This document shows, piece by piece, positions 1 through 64,000 of a DNA stretch of 64,000 bases. The notes under the pieces are model-generated. The model was given only the letters and a program-made list of their open reading frames with translations. It searched no databases and had not been told where the DNA came from. The stretch comes from Owenia fusiformis (taxonomy: Eukaryota; Annelida; Polychaeta; Sabellida; Oweniidae): the NCBI GenBank assembly GCA_903813345.2, contig CAIIXF020000001.1, positions 37,913,366-37,977,365 on the forward strand, in the 5' to 3' direction. Every line of letters begins with the position of its first letter. Positions within the stretch are counted from its first letter, which is position 1. Both the position numbers and the translations under genes were made by a program.

Positions 1-605
1 AAAGAAAAGTTTGCTGAAGCAGAAGAAAGTGAAACCAAATTGCAGCGCATGATTGGCTACTGCTCGAGGAATTCTACTGATAAGGCATAAGTAGGCGGGA
101 TCTTGGAGAAGTTGGCACATCGGCGCCAGAAAGTCGGCAGCATCAGAATAATTAAGAGTGGCCTGCCTCTCTCGCAACCAATCTGAGAGTTCCGTTTGAC
201 AGGCTTAGGAAATAAATATAGAGATCGCTAGCACACGTGTTATTGGACGTATACCAGAAACAAGAAGAAACACTTGCTACTAAGGAAACCAGGGAACAAG
301 TGTAACAACATTTCCAACAGGTATGTGTGCATCTTCACTTCGCTCTGTTTTAATTTTGAATTATTATCAATTTTATAGAATTGTGTAAATAAAGTAGAAT
401 TGATCTAGTGGTCCAAAGTCTATAGTGTTCTTGTCGACCATTGAGGTACTTGACAAATCTGTCGTGTTATCTACTGACTAATCTTCCTCTATACTAACAG
501 GGCCGAGATCTCGCTCCAGCGCAAATCTACGCGACAACTATTACAACAGAATTAAAAATCTAAGGAGCTAACACGATTACCGAGAAGAATAAAGAGGCTG
601 AGTAG
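1..605 (+). other. Possible untranslated 5' exons of the GATA gene
   Basis: Two exon-like stretches end in good donors: about 1-320 (AACAG|GTATGTG) and 501-605 (preceded by ACTAACAG, followed by GTAAGT). Neither has a long open frame, and the next plausible plus-strand exon is the first GATA coding exon, whose acceptor is at 10,333. GATA4-type genes commonly have a non-coding first exon, so I infer 5' UTR. A short open frame at 1-90 ends in TAA, so the first block could instead be the tail of another gene cut by the window edge. Transcripts were not available, and the link is uncertain. Confidence 0.35.
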
Positions 606-3600
606 GTAAGTTTGTATTCTTTCTATTAGTTTATAGTAAGTCTGAAGAACACTACAGATACTTCAATTACTTTATCAGGAAATTGGCTGAGTTCTGGATA
701 AGGCGTTGATACAAAATCTGTGTGTCTAAGGTATTCGATGTCCTCTTGTTTATAAGATTTTTGGGGGTTATTGTGGCGCAATGTTAACATTATCGCCTGG
801 CTTGATAATTATGAAATGGTCAACAAAATGAGAGCAAAATCTCTGAATTTGATGGTTAAGAAGTTGAGATTAAGCCGATGCTGTATATTAATTTCATGGG
901 GGTTTATCTTGAGTTATCATAAGTTGTGCCAATACTGATATGTGCTACAAGTAGTACCCAAGCTCAATCTTTTACTACATCAATGAATGAACACTACTAA
1001 AACACATAGCGATTAGATAATACATTTTTTAATTTATTTATAAATGATCTTGTTCACACCAAGAGATATTGTATCAGAAATGGATAGAACATTTACAAAT
1101 TAAGAGATACCCCTTGATAAGGCGCTTGGTCTTGACTCTGGTTCGCCATAAGCAGGTTCAAGTTGAAGCAGCCAACCAAAGCCACTGTCATCTAGCATAG
1201 CCTAAAGAAAACATAACTTTTTAGTAAATGTTTAATCCTTCATCAAGTTTATAAATTATTCAATGGAATTTATCAACTAAATACTTGATTCTCACGGTAT
1301 TTATCAAACGGTTACCTCCGACTGATTTGCTCCTTAAATATTGTTATAGTATTGATTATCGAGTTAGAGACATTGTTTTTCTAACAACTTTGAAAAGAAA
1401 CATCAAAAGGCACTGTGTCTGAAAGATACATCCTGTATCATCCTGTGTGAATTAATTATGAAATCAATTAATCCTTTAATTACTGTTTGATTACAGTCGC
1501 TTCAATAATTAAGGATACTATGTGCCCTGCACCCGAAACGTACTTTCACAGCTTTGAAACTTGATATAAATAAAACGTAAGCATTAACAATGTTTACGTG
1601 CAATTGTCAATAGCATTCCCGCAAAGTTAGAAAACAAATTGAAAACAAATTAAATATGGTTTAAAAACTCCTAAATAAGATTAGGAATTCATAATTTATG
1701 AGTTGATTATGCGTGGGGTATGAGTAATGAATATATTTATTTGTTTATTTGGAAGCCATTACTCTGGCTTCTTCATACAGTACCTCATTAGCCGGATATG
1801 AAAACTAATTATTTATTCTACGCTCAGACTGGATATCCTTGCTAAATTAATAAATTATGCTTACTTTTAAACAAACACTGGGCTTCTGTCTGATACAAGT
1901 CTAACGGGCTAATGTAACATGTGGATGTTCTCCGAGTTAATTAAGCCATAGGATTATAAGGTCCAATCGTCAGCGTGGAACACAGTGCATAAATTGCTAC
2001 ATGAGGCCTTGGCATCCTTCCTCTTCAGATATGATCTACCAACTTCAAAGGGAAGCTTAGAACCGTGAAATATTTTGGCAACTTTTACATCCCATTTCAT
2101 TGAAATAATTTATATTCAGTGCGCAAATCCTTTGTCATTATAAACGGATGAAAAGAAATCTACTTAGAATCAATTGCAATGAACATTATATGAATATTTA
2201 TTCAATATTCATTATGCAAGCATAAGTATATGATAATTATATGATATAGCTTATGTTCACTCTGTTGCAGAAAAAGTAATATAAATATATTGTATAATAC
2301 TATATAAATATAATTATATTGAATACTAAACAAGAAATTTTACAAAAAACTTCAATATGTTTTAAGCATTTTTTGGCATATTGTAAATGCACATATGTTA
2401 TGGAGGGCTAATTCACCAGTGACATTACGCTGAATTGAAAAATTGTATGTATTTAAATTCCTAAGATTAATTGTAAAAGACAAATATTAATGATAGTAGA
2501 TTCATAACTACATTTTAGCAGATTCTTACTTACATTAATAACACTTCAATAGGATGAAAATCGTTGTAATTTATATGAAATGGCCACATTTGAGCTGCTG
2601 TTGCGGCTGATCTTTGATCCGGGCATGGCACTTCAACTTCCCCATATTTCAGGAAAATTATTGGGAAATATCAATGTTATATCATTGTTTAAATATAATT
2701 AATAATTGGACATGTCTTAGAAGTCATTACTGTTTTATTTCCTTTAAATATGCGATTATACAAATGTCCAAGTTGTTGTTACTGATAACGCTGATTGCTG
2801 GCTTGATATATTTAAAACATTTCAATCAAATAGCATATGAGATCACAAATTCAAAATTTTAATTGCCTCCATCCTTCCGCTTGATTCTATTTTATCTTGA
2901 TTTTAATATGATAATTATTTCCTTTTGGGAGTCAAGCACATCTTGCTATATTAGCTGGACAATGGTCTGTCAGTTCGAGCTGAAATTATAACATATTCAA
3001 GATTTTATATTTCCCTAAATGAATTGCATCTGTGAAACTAATATATTCAAAGGGAATCTTGGTATAATTAGGCTACAATACAATTATCATATGGAATCGC
3101 TCCAACCTTAACTCTTTATAATGGTATCATGGTACAGCTCTTGCGGCGAAAGCGTGCGCAACAGATTCCGCTATCTTCGATCTACTTCCATAATCCCTGC
3201 CCCCTGGGGTATCCAACTTTCATCCCCAGCGCATGTTTAGTTCATTAGGAGGATCATATGGTCAGATTTATTAAATAGATAAATATATCAACATAATCTG
3301 GCATGTAGTTATTGTAGACACCGGTGATTATTAATTTAGAATGTTGCCATATGTGTGGGGCAGTGCCACTCTGATTGTAAATAGATATAGCAAGTGTTAA
3401 ACCTTTTTATCTATTAGAAAAATTGTTCTATATTTTATATCTGTACAATTATTAACAACTAACTTCCTTGACATTGGGGATAGGGAGTCTAACCTCATAT
3501 CTAGGATTACCCCAGAAGTAATGCTTACAGTTTTCTTGAACTGGAAGAAGAAGAGTGATGTTAAACACAGATATAAATTAGATGGTTTTTTTAATATTAT

Positions 3601-6600
3601 TTGTTATTCATTTATTTCTGGTTTGTTGGCATCAAAAACAGTTTTATGTTAAAATAATTCAATAGTTTGTTGCATTAGGGTTACGTAACCCTTCTTGTTT
3701 ATGTTTCCCTCTTTATTTTCCGTAGCTAGCATTTTTATTTCTGCTTCGGATCATGTCACCGATTTCTTCATATTTTATGGTCGTTCTTTCGTACCATTGG
3801 TATTGTTCATAATGTGTTTTTGTTTGTTCCTTGCACTAATCATTTTGGTTACAGTACAGTAAATTGTTACACAATAGGTATGATGGAGCAATTTGAAGGC
3901 AATGTTATTTTAAAATAAATACTTGGAACAGATCAACTCCATAAAACTGCATTTGTGAAATATTTACCTGTAATTTCGGGACTAAAAGTTTTATTATACT
4001 TGATTTATTTTTGGCTATTTAGAATTTTACTTGATAATAAAATGATATCACTTTGACTGAATTTTTCGACATGAAATTGGAGATTCATTCTACTGGAATC
4101 TAGTCAATATATGTAATATTGTTTTTCGTTTTCTAATATAAGTACTTCTAATTTCACATGATCAATTTGTGTTCTCAATTTTTTTTATTACTTTGGAAAA
4201 AAACAAAAATTCCGGTTGCTGCGTCTATTTGACTTGGTTCTTTCCACTGATATTACTCGTGGCAAAGGACTAGGAAGTGTCCATCATTTATTCATTATAT
4301 CTTGGATCAATTTTTTCTATAGTCCTACGATGCTCCAAAATCCTGGTATCATAAAACCAAGATCTGGATTTCGGAGACATCAGTTTCTTTGTGGCATGCA
4401 TAGATTTCATCAAAACAAACGTGAGCCTCAGAAGATTCTCGTTTCTCTTTCATCCCAGCGTGTACTACTTAGAATAGTTCTCTCCCAGTGGGTTACTGAA
4501 AGAGTAACTCTGACAACATTCATCCAAATATCTTATTCCCCAATCTAATAACACCAGCTGGAAGGTGGAGTAACGTGATGGTGAAGAAATATTCCAAGAT
4601 CTCGAAATAATAGGTACATTTACCCTCAAAGATTTCATGGTGGCAATTGAATTTCACGCTCAGATTATTGCATTGCAATAATATTTAATTTAATCATCTT
4701 GGATTTCTATACTGAACTTCTCTGCTATTGTATTAAGGAATGAGCATTTCCTCACGTTTTTCCGTAATTATTTAAGAAAAATAGCTCATGATAGACAGAT
4801 AGAATGTGGATTCTGTAGGGAGCTCGTGTAGGATGGCAGGATACCAGCGGGACTACAGTAACAGAAGGAAACAGTAGCCGATGTGTGTAGAGGGAGGTTC
4901 CCCGTGTTTGTCTTGTCCCATACCGGGCATAGACATCCAATATCACCACACCGGTCACCATGGGCCGCTTACGTCCAACACAAACAAACAGCACTGTAAC
5001 GGAACACTAAAAAACAAGAACACCTCTCGTTCATACCGGCTCACTTACATTTCTAAGTCAATATTTGGAAATTGAAACAAATTCTTAAAATTCATTTAAT
5101 CCAATAAAAACATAGCTAAGCCTGTTGGTTGTCTTCTACCTCATTTGATTTAAGGTTGAAGATTCTGAAACTGATTGCTATTCGATCTATCTGTTGTTTT
5201 AGCGAAAGGAAAAGTCTACTATCCAAACAAATTCGGACTTTTTTCAAATGTTAATGAGTATAATGACTTTAATTACAGACTTGATTTGTTAAAAAAATCG
5301 GAAATTCTAGAGGAAAACTTTCGTGATTTGATCGAAGTTAAATGATACTATTGACACAACGTATGCACTGGGAGTTGTGTCATTTGAAATATACAATTTG
5401 GTTAACAATAAATACATTATAATTTACTGCTTTAATTTCTCTTTCAGTTTACAATATCAAATGGTATCACTATGTGATATGTGAATATAAGACGTGTAGC
5501 GTAGAATGTTAAGAGCGTTGTATGAGATATGAGGGTCTCGGTCCAAAGTGTAGGACTTGGTACCATTTGTCACAATATTAGCGATAAGAGATAAAACTGA
5601 CACGTTGATATCCTCTCATCCAACTTTATACAACCTAAAACAATAATTTTGAATTAAATCAATCCACATTTTAATTGCACAAATCTTGATTCGAGCGTTG
5701 ATAAAATGCGCTTGCATTACCGTAAAATAACTTTAGTATCGCATTGTCGTTTGAGTAAACTAGGAAATATTTTATTAATTGATCGACAAATTACAAATTA
5801 CCATTAGAACACAGTTGTGGTTATGTTGTTTAATAATAAAATGCTTTCTTTCAAAATTGAGGGACTTATGATCGCATACATACATTAGCATACATGCATG
5901 TAGCTCACTGCTGAGTGTGATTGTATTTGCTGGCTACATTTGGAAAAGCTCCGTAGATTCTAGATGCACAGTTTCTGACAATATGGTGTGTATCATTTCC
6001 CGTGTTAGTTACAATCCAAACATTTGCCAGACACTTGTCCTACTCCTGCAATAACTCGTCTAATTAATGAGTTGATTCTACATTAAATAATGTTTAGACA
6101 ATCTTGCTTCAGGCACTGCAAAAGGAGCAGCAAAAGTTACATTCATCTCTGATATTTTCTCATGCGGATTTTGTTGAAGTCTAAACCAAATGTATTTGTT
6201 CCTGGGAAATTGTTCTTGGGTTGTTTGCCTGGCAGGCATGAACTCTCGCTTCATTGCCTCCAGGGAGAGCTTCTTTCCTCTATATGCACTGTGTCAGAGG
6301 GGGTCATGAGTTATGGCAGAGAGGGGAGCTCATAACTCAAAGTTGGCACAAGGAAGCGCCGTCGTGTCTGGCCCTTTACCACACACTTATGGCCTCACGG
6401 TAATCCGAGAAAATGCTTCAATTAATAATCACTCGACACCCAAACTTGCATCCACCCTTATACCAAGGTTTATACCTTAATGAGATGCCAAATGAAACCC
6501 TGTTTACTTTTACTAAGTGCAGCTTTAATTGTACACGTTAGTTACCAAGAACTGTTATACTTTGGGGAAATTGAAAATTATGTTCAGTTCAGAAGTAAGT

Positions 6601-9600
6601 AATAGAAACTAGAGACGGTATAGAGTAACAAACCACCCTGGGCTACTCCTTTATTCTGACAAAAACCAGATCTATACAATTTGTCTGTTTGGAAAGTCTA
6701 TACAACATTTATTTTTTCAAATTTAATTTAAAGTTTGTTTAAAAAATAGATTTTTATATCGCGTTCGGTAATTAATTTTTTGGTTTCAGGTTTGGAGAAG
6801 ATCTCACCTTGTTTTGTTTGGATGTGTATATATCTGGTTGCGCTATCTCCATTAGTTTTCATCATCAACTTTAGCTGTATGCGATAAAGCTACACAATCT
6901 CTTCAATAACGACCTTATCTTCCTTTGAGAAAGATAACTTACTTAAAATATAACGTTTTCCATGTCGTTTCCCTCCAACTACAAATTGCTGTTAAATAAT
7001 ACATACTGATAGTTTTCCGGCGACTATTTTCAACTAATCGTGTGGTATATTTAGAATCTGAAGTGCTATATAAAAGTGAGATCGGTTCATTTCAATCATT
7101 TCACTTTAAATTCCAGTAATAAACAATTACTTTGTTCGAAATTCATTTGTTCTCATATGTTTTCTATTTTTGGTATTCTTTTAATAGTCCGTATTCTGTA
7201 ACTGACACGGTGCCACTTATGTACAGCTTTGTGCATATTTTTCATTGTTCCCACGGACCTATTATACAAATCTAATTGTAAAATTATTGGAGTTTAACAA
7301 TTTTTCTGACTTCTTGTTAAATAAATTTGATTCTAAATCATATCTTACTTTGAAAGATAAACGAATCGAAGAGAATAACATTAACGCTATTTTGACTGAA
7401 TAAAACCATATCTTACTTAGTAATTATCATTTAAATTTTCTTTCAAAATTTCAGAGAAACAACTCGATGGCAATTAAGTTCAATAGCTTATTATTCAAAC
7501 TTTATTTTGAAAAAGGAAATGTTCTCGTAAGTCTCTGCAACAAAACAAGAAACACTCCTGGCTTGGGCCGTTAACACCAACTCACTAACAACTTGAATAC
7601 TGAATATAAGTTTTCTTGGCGCAATGTGCAACATATAGTTTAAATGCATCCTGGGTATGTAAAACAATCGATTAAGAAATCATAATTTGGAACCCAATAC
7701 TCAATATGAACATCGGCATATGTGAGGTTCATTGGTATTTGAGTTGGTCCTAAATTCGTCTAGGCTTTATAAAAGAGGCTTCATGTGGTAAGTGTTTAAA
7801 GTGTCCATACCCCAGCATCCGTGAACTAAAAAGATAAACTTTTATGCAAAATATTTACCTCGGTCAGAATTTATCTGGTTATGTGTCAGAATGTCTTGAC
7901 AAATTGATCAGTGTATTTGTAAATCTCGTTCATTTTCTGACTGAACTTTAATTGTTGAAATGTTTTAATTAATTGTAGTTTATCTTCAAGCTGTATTGAC
8001 TTTGAATGCATAATATCTTTTTGGTTGTGTTAAATTCAGAATGTTATCAATGGGAGTGACGGAATCATTTTCAATGGACTACATTCTCTCGTGGAAGTAC
8101 AACAGTCTGCTTATGAAAATTTGACCGAAAATTAAGCATGTATGAAATGTTTTCTTGTTCTAAATGAGATGTTTTCTCTAGACGGGTTGTATAAATCAGC
8201 AGGTAGAGGTTTGGGCATGTAACGGCACATAGATCATTGCAGGTTTTCACCAGCTCTAATTTGTCAGCCTACACCTGTCGCCTGGATGTTTCGCTTCCTT
8301 TCGCTTTGCTATTCTACAGAAGAAACTAAATTTCAATTTGGTTTTACATGTTCGCAAAATCTTGAGAAACTTATCAAAGAGGAATAGAAACATTACGAGC
8401 ATTGCATTTATTTCTCCATAAGTCTTTTTTACAATTTTATTAATATAATGGATATGAGAGCAAAGTTTAATCCCATGCAAGTAAGGATCTTTGCTATTAA
8501 TGGCTATTCGAACTATTATTTGAACTGGCATATTATTAATACTTGATGATGTAACTGTTTAGCCGCCATATACAGCTACCAAGTAACAGTGGATTTTGGC
8601 CAGGGTACTTGGTTTGACCACCATGGTCTTTGTTTGTATGAGATAAGGTTACCTAGCAAATACACTAAATCAGCACACACATCAATTTACACAATGAATG
8701 ACAACCTTTATTAAAATAAACAAAACAATTTATTAATTTTTGAATTTATGAAATCTCCTTATGAGTATAATTTATTTTATTTGTATAAGCTAGGATCCAT
8801 AATGAATAATGGTCTGATATGACGCCATGGGCCCACAGTGACATTAACAAGGGTTAGAAGTCAAAATGTTTAGAGTAAACATCTGTTAGTTCGCACAAAA
8901 CATAAAATGCGCATTTAGTAAAATCGTGGACATGTTGGCTTCCCTCTTGAGTTGGAAAGTGGACCGTTATGGTCATCGGGATAGCCAACAAAGGATGTAT
9001 AGTCTAAATCTTTGCTGCGTATCATATGATGGCCATTGGAATGGTAATACGATTCACATGGCCTTTAATAACCCCATTTGGATGGGTTATGTTTTGGTTA
9101 TTTTGGTTTCTCTTTGAAACAGATTGACGCAAATTTCCGTCAGTTCTGCTATCGTATCCACTTTCCTGGCTGACATGTTCAATTAACAGTGATACACGTT
9201 TAACTAATGTTGCCTTATTGTTATCATATTATGGTAGTCCGACATAAACGGCTCTTATTATCTTATAAACATTTTGATATGACAAGATAGCCGAATGGTC
9301 AAACTTGGTGGATTTGAGATTATTTTGAACTGTATGGAAACATATAATTTACTAAGACCTCTCTATATTGATTCTATGTAGTAAACATTCTGCCTGTATT
9401 TACATCTTGAGTTTCTAAGTGTTAATTCAAAACAGAGTTAGCTTCCCATGTTAAAACTTGAACGCTTAGTTCCGAATATACTTGAAATAAATGTTTCCAG
9501 AACTCATATAATAATCTTAGTCGTGTGTATAAAATCTTGGATGAGTGACTCAACCCATAAGCCATCATCCTCACCATATGCTAGCCAAAAGAGTAGAACT

Positions 9601-10333
9601 ATACTCATTTATTTATTGCAGAGCATTTTATGACTACATACTTACGTCAGAATTGACTCATCAATGGAGATCAAGTCTGATAAACTACGTAGATGGTCAA
9701 AACAGCAATCTTAGCTGATCTCTAAAGTGGTAAATGAGGATGAATACTTCAAACGGGGGATTCTGGCTTTTTTCTGTTGCCTACTCTACTGTTTCAATTC
9801 CCACTTTCAGGTTGTTTTATAAACAAAAAGGCTATATGCTCGATCATAAAACTCTGGTGGCACTTTAATAATTTGCTTGGTCTTGGGTGGAGTGCATTTC
9901 CAGACTTGTTCCAAATATTTAGATTCCTCAAATTATACAGTAGTTAAATACATTAAATTCATAGATTTGTCTTCCTTCCCACTCAGGGTGTAACTAACTT
10001 TCTGGATTTGCCATTCTCTATTCCCCCAGAGAGTATCGAGTATCCTTTACAGCACCCAAGTGGAAAACAATGTGGTTCTGGTAGCTATTTGCCAGTAAAG
10101 ACCACCTCCGTATCATGCAGCACATATGCCATCATAAATCTTTTACTATGACGCCCCATTACTCACCGACACACGCAAAAATAACAGTAAATTCCTGATA
10201 TTCCACAGTGACACTGATGTTGTCCCATGAAATAATTAATATCTGACAAAATTTAATGGATTTAATGAATGTTGATGAAAGCGTTGCTTCAGTGGATCGT
10301 TTGTTAACAGTAGTTTGAATATTTGTGTTTCAG
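606..10333 (+). other. Long first intron of the GATA gene (inferred)
   Basis: This AT-rich stretch of 9.7 kb contains only short open frames without recognisable domains and no obvious mobile element. It ends in a normal acceptor, TTTGTGTTTCAG, at 10,333. If the 5' exons at 1-605 are real, this is intron 1, a likely home of enhancers. I could not single out a conserved element by eye. Confidence 0.4.
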
Positions 10334-10357
10334 GATTAGTTCTACTGCCATTACTGC

Positions 10358-10374
10358 ATGGTTGAAGGTTGATG
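10358..10374 (+). promoter_or_regulatory. Four-codon upstream ORF overlapping the GATA start codon
   Basis: An ATG at 10,358 opens a tiny frame (M-V-E-G-stop). Its TGA at 10,370-10,372 shares one base with the main ATG at 10,372, giving the TGATG arrangement. Both ATGs lie in the same exon, which starts at 10,334. Such an overlap could allow termination and re-initiation, lowering or tuning translation. The ORF is read directly from the sequence; its effect is inferred. Confidence 0.5.
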
Positions 10375-13300
10375 GACAGTGACACCAACTGGTCGGCAGC
10401 CACTAGCTCGCACGCTCAATCAGAGATTCAGCCAGCTCGATACGAAAGACCAGGGTCCTCACCGCGGGACCAACTTGTTATGCAGGAGAGACCTACTGCA
10501 CAGAACGCATTGTATCCACTACCCAAAGAAGAAGTTCAGTGTTTCTTTGATCAGCTTAGTGAACCAAATCAGCCCATCCCCGCAAGCACCCTGGCTACCC
10601 TAGAAGACCGCAGTATGTTCCAGCAGCCAATGACGGTGGCTAGTCACGCCCCGCCTACCTACCACCACGAAGGTAGCAGCTATTTGCATTCAGCAGCAAC
10701 CAACCCTGTCTACGTACCAACAACACGGGCTACATTGGGATCCATGCTACCAATGCAATATATGAGCAATGGAACGGGACAAGGATCGCCACAGGGTTGG
10801 CCAACACAGGACAATGGCTATTCAACTGCCAGTACCCATCCTTCCATGTCACCTAGATTTACGTTCCCTCCAACCCCAAGTCCCCCTGTCAGTTCTCCAA
10901 GCAGTCGCACTGACCCCAGTTACAGTGCACTTACACGGCCTACAGGAATCAGCCCCTATGGTTACCCTGACATCTCTGCCTGGAGCAGCTACAACAACAT
11001 GGCGTTGTCACCGCAGCAAGGTCTTCCAAGACGCCCCAGTGCAGGTAACAGAATCTTTGTTATAAAAAACTCACCATAAATATTAGTTTTGTAACCAGAT
11101 AACATATTTTGAAATTCGTAATACGTTTTTGTGAACAAACCTTACATTCTTTAACACTGTTAGTATTGGTGTTAGTTTCATATATCTGAACAAATACAAT
11201 CGCTTTTATCTTTGCACGTGTGTAATGCTATGTTTTGCTCGGTAAGTGTGCATGCTTGGGGCAGTTGTCAGCCGACACAATACAGAGGCTGTGTTAGGGC
11301 TCCATGTCAAGCGGCAATATCCTGACTTCAGAGCGTACTTATCTTTCTAATATCTATACAAGATCTCCGCAATTAAGCTACACTTTCCTCTATCTCTCCC
11401 CTACAACAGCCTGGATTGTGTAAATGCCTTGTCCAGACGCGAGAGCCTACTTAAAATAAAAGTTCTTGCTATTTCAACTTGTTGCACCTCACAGATGAAT
11501 GGCAGTTTTCCCATGATATATACATCAACTTCACGCTTACTTTGTGGAGTAACATGTTAAACGTTGCATCTCTGTTAGTCTGTATTCTGTTCCATCAGGT
11601 GATACATAAGTCAGGTGAATGCTTTTCTCATCATAAACGATTCTAGAATTTCATCTGTGGTTTGGTGTTCACTGTTCAGGTGTATCGAGTTAATGTTGAG
11701 TCATTTACTTTTCTCTTTGGACCTTGCTTCAAGAGATTGCAAATTGTTGAAGTCATTTATTTTATTCTTTAAATCGCACACATTGAGAGTTGTAACCTCG
11801 GGGACTATTTATTTTGTTTCTCGTAAAGCATTTACCAAATGTACTTCTCTTTGGTTTTGAGTTTTTACAGATGATGCTGTTGTGAGAAATAAGGCCTCCA
11901 TTGTAAAGGTATATAATATGGCTATTAATATGGCATAAATGAATAGTTCGCCAGCAGGATACTCTTGAGTAAAGTGACTCCAGATTTCAATCCGACCTCA
12001 CTTTACTGAAACTCGACATAACCATTTGCATTCAAACCATCCACAATTTAATATTTATTAAAAGCAGTTGTTTTTCAACTTCTCATATTGCGATCTTCTG
12101 TGTTACAGAAGAGTGTAAGATAATTTTTATTTATCATCGAGCACGTGTTTTTCCCTAACGTTTTGTATATGTGAATTACACTTGATGGGCTCCGTTTCCG
12201 TCTGCATAATTTCTCTCTTAAGTTCCTGACACCTTTCCTTGCTTTGTTTGCCCTAAAACAATTGTTGTTTTTAACATATATCTTGTCGGCGGGTTTTAAG
12301 GAGGGACAATGTGAAACAAAGCTCCATTGTTTCCTGTTAACCAAGTAGTTGTTGATTGAATGTTCACGTATGCAGCCATTCCACTTGACTCTAATGCCTG
12401 CCAAAATAACGAAAATCATACGTACTTTATACACTGGCAATAAAAAATGTTATGGTTGAAATTCTAAAACTTAACAAAGCTAATGAGATGGATGTTTTGG
12501 TAGCCATATGTAAAACGGCGTCAGTCAACGCTAGGGAGTCTAAATATGGCCCCGCCCATAGACCTGGATGGTTTTATAATTGAATACCATGCTGGTTTGA
12601 GCACCAGTCGAAGTCTTAGAAGCATGCAACACTGCATAATGATATGTTCATGATCCAAAATAATATAATATTATAGTCCCAGAAGCTTCAAGAATAACCT
12701 TATAGAAACTGCACTCGGAAAAAATCCATTGGTCTTCTTTACTTTTTGTAGTTTGCCTTATTCTAGTTTTGCATTTGAGGTGGAATATTTAGCGGAATTT
12801 ATACTAAAACCTTCATTCTGGGTTTTTCACTTCTGCTGTCAGATTCCTGATTCGACTGGCATTAATTCCGAGTGAGCTATGTTTTCGGAATATGATATAA
12901 AGGAGAGTGTTCATTGATGATGACGTTAGTGACGGGACAGGTGAATCTAAGGAGTGAGCTATGGCTACGCAACTACGTTAATGTGCATGCTAGAAATTGT
13001 TTGTTGGTAAACTATTTTAATTGGTACTGGATGTAATTAGTTATTGCGAGCCTGTCTTATCTCTTTGTGTTGATGGAGCGTTTGAGAGTATATCTGCAAA
13101 TGCTCCAACGAAAACAGCACACTTCACTGCAGACGGGTTCCTATTGAAAATGTATCATGACAAATCACTCTCTTCGGGATGTTAGTAAGGATTTTGGACT
13201 GAAGATATGGAAGGTGCATCCTTTGAACACTGATACGCTTCAGGAAGTGAAATTACATTTCTCAATGAAAATTTGGACATGGCGGATATGGTGTCTTCCA

Positions 13301-16300
13301 AGGATACATTTTTATTTTGTAATAGTGACAAAGGAAACAGAATTAATTGCTCATATAATCAAATAAACCAGATATGAGAAAATTTCAATTCTGTGACGAT
13401 TAAGAAAAATGAGAGAGGGTATGGTTGTCACTAATGAGAGACCATTACTGCCACCCTTGATGCACTTTGATGACAGGCTCACAGCAAGTTCTCTCTGGTG
13501 TTGAGTGGCTTACACCATGTCTATCAAACGCACAATCTCAGCTAGAGAAACCTCCATACTGATATGTAATGTTTGTAAGTGTATATAAACATCTAATGAA
13601 ATTGGTAAATAGGAAATATTTTAAGTTTCACAAGCTGTAAAGGACCGTCCATGACAAGTAAAATGACATTGAACATGTCAGGCGCATGATGATTGTTGAT
13701 GTCAAAGTAAAACATACTGATTTATACTGGTCAGCTGTGATGCCCTGGACAAACAAGGGTAGAAATAATGGCCCGCGAAAAATGTTCTTCGGGAATGTTA
13801 ACGTATTTGGTTATGAAGATTCGAGCCAGGTCAATAACAAAACATGCGCCTCCTCCAGTTTTAGAGAGCTCGTGGTGAGAGGGGATTTGGTTGCTATGGG
13901 AGGGGGTTACGGTGCGTATTTCAGTGTTTCAGCATCTGGCAATACTAGATGATAACCACACTAAACAAACACATGCTTGTAGTTTGTTTAAGCAATGTTG
14001 ATGTTAGTAAGAAGCCAGCAATGTAGCTTGATATTCAAAGCGCGTGCCCATTATCAACTCTCACAGCGGCTTTATCAAAACGTTGATAACAAAGTGTGAA
14101 AGTTGCAATGGAGTTGTATGACTCGACATCCCAGGACACTTTCTTTTTTATTGCTACAGAATGTGGCTTGTTGTTGGAGAGCATACTGGTGTCAGATGTA
14201 TGGTTTATGTCGTGGTCTGGGGGATATAGGTTTCAGTTCATCGCTGTAGAGCACAGTGTCTCGACCACTAGAGTGTGATTGATGGGGTTGTTAAGAAACA
14301 AGTGTAGCAGCTTTATTCCGAGATTACATTTCCTAAACTGAAACCACACTGGACCAAACCTTTGAGCATACTTCAACATGACTCGTTTGCAGCTTCTCTG
14401 CTTACATCGTATATACTTTCATGGTCTTTCTTATTTACAAACCTACAAAGTTTTGTCTAAGCGTGTTTTGCATTTTCAAATCTGGGAAGTTATCTTTGAA
14501 AGTCAATCCTAGTTCAAATTGTCTTTGTAATTAATGTTCAATTTTCTTAGACTAATCATCAACAATGGACTTTTTGTTGATATCAACATCTGACAAATAG
14601 CTTGTGGTAAAACATAATTTATGTCCTTTGACTTTCTGCTTAACTAAAGGCGTCAACGAGACTGTGTTAGTAGAAGTTTGATTATGCTGTAAACCTTAGC
14701 AAAATACACAGGAGGAAACTGCTTACACCAACCTTAATTAGACCGCTATGCCACTAACCTATATGTTTAATTACAATCTAATTAATGAATATAGCTGTTA
14801 CACAAGACTCAGAAACACTTGAGAAATTCTCAGCAAGTTTCCGCAAGACTTGGAGGTATTCTGAAACCTGGTACCCAAATTAACAATGGGTTATTTAAAC
14901 AAAGAGGTTGATGGGAATAAACTCAAACCTCTCCACTGGAATGAGTAATTAACTTCAGAAGGCATTCTGGACAAAATACATTTAACTTACTATTGATATT
15001 AATCAACAAGTATACATCGTGAATTTAATCATACTTTTGTTAAAACATAAATTTTCAAATTCATCTATTTTATGTTTTGATTCAGTAACTTCATTTGGAA
15101 TGGAATTATCGATTTCCAAATCAAATCTGATCTCCAAAAAATATTCTGCAGGTAGTATATTTTTATGTTAGTTTAGTTGATGTCATAAGCTGTTTATTTT
15201 ATGCTTCAAACATAACACAAGAATTCCAGAATCGTAAATGTTGCTTGTAGTGGTTAGAGTGAGTATAAACAAGACCAGTTGAGATATGTTACACTCGATC
15301 CTCTAGACCATACCTTAGACCTACTTATATCCATGGACCTTAGAGAAAGATACACTGAGGAAATGTCTGGTTAAATGTTAGATCAGCATGAGATGAACTG
15401 TTCATAGGAGGCTAAGTAAACATACAGCAGGTCTCTCTCTAGGCTTCACTTACATATGAGATCCTTTTACACCTGTACCTGCATCAGCAGCAGCGTCTTG
15501 AAACGCATACCGACATCTTCCATTTTTACACATAAATCATACACCTTAGTTATGCAGACAGAATCCAAGGTCATGAGAAAATCAAGAAAAGTCAAAATTG
15601 TCAGATAAGGCATCTATTCACCTGATCGGTATCTCTTGAGCACCTTGGCAACATCCGCCAATATGAAATACACAACTCCTTCCTCGTTTTGATCACAAGA
15701 GTAAACCCATGGCTCATCGAATGTGCAACATTTCAAAAATAAATTTAATCTAAACAAACTTGCAAGTTTCTGATACATGTTTCTTTAAAGTATGATCCCT
15801 TTGATGATTGTTGCTTCTCTTAGCGTATGTTGCTTTTCAGGTGTCTTATTTCACGTGGCAACATCACTGTGGAGATCGCCCATGCTGATAGAAGCACTGA
15901 TATAGAAAGCAATAACACCTTAGATCTGCATGGGAAATATTCCTTTTGGTTGAACTACAAACACTATGTTTTTAGGTGCAATGGTGGTCTTTATACTTTC
16001 ATCATGATTTATATGTTCTTTTTTACAGACTTTGACATGCGATCATCGTTCATCTTTAGATTGATCACTGCTGTTAAATATATTGACTGAAGTCTGGTCA
16101 TCTCCTTCAATTTTTACTTTTACGATGACTCCTTTGTCATGAAGTATTGAAAGTGATAATTTGTTTTCATATATTATACTTTCTGTTGATTAGAAGAGTC
16201 TGATTATTTCGCTGAGGGTCGGGAGTGTGTCAACTGTGGGGCTATCTCCACTCCTCTATGGCGACGAGATGGAACTGGGCATTATTTGTGCAACGCATGT

Positions 16301-18019
16301 GGCCTTTATAACAAGATGAATGGCATCAACCGACCCCTTATCAAACCCCAACGCCGTTTGGTAAGTGGTTTTATTACTAACCAGGCTGTATCCCTTTCTG
16401 CATTCAGACCCTGTTGTAGACCCATACGCCAGCAAACACTTGGAGTGTGTCAGATGTCGGAGCGTCTTGTCATCAGCGTGGCCCCAAGAAGGAATGGAGT
16501 ACATCCAATGTACTATGTGCGGACTCTACCAGCGCCTCAATGGCTTCAACCACGCCATGGCCAAGACCGGCCCCATCAGGAGCTCTAGGCTGGTCAGTCA
16601 CAGTTTCTATCTTAGTAATAATCTTGCATGCAGAAAGGGAACGGCTTGGTCCTTATTTAATTAACGTCTATAATTGCATAGTCTGAAAAATGTACAAATG
16701 ATAAGCTTAGTAAAATACTAAAATAATAGATAAACTGTAACCTTATTTATCAGTTATCCGTACTTAATAATTACTATCAATTTTATATTCATAATTGTAA
16801 TAACGTTCAACTTTATTGTTACAGTCTGCATCAAGAAGAGTCGGACTTTCCTGTGCAAACTGCCATACTTCACAAACCACATTATGGAGGCGAAACAATG
16901 AGGGAGAACCTGTATGCAATGCATGTGGCCTCTATTATAAACTGCATGGGGTAAGTTAGTTAGTCACGTTAAAACGGCGTCCAGCTCATAGAAATCTAAG
17001 AGTTTGAAATATCATACATATCCTTACCAAGTATAAGACAGTATTTATTTCTAATGGTCGACTGAAAAAGATTATATCAATATTTTGAAAATACTTTCAG
17101 CTTACAAACCAAGACAATGTTAAGAACACTATGTTCAGTATTATATTAGTACATACATGCATAATTAATCTATAATGTATATGATATTGCAGGTCAATAG
17201 GCCATTGGCAATGAAGAAGGAAGGAATCCAAACGAGAAAGAGGAAACCAAAGAACATGGGAAAAGTCAGAAGCCCAATGAAGTCAGAACCGTCTTCAGGT
17301 ATACTATTTAATAATACAAAGTCCTCCACGTCTTTAGCTATTTTAATATGATAATTTGTGTTATGATCTTTAAGAGTAATATGTACGGATCTAGATTTTT
17401 AGGCTTTTATATTTTCTAAAATGGGAATAGTTGGAATAGTTTTTGGCATAGTTTTGATATCAGAGTACTTGTGGATTGATTCTTGCGTTATTCTTTGCTT
17501 TCTTAGTTTTGCTCTTGTGTTTTAGTCAAATTAAATGCATTGTTTTGAATGTTATATTGCATTAGACCAAACTTAGAAATGAAATGCTATTTTAACCTTT
17601 ACAATCATAATTTTAATTTGAACATGTCAGACAAAGTACACATTTTCAAAACGTGATTATTTTTGTTTTCAGATTTGAAGACCTCCGTTAGCTCACCATC
17701 AATGGGATCTCTGCACCAGGTCCATAATTCCCAGCAGAGTGCTGCATCAGCCATGTCCGTCATCCATAACACCGGCAACCACGGTCTCTCCGTTAACAAC
17801 ATGATGCTACCAGGCAATACTAACATAAGCACTCCAGATCATAGCCCTAATATAGGCAGTCCAGGTGCTGGTCTCAATCCGGCATCTCAAACTCAAAGTG
17901 TCTTCCCTACTCCCTCGCCTCCTAAAGCAGTTCCTGTCAAAATGGAGCCTGGAACTATTATGACACCCTCGCATCATGAAACTACCACCCTAAGCTCAGT
18001 CTCTGTGGGAGGAAATTGA
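10372..18019 (+). CDS. GATA456: GATA4/5/6-class zinc finger transcription factor
   Basis: Coding exons are 10,372-11,044, 16,194-16,360 (or alternative 16,408-16,592), 16,825-16,950, 17,193-17,298 and 17,673-18,019. They join in frame with GT-AG introns and encode 472 residues (478 with the alternative exon). The N-terminal region is rich in Ser, Pro and Tyr and carries NPVYVPTTR and the RFTFPPTP and YPDISAW patches seen in GATA factors. The N-finger is CVNC-X17-CNAC with [12 protein letters not shown], and the C-finger is CANC-X17-CNAC with LWRRN. A basic tail [11 protein letters not shown] follows. The linker [13 protein letters not shown] and the tail match vertebrate GATA4/5/6 rather than GATA1/2/3. 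The protein should bind WGATAR sites in the nucleus; relatives specify endomesoderm, heart and blood. The C-terminus has VKMEPG, like the IKTEPG of GATA4 and a possible SUMO site. Confidence 0.95.
11045..16193 (+). other. Second large GATA intron (5.1 kb)
   Basis: Bounded by donor GCAG|GTAACA and acceptor TGTTGATTAG. It holds short open frames (for example 13,686-13,952) with no recognisable protein domain, and no clear repeat. I see nothing else in it; regulatory DNA is possible but not visible by eye. Confidence 0.6.
16194..16360 (+). CDS. GATA456: GATA exon A: canonical N-finger
   Basis: This 167-base exon enters in phase 1 (completing a Glu codon with the G at 11,044) and leaves in phase 0 (RRL|). 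It encodes EGRECVNC, 17 residues, then [12 protein letters not shown] and the basic [10 protein letters not shown]. All four zinc-binding Cys, the Trp and the DNA-contacting Arg pair are present. The intron behind it, down to exon B, is only 47 bases. Confidence 0.93.
16408..16592 (+). CDS. GATA456: GATA exon B: diverged alternative N-finger
   Basis: This 185-base open exon is preceded by CTGCATTCAG and followed by a donor GTCAGT. It has the same phases as exon A (in 1, out 0). Joined to 11,044 it reads [17 protein letters not shown] and continues CX2CX17CX2C with the second pair in [12 protein letters not shown], so all four zinc ligands and the exact 17-residue loop survive. The usual LWRRDG is AWPQEG, so the DNA-contacting Arg pair is lost. 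It appears to be a duplicate of exon A. Splicing A directly to B gives an immediate stop (ACC CTG TTG TAG), and skipping both shifts the frame, so exactly one of A or B can be used. Transcripts are needed for proof. Confidence 0.82.
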
Positions 18020-18700
18020 CAGACATGGTAGCTATAGACGTGTGAGTAATGAACAGTGACTGAAATTCTGCATCTCTATGGTGCCATAAAATGATAGTCT
18101 TTATGGACAACATGACAATGTTGAAAGGGTCTTGGGGACAATATGGCGCTATCAAAAAGAAGGAATGTCAACTGAGACTATGGTCCGGCAGAGAAAACGT
18201 TATGCACCATCATGACAGTGACTACCTCGGGCTAGCATAAGACAGGGTGCAGTAATATATCATGAACTATGCCTGCAGATCTTGCCATTTTTATGTCACA
18301 TTGGTGCCGATAACAAACGTGAATACAGTGATGTCAAGGCAGACATTGCATGACGAAATATGTCATGTTAATTCACTGTGATAACATTGTGTCTTGATTT
18401 TCTTGATTTCTAGCATCATGCTGAACAAGGAAAATGTGTGATAGAGTGTGATAATATAGTCTTAGGAAAATTAAAATAGTACAATTGTGTGGTAACACCA
18501 CCGCACAATACATACCATGAATAACTTCACAATTATTCACTAATGATAATATCATAATGATGTTGTATTATAAACAATATTGGGATAGATTGAGTTCCGT
18601 TTAATTCATATTGTTTATAAAATCACATTATTTTGGGTTAAGGACATTTATATCAAAGTAGACTACATGACACTTAATTTTCATTCATTGTATTGTCTAA
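18020..18700 (+). other. GATA 3' UTR and flank, no other gene
   Basis: The sequence after the GATA stop codon is AT-rich, with no supported coding exon. The first canonical AATAAA signals I noticed downstream lie beyond the next fold-back element (near 19,889, 20,014 and 20,486), so the 3' UTR may be long and include that element, or may use a variant signal. The end cannot be placed without transcripts. Confidence 0.4.
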
Positions 18701-19197
18701 TGGCCTAGTCACATAGCCCGGCCGATGAGGTTCCGATGAGCCAGCGATGCAATTTTCACCGAACTCGGCCGAACACCGGCCGGACACCGGCCGGACATCC
18801 GTGGCGTTTGTTGCTTAAAACCGCATCGGTGGCAGCTCGGTGAAATTTTAACTTCGGAGTTAAATTTCACCGGGCTCTCACCGAGCTCCCTCATCGCAGC
18901 CCCATCGTAACCACATCAGAACACACGTCGGCCGGTGCACTTCCGAGTATCGGTCGGTGTCCCGTGCATCTGAGACAACCAGAGGACGAGGTTTTTTTAA
19001 CGGACACCGGCCGAGCTCCGACCGAGCTCCGGCCGATGTGGGACAGAGCCTTGGAAAGTATAGTACCTGAAGATGTCCGGACGGAGTCCGTTCACGTCAC
19101 CGAGCTCTGCTTCCGATGAGGAGAGCTCGGTGGCACCAAAAAAATCCACCGAGCTCTACCGATGCCGGACATCGGCCGGGCTATGTGACTAGGCCAT
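18701..19197. mobile_element. GC-rich fold-back element (about 0.5 kb)
   Basis: The ends are exact inverted copies for at least 27 bases, beginning TGGCCTAGTCACATAGCCCG and ending with its reverse complement. The interior is unusually GC- and CpG-rich for this window and is built from many copies of ACCGAGCTC and CACCGGCCG words. There is no coding potential. It looks like a non-autonomous terminal-inverted-repeat DNA element (MITE). I could not define a clear target duplication, so the superfamily is unknown. Confidence 0.8.
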
Positions 19198-19344
19198 AAC
19201 CAACTTCAAGTGCAATTTATCAAATCCAATATAATCCTAGTCTATACTGCTGATTAAATTAAGTGCTGAAGTTCATAAGAGATGTTATTTCCATTTTACC
19301 TGTGATTTATTGGATATTATACAAGTTATATCCACTTAATCGTA

Positions 19345-19735
19345 CAAAATATGACAGTGGTCACACTTAAATGAGTTGGATACCAATGGACTTGGTCTCC
19401 ATAACATCAGTAAGATGAAAGTGGTTACCCTGTAGCTGACTTGTGTTCAAAACAGTGGTATTGGAATCCACAAAATTTCAACAAGATGAAAGTGGTCACC
19501 CAGTAAATGATTTGTGTTCAAATTACAGTAGTCTTGGCATCCACAAAATTTCAACAGGATGAAAGTGGTCACCCAGTAAAATTACAGTGGTCTTATTATC
19601 TACAAAATTTCAACAAGATGAAAGTGGTCACCCAGTAAATGATTTGTGTTCAAATTACAGTGGTCTTGGTATCCAAAAAATTGAAGGCTGAAAGTGGTTA
19701 CCCTGTAAATGATTTGTGTTCAAAACCAGTGGTCT
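19345..19735. repeat. Minisatellite, about 70 bp unit, roughly five copies
   Basis: Units start with GATGAAAGTGGT(C/T)ACCC at about 19,413, 19,484, 19,558, 19,616 and 19,686 (the last slightly changed). Each unit also holds TTTGTGTTCAAA and CACAAAATTTCAAC words. One unit is shortened to about 58 bases. It is non-coding and lies in the 3' flank of the GATA gene. Confidence 0.85.
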
Positions 19736-21060
19736 TCTACTGCTGTTTTAGGTCCAAGTGGCCCACAAGGCTCGGGACATTATAGCAATATGCATAAGCA
19801 ATCAAATACGCATTAATTATGTAAATAGTTTATACTTCAAATATTGGAAGGAACGTACCAATACAATATTTACTACAATATTTTAGAGAGAATAAATGCA
19901 TTCACCATAGGTGCCTTTTGAAAATGTAAATTGAAAGACTTCACATAATGACCTGTATTTACAAATATATTTTGGATATCTCAAATATTGCATTGTGATT
20001 TTCTCCATCCTATGAATAAACTGACGATAATATAAAAACATACCTATATATATTTAATTTAATTTTGCATAATCATAAGTGCATTAGTACTACATGCTGT
20101 ACATATCAAAAGGATACATTTTATTGATAATTTATAGTTGCATTTCTCTATAAACCTGTATATATAGTTAGTGTATAGATAGTATAAGTCGAAAGTACAC
20201 CAAGAGCATTGATTCCAATGTGCCAAAACTAACAGGCTGCTGCTGTTATATTTACTCAACAGAATATTTTATAACATAAGTCATATCGAAAAATGTAAAA
20301 AGCACGCAAAATGTGAGTTTATAGCTGATGAAATGCATTAAAGAAAATACATGTAAAATATCACTATTTTGTGCATAATTGTGTTTATATAAAATTCATA
20401 TTGGATGATCATATTGTTTTAGTGCATGCGATGTATAGATTAACCCTAAATTATGACAGGTGTAAATTGTAATTAATTTATTACAATAAATGTAAATATA
20501 AAATTTACGTCCATTGTTCAGTTTTATTATCAGGGTAACAAGTATTATTTTCACCAATGGCTGTCTCAGATTCCATATTCACCAAATAATATAATTTTGA
20601 TCGAAGCTCATCCAATGGGAGTATGTAATATAGCGTAATTGTCAGTGGATATTGTCATCATGATCTATGATGCAATTTGAGCTGAAATAAAAAGGCCTAG
20701 AATGAAAAGAAAAAACTCGAGAGAAGCATTGCTAGGCAAACAACTACACTCCCAAAAAAAGTTTATGTTTATGTTTGACCCACCCTCATATCAGGAAAGT
20801 CTGCAACGTGTGCGGGGAAATGAACGCTTTTTACAGTGTCATGTGTCTCAACCTCTATGACCTAAACTATCCTATGTCACATTTGCTCCAGCCCTTATAC
20901 TGCCTGCCTAGCCACTACAGCATCCACGTGCCCCCTTACATTCTTAAATAATAACTTTGACGACTTGAAAGAATATTGTATGTCCATTAATTATCTGTAT
21001 ATGTGAACTAACAAATGAATAAAAACACGTGTCAAAAATCGATGTGTAAAGTTTTTTTTA
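19736..21060. other. AT-rich spacer with candidate polyA signals
   Basis: No gene is supported. AATAAA occurs near 19,889, 20,014, 20,486 and 21,019 on the plus strand and could serve a long GATA 3' UTR. Otherwise I see nothing. Confidence 0.35.
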
Positions 21061-21074
21061 ATTTTATTTCCTTA

Positions 21075-22195
21075 GAAGGAATTTCCAAAATTTCCTAAGT
21101 TTGTTGATGAATATTTAGTGCAGGAGAGGGTGTCAGTCTCTTAATAAAGAATACGTTTCATAACATCTGACCATGGGTGTGAACGGAACATTGCACGAAA
21201 TGTATTTTTGTATCGAGTTCTAAGTCTTGTGACACTAAAGCCAGAATCAGATATATTAGGGTGAGAAAAATTACAAACAACACAATTGACATATTGATCT
21301 ATTCCTTAAAAATCTCTAATACAATATCAGATAATCTCCAAAAAGATTCACGATATTTTATAAATTGGTGTGGTTATTTAGGATTCAAAGTTCAAAAATA
21401 GCCATTCTTACAGAAAAATAATACATTATTGTAAAAATCTTTTCAAAAACATTTTCCTGAAATAAAGTGTGCACTGGGGATTTTTAGAAAATAGACATGA
21501 ATTTCCAAAATTTCTTAAGTTCTCAAAGGAAACGTTTCATAACATCTGTTCCGTGTGAACGGAACATTGCACGAAATGTATTTTTGTATAGAGTTCTAAG
21601 TCATTAGATATATTAGGGTGAGAAAAATTACAGACAACACAATTGACATATTAATCTATTCCTTACAATCTCTAATACAATATCTCCCAAAGGATCACGC
21701 TATTTTATAAATTGGTGTGGTTATTAAGGATTCACAGTTCAAAAATAACCATTCTTATAGAAAATAATACATTATTGTAAAAATCTTTTTAAAAATCGTT
21801 TTCCTGAAATAAAGTGTGCACTGGGGATTTTTAGAAAATAGACATGAATTTCCAAAATTTCTTAAGTTCTTAAAGAAAACGTTTCATAACATTGCACGAA
21901 ATGTAGAGTTCTAAGTCATTTTGTGACATTAAAGCCAGAATCAGATATATTAGGGTAAGAAAAATTACAGACAACACAATTGACATATTGATCTATTCCT
22001 TAAAAATCTCTAATACAATATCACCCAAAAGTTCATGATATTTTATAAATTGGTGTGGTTATTCATGTTATTAAGGATTCAAAGTTCAAAAATGACCATT
22101 CTTATAGAAAAATAATACATTATTGTAAAAATCTTTAGAAATCGTTTTCCTGAAATAAAGTGTGGACTGGGGATTTTTAAAAAATAGACATGACA
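21075..22195. repeat. Three-copy tandem repeat, 350-420 bp unit
   Basis: Three related units begin with GAATTTCCAAAATTTC near 21,078, 21,498 and 21,846. Each unit continues through AACGTTTCATAACAT, ATATATTAGGGT, AATTGACATATT, AATTGGTGTGGTTATT and GTGCACTGGGGATTT. Units differ by short deletions (period 420, then 348). The unit is AT-rich and non-coding. It resembles a short satellite block or a locally amplified element. Confidence 0.85.
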
Positions 22196-23481
22196 AGGAA
22201 TAACACGAGTGAGGAATATTTTCAAGATCTGATTCTCTCTTTAAAGTTTGGACGCATTTAACGCAGTTGTTAAATTGTAGATTTTAGAGTAATAAGGAGT
22301 ATTTACAGATACCAAACCAAAGAACATAACATTTAAGCTCCTATTGATTCATTTATTTTCCTCATTCATTTTAATTTCAGTGATATTCTTCAAATAAACT
22401 ATATTTTCTTCTTTTGAACATTCTCAACAAAGCCACGGAATAATTCTTATTTGTCATTTTTATTTCCACATAACATGGTTAAAAAATAAAAAAGACATTT
22501 ACACACTTTCTTTCCTGCTCCTTCTACATGATAATCCTCCTCACCTGACATCTATATTCAAAGTCGTGAATTTTAACTTAACATGTAAAAGTATCAGTGA
22601 AAAGTTCACATAGCTCTCCTGTAATTTTTGTGTCATTCTGATTGGTTTACCTGCATTATAGGCCTTAACAATTGTCAATATTCTTAGAGAATGTCTCTAT
22701 ATGATTGCTTCAAATTTTTCCTAAGAATTAAGACATTTTCAATATATATGTTCCCATGGCAACCATTTAATAATAATAACATTAAAATAATAACATTTCA
22801 AATATGGCAAAACAATGTTTCAACATGACCTTTGGAAATTGAAAGATAAAGCCACAATTTGTGTATTCTGGGTAGAGGGTAACGTGAACCTACATGTTTA
22901 AAATTAAATAAAAAATAATGCAATACAATACAATATCAGAGAGCACATGTGCCATACAATGTTGGAGACACACGTGCCATCCCATGTCTAAGACACAGTT
23001 CCTACAGAATGTCTAAGATACAATGTCATTTACGATAAAATAATTACAACTAAGACCCATAAGCCATGAAATACAAGATACGACATAACAACATTTCTAT
23101 GACATGATGCTTGAGCCATACAATGTCTCAGACATATGTGAACATGCAAAATGGCCCAGATATCAGTGATCTTCCCAGCATTAAAGCAAGTTGACCAGCA
23201 CCCTCCTGAAATTTTGAAAATAGGCTTGCACCCACCTGAAAGTCCATTTGCACCCACTTGAAAATGCTAAAAATCATGAAAAATAGGCATATTTTGAGTA
23301 ATTTTGATCTGAATTGTGAAAATGAGAATTTTGCACCCATTTGAGAACAAATCCTGTGGAGATCACTGGATATACATACAATATGATGTCTGAGAGTGAG
23401 ATACAAATAGCATAATACCTAGACAATTGTTCACTATCCAATACCTGATCAAAATATTAATCAATAATTCAGTATGATTTT
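22196..23481. other. Spacer downstream of the BCLAF1/THRAP3-like gene
   Basis: No coding exon is supported. At 22,940-23,125 there is a degenerate repeat of words such as CATACAATGT and CTAAGACACA. At 23,215-23,345 short copies of GCACCCACTTGAAAA recur, which create an artefactual minus-strand open frame. The minus-strand gene's 3' UTR probably occupies part of this stretch. Confidence 0.4.
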
Positions 23482-26400
23482 CTAAGAAATCATGGCATTA
23501 AGAGGCTGTGGTTCTAAGGCAGCCATGTCATCAAATTGTTCGGTAACAGTCTTGTTGGTGTCCTCTTTTTTGTCACCAGGGGCTTTAGCATTATCTTTGG
23601 ATATAGCGTTATCATTAGAATCCTGCTTATTGTCCCCAGATGATGTTTTATTTTGGTCACTTTTTGAATCATCAGTTTTTGTGTCTTTACTTTCTTTATC
23701 CTCTGATTTGGACCGGGTTTTCTTCTTCTTGTGGCTTTTGTGTTTATGCTCCTTCTTACTCTGTTTATCGGCTTTGTCAGTAACAGACTTCTCCTCTTTG
23801 TTATCTTCAGTTGTGCTAGAGGGTTCGTCTTCAACATCCTGGAACTTATCGTGTCTCCATGTACTATCTGCTGCAGCTGGAAGTGTATGTATACTTGTGT
23901 GATACGTTTGTAGACAATTAATTCAATTTCAGATCAATTCCATCCTCTCTTAGAATGTACTTTAACTTTATCATTTCTTTCTTTTTCAAATTAATTTGTT
24001 GTTCCATTTTATAAATGCATGCATACAAACAAATAGTAATAATGGACATCTACCACTATAACAATGATATACGAGTTCATGGACATAAAAATTAACTTTG
24101 TTTCTTATCCTTACTTATTCAACACAACTAAAGTACAACTTACAGCGTATACTGCGCCCTCTTCCCCTTCCCCTGTATGACCTAGGAGATGCAGATCTAG
24201 ACCTAGATCTAGTAAAGTTGCTGGAGCTTCTAGACCAGTATCCGCCTCCACGTCTCACAAGGCCAAATGACCTTCCACGGCCCCTGAATCCACCTCTGAA
24301 GCCACCACGACCTCCTCTGCTTTCTCTATTATCATGCTAAAAAGAAGTACTAGTATATTGCAATTTTTAAAATCCTTTGCTTGAGCTTGACTTCATCTTA
24401 TTTTCTCTGCAAATGATTCTACCTGTATATAATCAGATTATTTAGTTAGAAAATCATAAACCAAAATACAAAAGAGCATTTGAGACTATTGAGATCTTGA
24501 GATTATTGAGATCTCATAAGCTACAACACAGTAAAATAATCTAAAACAGAAAGATGGCAATGTGGCTAGCCAGTGAGGATTTTAATCATTTTAAATAACT
24601 TGTTCAATCAAATAAACAGACAGAACAGAAATCCAGTAGTTTCTTGATATTAGACTACTATGCAGTTTGAAAAAATCAAATTCCTTCATGTTTTGGTATA
24701 GCAAAGGGTGACAGGGTCTACCTGCAAAGTCCATTGTTTAATCTGTTAGGCAAATCTAGACTTCCTATCAGTAAATGAAGTTTTATATTTCAATCTAAAT
24801 TTACCTAGCATGCTCAAAATCTTATCAGATGTTGGTAAAAGTGTACCTGATGAAATATCAGCATGAATAAGATCTTGCGTCTGTAAAAATCCAAGTTGAA
24901 AGGATACGATTTATTCAAAATTGAAAAAGGTCATCAATGAATTTATGCAGCATGCCCAAAACCTTATCAGATCTTGCAAGTTAGCATTTCCCTAGAATTA
25001 GACAAGATTTATTGAGCCCCAGACTCCCCACCTGGACAAGGGCACATATATCAGTACAATACAATACATGTATTTAGCACTTTGAAAAAGAGTGATAAAA
25101 ACTTACCTCATAATATTGGTCCTTTTTTGGGACCATCTCAGGGTTTGTCAGCCATGGTTCGTATGGCTTGTCTTTGTTTGGTCTCTGTGAGAAATCTGGT
25201 GGTGACGAACCCCTGCGGATGCCAACTGAAAAAAGGGGTTCATGAATTATTTGAAATTGCGTCAAGATATAGATGAGCACACCCTGTAATGAAAGAGCAG
25301 AACAATGGAAAAAATTCAATTTTTCTGCTCTTTCAAAAAAGGGTTTAAAAGATGACAATTTTTCATGTACATGTACTATTTTATGAAATTTCCTAAGATC
25401 TAATTGTCTTTTACAATATACCAATTTTTCAAGTTAACTGAAATTCAAAAATCCTATTCATAAGCAATAATAGCCTCCTGTCTATTGACAACAGAGAGCA
25501 GATGTTTAAGGAATTTTAAAGATGTCATGTATAATGAAAAAGTCAGAATCAAATATTCCATTTAAAATAAAAATTTGATATTACAGTAACACATAATTGG
25601 TAACTGGAACATAAGTAGAACGTAGAAACATAACCCAGATAAAATATTCTTCTTTTTTCTGCCTTGTTCAGCTTTCTCCCTCAATTGAATCAAGACCAGA
25701 AGGCCCACATAGTCTAATCTATGGACATTACAATGTCATACAATAATGTCATAATGAAAGAAACAAAATCCACTGTAGTCTCCCCTGGCAAAATGTATCA
25801 TGATCAAGAATAAAACAAATTTAACAAATTAGGCCCCAATCAGTTCAATAAGCAAATATTTAATTTAGAAGGGATACATTTTGTATTTTGCAGAGTTCAG
25901 AACAGAGTTGCAAAAATACTGAATAGACTACTATTTTTCAACCACATACATTAATTCAGTTATTTGAACAATTATTAACTTTTTGAGGCCTACAACATAT
26001 AAACATAATGATTGGTCTATTATTAATAGGCTACTTAACAATTTACAGATGCAACACAATATCAAACTAATAGTATAAAATATACTAGCCTGCTAAAATA
26101 GACACTTCATGTATTGTAAACTCAGTGTACAAAATCCCAAATTAAAATTCTCAGTTCAGTCCATCCAACAGATGTAATTTTGTACTTTATTTTCACAAGG
26201 AAGTTTACATCCAGCATTTTATATTATTCTATAAATCTAGTATCATATCCAAGCTTGGGCTAAGAGTAGTCATTTTATGAATTGAACAGTGCGGTTGTTT
26301 ATAATTTTTACCATTTTCTGGTTCATTTGCAGAGTGTTATCTTCAACATTGAGGTGTCATTTATTTTTACAGTAAACTGGTGTTTCACAGGTTTTGCAGA

Positions 26401-29400
26401 GCAGATTTCTTTTTAAGCCTGCATGTATTCACACAGGTTGTTTCCTTTCCTTCTTTTTATTTCATCCTTTGATGAAACTTTCGAGATTTATTTTGTGTTA
26501 TTAGCATTCCAGCATATCTCTTTAGATATGCATAGTCTAGTATGACATTTTCCTCTTTAGACTTCCAACAACTTCATAATCTCAAGGCTTTGTTTTATCA
26601 TTAAAATTTAATCACTAAAATCACTATTTCCATCTTCACTTTTTATTCCAAAATCATATTATAGTTTTTATATACTTAGCTTTAAAAACATTTATCAAAA
26701 TGAAAGTTTTACGCTCAAAGATTTCCAACTATGTCCGTGATAATATATACTAGTGATGATGAATATGTTCACTCATTAATAGTATCACTACATAAAATAG
26801 CACCCTTTAGTGTTTTATGTATCATTTGCATGATCACGTGATAATGAGAATCAAATTAAATGTCATTGGAAACTAAAATATTACACATCAATTAAAAATA
26901 ACAGCCTTAACTTTCATAAACTTTGAATTAAAACATTGGCACTGTACGATTGTGTCCTTTAATTATTTAGAGTCATCATGATCAACTGATTTAGCATCAA
27001 AGCTCATGATTGGTTATGGTGTTCCAAATTGAAAACATCTAATATTAAACATCGCCATATAAATCAACATCTCCCTCATCTCCTTTAGAATCATTCAGGG
27101 CAGTTTTATCTGCTTTATTATCTTGAACATTGTCAGTTGATGATACCACATTTGGCTCTTTGCCATCTTTATTTGAGTCATTTTTTTCTTTAGGTTCTTC
27201 AGTGTTTGTCAGTGGGCTTGGTGATCTGCTAAGAGGATGGTCACCTCCAGGAGAATCTGTGCTAACCAGTGGGTCCAAGAACTGCAATATAACACCCGAT
27301 TTCAAAATATCAATCAATGTAAAAAAAATCACTCAATTTCAAGAAAATGCTAAGTACCAAGAAATTGCTCAATACAAAAGTGTTTTGTTCTAAACTTAGT
27401 AATAGTAGATTCAATATACAATTGTATTATTGAAAATCATATTTGTTGTAGAGAAAGAAAATGAAAATTATTATCTCAAAATATGATAGAACTGCACTTC
27501 TTTTCCATAGTGACTTACAGTGACTGTGGTTTCCAAAGTGCTGACTGCTGAGTATCTATTCCACTTCTTCAGTTTCCAAAGGTCTATCACCATATTCCTC
27601 AGTAAGACCAGCTTGCCTGCATCACTCTGTACAATTAATTCTGATTTGCTGTTCCACATTTTCACCTTGAGCACATCACCTTTTTGCTCAAGCATGAATT
27701 CAGATTTTTCAGATTTTTTACCTCCTGTGCTTCTTACTAGCTGGTACTGAAACAGATTTGCAAAACCCTTACAATCATGTAACAAGTTTGCCAAAGAGCA
27801 GTACTTCAATCTCTATAAATTATCATGGAAACTTCATATTACAAGTAATTCAATGGGTCTCTATCAACTTTGATATACATCCAAACCATGTGCTAGCCTT
27901 CTGCAAGCAATGGCTTCATCTCTACTATCACTAAATTGCAAGAGGAAGTTTGAGGATTTTAAACAGAATCAACATTTCCCCTTGGAGATCCTCAAACCAC
28001 CAGTTCTTGATTACAAATGACTGTCTTGAGGTGTCTAGGTGAGTGACAAATATGAGATGAGATGGTTGACTGTAAAAATAATTTTCTTAGCGAAAAATTT
28101 TGAAAATCCCAAATTCTGCAGTTTTTCTGCGCCAACGCTCATAGATTTGTCATTCAAGAAACCCTTACATAAAGCCTTTTATAACATACCTATGATGATG
28201 TATAGCGCAAAGTGTACACAAGACAGCGGGCCAATATAAGTTTTGAAAACCCCGCGCCCGCTAACTTTCTTAACTTTCTGATTGGTCAAGGCGCTGACGT
28301 CATAACCAATCAATCGAAGATAAAACTGCGCGAGCAATTTTTCTAAACTCATTTCAATCATTTTCAAACCATTTGTTTGTCAATTCTATGAGAAAACGGT
28401 ACTCTCTGACCAGTCTACTTCATCATAGGTATGTTATAAATCGTTTATGTCACTATCGTGGCACATATGCCCTCGGTTCTCAGAGATCAATGTCCCTCCC
28501 AAGGTCAGGCCATATATCACTGAGACCTCGGGCATATATGCCACGATAGTGACATAACCTCTAAATATAACTTAATGCAATGGGAAATACTTACAGAAGT
28601 GACTCTTCCACGTAACGAGCAGCGAACCCATCTCTCACTTTTGAGAACCTCCTTCAAAGATATCTCAGGAGCATCAAAGTATGAATCTAGGAGGTTTTGT
28701 TTCACCCTGAAACACCCTGTCATGAATATCTGGAAAATATAACATTACAGTTGTACATCTTTTAGATAACTTTTATGTTGAATATGGTATTTTTCCTAAT
28801 TTTTTGGATACCTATATGCGCTTATTGGAATCTCTCAATATCTTACCTTTTGAAATTATAATTTGGAAATTACACTGTGCGCTCATTAGAGAGAATACGG
28901 TATGTCATTTCCATAGCAATAAGCTTCGATCAAGAAAGAATCTAACCTTTGTTGAAATACTAAAAAATCTAGATGACAAAACTAACATGGGATTTAGTAT
29001 TACACTTGGTATCAAAATGGTGTGTTACAAAAGTGGACTCTGAGTGTGCATTATTGGATGAATGTTGTGGTTATTCTTTTTGGCTTAGACATTGGTGGAA
29101 TAAATCCAAAGAAATAAAACGCTTGATACTTACCATGCTATTGTGGCTGATTCTGTATCCAGGCACACCACACGCAACATTTGGCCCAAAGCAATTTCCA
29201 ACCACAACATAATTATCTTTTCGTAGAAGCTTGTGGTACTCTGGGGACAGCTCCTTTGTTTTATACTTGAGTAAGAAAAACTGGCCACCATCTGTGAGAA
29301 TCTGTACATAGGTGTAGTCCTCATAGCGTTCGGGATTACTTAGCACCAATCCAACTAATGAAGCAACTGAGGGGTGATCGAAATCAGGCTCCTCTACAAA

Positions 29401-32400
29401 GACAGCCCATCAGTTATACAGGGACTGGATAGCTCTGTGGTACTTACATGACCACACTTTTGCACTTTGTGTATTTTTTACAGTAGGTCTAGATTGTTCT
29501 GTTTTTCTTATTTTGCTCTGTTTTTGATTTCCTTATACTGTACTCACTTTTGAGTAACTTGTTGTCTAGTTCCAAATGTTTTGATTGTATTTCTTTTTCC
29601 AAACAAATATCTCATTATTAGTTACTTTTTGGCATGTTCATATTCTAATTAGTGGAAGTATTTAAAGTCACTTAAACTATAATACCAAACATTTCTCACT
29701 TGACATTATATTTTAGAAGGTTTTTGAGCATTATTCCAAACTCTTCAAAATATTATATCAATTACAAGCAATTAGCTTTAAGTTTTTCTTTTGAATTTCT
29801 AAATGTTCAAAAACAAATATAATGTGATGTACTGCTTCCATGTAAACAAAAAAATATGAATATTAATACCATACTTACAAAAAAATGAGGTTCCTTGTTC
29901 ATGAACTGCAGCAATTTAGTGATCAATAACTACATGAACAGTACAATGTATAGTTTATCTACATGTAAAGCGGTTCGATTTTGGAACCATTTTCATTTAT
30001 TTTTCATTAACATTCTCATTTAAGATGTTTACTAAACAGGCAATAAAACGTATCTCAATTGCTGCAATAGCAAGTATGTACAGAGTGAATACATGAAAGT
30101 ACCACAGAGCTATCAACACTGTACGTATTACAGGTTCTGGATCCTCGTCAGCACTTAAATCTGCAGCCTTCCAACCTGTACAGCAAATTCAGCCCCTACA
30201 TCGAGTATACAAAGACAAGATTAAATACCTCTTGATTTGATGTCCTTACGCTTAGGATCATCATCTTTGTGGTCATCTCTTCTATCATCTTTACGATCAT
30301 ATCTATCATCTCGTCGGTCATCTCTACGGTTATATCTATCATCTGTTTTGTCATATCTGTCATCTCTATATGGATTCTTCATGGAAGGTTCATCTCTCTC
30401 AGATGCACGTCGTCTCTGGTTTAGAGTAGATCTACAACACATATCAATAAACATGAATTAATTCAGTGACTTACAGAAATAGCTGAAAAAGTCACCAAAA
30501 ATTGAGAAATACAATAATCTAAATTTCATTTTGATGCAGGACTACCTTCTTACATGTATTAAGTTATGTATAATGATATTAGGTTTGGGTCCAGGATTTG
30601 AGTTCATTATTGCAAACTAATTGAACAAGAGGTCAATGACCATTCACCTGTCTAACAGAGCAAAGCATTCAACGAACCAACATCATTCATCATTCATACA
30701 ACGTTTATTTATCTTATGTTAATCAAAGGGGTTAACTCAAAAGTTTCAGACTCCACTTTTGAGAAAAATGGTACACCAAAAACAAAAACCAAAACAGCTT
30801 TTTACCTTTCAAATAATTTGGAATGAAATATGAGACAGTGCTATGAGGTCTCACCTGGCATCCATTGGGTCTACATGTCTAGGTGTCTCATATCTGCTAC
30901 TGCCAGGGCTAGATCTGCGACTGCCCAGTCTTGACCTTAGATCATTCGGATCCCGCCTGTCATCATCCCTCCTCACACGATCCCTCTCCCTAGAATTCTC
31001 TCTATCTGGACTCCGTCTACAAGGAATGTTGGGAAAAACTACATAAGGCAACACCAAAGAGTATCAAGTTTTAATAATAAAATAAGTTTTTTTTGTTTTC
31101 CTACAACTACAATGATGATTATTTCATTCAAAGAACTGGACCAAACTCATTATGAAAATAATAACCTTTTATTAAGACCCCACAATCCAAATTCTGGACA
31201 TAAATAAAACAGACACAGAAATTCAAAGATTGAGATTGATGCTTGGATTTATCAGAATATCACAGGGAAATACAAGAACACAAATGTGTACAAAATGTCC
31301 CCACCTATGGGTGATCCCGTCAAATGGTTATCCTGAAAATGAGTAGACAAGACTTTACCGACACAATTTGAGGATGGAAAATCCAAAATGGCCACCTTAA
31401 AATTTACCCAGAATGCAAAAAAATTAGTCAGTTCTAGATTTTCATACTAAGAACCACCCCTGAAAATGTGAAATTGATCCGTCATACAGTTAACCATAAA
31501 ACATGTTAACAAAACTTTATAGACAAGATTTGAAGACAGAAAATCCAAAATGGCTGCCTTGACATTTACCCAGAATGCCCAAAAACTAATCAGATCTAGA
31601 TTTTCATACTAAGAATCATCCCTGAAAATTTGAAATTGATCCACCATACGGTTCACCTGAAAACGCGTAGACAAGACTTTACAGACAAGATTTTAGGACG
31701 GAAAATCCAAAATGGCTGCCTTGACATTTACACAGAATGCCCAAAAACTAATCAGATCTAGATTTTCAGACTAAGAATCATCCCTGAAAATTTGAAATTG
31801 ATCTATCAAACGATTCACCTGAAAACGAGTAGACAAGACTTTACTGACAAGATTTTAGGACGGAAAAATCCAAAATGGCCGACAATAAAAAAGTGATTAT
31901 GAGTTTTTGCTGATTTCTTTTTACAAAATTATCACATATAACTATTGTTAACAATAACATAGGCTTTTACAACAAAGTACACCTGAAATTATTTATAAAG
32001 CTACTAAATAGTTAAAGTATGAAAACTGAACAAGGCACAGCCGTGAACAATATCGTACCTAAAACACAGCATTGTGGTCTTGTTGACCAAGAAAGCAAGA
32101 TGGCCGCAGAAAAGTTAATCAGCTCTGGAACTTATCACTGTGTAACATATGTAAAAATTTGAACGGTTTGGCTGGAAACCTGTAGACAAGTCTTGAAAGT
32201 GAAGATTTTAGGACGGAAAATCCAAAATGGCCACCTTAAAATTTACCCAGAATGCCCAAAAACCAATCAGTTCTTGACGTTGATATGTAGAAACATCCCT
32301 GAAAATTTCAGATGAATCCCTCAAATGGTTTGGCTGGAAACCTGTAGACAAGTCTTGAAAGTGACGATTTTAGGAAGGAAAATCCAAAATGGCCACCTTA

Positions 32401-35400
32401 AGATTTACCCAGAATGCCCAAAAACTAATCAGTTCTTGACGTTGATATGTAGAAACATCCCTGAAAATTTCAGATGAATCCCTTAAAGGAATATTCCTTG
32501 CCAAACAATCTCTCTCCTCATATGGTAGCTATAACCATATATATGCTTGCCATGTTTAGCAAAACACGCAAAAATGTTTTGATATGGTCAAATTTGATCA
32601 CTTAGAAATGTGATGCTCAATTCCAGTAAGCTGCCATCTTTTAAAATTTCACACAGGAAGTGATGTCATCGACTCTCAACTTTGCATATAGCATTAGGTG
32701 AGGAGCTATTAAGAATTACAAAACCAGCTAAATATTCTTTTTCAACTTTGTATCTTATTTAATCCTTCTGAAAATCTCTTCTTTTATTCTAAGTTGACAT
32801 GCCCTGAAAATATTTTTGCATAGAAAGTAATGATCACTTGTCTAGAAGTGATTTTGTGCTACTTTCCTATACTGTTATGGGCAAGGTTATAGAAGTTGAG
32901 AGTTGATGACATCACTTCCTGCAAGAAATCTTAAAAGATGGCAGCTCACTGGAAATAAGCACTAGATTTTTAAATGATCAATATTGACCATATTAAAACA
33001 TTACCCCATGTTTTGCTATATATGGAAACTATATATATGATTATAGCTACCATATCAAGAGAGAAAGGGTCTGGCAAGGAATATTCCTTTAAATGGTTTG
33101 GCTGGAAACCTGTAGACAAGTCTTGAAAGTGAAGATTTTAGAACGGAAAATCCAAAATGGCCACCTTAAGATTTATCCAGAATGCCCAAAAACTAATCAG
33201 TTCTTGACGTTGATATGTAGAAACATCCCTGAAAATTTCAGATGAATCCCTCAAATGGTTTGGCTGGAAACCTGTAGACAAGTCTTGAAAGTGAAGATTT
33301 TAGGACGGAAAATCCAAAACGGCCATCTTAAGATTTACCCAGAATGCCCAAAAACTAATCAGTTCTTGACGTTGATATGTAGAAACATCCCTGAAAATTT
33401 CAGATGAATCCCTCAAATGGTTTGGCTGGAAACCTGTAGACAAGTCTTGAAAGTGAAGATTTAAGGACGGAAAATCCAAAATGGCCACCTTAAGATTTAC
33501 CCAGAATGCCAAAAACTAATCAGTTCTTGACGTTGATATGTAGAAACATCCCTGAAAATTTCAGATGAATCCCTCTAATGGTTTGGCTGGAAACCTGTAG
33601 ACAAGCTGAAAAGTGAGACGCCGCCCGCCGCCCGCCAAGCTGACTACAATATCGTACCTTTTGTTAGGTACGATAAAAACACCATTCAATATGATACAAA
33701 GTATTATCGCTCGCTAACTTTTCTTTAAACATTCAAAATGGCTGACATGACTGAGCTAACAGGTCCAAAACCTAATCAGATCTAGAATAAAGTGAGCTGA
33801 ACAAGATTTTAAAGTTTTAAAAGCAACTGTGAAGCCGTTTTTCTTAAAGTTTGCAGACAAGGATTTTAGCATTTGACTTCAAAATGGGTGACAGGAAGTA
33901 GGTATCGAGCTAATTTTTTTTCATCCACATCTATATGCACTCATGAGTTATCCCTGGAAATTTGAAGGTGATATCTGTAGCGGTTTTGGAGAAAACTGCC
34001 GGACGTACGGACAAGCGGACAGACGCGCCTAGGCCGACAATATGGCCCCACACTATGTGGTGGGGACATAAAAAAACTTACCTGGATACTGCCTTTTCTC
34101 CTCTTTCTTTTGCTTTCTCTCGTTGAAATTGCTGTTCATATTTATCAAATCTGTCGATGTTTTCAGGTTTGAGGACTGCTACTATACGCCTCTCTACAAC
34201 CTCTTCCTGTGGATCCAGGAGTTCATCTCTATCAAATATAGGTTCAGATCCCTCATCTTTACGTCTTGGTACAACAACATCTGCAGCATACAGGTGCTTG
34301 GGTATAACAGCAGGAGAGTTCCCTCGTATGTTGCGCTGTATACCAATCGTAATGTTCTCATCAGCTTTGAAAGGTCTATCATAGGGAGTTGTGAAACGTT
34401 CATTCAAAGTTAGTTTATCTTCAACCTCTTTGATGACTTTCTCAACATGTAATTCTTCTTCTGGGCTGCTTCGTCTTCTTCCTCTCTGTATATCTGGTTC
34501 TTTCTGTCTGTCTCGTTCTTTACTTCTACTCCGATCTCTCCTGTAATCTCTGTCTTCACGTCTATCTCGTCTTTCATCTTTATCTTCTCGTCTGTCATCT
34601 CTTCGGGAATCTTGCCTCTTGGGAGATGGTCTTCTTCCTCTCTTGGGTGAAGGAGATCTGCGCCTTGGGGACCTCTCCTCACGTTTCCCTCTGCTTCTGT
34701 CTCTACAATATGATGAATAGGATTCTCAATGAATAAGTAAAGACATGCTGATTGCAGATGCATATTACATGTAGCTATGTGGGGTTTTACCCTTGGTTCT
34801 ATGGAGCAACATCAATAATGTTAATTTATACAATTCATGTAATTCAGTTAAAAACATCTTGTAATAAAAGAAACAAATGTGAACTAATTGTTATAGGAAA
34901 GCACCCCAATATGTTTAATCCAAGTATAGCTTATACACCCCATGTCTTAATTCCCATTTATACATTCCCAATGATTGCTAATGTGACTGGCATAAAATGC
35001 TGTTTGAGTTATACAAGAAATACACTATGGTTCTTGAATCTAGCTACATGATCTAAAGAAATACACTAAATATGTAAAAGGAATCAGCATTATTGTGTAA
35101 GTTGAGTCTACTCACTCATGCCTACTGTCTCTTCTCTGCACTCGTTGAGGAGATCTAGAATAGCGTCTTTTTCTCTCAGGGGTTCTAGATCTTCTACGGG
35201 GTGGTGGACTGGGAGATCTTTTAAAAGAATTAGAGCCCCTGAAATCATCAACTCTAGGTGTGAACACATGAATCGATATAACAATGATGTAAGACACGTC
35301 ATACAGTTGCTTTGTAATTGTTGTTCTTGTTGTTTTGAACTGATTCTATAAATTATTTATAGACTTTTGGATGTTCTGTGTATTTTATCTAATAATTTAC

Positions 35401-38400
35401 CTTTTCAGAACTTGCTCCAAAATTGCAACAAGAAAATGAAAATCATCACACTCACTGGCGGATCTGGGAGGGGGCCTAGGGTGGGCCCAAAAAAATGAAA
35501 GAAAATGGGCCTCAAATTTTCAAAAGTTGGGCCCACTTTAGGGTTTTAGGGGCCCAACATTTTTTTGATATGGATCAATAGATCTGGATACCAATGAGTT
35601 AATGAATTAAACAGATGACATGGCTCTGTATGCCATTCTGTGTCTATCTCTCACCTAGGACCTGTTCTCTTTTCTTTGGGAGACCTTGATCTTGACCTAT
35701 AAAAAAAGAATGATAAACATGCATTTCTCATTTCATAGATTCTTAATTATCGTATCATTATGCAAGTGTACCAACATGTCTACATTGGAAAAAAGAAATA
35801 GAAAACTAAAACGTTTAATGAAAGTTCTTTAGACTATAAGGCTGAACTGAAACTGAATTGCAACATTATTTTAAAATGCAGAACTGATGCGTGGGAAATT
35901 AAGACTTTATTTGGTCCGTTGGGTCAACTGAGCAAAATTCCAATATACATACCTTATAATGGATGACATCAACTACATCTTAAAGTAATAGAATTTTGAA
36001 TGAGATGAGATTAAGTGTTTACCTATAAAAAAATTCCCATAAGGAATGATATTTTCAGAACAATATTTCAAGAGGAAATTGATAAGAACATTACTGGTAC
36101 TAACCAGACCATGTTAGCATTTCGAGCACTAAAAGTAGATTATTCTTCTGAGATCACACATAGTCTTAACTTATTAGTTCCTTCAAATTAATACCCTGTC
36201 TTGAAAGAACCACATTCTTTTTTGCATTTTTGCATACAGTTCAACTGAGTTTTGTTCTGTATAATATGTTTCTCGTGTATCTTACTGGGAAATATTAAAG
36301 ATCATGTGAGAGTTCTGCTGCTTTTGCCATATGAATGAAACTGAAGAATTTTTCCTGAGAATATGCAGTATGTCAAGTTTTTATGGGTTGGTTTTCAGCC
36401 CATTTCTTCAAGGTATATACTGTACGCCCGGTATTATTCGCGTGCGATTTAGTTTTGCGCTTTTCGCAAGGGTGTTAAAATCGCGAAAAATTATCGTCGC
36501 GAAATTGCCAATTAAATCCCCGGGAATTTGTTTTTACCCAGGGCTCTGATGCATTTCGTTTTGTATAAAACGTTTCGTCTAGTGTTATTGGGCGATAATT
36601 GAATGATTTCCACCAACATGTCTATTTTACGTTGGCTAGTCAGGCCAACTACTACCAACAATGCCAGGTCTCATTTGATTTTCGTGGCCAATTGATGATG
36701 TTTCCCTCTGTCTGAGTAAATGATTTCAGTGGCTTGTTAAATATACTAGTAGTGCATTATGGGTAGGGACTGCTGTGAAATGATGAACGTTAATGACATC
36801 TACTAGTGTCTAAGTTCCAATTACTAGTACAAGTAAGTGAAATTCGCGAAATTTAATAGCTGCGAAATCGTGTTTTCGAAAATTCGCGAAATTAAATCTC
36901 GCAAATAATACCGGCCGTACAGTAGATGGGAGGATTTGTCTATCTGCAGTGTCAATTGCGTCTATGGGGTTTGAAGAGAAAGCCTGGACTACAGTCTATC
37001 ATCAAACAGTGGCACACGTTTCCATTGGCTTTCAAAAAAAGACCATGGACATGGGCATAGTCAGGTGAGGGTGAGGCATTTCAATTTTACAGAAACATAT
37101 TTTTTAAACATTATATGAACTAAAACTAGATGGAAGTCCATTTGGTAAATATTATGCCTCCTTTAGTTCAAATTTGCTTAACTAACAAATATTTTACAAA
37201 AACTATTTTTTCAGACATTAAACTTTAACTCTTTAAATGAAGTTCAAAGGTAAGCATTATGCCTCATTTTAACCAAATTTGCCTCGCTTAAGTTATGAAT
37301 TTTTGCCTCAGCAGTATTGATTGTTTCATGGGCTTTCAAGAGAAAGCCTGTGATAGTTTCTCTGGCTACATCAAATCATGTTCTCCACAGGATATGTTCA
37401 AGGGAACAAACAGTGATTCATATCTCAATATCGATTCCAAAAAAGACCATGGGGGAGCCAGTCATAAAGCAGGTGAGGTAACTCCTCATCACAATTTAAA
37501 AGAAACATTTTTTTAAACAATTTTTTTGACTACACCCGATTTCCTGGCCTGACTTCGTCGATAGAAATTGAAATATAAGAGATACCTGAAGATTATAGGA
37601 GTCTTACTTACCCTCTAGAGGTTAGAACACACATTTCAATGAAACCCTATCACCTTTGTTGTGTCAACCATAGAGCATTTAGCACAATATCCAAGAGGTA
37701 AAATATGGACCGTGAAAATGAATGATTTCCTTGTAAGTTCTGGAAGTTTCAATACAATAAATTATCAAACGTTTGTGAAAATTGAATGTTTGTACGTTGA
37801 TTCTATAATTTACAATTTGTATATTCTTCTATACTTTACATTGGTCTAAATTATAAAGCATCACAAACAGGTCCTACTGTATAGACTAATACAACGGACG
37901 ACCCATTCATACTTTCTGCGCAACTGTAGATCAAGCAGTTTCTTGTATCTTAGAACAGGCCATTCTCCTCTGCCCTATCCTAAACTCATCTGCAAGCGAC
38001 CACAAAACATTCTTTCCTAATATTCTAATAATTATTTTCACATCATACATGATTGGATGACATATGACAAAATTAAAGTTCAAGGTCAATACATTATTTT
38101 GTGATAGGGGCAACACCTTCCCGGAAGTGAACACGAGGAAAATGGAAAAGTCCCAAAAGCATTTACACAAATATTAATCAAGTACAGTGCTTATACTTCA
38201 TCATGAACAAAACAAAGTTGATATGGTTTCATTGAAATGTGTGTTCTAACCTCTAGAGGGTAAGTAAGACTCCTAATCTTCAGGTAACTCTCATATTTAA
38301 AGTTCTACCGACGGAGGCAGGCCGGGAAATCGGGTTTAGAACTAGTCTTCTGTGGAAATGAAGTCCAAACCATAACTTAACGAATTCCTGGAAGTCCTTG

Positions 38401-38732
38401 TCAAAAAGCCTTCAAAGGTAGCAACAATATGCCACGCAATATGCTTCTTCTTATCCAAATTTACCTCGCCTATTAATTTTTGACTCGCTGCACCCGGCCC
38501 GATTGCCTAGATTCTTGAAAAATCATCATTCAGAAACTGTAGGAAAATTTGCCATAACTTTGTGGAAAATACAATATGGCATTCTTCATTCTATGATATT
38601 GTTCCAAGTTGACAAAATAAATTAGATCTACTTGCAAAAGTAATTCTAAAAAAATGAATAGTCTATAATTGCTGATTGAGAATGAGGCTGCACTTACCGC
38701 GACCAAGAGAGGCCTCTATAACCCTTCGGCAT
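23482..38732 (-). CDS. BCLAF1/THRAP3-family RS-domain protein
   Basis: In-frame minus-strand exons are 38,732-38,698, 35,696-35,655, 35,253-35,116, 34,702-34,082, 31,016-30,855, 30,431-30,229, 25,225-25,107, 24,336-24,144 and 23,876-23,482, totalling 635 residues. Order: an RS/SP-rich N-terminus, long RD/DRR repeats, then LTLNERFT and DELLDPQEEVVERR (compare LNERFT and DLRHDIDRRRKER of BCLAF1), more RD repeats, MVPKKDQYYEHDNRES, an RG-rich box, STWRHDKFQDVEDEP and a Lys/Glu-rich tail. The last blocks match the C-terminus of vertebrate BCLAF1/THRAP3 (KSKKYFLHDD, RGRGR, KWTHDKY). Those proteins are nuclear and act in mRNA splicing, export and DNA-damage response. It is shorter than the vertebrate proteins (over 900 residues). 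Exon 30,431-30,229 ends in phase 1 and can join either 25,225 or the OB-module exon at 30,175. Confidence 0.86.
26500..27044 (-). other. Candidate 3' UTR of the OB-fold isoform
   Basis: The sequence following the TAA at 27,045-27,047 (reading leftward) is AT-rich and has no open frame. Tracts that read AATAAA-like on the minus strand (TTTATT on plus) occur further left, near 26,640 and 26,455. The cleavage site is not determinable here. The rest of the interval to 25,226 is plain AT-rich intron. Confidence 0.3.
27045..30175 (-). CDS. Alternative 3' end with OB-fold-like module
   Basis: Exons 30,175-30,132, 29,391-29,134, 28,729-28,595, 27,746-27,519 and 27,281-27,045 join in frame after exon 30,431-30,229 and end in TAA after DLYGDV. 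They encode an acidic linker (SADEDPEPEPDFD), a block with YEDYTYVQILTDGGQFFLL and NYVVVGNCFGPN, then an OB-like stretch: ISLKEVLKSERWVRCSLRGR, VLKVKMWNSKSELIV, LVLLRNMVIDLW and YSAVSTLETTV. The pattern of strand-loop-strand with W-x-x-KxRVTS-like start, a central MWN and a late VSTLETTV resembles RPA-type single-strand nucleic-acid-binding OB folds. The last exon is acidic and Ser/Asp-rich. With the shared 5' exons the isoform is about 650 residues. It could instead be a separate nested gene with its own start; I saw no good initiation site. Confidence 0.72.
28179..28558. mobile_element. Two adjacent small fold-back elements
   Basis: The first pair is TTATAACATACCTATGATGA at 28,179-28,198 with its reverse complement at 28,420-28,439. 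The second pair is TTATGTCACTATCGTGGCA starting near 28,445 with its inverse ending at 28,558, a 113-base hairpin. Both are non-coding and sit in the intron between the OB-module exons 28,729-28,595 and 27,746-27,519. They look like MITE remnants lying end to end. Confidence 0.75.
29428..30114. mobile_element. About 0.7 kb element with 18 bp inverted ends
   Basis: GATAGCTCTGTGGTACTT at 29,428-29,445 is repeated inverted at 30,097-30,114, and similarity continues weakly on both sides (TACAG outside, CATG inside). The interior is AT-rich and has no open frame. It fills nearly the whole intron between the first two OB-module exons. It is a non-autonomous DNA element of unknown family. Confidence 0.7.
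31298..34070. mobile_element. 2.8 kb element with internal 162 bp tandem repeats
   Basis: Ends are inverted: ATGTCCCCACC near 31,297 and GGTGGGGACAT near 34,070. Inside are repeated units of about 162 bases, recognisable by AAAATCCAAAATGGC(C/T) at roughly 31,377, 31,540, 31,702, 31,862, 32,216, 32,382, 33,148, 33,308 and 33,470. Near the right end are GCCGCCCGCCGCC and a GGACGTACGGACAAGCGGAC run. It lies in the intron between exons 34,702-34,082 and 31,016-30,855 and ends only about 10 bases from the donor of the upstream exon. The design resembles non-autonomous elements with tandem cores known in marine invertebrates (for example pearl-type elements of bivalves); the family is inferred. Confidence 0.72.
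32487..33088. mobile_element. Fold-back element nested in the tandem array (TTAA target)
   Basis: AGGAATATTCCTTGCCA is the left end and its inverse the right end, with TTAA on both sides (32,483-32,486 and 33,089-33,092). The flanks rejoin the interrupted 162-base unit (GAATCCC ... ATGGTTTGG), so this element inserted after the array formed. The interior is palindromic on a large scale: GAAGTGATGTCATC-type and TTGAGAGTTGATGACATCAC-type words face each other. TTAA duplication points to a piggyBac- or Kolobok-type transposase in trans. Confidence 0.78.
35448..35585. repeat. Short GGGCCC-rich element fragment
   Basis: GGCGGATCTGGGAGGGGGCC at about 35,457 is followed by inverted GGGCCC-containing words (GTGGGCCCAAAAAAATG and TTGGGCCCAC). 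The compact, GC-rich stretch differs sharply from the surrounding AT-rich intron and resembles the end of a hAT-type MITE. There is no second end that I can place. Confidence 0.4.
36418..36924. mobile_element. About 0.5 kb MITE with CTGTACG(G)CCGGTATTAT ends
   Basis: The left end reads CTGTACGCCCGGTATTATTC and the right end is its near-exact inverse, AATAATACCGGCCGTACAG. Inner parts carry paired TCGCGAAA and TTTCGCGA words. It is non-coding, in the intron between the first two BCLAF1/THRAP3-like exons. A decayed relative with AATTAAATCCCAGGGATTTG appears near 58,290. Confidence 0.75.
37534..38336. mobile_element. 0.8 kb fold-back element, arms about 110 bp
   Basis: The left arm starts ACCCGATTTCCTGGCCTG and includes CTTACCCTCTAGAGGTTAG. 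The right arm is its inverse, ending CAGGCCGGGAAATCGGGT. Arms are about 110 bases with several mismatches, so the insertion is not very recent. The core has no convincing open frame. Confidence 0.8.
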
Positions 38733-39160
38733 TCTAAAATTCGAGCTCTATCGGCGTGCAAAAACGAATACACGTTACCCCTGCATCCAAGGCAATTCTG
38801 GAATGGTGAGAAGAAACGAATAAAGACACCGATGTTTGCAAAATCTGATATTTATTGAAAACAATTTTCACGTTTCTAAATTGGATTTGGGATTGAGACA
38901 TCACTGAAATGCAACTTTGAAACAGAATAGGAAAACTGAAATAAGTCTTTATAAATCTTGTGATAGACCTATATATATTAAGATTAAAAATGACAATATT
39001 CAAAGTAGTATTTGGTGGTCATAATATATAAATCAATACTTAATCACTTTATATATTTTTATTTTCGCTTAGAATATGTTAATTTGGATTTTGCTTTTAG
39101 ACCTACCAGATCAGGCGCATGCGTACAATAGCCAGCCCTCAAGCCTGATAAGAAATCACG
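38733..39160. promoter_or_regulatory. Candidate shared promoter with NRF1-like site
   Basis: The minus-strand RS-protein start codon is at 38,732. At 39,114-39,125 lies GGCGCATGCGTA, close to the NRF1 consensus. Just downstream on the plus strand, TCACG|GTAGGTAT at 39,160 is a good donor that could end a non-coding first exon of the GTSF1-like gene, whose first coding exon is preceded by an acceptor (AATTTTAG) at about 41,927. A head-to-head promoter about 400 bases wide is inferred, not proven. Confidence 0.35.
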
Positions 39161-39749
39161 GTAGGTATTTCTCTTTTTTTACAGACAATACTCATCATTA
39201 TACTCTGAAAATACAATATGTGACTCATCATGAATGTGTCCACGTTTTCTATTAGTTCGAACGCTTAATTTCTCATAAAAATACTTCAAATTGAAAGAAC
39301 ACGCAGGCAGTCAAAATTATGTTGTACAGTTCGGGACATAAATAAATGACAGGTGGATTTGCTGAAGTGAGAATTTCCCATGTTAAAAATAAGAGAATTT
39401 TCAAGAGGCCATACATCAGTGGATGAGATTATACAAAATGTGAAATATACAAATTTTAAGGGATATGTATCTAGACAATATTGGAAATTATGGGCTTTCA
39501 GACGACCATAATTAGGAAACGGTGATCGAAAATCGACCTGTCATTTATTTTTGTCCCCAACTGTATAGGCTAAAGGCTGTATGTTACACTGGTGATCCGC
39601 TCGATTACGCTGATAACCGAAACGAACCGTTATGTACTTGTGGTGGTTCGATAAATCGGCAACTCATATAATCATTTCCTACCACCCGAATCATGGTTCA
39701 CACTACGTGAATATTGATCCTTTAGTCGCAAACCACCACGTCCTCTCTG

Positions 39750-40517
39750 CTGAACATATTTCTCCATTCCTGCACTGATTTCCCACATCGCGAACTGCAC
39801 AATTTTGTGGTTCACGATGTGGGATCTCTGTTTTTGAGTCGAGAAATATGTTTGGGAGAAAAGTATTGGTTGTTCTCAATTAGCATCAATATTCGCGTTG
39901 TGAGAACTGTGGTGGTCAGTTTTAGAAATTTTTTGAGGAAAATAATATGGGGATATAGTTATCGTATCCTACCGACCACTTAAGATTGTGGTCGTACGCC
40001 CGATTCATTGGTAAGCCTGTCTTTCTACAATGTCGGAGAATGAACTACGCATTGCACTATTAAATGACCTACCTCGATACATTCCAGAGTACTTTAGAAT
40101 TTTTTTTATGTTGTTAGATCGCCAATTGTATGGGTTTATCGGCAGAATGAATAGATTTTAGTTTTTACTTCGAAAATATGTCAGCAATTTTCAATATGTC
40201 GGAAGGGGAATTCCCCAGGGATTTCCCTTATGACTGGTTCATGCCGGGAACTGAATGGAGGAATTTGACGGTTGAAATAAGTTAAATATTACACGCAAAT
40301 ATTGCTATCAAAAATGAAAATATTTTCGTTCTGCCGATAAACCCATACAATTGGCGATCTAACAACATAAAAAGAATTCTAATATACTCTGGAATGTATC
40401 GAGGTAGGTCATTTAATAGTGCAATGCGTAGTTCATTCTCCGACATTGTAGAAAGACAGGCTTACCAATGAATCGGGCGTACGACCACAATCTAAAGGGG
40501 TCGTAGGATGCGATAAG
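39750..40517. mobile_element. Fold-back element(s) in the GTSF1-like upstream region
   Basis: From about 39,950 to 40,517 two arms of about 190 bases face each other. The left holds GTGGTCGTACGCCCGATTCA and CAATTGTATGGGTTTATCGG; the right holds their inverses. Just left of it, TCCCACATCGCGAAC (39,781) pairs with GTTCACGATGTGGGA (ending 39,824), and ACATATTTCTC with GAGAAATATGT around it, giving a second smaller fold-back. The stretch could be one composite element or two neighbours. Confidence 0.75.
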
Positions 40518-41935
40518 GGATATAGTAAAATTTTAAATGTTTGTGAGTACTTTGAATTTAAAAAATAAGCAATCAAATGACCAAATTGAATCAGTTTATG
40601 TAAAAATAGAAACATTTATATTTATCCTAACTTTTGTATATTTCAGATAGTAATGTATAATGTGCAGCAAAGCTGTGGCCTTTTGTAATTTAACATCTAT
40701 TAAGTTGTGTAATTTAGGAAGTTTCAGCCATGTTAATTTTTCCGAAAATAACATGGCAAAGTAGCAAAATATAAGAGGACACAGATATGATAGCTAAACT
40801 ACAAAACAAACTAAAATATAAGTTCGTAAAATTCATATTATAGGAAAATATTTTTTCTGTGATTTTTCTTAATATTTGATACTTGTATATTTCTATTTCA
40901 CTATTTTCCAATTTTAAGTTTCATATTTTAAAGTAATGTCAAATGTTTTCACTTGGATTAATTTGCGAGGGAATATTTTGTGTGCTCTTTGTGGTCATAG
41001 TCATTAGTCTTTGTCTAGTTCAGTGTTTTCAGTAGGTTTGTCCAAGATTGCGTCCCTGGGACGTAACAATTTTCAAAAAATGCATCTCCCCTCAAAAAAC
41101 TGCGTCCCTTGAAATAATGTTCCCGGGAATTCAAAATCACGCTTTTGCACTGGACGAAATAAAATTGATGAAATTTTGTATTGCTTTTGGAGTATTGGAT
41201 AACTATTTGTCTTATCACATGTCTTGTACTATTTCGATCAGAAATCAACTTCCGGGAAGGAAACTTCGAAAGAAAATTTTATTTCTTTTAGAAATAGAAT
41301 TTCCTTCAATTATTTAGTGGATTCTGACGAAATAAAGAGACTGAAGGTAAATGGATTCACGAAGTGATTTACGAAATTCAAATTGCGTCCCAAAAACGTA
41401 ATTATTTTTTTAATTTACGTCCACCCAATCTTGATTTACGTCCTCTCCATTGAAGGACGCAGTTAATGAAACTACAGCTAGTTATACATATATGTATAGC
41501 CCCTTCCACTGGAGGAAATGCCTTCCCATCATACTCATGGTCAATACACATCTGATTGATATTTGATTGGTCCATAGATATTTTGGTAAAAGAAAAGAAA
41601 TCTTATTGCAGTCAATCTCCCACAGTCAGTATTCCAAAGGATAATACACTGTACTTGCCTATGTGGATCCAACAATGGATTAAGATCTCTCTAAATATCT
41701 ATTGAAATTCAAGTGGTCATTTGTATTGTAGAATGTAACCAGAAATGTAAATACAGTGAATTTAATTTGGTGTCTGAGAGACCAGCTGGCTTGTATTGTT
41801 GGGCAGAGAAGGATGTCTTACTAGGCTATAAAGGATTAATTTCTCATGATCAATGTACATCCCACATCACATGTGGCATACTTCTAACCAAGTGTCATTA
41901 GACAGAGCAAACTTCTTGTAATTTTAGAAGTGAAA

Positions 41936-44900
41936 ATGTCTGTCTGGCATGTGAATCCCGACCCAGAGGAACTGGTGCCATGCCCATACCAGAATAGCCA
42001 CATGGTGAGGCAGAAGAGGTTCCCCTATCATCTCATGAAATGCAGAAAGGTATATCTTCATTCTAATAATACTCATCAAAACTTCTTTCTTGTAATAGAA
42101 GGAAGGAAATGAAGAAACGTGTGGCTTACCACAGTGGGATGTAATGACCATGTTATTTGTCTCTGTTACTTTTTATATTTTTTGTGGATAAGAAACAATT
42201 GATTTTGTCAGGGAATTGCATATTTGAATTAGGTAAAGTCAGGGAATTTTGATATGGAAATGCTCTGGCAACTCTATCTTTAATTTTGAAAATTCTGATT
42301 TTCTAACAATCAACAACACCCTATGCAGACAGAGCCTGTGGGAAATATTGGGTGCGGAGCAAATGAGCGGAGGGTGCGGAGCTAACGGTTATTTTTGAAT
42401 TTAAATTTGGGATATTTCTGAAACTAAGCCGTTTTGGGACTTCAAATATACCAAGATATGTGTATTTGACACCAAATATCAATACAATTGTGAAAATAGT
42501 AGCGCAATTCATTCTATAGTGACGCAGTGTGCCTTAAACCTTTCCCAGACCTATATATTCTGAAATTATCCTTTTAATACTGAGTCCCCAGCATTCATAA
42601 AAAATGGTGTTCAAGGTGCACTATCTATACAAATTATTTTTGCATCTTGGAAGCCAGGCAGTATCTGTGTGATTTTATAAAAGTTCGGAAATTTTTTCAG
42701 ATATGAGCCCCCTCTAAATATTGGGTGCGGAGCAGCTCCATAAACGTGGATCTTGAACACCATTTTTTATGAATGCTGGGGACGCAGTATTAAAAGGATA
42801 GTCTCAAAATATATAGGTCTGGGAAATGTTTAAGGCATACTGCGTCGCTATAAAATGAATTGCACTACTATTTTCACAATTTTATTGATATTTGGTGTCA
42901 AATACACATATCTTGGTATATTTGAAGTCCCAAAACGGCTTAGTTTCAGAAATATCCCAATTTTAAATTCAAAAATGACCGTTAGCTCCGCACCCTCCGC
43001 TCATTTGCGCCGCACCCAATATTTCCCACAGGCTCTGTCTGCATAGGGTGAACAATGTCATAAAAAAATATATTGACTCTTTGAAGATGGTAAAAAACAG
43101 ATTTTAGTATTGTTTATTTATTTTCTAGCAATACACAGGCAATGACTTTGCTACATGTCCCTTCAATGCCAGACATGAGATGCCAAGACCAGAGCTTAGG
43201 TACCATGTCATCAATTGCCCAGATAAAGCAGTCCTTGAGCAAGAGATCCTCTATAGTAAGTGATTATACTGCAAACAGATTACTATTTTAAGTACAACAG
43301 AAAAGGTAAATCAAATGTTAGATTGAAAAATGGTTGCATTACAACAATATTCTGATCTCCTGTGTCAAAAGGCTCTGATTTCAGATACAGATTTTTTACC
43401 TCCCAGTTCTTTCCCATTGATCTATACATTGCAGGGGCATCAGAAGGATTTGCCTAGGGAGGGGGCAATTTTTGTAATACTGGTTAATGGCCATGTTTTT
43501 GTCTATCACGTATTAGTCTATTGAGTTTTCCATTCCTAATTTTTGCAGTATATTGAATTTAATCCATTATTCCTTCATATCAGTCATATCAACAAAACCA
43601 GTCAGCTATGAATCAAAAATGTCATGTAGAACACTATTTCACATAAATGGTTTGGAGTTTGTATTTGAATAACAAAGTTAATTTGTTGGGGTTTTTTTCA
43701 TGCAGAAAAATGGAATGTGCATAAACTTAACGTTGTTCTGTATGACTATGTTGTTGTCATTTCAGACCAGAGCAAGAATGAAGAGGGTACCTACTTCAAG
43801 GGCAATACTGCCGTACCTTCATACTTCCCTGACTGGCAACCCCCAGCCTCCTCTGAGGATTGGGACAGTGGTAAGTAAAATGTTAAGATTGGTTACTTGG
43901 GTTTTTGGCTAATATGAATTACATCAAATTCCCTCCGGAGAATTATGTAATTTCCAGTGATTTCACCTGGATATTTTTGTCTAAATATGTTAATATTTCA
44001 TCCTTTTGATGGGGTTTACAAAGATCCTTCCTTCAAATGGAGTGGCATATAACATTAGAATTTTCAACAGTTTCTTTGCACTAAGATAGTCCACTGACTA
44101 TTTACTATCATTTGTAATAAATAGATTATGTTATGTTATAGTTTTTTATTGCAGATATTAATTTGTTAGAATGTTGTTATGATTTTTTGTTTTATTTTAA
44201 GTTAAAACAACTCCCTAGCCTATAATGTTATTTGTTTTATTATCCCATCGAATGAAGTTCGGAGGGATATAGGGAACGCCTCCGTCCGTCCGTACGTACG
44301 TCGTACGGACGTCCGTCCGTCTGTCCGGGCAATAACTCAAATACCGTTGGCCCGATTTTGTTCATATTTTGTACACATATACCCTATGGGGGTAGAAGTT
44401 CTGCTCGAAAGCCGATTTTCAAAATGGCCGCTCATTTCAAAATGGCGGCCGTTTTAGTGCCGAATTTACAGTAATTTAGGTGCAATATGTAAAACTGTAA
44501 TAGCAATATGTTTTAGATGTAAAAAAATTATATAGGACATTAATAAAGCTAGAAATGTAGATATTAAAGAAGCACATGGCAGCCATCTTGAAAAATGGTG
44601 GTCTTTACTCGTTATTTTACGATTTTTGCTGTAACTCCAAAAGTAGTGGAGCGATTTTGTTCATATTTGGTATGTGAATACTATAAACATTGCACACTGT
44701 CTAAAGACAATTTTAGTAGAAGGCGGCCATTTTTCAAAATGGCCGCCATTTTAACGTATTTTACTATAACTTGAAAAGTAGTGGAGCGATTTTGTTCATA
44801 TTTGGTATCTGAATACTATAAGCATGACACACTGTCCTATGACACTTTTGGTAGAAGGTGGCCATTTTGGAAAAGATTTTGAAAAATGGCCGCCATTTTA

Positions 44901-47900
44901 ACGTATTTTACTAATCGCTTCGAAAGTAGTGAAGCGATTTTGTTCATATTTGGTATGTGAATACTATAAGCATGGCACATGGTCTAATGACACGTTTGGT
45001 AGAAGGCAGCCATTTTTGCTATATCCTTTGTTTGTAAAAATGCCATCCATGGCTGTTCGATGGGATTCGCTACGCTTTGGCGTTGCCGTTGTTCTGGTTT
45101 CAAGTTAAAACAGCTCCCTAGCCTATAATGTTATGACAATTAAATTAAATATTTTCTGTTATTGAAAACCAATGTTGTTTTGTTTCAGAGACGCCATCTG
45201 TTGTGAGGATTGGAGTTGACCCAAAACAAATTAATCCAAATGGACTAATGTTTAAAGACACTTCAGGGTAAGTATGATATAAAAAATTTACTAAAAATAT
45301 TTTCTTGATTCATGAAAACTGTGAAAACAATTTAGGCTCCGAGTGACAGTAGCTTTTTGTCAAAATACTTTGTAATGAAAGATTTTTGAGGTGTTACACA
45401 ATACAGGCACCTTAGTTACGGAGCTTTTTGTCAGAATTTGAATCATTTCAAAATAGTTAAGTAAAATATTTTGTTACTCTGATACTGAGGTGCAGTATGT
45501 TGCCATTTGCTGGGCAGGTAGAAATAGAAGTACAAAATGAATTGATACACTTTTACAGTTATAGTTATTATAAAAGTGATCGCCACAATCATGAACATTG
45601 AATTTTCTCAGGTTTAGAATCAATGCACTTTCCAGTTGCAGTCACCAGTACAAAATCATGAATGACTTTTACACATCATCATTTTAGATATACAATCGAC
45701 CAGTAGATTAATAAAAAGAAAACCTAGTACATATAATGATAGAAATATCATACAATTCTCTTTGTGATTGCCATGAAAAGATATAGAATCAAGCATTGCA
45801 ACCATCCTCTGTCCACTGGGCTTCAAAGTATGTCACCATTGTTATAGTGGGAAGTGTCCAACATTTTTGCGTACAGTGTTAAGCATTTGGCTGTCAGTGG
45901 TTAGTGTTAGGTGTCTGTAAAAATAGCAGGTGCATGTTAATACCCAGACATAGAAGCCATTGATGAAATACCAAGTTTTCTGGTAACGGTATCACGCGGT
46001 AGTATCTCTTCGGGACGTATCGAAACCACTCCGTCCCGAAAAAACCGTTAATTTGAATTTAAAACCTACCCCAGTGTTTGAAAATCAAGGATTGTGAGTC
46101 TCACACTTCACCGTTTTTCTTCAAACTTGTTCCGTACAAAGCTTCACAGAAATACCTTTCAGTCGATACATTGTTTTCGTGTACAATGTACCTCGTTTTA
46201 GCGGCGTTTTGGTCCCCAGCTGCGAGATAATGCAAATTTTCATAACTTTCAACTGTAAGTCAAGTTATCTCGCCAGTCTTTTACCCATTCTCGCCCATAA
46301 TTTCAGAATGGACTCCCATTACAACCTTCCATCGCTACGTCTTGATTTTTGGGCATCAAACGCAGCAGTTTCTAAATCATCCACACATTTCTTCAAATTT
46401 GACCAATACGTCCCGTCATCTTCCACTACGCCCCGCCGAGTCTATCACTATACACGTAGAGTTGCATTCTAAAACAATTTGTCCATCGATGTGTCCGTTT
46501 GTAGGTTGCCATTGTCGATTCTAAATACCAATCGGATTGTGTTTTAAGATTTACCCATTCTTGTCCATTTTCAATATACCTATAATAGGGTGGTCCAAAA
46601 TCTCCCTAAAATTTAGATTTCCCGATATTGCAATATAAAGATTTTAATTACTGAACAATTGAAAATATTTTTAAGAAACGTTTAAAGTGCCCTATCCTTG
46701 AAAAAATGTTAAAATGCGAAAGGATGGGTGATGTCAATTATATTATTTTCAACATAACGTTAGAAACCTGTATCATTTTATATGGTACACGTTTCATAAT
46801 GTAATCCAATGGAATCATACAGAAGAAAGGTTGACACACAACAGTTAAAACCTTTATATTACATTATCAGACCAAGTCAGTAGAGTTGTTTATATACCAA
46901 TTAGTGTTGTATGATGATGCATTCTTTATATGAATCTTGAAACGTTTTTGTGCCAATATTGCTCAATTTTGATAACATCTCCGTTATTTTGAAATTAAGC
47001 GTGGTACCGGTGTAAAAGCGTAGGTGGTCCTATCAAATTATGGTCCTAGTCTCTATTGATTTATATGGTGACCTGATTACAATTATTTTCCTTATTATTT
47101 ATACACAATCAGGGCCAGAAAGGGCCGTTAGGAAAGGGGACCATAATCCCCAGGGGACCATAATTTCTTTCACACCGGCTTTGTTAGTACTTTGCCTTGG
47201 ATGTCATACAGTACATTTACACTGTGGCATGATGATGAACTTAGAAAATATGTAAAGTCATGACAAAATGTTCTTTGTGATATAATATTGTATAGTATCA
47301 TTCTGATACGTATTACATGTTTATGTTTAGTGCATAAAATTCATAGCCAGATTAATAATTCGGAGAGAATACGCTGGACGATAGAATATTAAAAACTATA
47401 AAAACATTCTTCATAGAATTAAGCAAATAGTGTTATTATCATTTAAGTAGTAACTGCATATGTTTAAAACCACTCTGTTTAAATACAGGTAAATAAATAA
47501 ATATGATGCAATGAAAATTGAAGCTTTCTGTCGAGAGCAATAGTCATCACAATAGTATAGCGTTTTTTCTTTTACATGTTACTTTTTGTACATCATTGAT
47601 TGATCCGCTCTAATCTGCCCTCGGCCGATAATTTATAAATTATTTATGTTGAACATTAGCAAAACAAGACACAATTAGCAAACCAGACACTTGGTTTCCT
47701 CACAAAATCAAATACAGGACAATTACATATAATTAAAGTTAAAAAGCAACATCTTCACAAACATTTAAATTATGAATTTCATGCAATCAGTTATAGTTAT
47801 ACTCCGTATGTATGCTAAACTTAAGACTGGTGTTTAGAATCGACCAAGGCAAACCTATGTAAAATTACACAACGATGAACAAAATGTTTTTGAATACAAC

Positions 47901-50900
47901 TCCACGTTTGTAGTCATAGACTCGGCGGGGCGTAGTGGAAGGTGACGGGACGTATTAGTCAAATTTTAAGAGATGTGTGGATGATTTAATAACTGCTGCG
48001 TTTGATGCCCAAAAATCAAGACGTAGCGATGGAAGGTTGTAAGGGGAGTCCATTCTGAAATTATGAGCGAGAATGGGTAAAAGACTGGCGAGATAACTTG
48101 ACTTACAGTTGAAAGTTATGAAAATTTGCTTTATCTCGCAGCTGGGGACAAAAACGCCGCTAAAACGAGGTACTTTGTACACAAAAACAATGTATCGACT
48201 GAAAGGTATTTCTGTGAAGCTTTGTACGGAACAAGTTTGAAGAAAAACGGTGAAGTGTGAGACTCACAATCCTTGATTTTCAAACACTGGGGTAGGTTTT
48301 AAATTCAAATTAACGGTTTTTCGGGACGGAGTGGTTTCGATACGTCCCGAAGAGATACTACCGCGTGGGTATTATTGATAGCTAATTGCTGCCTATATTT
48401 ATAGAATGACTCCAGCGCAAAAGAAGAACTTCAAGAGAATCCTTGCCAAGAGAGCAGAAAGAACAGCAAATGGGCTGTAAGTATATGGGTTTAATGTGTT
48501 AATTAAAGTACTGTATATTGCATAGTACATGTTGTGGGCCTATTCCAAGAGAAGGGTAGTTGGGTACTTTCATATTTAGGAAAGAGAATAACATTATTGA
48601 AGGTCATGTTATGTGAATGTGACTACAAATCATTCTATCAGTGTGGTTACAAATCATTCTACCAGTGTGGTTACAAATCATTATGTATCTGTTGGATAAT
48701 GCATTTATTAAACCAAGCTATCAGAGGATGATCAAAGACTGACCAATTTCAAACATCTGTTACTATATCCATCATTTTTTTGCAACCAAGAAGCCATATT
48801 ACCTTATTAAATCCTGCATTTTCTGGCCCACTGATGAGCCCCTCCAATGCTTGTTTCAGACCCACAGATGACTTAGATGAAGATCTCATGAATGTAGGTT
48901 CATGTGAGGAGAATGTTCCTCCAGGTTTGCCACCCAAAGAGGAACCTGCTACTAAGGAACAGCAGTTGAGACTCCCCAAACAAGCCCCTCAGGTGCTTAC
49001 CATGCAGCAGAGGCAGCAAAAACAGCAAGCCACTCAACAGCCAGCAGCTCCACCATCTGTATTTGCTTACTCTCTAGGTAAGCATGTATCCAAACTTCTC
49101 TCCTGCATTGAGGTGCTCCACTCAAAAGTTATGCAAGCGTGTAAATTTTGAAGATTATAAATTACGGGTTAAAATGAATTCTAAAGATGTTAAAAACAAA
49201 TGATATTTAGATAATAGCCATGGCATAGATAGCTTGTTTTTATACAACAACTGGTGACATATTTTTACAGTCACCAACTTTTTTGTGGACGGTATTTGGC
49301 AGTTGGTGTTCGCCATTCAGCAGTTGGCATTTGTAACAAATGGCGGGTGGTGACATTTTCCATATAAATTCCTTGTTATTTGGTTTGGTCTCATCAAAAT
49401 GAATCACACATCTTAACTCCAAATTGATGTGTTTTTTAGGAATGGCTGGTATTGGACGTGGCATGAACAGAGCTTTGATGCAACAGGCACCAGGAGGGCT
49501 TCAGATGAATGGTGCTCCTGGGACAACACAGAATCTTAGCACACCAGTTGCCTTACAGAATGGAACTGTACCACCTGCTCAACAAAATGGCCTACGTTAT
49601 CCAGAAGTTGGAGCTCAACCCCCTGGCTCCTACCCTACTTCAGAAGTGGGATCTCAGAATGGAGGTATGTAGTAAATACGAAATGTTTGCCTGTTTTTCA
49701 AAAATATTGTGAATAATGATAAAGAGAAATTAACCCCCTACAGATGAAAATGTTTGAGATTAATTTTTGAAATCATCTTTTTAATAACGTAATTAATGAA
49801 TATTTAATTAGATTATATAGTAGGTTGAGTTGAGATATTAATTTAAATGTCTTACTTCAGAGCGCAAATCTCGTATGGCTGCCAACATATTTCCATCTGG
49901 CCCAGCAAAAAGTGGTACAGGAGCGCCACCTGGAATCGCCCCTAGAAATGTCACTGCAGCACCCATACCACAAGCCCAGACACAGAAGCCAATGATGAAT
50001 GGTGTTCAGGGAACCTCAACATCAGATGTCAATGCTGCCTCTATGCTTGCATCGCTCTCCAGGGGCAGAGGAATTGGGCGTGGTGCGGTGATGAAACAAC
50101 CTGGGGCTCCAGTATTCTCTATGGGGCGTGGGATGGGTGCCAACCCAACACCAAGCTTTGTGGTTCCAAAGACAGAGGTACCCGCTGAAACTTCTGCACA
50201 GAAAACTATGAAAAAATTGCAGAAAAAGCTGCGAGAGGTGAGTTTGTCCAAAAATTTATGTTCCTGAAAAAATTCCTTATCATGATTATAATCAATACTG
50301 TCAAGTCTCGTATTGTCATACCATGTTCTATGTAAATACCATGATTAGACAATACCAAATAAGTGGAGCATAATATATTCTCTTTAGTCATCATAGTCAA
50401 TGTGCCATTAAAAGTCATCTAGATTGCTCTCTATATAGTGAAGCACAGGGTCCCTCCAATATGGGAGTCACTTCTGTTGTAGTAACATGAGTAGTTTTCT
50501 GAGGTTATGGGTGAAATTGCTACCACCAAGAAGTCGTGGGATGTTGTTTGAACCTGTTCTTGTTGTAATTGGCATTCACAGTTAAGCAGTTATCACTCAA
50601 CTTTCCATGACTGTTACTCCTTTGTAGTCATCTGCAATAATTTACATGGTGTTGCATTTTGTCATGTTAATGCCTTGTATAATAATCCAGTGTGCAAAAG
50701 GCTATTATGATAATTAAATAATATTTTTTCTTAATAAATATCTCCAGATTGATAACTTGCTGGAGCGAGAGAGAGATGGAGAAAAGCTGAACCCAGAGGA
50801 GGTATAGTAGCATATTGTTATTATGTATTGTTGACTTACTGTTATAGTCTCTAACTTTATTTGTGGATGATGTTTGTCAGTTGGCATCTGTAACAAATGG

Positions 50901-51877
50901 CAAGTGGTGACATTATGCATGTTAATGCCGTTTTACCTCTACTGGACATAATATTCTCTTTGTCATACACGTCATAGAGAAAAATGTGAGTAATCTTGCT
51001 GGGTAGGAGATTGCAGATCTAGTTAACTTATCTAAACCTAAGAAGCTCTAATTTCACCTCACCTGTGCAAACCTATACAATTAACTCTAGATACACTGAC
51101 ATATTGAGTGCTATTCCTTTGCATAGATTATAAATATAATGCATTTTACAAATTGTTTTTTGTGTTCACGTTTGAGTGTAGGAGGTTAAACATGAAATTA
51201 AAGTTGATTTCATTTCTAACGTATCTGTATGGAAAACCAGAATAATATTGTCCCCTAATATAGTTTTTGCTGTTTTATTTTATTTGCCAGTTGGAAAAAG
51301 TACACAAAAAGACAGAACTGGAAGTACAACTGCAACAGCTCAGGCAAGTAACATCACTGGACACTATACAAAACATACAGCTATGAATTCACTTTCAAAT
51401 GAATTAAATCAGATGCATATTTTCAATTGTTTGTATCTGATGTGCATGAATATGAAACTAGTAAAAGTTATGTTAAAAGTGAAAACTTCATTTAAAATTC
51501 TGTCATTCCAACCGTTAGTGTATCTGAGTTATAACTCAAGTGCCAGTTGACAGATTTGGTACAAATTTTGTAGGCATTTTGTGGGCAATATTAAGACTCA
51601 ATTAAAAATGGCTGTCACTTTTCATAAAAAGTACTGCTTAAACGATTTTTTATATCTGTTCGTGAGAGTATGTCCAAAATGGCCAAAATCAAAGCAAATT
51701 GTTTTAAAATTGTCAAAAAGAGATATTTCTACCGGATTGTCATTTCTATCATGAAAAGTTTAAAATGTGGAGTGGTTTGAAAAAAATATGTTTTGTTCAA
51801 TGAGATTTGCATCTCTATGGAGTTGCTGTTTCCAGTTTAAAATATAATTTAATCCATTCATTTTCAGGATTGACTAA
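41936..51877 (+). CDS. Long GTSF1/Asterix-like CHHC zinc finger protein
   Basis: Exons 41,936-42,049, 43,129-43,255, 43,766-43,870, 45,189-45,267, 48,405-48,476, 48,860-49,077, 49,440-49,664, 49,861-50,237, 50,748-50,801, 51,291-51,343 and 51,868-51,877 join in frame (477 residues). Residues 16-36 and the next exon each hold a CX5HX9HX3C finger (CPYQNSH...HLMKC and CPFNARH...HVINC), the arrangement of GTSF1, which binds tRNA-like RNA and helps PIWI proteins silence transposons. [14 protein letters not shown] matches the acidic Trp motif behind GTSF1 fingers. The rest is unusual: GTSF1 is normally about 150-170 residues. A Gln/Pro-rich region with GRG motifs follows, then a charged helix [17 protein letters not shown]...LNPEELEKVHKK like the C-termini of PYM and eIF2A. 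The final donor is AG|GCAAGT (GC-AG). Confidence 0.9.
42318..43052. mobile_element. 0.73 kb fold-back element in GTSF1-like intron 1
   Basis: The left end CCCTATGCAGACAGAGCCTG and the right end, its inverse, enclose arms of roughly 250-290 bases (GGGTGCGGAGC, AACTAAGCCGTTTTGGGAC and inverses). The arms differ by scattered changes. Near-identical 63-residue shadow frames in both arms are a by-product of the inverted copies. No transposase is visible. Confidence 0.87.
44242..45066. mobile_element. 0.8 kb element with tandem core and CCGTCCGT run
   Basis: Ends are ATCCCATCGAA (44,242) and TTCGATGGGAT (to 45,066). A CCGTCCGTCCGTACGTACG run lies inside the left end. The core repeats a unit of about 140 bases containing GCGATTTTGTTCATATTTGG and AAAATGGCCGCC at least three times. 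The plan is like the 2.8 kb element at 31,298. Outside it, a 33-base direct repeat (AAGTTAAAACA(A/G)CTCCCTAG...) flanks both sides at 44,199-44,231 and 45,102-45,134, too long for an ordinary target duplication. Confidence 0.75.
45993..48367. mobile_element. 2.4 kb long-TIR element, CAC ends, 5 bp duplication
   Basis: Inverted repeats of about 540 bases (45,993 to about 46,535, and about 47,823 to 48,367) begin CACGCGGTAGTATCTC. The target duplication GGTAT is intact on both sides (45,988-45,992 and 48,368-48,372). The 1.3 kb core shows only short open frames. CAC termini with 5-base duplications are typical of the Transib/RAG superfamily, though long arms are not; the assignment is weak. It lies in intron 4 of the GTSF1-like gene and stops 37 bases before exon 5. 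Confidence 0.88.
48610..48685. repeat. Three copies of a 24 bp unit
   Basis: The unit is GTGNNTACAAATCATTCTA with (C/T)CAGT between copies, repeated about three times. It is a short minisatellite in the intron before exon 48,860. Confidence 0.8.
49264..50970. repeat. Dispersed approx 100 bp repeat, copies within GTSF1-like introns
   Basis: Related stretches with GTTGGCATCTGTAACAAATG followed by GTGGTGACATTTTGCATGTT occur at about 49,300-49,370 and 50,870-50,930, with a further one outside the gene at about 54,625-54,690 and a partial one at about 50,640-50,690 (CATTTTGTCATGTTAATGCC). The copies sit in one orientation. They resemble fragments of one short interspersed element; no promoter boxes or tail were identified. 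Confidence 0.6.
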
Positions 51878-54785
51878 CTGCAGGCAAGAAACAAGTCAAG
51901 ATACTTATGTGGATTGCTTTCTTCCATGAGATGTACAATGGATGCCACAACATTTTACAGTTGACCTTGGATTTTAGTTCAACCTGGATTTTTAGTTCTT
52001 AATTAAAAATTATAAGAGATAATTATAAGATTGCTCTATCACTATTAGTAGTACAGATGGCAGTCATTTCTGGATAAAAGAAAACTATTTTAAAGATATT
52101 CAGCTGATTTTAATTCATAAGGGAGGTACAGTACATCGATATATTGATTTAGAGGCATATTGGAACTAATTTGGTTGAGAAGCATCCAAGAAAATATATG
52201 TTGGGTCTGGGATATATCTACAGCATGCACTTAATTGTTGTATATTTATATGGCTTGATGTTGTGTACATGTTGTCCATTGAATATACAGAGTGTCATGT
52301 TATGGTGTATGTTGGGTCTGGTGTGTATTTGAAGTATGGAACGTTAACGTTCAAAAGGTGAGGAGGATAGTAGTAGTATGAAATGTGATCAGTCATATTT
52401 TGTATTTAATGACACTATACACATTTTCTTGTATAATATTACATAATTATATAAGCATAATGTTGACTTGATCTAAACTTATATTTTGGTACAGTATGTT
52501 GGATTTGGGATATTGGTTCCAGTTAGGCTGGCCAGTATGTTGAATCTGGGGTGCTGTAACTGAAAATGCACTTGCGATGGGTGTAGTAATTTCTGACATT
52601 TTGATGTCAAAATGAAACGTTCCTTCATCATAATTCTGTATAGGTCCTTCATTATGTGGATTAGCGAATGATGTGCACTATACGTTTGTATATGGGTATC
52701 GTAGTGTTGTATGTTGTATAGCTTGCATTGGAGAGCATCACAAGTCCATATAAGGAGGGTCCTATACGTGGGGCATATGTAGCCTCATGGCCGTTATATA
52801 GGCCACCTGATGTGCCTTTATATGTCGTGGCACCTTGATTATAGATTAGCTTACTTTTCCTGTTTATGTGTATTAAGGTTCATAATTTGACTGTCAATAA
52901 GTGTTTTATTGTATAATTTTTCGAGGAACTATGGATAGCATATTTTCATATAAAATTTGTCGAGGGCCTTTCTAATGTTGGATAAATATTGCACTAATTT
53001 GCTGTTGGTGTATATCATATTTTTGAGCTATCTGTTATGTGTACATTAAACAGACTGTATTTGGATTTTTATCAGAATATCTTGAATGCCCCTTGTATAC
53101 GTGCATAAATGTACATTTATATATGGCATATTTTGTATGATATATTTGGATACAACTCTTAGTGATATTTTGTAATATATTGTACAATATCAAATGCAGG
53201 CTCATAGTCAGGATTTTCCAGAAAGGTTCACTGAAAAAAGGGCTGGGGGTTGTTACAAACCTAACAAATGCCAAATAAGTTTGAGCCATTTTTTTAAAAA
53301 TTTGAGGCCCACAAATTCTTGCAAAAATGAGGTTTATTTTAGAAAATGAGATGAAAAAGATAAATTTTTATAGGGGGGATTACCCTTCAAATTCCATTGG
53401 CAATGGACCTGCAGTAGCATATTTTGCTTAATGGCAAGACAAAGTTTTAAAATACAAATTAAAAAAAGAAAATATTGTTATACAATGTATTTTATACAGA
53501 TGTGATTCTTAATAATGTTTTCTCAACTGTATGCTGATTATGTAATATTTTATCCAACAATAAGAGGCTCCGACCTTCTAACATTAACCAAAAACCAATT
53601 AGACCACTTTGTACAATATATTTATAATAATGTTGAGTCAAATGCATCAAGTCTATTTTTCCCAGCTCTAAAAGGAAATTTAATAATACTACAAGTCCAG
53701 ACAATGTCTTAAACAAATGACCCTGGCCATAGGAAAACCGGTCTTATCACAAAAATTAAAATTATGCTACAGAGTCAAAAATGTGCCCAAGATTAAGAGC
53801 AAAATGTGCTAAATTCAAATCCGACTTTTTGGTCTATATATGCAAGAAAAAAGTGTTTAGACATAAGCAATGGCTCATTTGAAAGGTCTCTTTGTGCTTT
53901 TCAAGTTAAAGAAAAATCAGAATATTGAAAAAATCTGTGATAAAACCCCTTTTCCTGTGGCCTGGCTCAAATATACATGCCCTTAATGTATGGGGTCAAC
54001 TATATTTTGGTAAGGTAGTGTATTATTCTCAACATGTTTAAATAGTAGTTAGCTCCAAATAGAAAGTGTCATACAGTTTATTTATTGATAGCATCACTAT
54101 GTTATAACTGGGGCTACACACAATGAACAATATCATGGATCAGTTTATGTACTAATTTTGAGTTTTTAATCTAAGTATTTTGACTGAATATGTGAGAGCT
54201 GCAGTGTTTTTAGGAAATCACTGTATGTATCTTGTGCCTCTAGTATTTTTCAATTTTTCTTTATGCAAGAGATTTTTATGATTGTCATGTAGTTGTGTGT
54301 AAGTGAATTGCAAAATCTTTGGTTTAATCAATCAACTGACACATAGATGGCAGGATATGTTACATGTACAAGGAGCACATGAAAACATGATGCAAGTAAT
54401 GTGTTCCATTTTACAGAATGAAAATAATAGAGTAGCAAATATAACATCCAGCGATAGCATGACTAATCCCTTGGTTATTAGAATTACCAAGTCACGATAA
54501 CTTTTAAAGGAAATCTGATACTTGATACAATGCACAGCCACGGTATATGTATAAAACATTTTTCATAGAACTCTGACTCGATTTTTATGTCATATTTTTT
54601 TGTGACGCTAGTTACTGTAGTTAGCGATTGGCGGTTGGCGTCTGTGACAAATGGTGGTGACATTTTGCATGTTATCGCCTTGTTTTATACATGTTCCCCG
54701 GGCCTATGGTACAATGTCATCTGGTGATTTCTAGGAATTTTCTTAGATCATACTTCCTTGTACTGTATAGGAGTATTACAATAAA
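51878..54785 (+). other. 3' UTR/flank of the GTSF1-like gene
   Basis: After the TAA at 51,875-51,877 the sequence is AT-rich without supported exons. AATAAA at about 54,779 could be a polyadenylation signal, but earlier ends are possible. Open frames on either strand here are short and carry no recognisable domain. Confidence 0.35.
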
Positions 54786-54954
54786 AAACTTTAGTTAAAA
54801 ATGAGTATGTATGTTTTGTAAGAACATTTAAGATGTGATATAAAAATAGATGCAAGAAATGAATCACTGGTTTGATCCATTGAGCTGAAAACTTTCCATT
54901 AAACTGGTAAAACTGTTAAGCACAATGAAATACATACAATAAGCCTCAGTCTAA

Positions 54955-55160
54955 TGTTTTAAAGATATCTATTTAATGAAAAACTCTAAATTTTTATTGT
55001 TTACAACTCTCCATTGTTCATTTGGGCTTGACAAAATAGCAAGTTTCTAGGGCTGTATTCATCATAAAGTGAAGAAAATCAATTTTCCCTCCCATTTTCT
55101 TACTACCTTGATTTTTGCTCAACCAAGTTGTCATTTTCATTATTTTGTGCAGCTTTTTAG
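54955..55160 (-). pseudogene. Relic of a Toll-like receptor C-terminal tail
   Basis: On the minus strand this stretch aligns with the last coding bases and 3' flank of the intact TLR at 60,099-62,432. The TLR's AQINENDNVVEQ corresponds to AQNNENDNLVEQ here, and LHDEYNPRNL to LYDEYSPRNL. The frame is interrupted by stops, and no TIR or ectodomain remains upstream. It is a truncated copy of the host gene family, left of the 4.3 kb element and about 5 kb from the intact copy. Similarity was judged by eye. Confidence 0.72.
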
Positions 55161-55388
55161 GTTGAAGATAGCATATTGTCTAATGTTAAAATGGGAATGT
55201 GTGGTCTGACAATACTCCCAGTAAAATCTGTCCAAAATTTTTTTCAATACACAATGTGATACACAAACAGCCTACTGTATTTGCATGGTTTTTCACAAAT
55301 TGATTTTAGTGTGGTTGACATAATGTCTTAGTATATCTGTATATCAAGGGAACGATGATTCAGTTTATATTGCTTCATAACAGCATTA

Positions 55389-58300
55389 TAATAGTGTGGG
55401 AGCAAAAGTCCAAATAAGAGGTTCCGTGTCCTTTTTAGAGGCGAGCTAAGCGACATATGTTTTCATGAACTATACATGATACTGATCAAGAAAAATGATG
55501 TTGGCAATTCTGAATCCGCGACGGCGTTGCTATGGTAACCAAGTTAATATGCCACGCCCACTTTAAGGGGCTCTTTTCAGTGTATGGCCCCTATCTCTGT
55601 CATTATTGCTCAGATTTAAATGAAATTCACACCAAATGGAAGGTAATGGATAATGCAATCAGGAAATATTAAGTTGACAATTCTGAATCCGATATTGCGT
55701 TGCTATGGTAACAAAGTAAATGTCCCACATCCACTTTTAGGGGCTCTTTTCAGTTTGGTCCCTATCTTTGTCAATATTGCTCAGATTTAGGTGAAATTTG
55801 TACCAAATGAAAGGTGATGGAAAGTGCAATTCAAACAGGTTACAAAATATGCAAATAAGGTGATTTGCATATTAATTATGACGTCATAACCATTTGTTCT
55901 TGCACATTTTATTTTAATCATGATGTATAAATCTGGGAAATTATCGTCTTTAAAATGGTCAGTAATGCTTTTAACTAGTTAATTAGTTTATTTATTTTCG
56001 TTAAGTTTATTAGTTTATTTCATTCATACATGTATGGTCATAAAAAATGAAAAATTGTAATGAAAATATCCAATTCAAGTTGTTGCTATGGTAACAGTAT
56101 GTTGCAAAACTATTTGCTGTAAAAATAATTCTTTGGGAAATGTTTCATTTTCACCAGTTGACTGACATGTATTCCTTCTAAGATTTGATTGCAGAGAATA
56201 ACCTAATAACGATAGAAACGTATCTTATTTAAATTGTGTTATATTATGATGTCATAATGGCAATTATGAATCAGGGGCGTAGCCAGCTTTCAATCAGGGA
56301 CGCAATCAGCTTTCAATTAGGGGCGCATCTTGCTTTCAATCAGGGGGTGTGATCTCGGCATAAGAAACTATAAAATGTTTAATTAGTCTTAAATTTTACA
56401 AAAATTCCTTCAAAATTGAGCTAGAAGCTTCAAGTCAAAAGCATTTTAAATCTCTTCTTTTCTCTAATGGTTCTATTTTTATATTTTTATTGGTTAATGG
56501 GGGGTAGGCTATGCCTATGTTAGCTATGCTATTCAGGCGAATATGCCGTCCCCAATTTCAGGTCTTTTCCAAAGTTTTGATTCTATCGGTTGGCATGATG
56601 ATAGCTCTGGTGTATAAGAAATTTTCATCAAATGGAAACTAAAGAATCAGACAATGCATGGGGAATGCAATTTGACAGACTGGCATACCTGTTATGGTAT
56701 GACTATCATAGCTGTTTTCGTGATTATTTTCTTGAAATAAGATAAAATTGCTCAAGATGATTCCAAATTAGTACCTTGTCCTTTGACATTCACCATAAAA
56801 GTAGGTCAAAGCTGAAAACTATGGTTGATTTTCATTATATTTCTTGATAGGTATAAAGTATGATCAAGAAATATTATGTGCAATTCTGAATCTGCGATGA
56901 CGTTGCTATAGTAACCAAGTAAATATGCCATGCCCATTTTTAGGGGCTATTTTCAGTGTTTGGCCCCCATCTCCACCATTATTGCTCAGATTTTGATGAA
57001 ATTCAGATCAAATTGAAGGTAATAGATAATGCAATCAGGAGGTATTAAGTTGACAATTCTGAATCAACGATGGCGTTGCTATGGTAACAAAGTGAATATG
57101 CCCCACCCAATTTTAGGGGCTCTTTTCAGTGTTTCGCCCTTATCTTCTTCATTATTGCTCAGATTTAGATGAAATTTGCACCAAATTAAAGGTAATAGAT
57201 AGAGCAACCAGACAGTTAGTAAACTATGCAAAAAGGATGATTTACATATTGATTATGACGTCATAACTGTTTGTTCTTGCATATTTTATCTTAATCATGA
57301 TGTATTAATCTGTGAAATTATTGTCTTTAAAATACACTGTAGTCAGTAATGCTTTTAACTAGTTAATTAGTTTATTTCTTTTAGTTGAGTTTATAATTTT
57401 ATTGCATTCATACTTGCATGGTCATTAAAACTGAATAAATCTAAAAATGTAATGAAAATCTCTAATTTATACTGTTGCTATGGTTACAGCACGTAGCAAA
57501 ACTATCTGATGTAAAAATAATTTTACATTTTGACTAGTTGACTGACACATGTATTCTTTTTAAAATATGATGACAGAAAATAATCTTATGACTATAAAAA
57601 ATTATTTAATTTAAATTATGTTATATTATGATGCCATAATGGCAATTAATAATCAGGGGTGCAGCCAGCGTTCAGTCAGGAGAGGGGGGGGGGTTACGAT
57701 CGTGGCATAAGCAACCCAAAAATGTTTTTAAGATTTGTTTTGAATTCTACAAAAATTGATGCAACTTCCTTCAAAACTGAGCAAGAAGCTTCAAGTCAAA
57801 ATGATTTTAAAGCTCTTCTCCTATTTAATGGTTCTATTTTTTTGTTTATGGGGGCGCACCCATCGCACTCCCTGGCAATGCATATGTTAATCCAATATGA
57901 TGTTGCTATGGTAACTAGGTGAATATGCCATTCCCACTGTTCAGGGCTTTTCCAAAGTTTTGCTTCTATCTTTGTCATGATTACAGCTTGAGTGTATATG
58001 AAATATTCACCAAATTGAAGCTAAAGATTCAGACAATGCATGGATTATGTTGATTGACTGACTGGCATACCCATTGTAGCATTAATAGCTGCTAATGGTT
58101 TTGAAATCTATAATAATATGTTCAATGTCAATTTACATAAAAATAATATCATTTTATGGTATAGGTCAATACTTTAGCCTATTTCATCTTTTTAGGTCAT
58201 GTAGACAGAGCCTATTTCATCTTTTTAGGTCATGTAGACTGCTAATTAGTTTCGTGCTTGGTAAAATTAATCTTAGCAAAATTGTCAATTAAATCCCAGG

Positions 58301-59667
58301 GATTTGTGAAATTTATTATTACATTTTGCATTTTGTTAAATGTTTGTCAAGTGTTTTTAGGCGATTAATGGAATAGTTAGTACCAATGTCTATTACAGTG
58401 GAATCATTTTGACCAATTTTACCTTATTTCAAGAAAATAATCACAAAAAGCAGCTATGATATCATAACAGGTACTTAGTATGTCAGTCAGCCAATCTACA
58501 TTATTCATGTATTGTCTGATTCACTTAGCATATTCACCTAATGATTACCATAGCAACATTGTATAGAATTAACATAGGCAGTGCTTAGGGGGATGGGGGT
58601 GCGCTGGGTTCACCCACCCTCTAATAACCAATAAAAATAGAACCAATAGATAAAAGAATACTTTCAACTTGAAGCTTTTTGCTAAATTTTGAAGGAAGTT
58701 GCATCAATTTTTGTAATATTCAAAACCTATCCTTCTGGGTTGCCTGTGCCATGATCGCAGGCCCCCTTCTGACTGAAAGCTGGCTGTGCCCCTGATTAAA
58801 AATTGCAATTATGACATCATAATATAACACAATCCAAATTTAATAACTATGGGTATTGTTAGATTATTTTCTGTCACCAAATTTTAAAAAGAATACATGT
58901 CCGTCAACTGGTCAAAATGTAACATTTCCTAAAGAATTCTTGTTTACAGCAGATAGTTTTGTTACATGCTGTCACCAAAGCAACAGTGTGAATTGGACAC
59001 TTTCATTATATTTATTCAATTCTTATGATCATACATGTATGAATGAAATAAACTAATAAACTCAACTAAAATAAATAAACTAAACTAGTCAAAAGCATTA
59101 TACTGACCATTTTAAAGACAATGATTTCCCAGATTTATACATTATGATTGTAATAATATATGCAAGAACAAACAGTTATGACGTCATAGTTGAAATGCAA
59201 ATCACAATATTTGCATATTTTAAAAATTGTTTGATTGCTCTATTTATTACCTTTAATTTGGTGCAAATTTCATCTAAATCTGAGCAATAATGACAAAGTT
59301 AGGGACCAAACACTGAAAATAGCTCCGAAAAGTGGGCGTGGCATATTTATTTTGTTACCATAGCAACGCCATATCGGATTCAAAATTGCCAAATTAATAT
59401 TTCCTGATTGCATTATCCATTACCTTCCATTTTGGTGTGAATTTCATCTAAATCTGAGCAATAATGACAGAGATAGGGACCATACACTGAAAAGAGACCC
59501 TAAAAGTGGGCGTGGCATATTTACTTGGTTACCATAGCAACGCCGTCGCGGATTCAAAATTGCCAACATCATTTTTCTTGGTAAGTATCACGTATAGTTC
59601 ATGAAAATATATGTCGCTTAGCTCGCCTCTAAAAAGGACACGGAATGACCCTTGCTCCCATACTATA
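55389..59667. mobile_element. 4.3 kb inverted-repeat element with X-box-like motifs
   Basis: The outer ends face each other (ATAGTGTGGGAGCAA at about 55,391 and TTGCTCCCATACTAT at 59,653-59,667), followed by long arms sharing TTTTTAGAGGCGAGCTAAGC and GCGTTGCTATGGTAAC. The left half is itself doubled (about 55,510-56,290 and 56,870-57,660). GTTGCTATGGTAAC or its inverse occurs about ten times. Sections with CAGGGGCGTAGCCAGC (56,273; altered at 57,652; inverted near 58,775-58,797) resemble hAT-type MITE ends. A 32-base tandem duplication lies at about 58,176-58,240. No transposase frame is visible. It lies between the TLR relic and the intact TLR. Confidence 0.8.
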
Positions 59668-60098
59668 AGAGAAGATCATACATATCAATTGATCAATCAG
59701 TGTTTATTAGGTTTATGGAGTCAGATGCGAGTAGGTAGTTACCAGTTTCACCACCAGGTGACCAATTCGGGTCAGTTAACATGGCAGCTCTAGAAAATCC
59801 CAAATGGAACAAATGGAAATATTTCCAATAAAACAAAATATCATCTGTCCAATTAAAGAATATTTCACATTATGTGATTTCATAACATGGGGACTTCTCT
59901 AGAAGTCACAAATCAAATTTTCAAAGTTGATAAACAATGTTTGAAACCACATTGGTAGATGTTTATGTGTCTTTATTTCCACCTTAAAGATGAGTACGAA
60001 AATTAGTTTAAATTTAAAAAATTACAACATGTATATACAGAATGAAATTCTACAAGTAGATTTCAAATATGATATCACTTTGACTGAATTTTGAATAT
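59668..60098. other. Short AT-rich spacer before the TLR stop codon
   Basis: No gene is seen. The part next to 60,098 resembles the sequence left of the TLR relic near 54,955-55,020, so it is shared 3' flank of the duplicated receptor. Confidence 0.5.
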
Positions 60099-62432
60099 TT
60101 AATGATGTAAATCAAGATTATTTCTACTCCCATGGGCTTGAAACAATACCAAGTTTCTAGGGTTGTATTCATCATGAAGTGGTGAAAACCAATCTTCTCT
60201 CTCGATTTCTTGCTCTACCACATTGTCATTTTCATTGATTTGTGCACCAATATTTTGTTCAGCCCCCTGCAGTTCTAGTTCATCATCATTTTGTTCAACA
60301 TCACTCTCCGCTTCTATCACCATAGTTTCAGAAATAATAATATCTTCAACGTCCTCTTGTAATCGAGTGTACAATGGCACAGGCAACACCCTCTTTAGCT
60401 TACGATAGAAATCTGGCTCATGTATATCTAAGAATGTGTGAGACTTGAGATGCATTGCAAGATCCGTATCAATGGGAACACCTTTCAAGTCTTCACACTT
60501 AATTATGATCACCTTTACCCCCTTCCGACTGAGGGCATTATTGTGGGCAGTTCGGAATTCGTACTTACACCAGTTGCTCTGTAGAAAGTTCTTGCTAAGG
60601 ACCAAAAGGGTGACTCGACTATCCGATATACAGTTTGCAATGTTCTGGGTGATCTGCAAACCGTGCACAAAGTCTTTATCTGCAAACGCTACGTAATACC
60701 AATGACGTGGTTCGTGCCCCTGCTCGTCATTTTCTGCCTCATTGTACATCAGCCGGTCAATCAAATCTTTCTTCACCCAGTCCTTATCCTTCTCAGAAAA
60801 TGATATAAAAACATCGAATTGTAAACGCAAGTCGTAATCAACTTGAATTGGGGTCTTTCGCTTATCATCTATTATCACAAAAACGACACCAACAAATCCG
60901 ATGAGCACTAACAAATTCACGACGCCAATCTGAATGAAGACAAATATCCAGTTTACACAAACGAAATCGGAATCGGCCACATCTTTCAATGACCTCCCCA
61001 ATAGATACTGGTTGTGACATTGGATAGCATTGGCATCTGGAACAATCCGTCCATTCTTTTGCAACCAATATTTCAGCCAAAGGCTATGGCAATCGCATCT
61101 TAATAGATTTTTACTGAGTGTCAATTCTTCTAGATTTGTTACATTCAAACGTTGCCATTCTTTCTTTGGTAAATACGTCAGATTGTTTGATTCAAGCAGA
61201 ATTGATGTTTGTGGTGTTTGTGTCAGTATTTGAATCAAAGTTCCATCAATGGAAATCATGTTGTTATTAGTGACATCAAAAACTGTGACATTCCGCAGAT
61301 ACGCTTTAGATGAGGTCGGGGATTGGATCGCGTTGTTTGCCAATCGAAGTTCAATATGATGTCCGCTAGGAACATTGTCTGGAAGTTCACTGAGTCGGTC
61401 ACATTTAACAACAATTGTATCATTAGCGGGACGTCTGATACAATGACAATTCGCGGGACAATCCGTTTTGACCTCACACTGGAATTTGTCCTCTTCAGCG
61501 TGAAATATGTCGACTCCACGTAGGGCTTTGGGGTAAAAACAGTTTATTGATACGTCGATTTGAATTCCATGTACAACATTTTTCAAATAATGTACGACTT
61601 CAAACATATCACAATCACAGTAAAACTTGTTTCCAAAGTAAAAGCGCATATCTATTAATTTCATTAATTCAAGCACACTAGTAAAGTGATACATTTTCAC
61701 CATGTCCTGAAATGTTTGGATGCGTCCAAAACTATTAAACTGAAAATCGATTTTTACACAATCTCCCCATGGCGACCGTTCTTCAGCTATGCTCCAGTTG
61801 ATTTTGTTCGTGAACCTTTGCAAGTCGTTATAAGAGACGTTGAGCGTAATACATCGATTCGGATCTCTAGCATTGGGCAACCTAAATACCCAAGGGTCGA
61901 ACTCTTCAAGTTTATTATGATTCAGGTCAATAAGCGAGAGGCTTTCAAGATCCTTGTTGAATGCAAATACATCAATTCTCTGTATACTATTGTGCCCTAT
62001 GTAAAGTTCTTTCAATGTTGTAAGTCCACTAAATGTATTATTCACCAGCTTTTTGATTCTATTATTTGTTAAGTTTAACACCGAGAGAGTGCTGAGGCAA
62101 CCAATCGACGTATTTTTTATATCACTGATGTGGTTTTGTGATAAATCAAGAACGACTAACTTCCTTAATATACACACTGATTTCGGAATTTCTCTCAATT
62201 GACTACTAGTGAACCTAAGTTGAGTAATATTGTCTTTCAGATTATAAAATAATCTTTCCAGCTCGTTTGTGCTAAATCCTTCCCGACACCGTATTTGAAA
62301 CAACTTGTTCTTTTCAACTAAGCACGTACATCTCTCTGGACATGAGTTGTCATAGAAGTCAGTCATCACGACGCATAAACCAAGATTCACTGCTATCATC
62401 AGGGTCAAAATGCTCATACGAAGCGACTCCAT
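60099..62432 (-). CDS. Intronless Toll-like receptor, 777 residues
   Basis: A single uninterrupted frame starts at MESLRMSILTLMIAVNLGLC, a signal peptide. An N-terminal LRR cap (SCPERCTC, about 31-49) precedes roughly six LRRs (VLDLSQNHI, VLNLTNNRI, ELYIGHNSI, LIDLNHNKL). A first C-terminal cap starts near residue 270 (FYCDCDMF), a second N-cap near 323 (CPANCHC), two or three LRRs follow, then a second C-cap near 444 (LRCDCHSLW). The membrane helix starts about 494 and the TIR domain spans about 535-685 (box 1 FDVFISFSEKD, box 3 NWCKYEF). Two Cys-cap clusters place it in the multiple-cysteine-cluster (Toll-like) class. TIR box 2 reads KDFVHG, with His where many TLRs have the signalling Pro. 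The tail of about 90 residues is acidic and ends in the EYNPRN region. It should sense ligand at the cell or endosome surface and signal through adaptors. Confidence 0.96.
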   Translation of the reverse strand: MESLRMSILTLMIAVNLGLCVVMTDFYDNSCPERCTCLVEKNKLFQIRCREGFSTNELERLFYNLKDNITQLRFTSSQLREIPKSVCILRKLVVLDLSQNHISDIKNTSIGCLSTLSVLNLTNNRIKKLVNNTFSGLTTLKELYIGHNSIQRIDVFAFNKDLESLSLIDLNHNKLEEFDPWVFRLPNARDPNRCITLNVSYNDLQRFTNKINWSIAEERSPWGDCVKIDFQFNSFGRIQTFQDMVKMYHFTSVLELMKLIDMRFYFGNKFYCDCDMFEVVHYLKNVVHGIQIDVSINCFYPKALRGVDIFHAEEDKFQCEVKTDCPANCHCIRRPANDTIVVKCDRLSELPDNVPSGHHIELRLANNAIQSPTSSKAYLRNVTVFDVTNNNMISIDGTLIQILTQTPQTSILLESNNLTYLPKKEWQRLNVTNLEELTLSKNLLRCDCHSLWLKYWLQKNGRIVPDANAIQCHNQYLLGRSLKDVADSDFVCVNWIFVFIQIGVVNLLVLIGFVGVVFVIIDDKRKTPIQVDYDLRLQFDVFISFSEKDKDWVKKDLIDRLMYNEAENDEQGHEPRHWYYVAFADKDFVHGLQITQNIANCISDSRVTLLVLSKNFLQSNWCKYEFRTAHNNALSRKGVKVIIIKCEDLKGVPIDTDLAMHLKSHTFLDIHEPDFYRKLKRVLPVPLYTRLQEDVEDIIISETMVIEAESDVEQNDDELELQGAEQNIGAQINENDNVVEQEIEREDWFSPLHDEYNPRNLVLFQAHGSRNNLDLHH

Positions 62433-63610
62433 ATTTCTTCATCGTTATTAGAGTTTACCTTTAATCTTTTAGGTGCAGGTCTTATACATGTATACAGTCA
62501 GGTGACGTGTAACTAGGTTATTTACTTCCCGGTACTTAGAAAAGCCTGGTGTTATACCATAGACCTCTATAAACTGCCCTAAAATAGTACACAAAACGAG
62601 GCACATTCATTCGATTTAAAGGTCACGTTTAGAATTCAGACCTACATTAAAGAATTAAGAAAAGCACAAGATTTCTTTTTTATATCGAACATACCGTGCG
62701 TGAATCTAGGGATGATCTTTTTTATACTAAGATCGCTTCAATATTCATATTTGATTTGAGTGCATTGCTTTATATTATCCCATGATACTACTACTTCACG
62801 GTGAAAAACACGGGAATATTTTTTTTATTGAAAAGAATCGTATTGTCCCGTTATGAAAATCATATTCACAATGGTATTCATATCCCGGAAATTTTTGCCA
62901 AACAAAGCTTCGTATTTCGTTCAGTTGGGTCGATTTTTGTCAAACAAAGTTGAAGATAGAGATCATAAAGTTATATTCTTAGACTAAATACATAGTCTGG
63001 TTTTGTTTCATACAAAAATCAGATTGGATTTTGAACTGATGATTTTTAAGAGAGTTATGAATATCATGGGATAAAAAGCTTATTTAATGGTCGAGATTAA
63101 ATATAGGTTTATTCTTCATGGTAATATGATATTTCCATCGCATGTATCCTATTTAGCCCATCTCAGTGATCACGATTTAAAGCCATTAAGACTCTACTAA
63201 CCAGGGTATTTTATCACAGTTTTTAAAATGGCATATACTAACAAAACTCTTCATAAGCTACATAAATGTATGGTTTTATGGTAGAGAAAATTAACTAAAC
63301 GTTGACTTTAAGAAGTCTCATTTCAATTTGGAATTTATTTATTTGTCTGAACTGTATCTGGTACAATGACTAATTTTCACATGGGAATTTTAATATTACC
63401 CACACATGTATCAACTTGGTGTCTCATAAGCCGGCATCGGCTAGAAGCAATGTTTTTTAAAAAAAGTGTTTTAAATGTATTTTAATATTATTGCTTGTGA
63501 CACAAAAATAAACTATATTAAACTTTTAAACTGATTTGTTAATTCATTGTTAACATTTCTCTTTTGACTAGTAGAGTTTCGATTAGTTGGATTAAATTAT
63601 TGTTTTAAAG
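62433..63610. other. Spacer between tandem TLR genes
   Basis: This 1.2 kb is AT-rich with no coding frame or evident repeat. It should contain the promoter and 5' UTR of the upstream-reading TLR and the 3' UTR of its neighbour. I recognise no specific site. Confidence 0.5.
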
Positions 63611-64000
63611 CTAGACGCTGTCTCCATGATTAATTGATAAACGTTGCATAGCGTTCCTAGGGTTGTAATCACACAATAATGGGGAGTAGCAATTGTCTTT
63701 ATGGGCCTCGGGGACGTCCTTCGCTCCATAGTCATATACACGTCTATTCTCATCGCCTCTAAGTAACGGGCATCCATCGATTGATTCGGCAATGTCCTCC
63801 ACGTCTTCTTGTAATCGCTTGTATAGAGGTTCAGGGAGCGCCCTCTTTAGCTTGCCGTAAAAATCAGGTTCGTTTGTGTCCAGGTACGTGTGCGATTGAA
63901 GATGCATCTCGAGGTCAGTATCAATAGGGACACCCCGCAGGTCACCGTACTTGATCGCGATCAACTTCACGCCCTTCCGACTCAATGCATTATTGTGGGC
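63611..64000 (-). CDS. 3' end of a second Toll-like receptor (cut by window edge)
   Basis: The minus-strand frame enters from the window edge as AHNNALSRKGVKLIAIKYGD, matching the TIR of the intact neighbour (AHNNALSRKGVKVIIIKCED). It continues through GVPIDTDLEMHLQSHTYLD and LPEPLYKRLQEDVEDI. The tail then diverges and is shorter (about 50 residues against 90), but ends with the shared YSPL...YNPRN motif before its stop. It is a tandem, same-strand paralogue; everything before the second half of the TIR lies outside the window. Confidence 0.92.
   Translation of the reverse strand, partial: AHNNALSRKGVKLIAIKYGDLRGVPIDTDLEMHLQSHTYLDTNEPDFYGKLKRALPEPLYKRLQEDVEDIAESIDGCPLLRGDENRRVYDYGAKDVPEAHKDNCYSPLLCDYNPRNAMQRLSINHGDSV

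Follow-up and report, generated by a model that had tools for sequence, protein, structure and literature searches.

Vertebrates have several GATA factors that arose by gene duplication, and flies vary one gene by splicing. Isoforms of silkworm GATA-beta have reportedly been described. In the Drosophila gene serpent, exon 4A encodes the N-finger, and exon 4B, which carries no known motif, replaces 4A in a mutually exclusive manner (PMC8844375). In that account, 4B lies between the N- and C-finger exons, probably originated through duplication of the N-finger exon, and was suggested to free Srp of its FOG partner; among arthropods, it was not found outside hexapods, where the alternative exon is held to have arisen (PMC8844375). 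RNA pairings are described as controlling the choice between the srp exons (PMC6071210). Lophotrochozoan GATA456 genes are described as showing little structural change (PMC2383905), and neither ‘mutually exclusive’ nor ‘duplicated exon’ occurs in that text. Among the titles listed in searches of the open-access literature, none concerned an alternative N-finger exon outside hexapods, a weak negative given that most subscription papers fall outside that scope.

Here, we describe a comparable exon pair in the annelid Owenia fusiformis. The window, meaning the whole 64-kb stretch of DNA that was analyzed, contains a sole GATA gene, which lies on the plus strand and which its domain content places in the GATA4/5/6 type: a GATA-N domain is encoded in exon 1, canonical N- and C-finger exons follow, and the N-finger exon (A) joined to the C-finger exon (C) matches human GATA-4 with an E-value of 6e-58 over 95 positions. 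The whole gene encodes two CX2CX17CX2C fingers, a basic tail and the GATA-N domain. The ATG at 10372 is the presumed start. Sequence features of the gene tentatively suggest a lophotrochozoan or deuterostome source rather than an insect one. The features of the gene are as follows.

10372..11044, plus strand: first coding exon seen, encoding the GATA-N activation domain and ending in phase 1 (PF05349, 45.8 bits against a cut-off of 20.3; open frame; donor CAG/GTAACA)
16194..16360, plus strand: exon A, canonical GATA N-finger (Pfam GATA, 60 bits; donor TTG/GTAAGT, U1 pairing -10.2 kcal/mol)
16361..16407, plus strand: spacer of 47 bases between A and B, within which the predicted branch site, a pyrimidine tract and arm 1 of the helix all lie
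16375..16381, plus strand: TACTAAC, predicted branch site with branch A at 16380 (perfect branch consensus)
16380..16403, plus strand: helix arm 1 (10 pairs, bulged A16390, 13 pairs), spanning both the predicted branch A for exon B and its pyrimidine tract
16408..16592, plus strand: exon B, diverged N-finger copy (frame and homology; donor CTG/GTCAGT, U1 pairing -5.0 kcal/mol)
16625..16630, plus strand: TGCATG motif, 33 bases behind the exon B donor and overlapping the foot of helix arm 2
16628..16650, plus strand: helix arm 2, behind the exon B donor
16825..16950, plus strand: C-finger exon (Pfam GATA, 61.7 bits)
17193..17298, plus strand: exon 5, which encodes the C-finger's basic tail (open joined frame)
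17673..18019, plus strand: last coding exon, stop at 18017-18019 (open joined frame)

A six-frame scan for CX2CX17-18CX2C combined with tblastn found no GATA fingers in the 64-kb window besides those of A, B and C, and Rfam returned 0 matches at gathering score across the same window.

Exons A (167 bases) and B (185 bases) share entry phase 1 and exit phase 0. With A alone, the frame is open from 10372 to the stop at 18017-18019 and encodes 472 residues; with B alone, it is likewise open throughout and encodes 478. The last residues are QRRL in A and SRL in B, and in either case SASRR of the C exon comes next. When A is joined to B, a stop follows 3 codons after A, and when both are skipped, a stop follows after 25 codons. 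As homologous neighbors of the same phases whose joint inclusion and joint skipping both fall out of frame, A and B are supported by their sequence as a frame-locked tandem pair that would be used either-or. The original prediction had drawn these same junctions (exon 1 to 11044, A from 16194 to 16360, B from 16408 to 16592, C from 16825), with the same lengths, phases and 47-base gap, and had noted both frame failures; all of this was borne out.

We compared exon B with its neighbors and with known structures. By tblastn, B matches A with an E-value of 6e-9 (42.0 bits) and C with an E-value of 0.002 (26.6 bits). Among PDB chains, phmmer finds GATA-3 (E 1.9e-11) and GATA-4 (E 7.6e-11), and within GATA-3 the N-finger domain scores 29.5 bits and the C-finger 17.8. 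The Pfam GATA profile PF00320 gives B 14.7 bits, under the gathering cut-off of 26.8, so B is not called by the profile; it does have GATA N-finger homology and the CX2CX17CX2C spacing. These scores put B closer to the N- than to the C-finger: the exon is a genuine tandem copy of the N-finger exon, and an old one. A and B are identical at 16 of 47 aligned residues, 7 of which are written with a different codon, and mismatches at codon positions 1, 2 and 3 (22, 19 and 29 of 47) lean toward third positions. Two collections from outside animals were scanned for relatives: the viral contigs gave none with either A or B, and a separate set of genome contigs, scanned with A, gave one bacterial locus with 22 residues matched.

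The composition of B resembles that of an exon. Its GC content is 0.56, against a maximum of 0.47 in 249 windows of intron 1, and its codon-usage score of 15.8, against a non-coding mean of -24, is reached in 7/3130 non-coding windows, although this score fails to pick out B’s frame (12.4 and 14.8 in the two remaining forward frames). The 61 open codons of B are matched by 31/1442 non-coding stretches. Its acceptor is good, with 15/20 pyrimidines. We simulated neutral decay by substitutions only, starting from exon A and proceeding to 50% nucleotide identity, the divergence of B (n=20,000). The frame stayed open in 1727 of the 20,000 decays, the four Cys survived in 13 and both in 5, and none additionally retained the Trp, CGLY and NG. 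Because 0/20,000 decays kept the frame together with the finger residues, the pattern of B was maintained by selection through most of its divergence, which does not imply present-day selection.

The residues that B keeps and loses fall into distinct sets. At the 18 finger positions common to A and C (GATA1 numbering), B keeps 9, namely the four Cys, Trp215, Gly229, Leu230, Tyr231 and Gly236, and changes 9, namely Asn206, Thr212, Leu214, Arg216, Arg217, Gly221, Asn226, Ala227 and Lys233. At the DNA-contact set of Leu, Arg-Arg and Asn-Ala, B carries L214A, R216P, R217Q, N226T and A227M and so no longer has these residues. The LWRR of the finger reads A-W-P-Q in B; CGLY and NG are kept. Judged by residue identity, the kept set is that of zinc and core, and the lost set includes the classical DNA contacts. 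Position 208 carries Arg in place of Gly, and of the FOG face B retains Glu203 and Val205. The original prediction read the finger in the same way, with CX2CX17CX2C, Trp, CGLY, NG and the FOG-contact Val retained, the Arg pair of LWRR turned to Pro-Gln and the Gly208 equivalent turned to Arg. It also stated that change at R216 weakens DNA binding. In published work, R216Q reduces binding to palindromic sites but leaves the affinity for FOG1 no lower, and the human disease change G208R is reported to decrease binding to FOG1 (PMC9600848); the wild-type letters given there agree with our numbering. Because Arg at 208 is a change reported to decrease FOG1 binding, B looks FOG-poor as well as DNA-poor, and because Glu203 and Val205 are kept, the loss of FOG binding may be partial only. 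We predict that the B finger reads DNA weakly and binds FOG weakly and that it keeps zinc binding. Structure prediction from three-row alignments gave a mean pLDDT of 56.1 for exon B and 59.2 for the control exon A, with the finger helix formed in neither, including the bona fide N-finger control, and so does not bear on the fold of B.

The 47-base spacer is too short for separate regulatory elements. Its TACTAAC, one of 6 on the plus strand of the 64-kb window, places the predicted branch A (16380) at spacer base 20 and 27 bases ahead of exon B. In E1A pre-mRNA, a distance of 50 from 5' site to branch is described as allowing spliceosome assembly and one of 35 as abolishing it, and alpha-tropomyosin is named in the same source as a mutually exclusive case of short donor-branch distance (PMC6692369). 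Since the predicted branch A lies only 20 bases into the intron, below this range of about 35-50 bases, A-to-B splicing is probably blocked, and the frame lock would serve as a second guard. One caveat to the steric block is that certain invertebrates do splice very short introns. As described for alpha-tropomyosin and OGDH, the intervening intron here has its branch consensus too close to the donor, and OGDH exons 4a and 4b together also break the frame (PMC7969005). The arrangement differs in that the alpha-tropomyosin and OGDH branch sites are described as lying far from the acceptor, whereas here the intron is 47 bases long and the branch-acceptor distance is an ordinary 27 bases.

The spacer can also pair with the intron that follows exon B. 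The helix between 16380-16403 and 16628-16650 contains 23 pairs: ten (two of them G-U), a bulged A, and thirteen Watson-Crick pairs. The duplex of the spacer with the B-C intron has an energy of -41.3 kcal/mol, a value reached by 0/2000 dinucleotide shuffles (mean -17.7, sd 3.0). Against real sequence the helix stands out less than against shuffles: its energy is reached by 7 of 1047 equally spaced placements across the window. These seven starts belong to four inverted-repeat elements, whose arms range from 28 to at least 222 bases. The window also has some 11 separate places, the helix site included, where 13-base inverted repeats pair perfectly within about 300 bases, so the argument rests on the energy of the helix and its exact placement rather than on the bare repeat. 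The helix core forms with 13/13 pairs in the MFE structures of five contexts, at a mean probability of 0.988. A comparable alternative partner is absent from the 416 windows between 9 and 19.5 kb, where the best values are -24.0 for arm 1 and -29.3 for arm 2. Neither the branch site nor the helix was part of the original prediction. A mobile-element origin of the arms was rejected, as the 22-mer of arm 2 at 16629-16650 has a single occurrence in the window when up to 3 mismatches are allowed. A 10-base match between 16371-16380 and 16612-16621 was set aside, being AT-rich and crossing the main helix.

Intronic complementary stretches that enclose an alternative exon are also described for Dscam, 14-3-3zeta, Mhc and srp (PMC6071210). 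Unlike in those genes, as far as they are described there, one arm here is the 3' splice site itself, and no competing docking site was found between 9 and 19.5 kb. In serpent, two intronic pairs are described as surrounding both exons; here one helix surrounds B, and following the two-pair serpent model around the acceptor of A gave none comparable (best pairing -23.4, where the mean is -12.9 and the sd 3.4).

The donor of exon B, with a C at +3, is the weakest of the five coding donors in U1 pairing (-5.0 against -7.2 to -10.3 kcal/mol). Given this weak donor and the helix over the B 3' splice site, we infer that A would be the default and B conditional; the weak donor fits a decaying exon too. 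Behind B lies TGCATG, which we take to be an RBFOX-type motif. It occurs in 193/6390 100-base windows of the 64 kb and at that frequency is weak evidence, and it is a guess that an RBFOX-type protein bound there opens the helix and helps B.

On balance, we lean toward a switch in splicing whose alternative product has a folded finger that is poor at reading both DNA and FOG, with B a strict alternative to A gated by the helix. Under this model, the tandem duplicate B would be transcribed and used in place of A, splicing from A to B would fail with the B branch site so near the A donor, and any escape that includes both exons or neither would fall out of frame. By default, the helix between the spacer and the next intron would, in cells, shut the B 3' splice site and loop B out, and the strong A donor would then join the C-finger exon; B would be used when the helix is opened or its weak donor is helped. 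Transcripts with A would encode a standard GATA4/5/6 factor with two fingers. The B product would keep the N-terminal zinc-binding fold, having lost the DNA contacts and part of the FOG face, and could act as a GATA factor with one reading finger, released from the constraints on the N-finger in the way proposed for Drosophila SrpC. Of the originally predicted switch to a non-reading, perhaps partner-specific finger, the tandem frame-locked either-or pair and the loss of DNA-reading residues hold, and the partner-specific part is weakened by Arg208.

Alternatively, B may be a protein-binding zinc-finger module that has acquired a partner and was selected for a new contact surface, so that the switch changes the cofactor rather than removing N-finger functions. 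We consider this rather unlikely. The fold residues are kept despite the loss of the DNA set, serpent 4B, as described, shows that an escape exon needs no finger (PMC8844375), and Glu203 and Val205 remain, all of which would suit a new partner; Arg208, however, points away from FOG. That B is instead a duplicate in decay, a leftover exon rarely if ever used and shut by the helix and its weak donor, strikes us as improbable. Such decay would account for the weakest of the five donors, the Pfam GATA score below cut-off and the 3' splice site buried in a helix, but it sits poorly with the retention at 50% nucleotide identity of the frame, four Cys, Trp, CGLY and NG, seen in none of the 20,000 neutral decays, and with the exon-like GC and codon score and the good acceptor. 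A role for B as a poison or regulatory exon, mainly lowering output of the A form through early-stopping A+B transcripts, draws on the stop 3 codons into B, yet B joined to C retains the full downstream frame and the predicted branch spacing argues against A+B splicing; we hold such a role to be very improbable.

Returning to the favored switch between a reading finger and a folded, poorly reading one, the likeness to serpent is close. As in 4A/4B, a GATA4/5/6-class gene carries an alternative exon of duplication origin between its N- and C-finger exons, and the two pairs appear alike in layout and in probable purpose. The original prediction had treated serpent as a different solution. This holds insofar as the finger of B is recognizable and 4B is described as motifless and poorly conserved (PMC8844375), a comparison made by description; the contrast was overstated, since 4A and 4B are themselves mutually exclusive and 4B is ascribed to duplication of the N-finger exon (PMC8844375). 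By analogy, then, the either-or switch of the N-finger is known already from serpent, and what would be new here is a recognizable finger whose reading faces are gone and whose fold is kept.

Finding an N-finger switch in a second animal, its alternative finger still recognizable, would reveal how switches of this kind begin, with the fold kept and the DNA and cofactor contacts lost first. It would also tie exon choice to a compact control device, in which branch site, pyrimidine tract and helix arm lie within 47 bases. A tentative and rather doubtful extension is that the animal GATA4/5/6 line gained a second, either-or N-finger exon early on, B being its less decayed descendant and hexapod 4B the same exon after loss of the finger. 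Homology of B to serpent 4B, if real, would call for a revision of the hexapod origin described for the alternative exon (PMC8844375).

The reading frame of exon A, the canonical N-finger exon, stays open for 132 codons (16190-16588, + strand) across the 47-base spacer and through most of exon B, the diverged finger copy, which it crosses out of B's own frame before ending near B's end. Retention of the spacer would yield a truncated protein. The spacer also holds one arm of an additional, perfect 10-base complement (16371-16380 with 16612-16621) that includes the predicted branch site. This pairing is AT-rich and crosses the main helix, the predicted pairing of the spacer with bases behind the exon B donor, to which it would stand as a pseudoknot or a competitor; it possibly arose by chance.

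Other features of the window (arm lengths of the three large inverted repeats are lower bounds, as arms were bounded by the searched regions):
18700-19197, element whose inverted ends match perfectly over 28 bases, with GC-rich hairpins between them
32525-33050, large inverted repeat, arms at least 158 bases, 83%
39976-40500, large inverted repeat, arms at least 219 bases, 89%
42400-42967, large inverted repeat, arms at least 222 bases, 94%
46098-46472 (+) and 47955-48263 (-), inverted copies coding for near-identical peptides in opposing orientation
60099-62438 (-), Toll-like receptor gene, intronless, open frame of 779 aa

The Toll-like receptor frame encodes a TIR domain and leucine-rich repeats. 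By their look, the three large inverted repeats would be foldback-type mobile elements, and the peptide-coding pair, an inverted repeat copy, probably derives from a mobile element. The element at 18700-19197, which looks like a MITE, begins ~0.7 kb downstream of the GATA stop codon and likely lies within that gene's 3' region.
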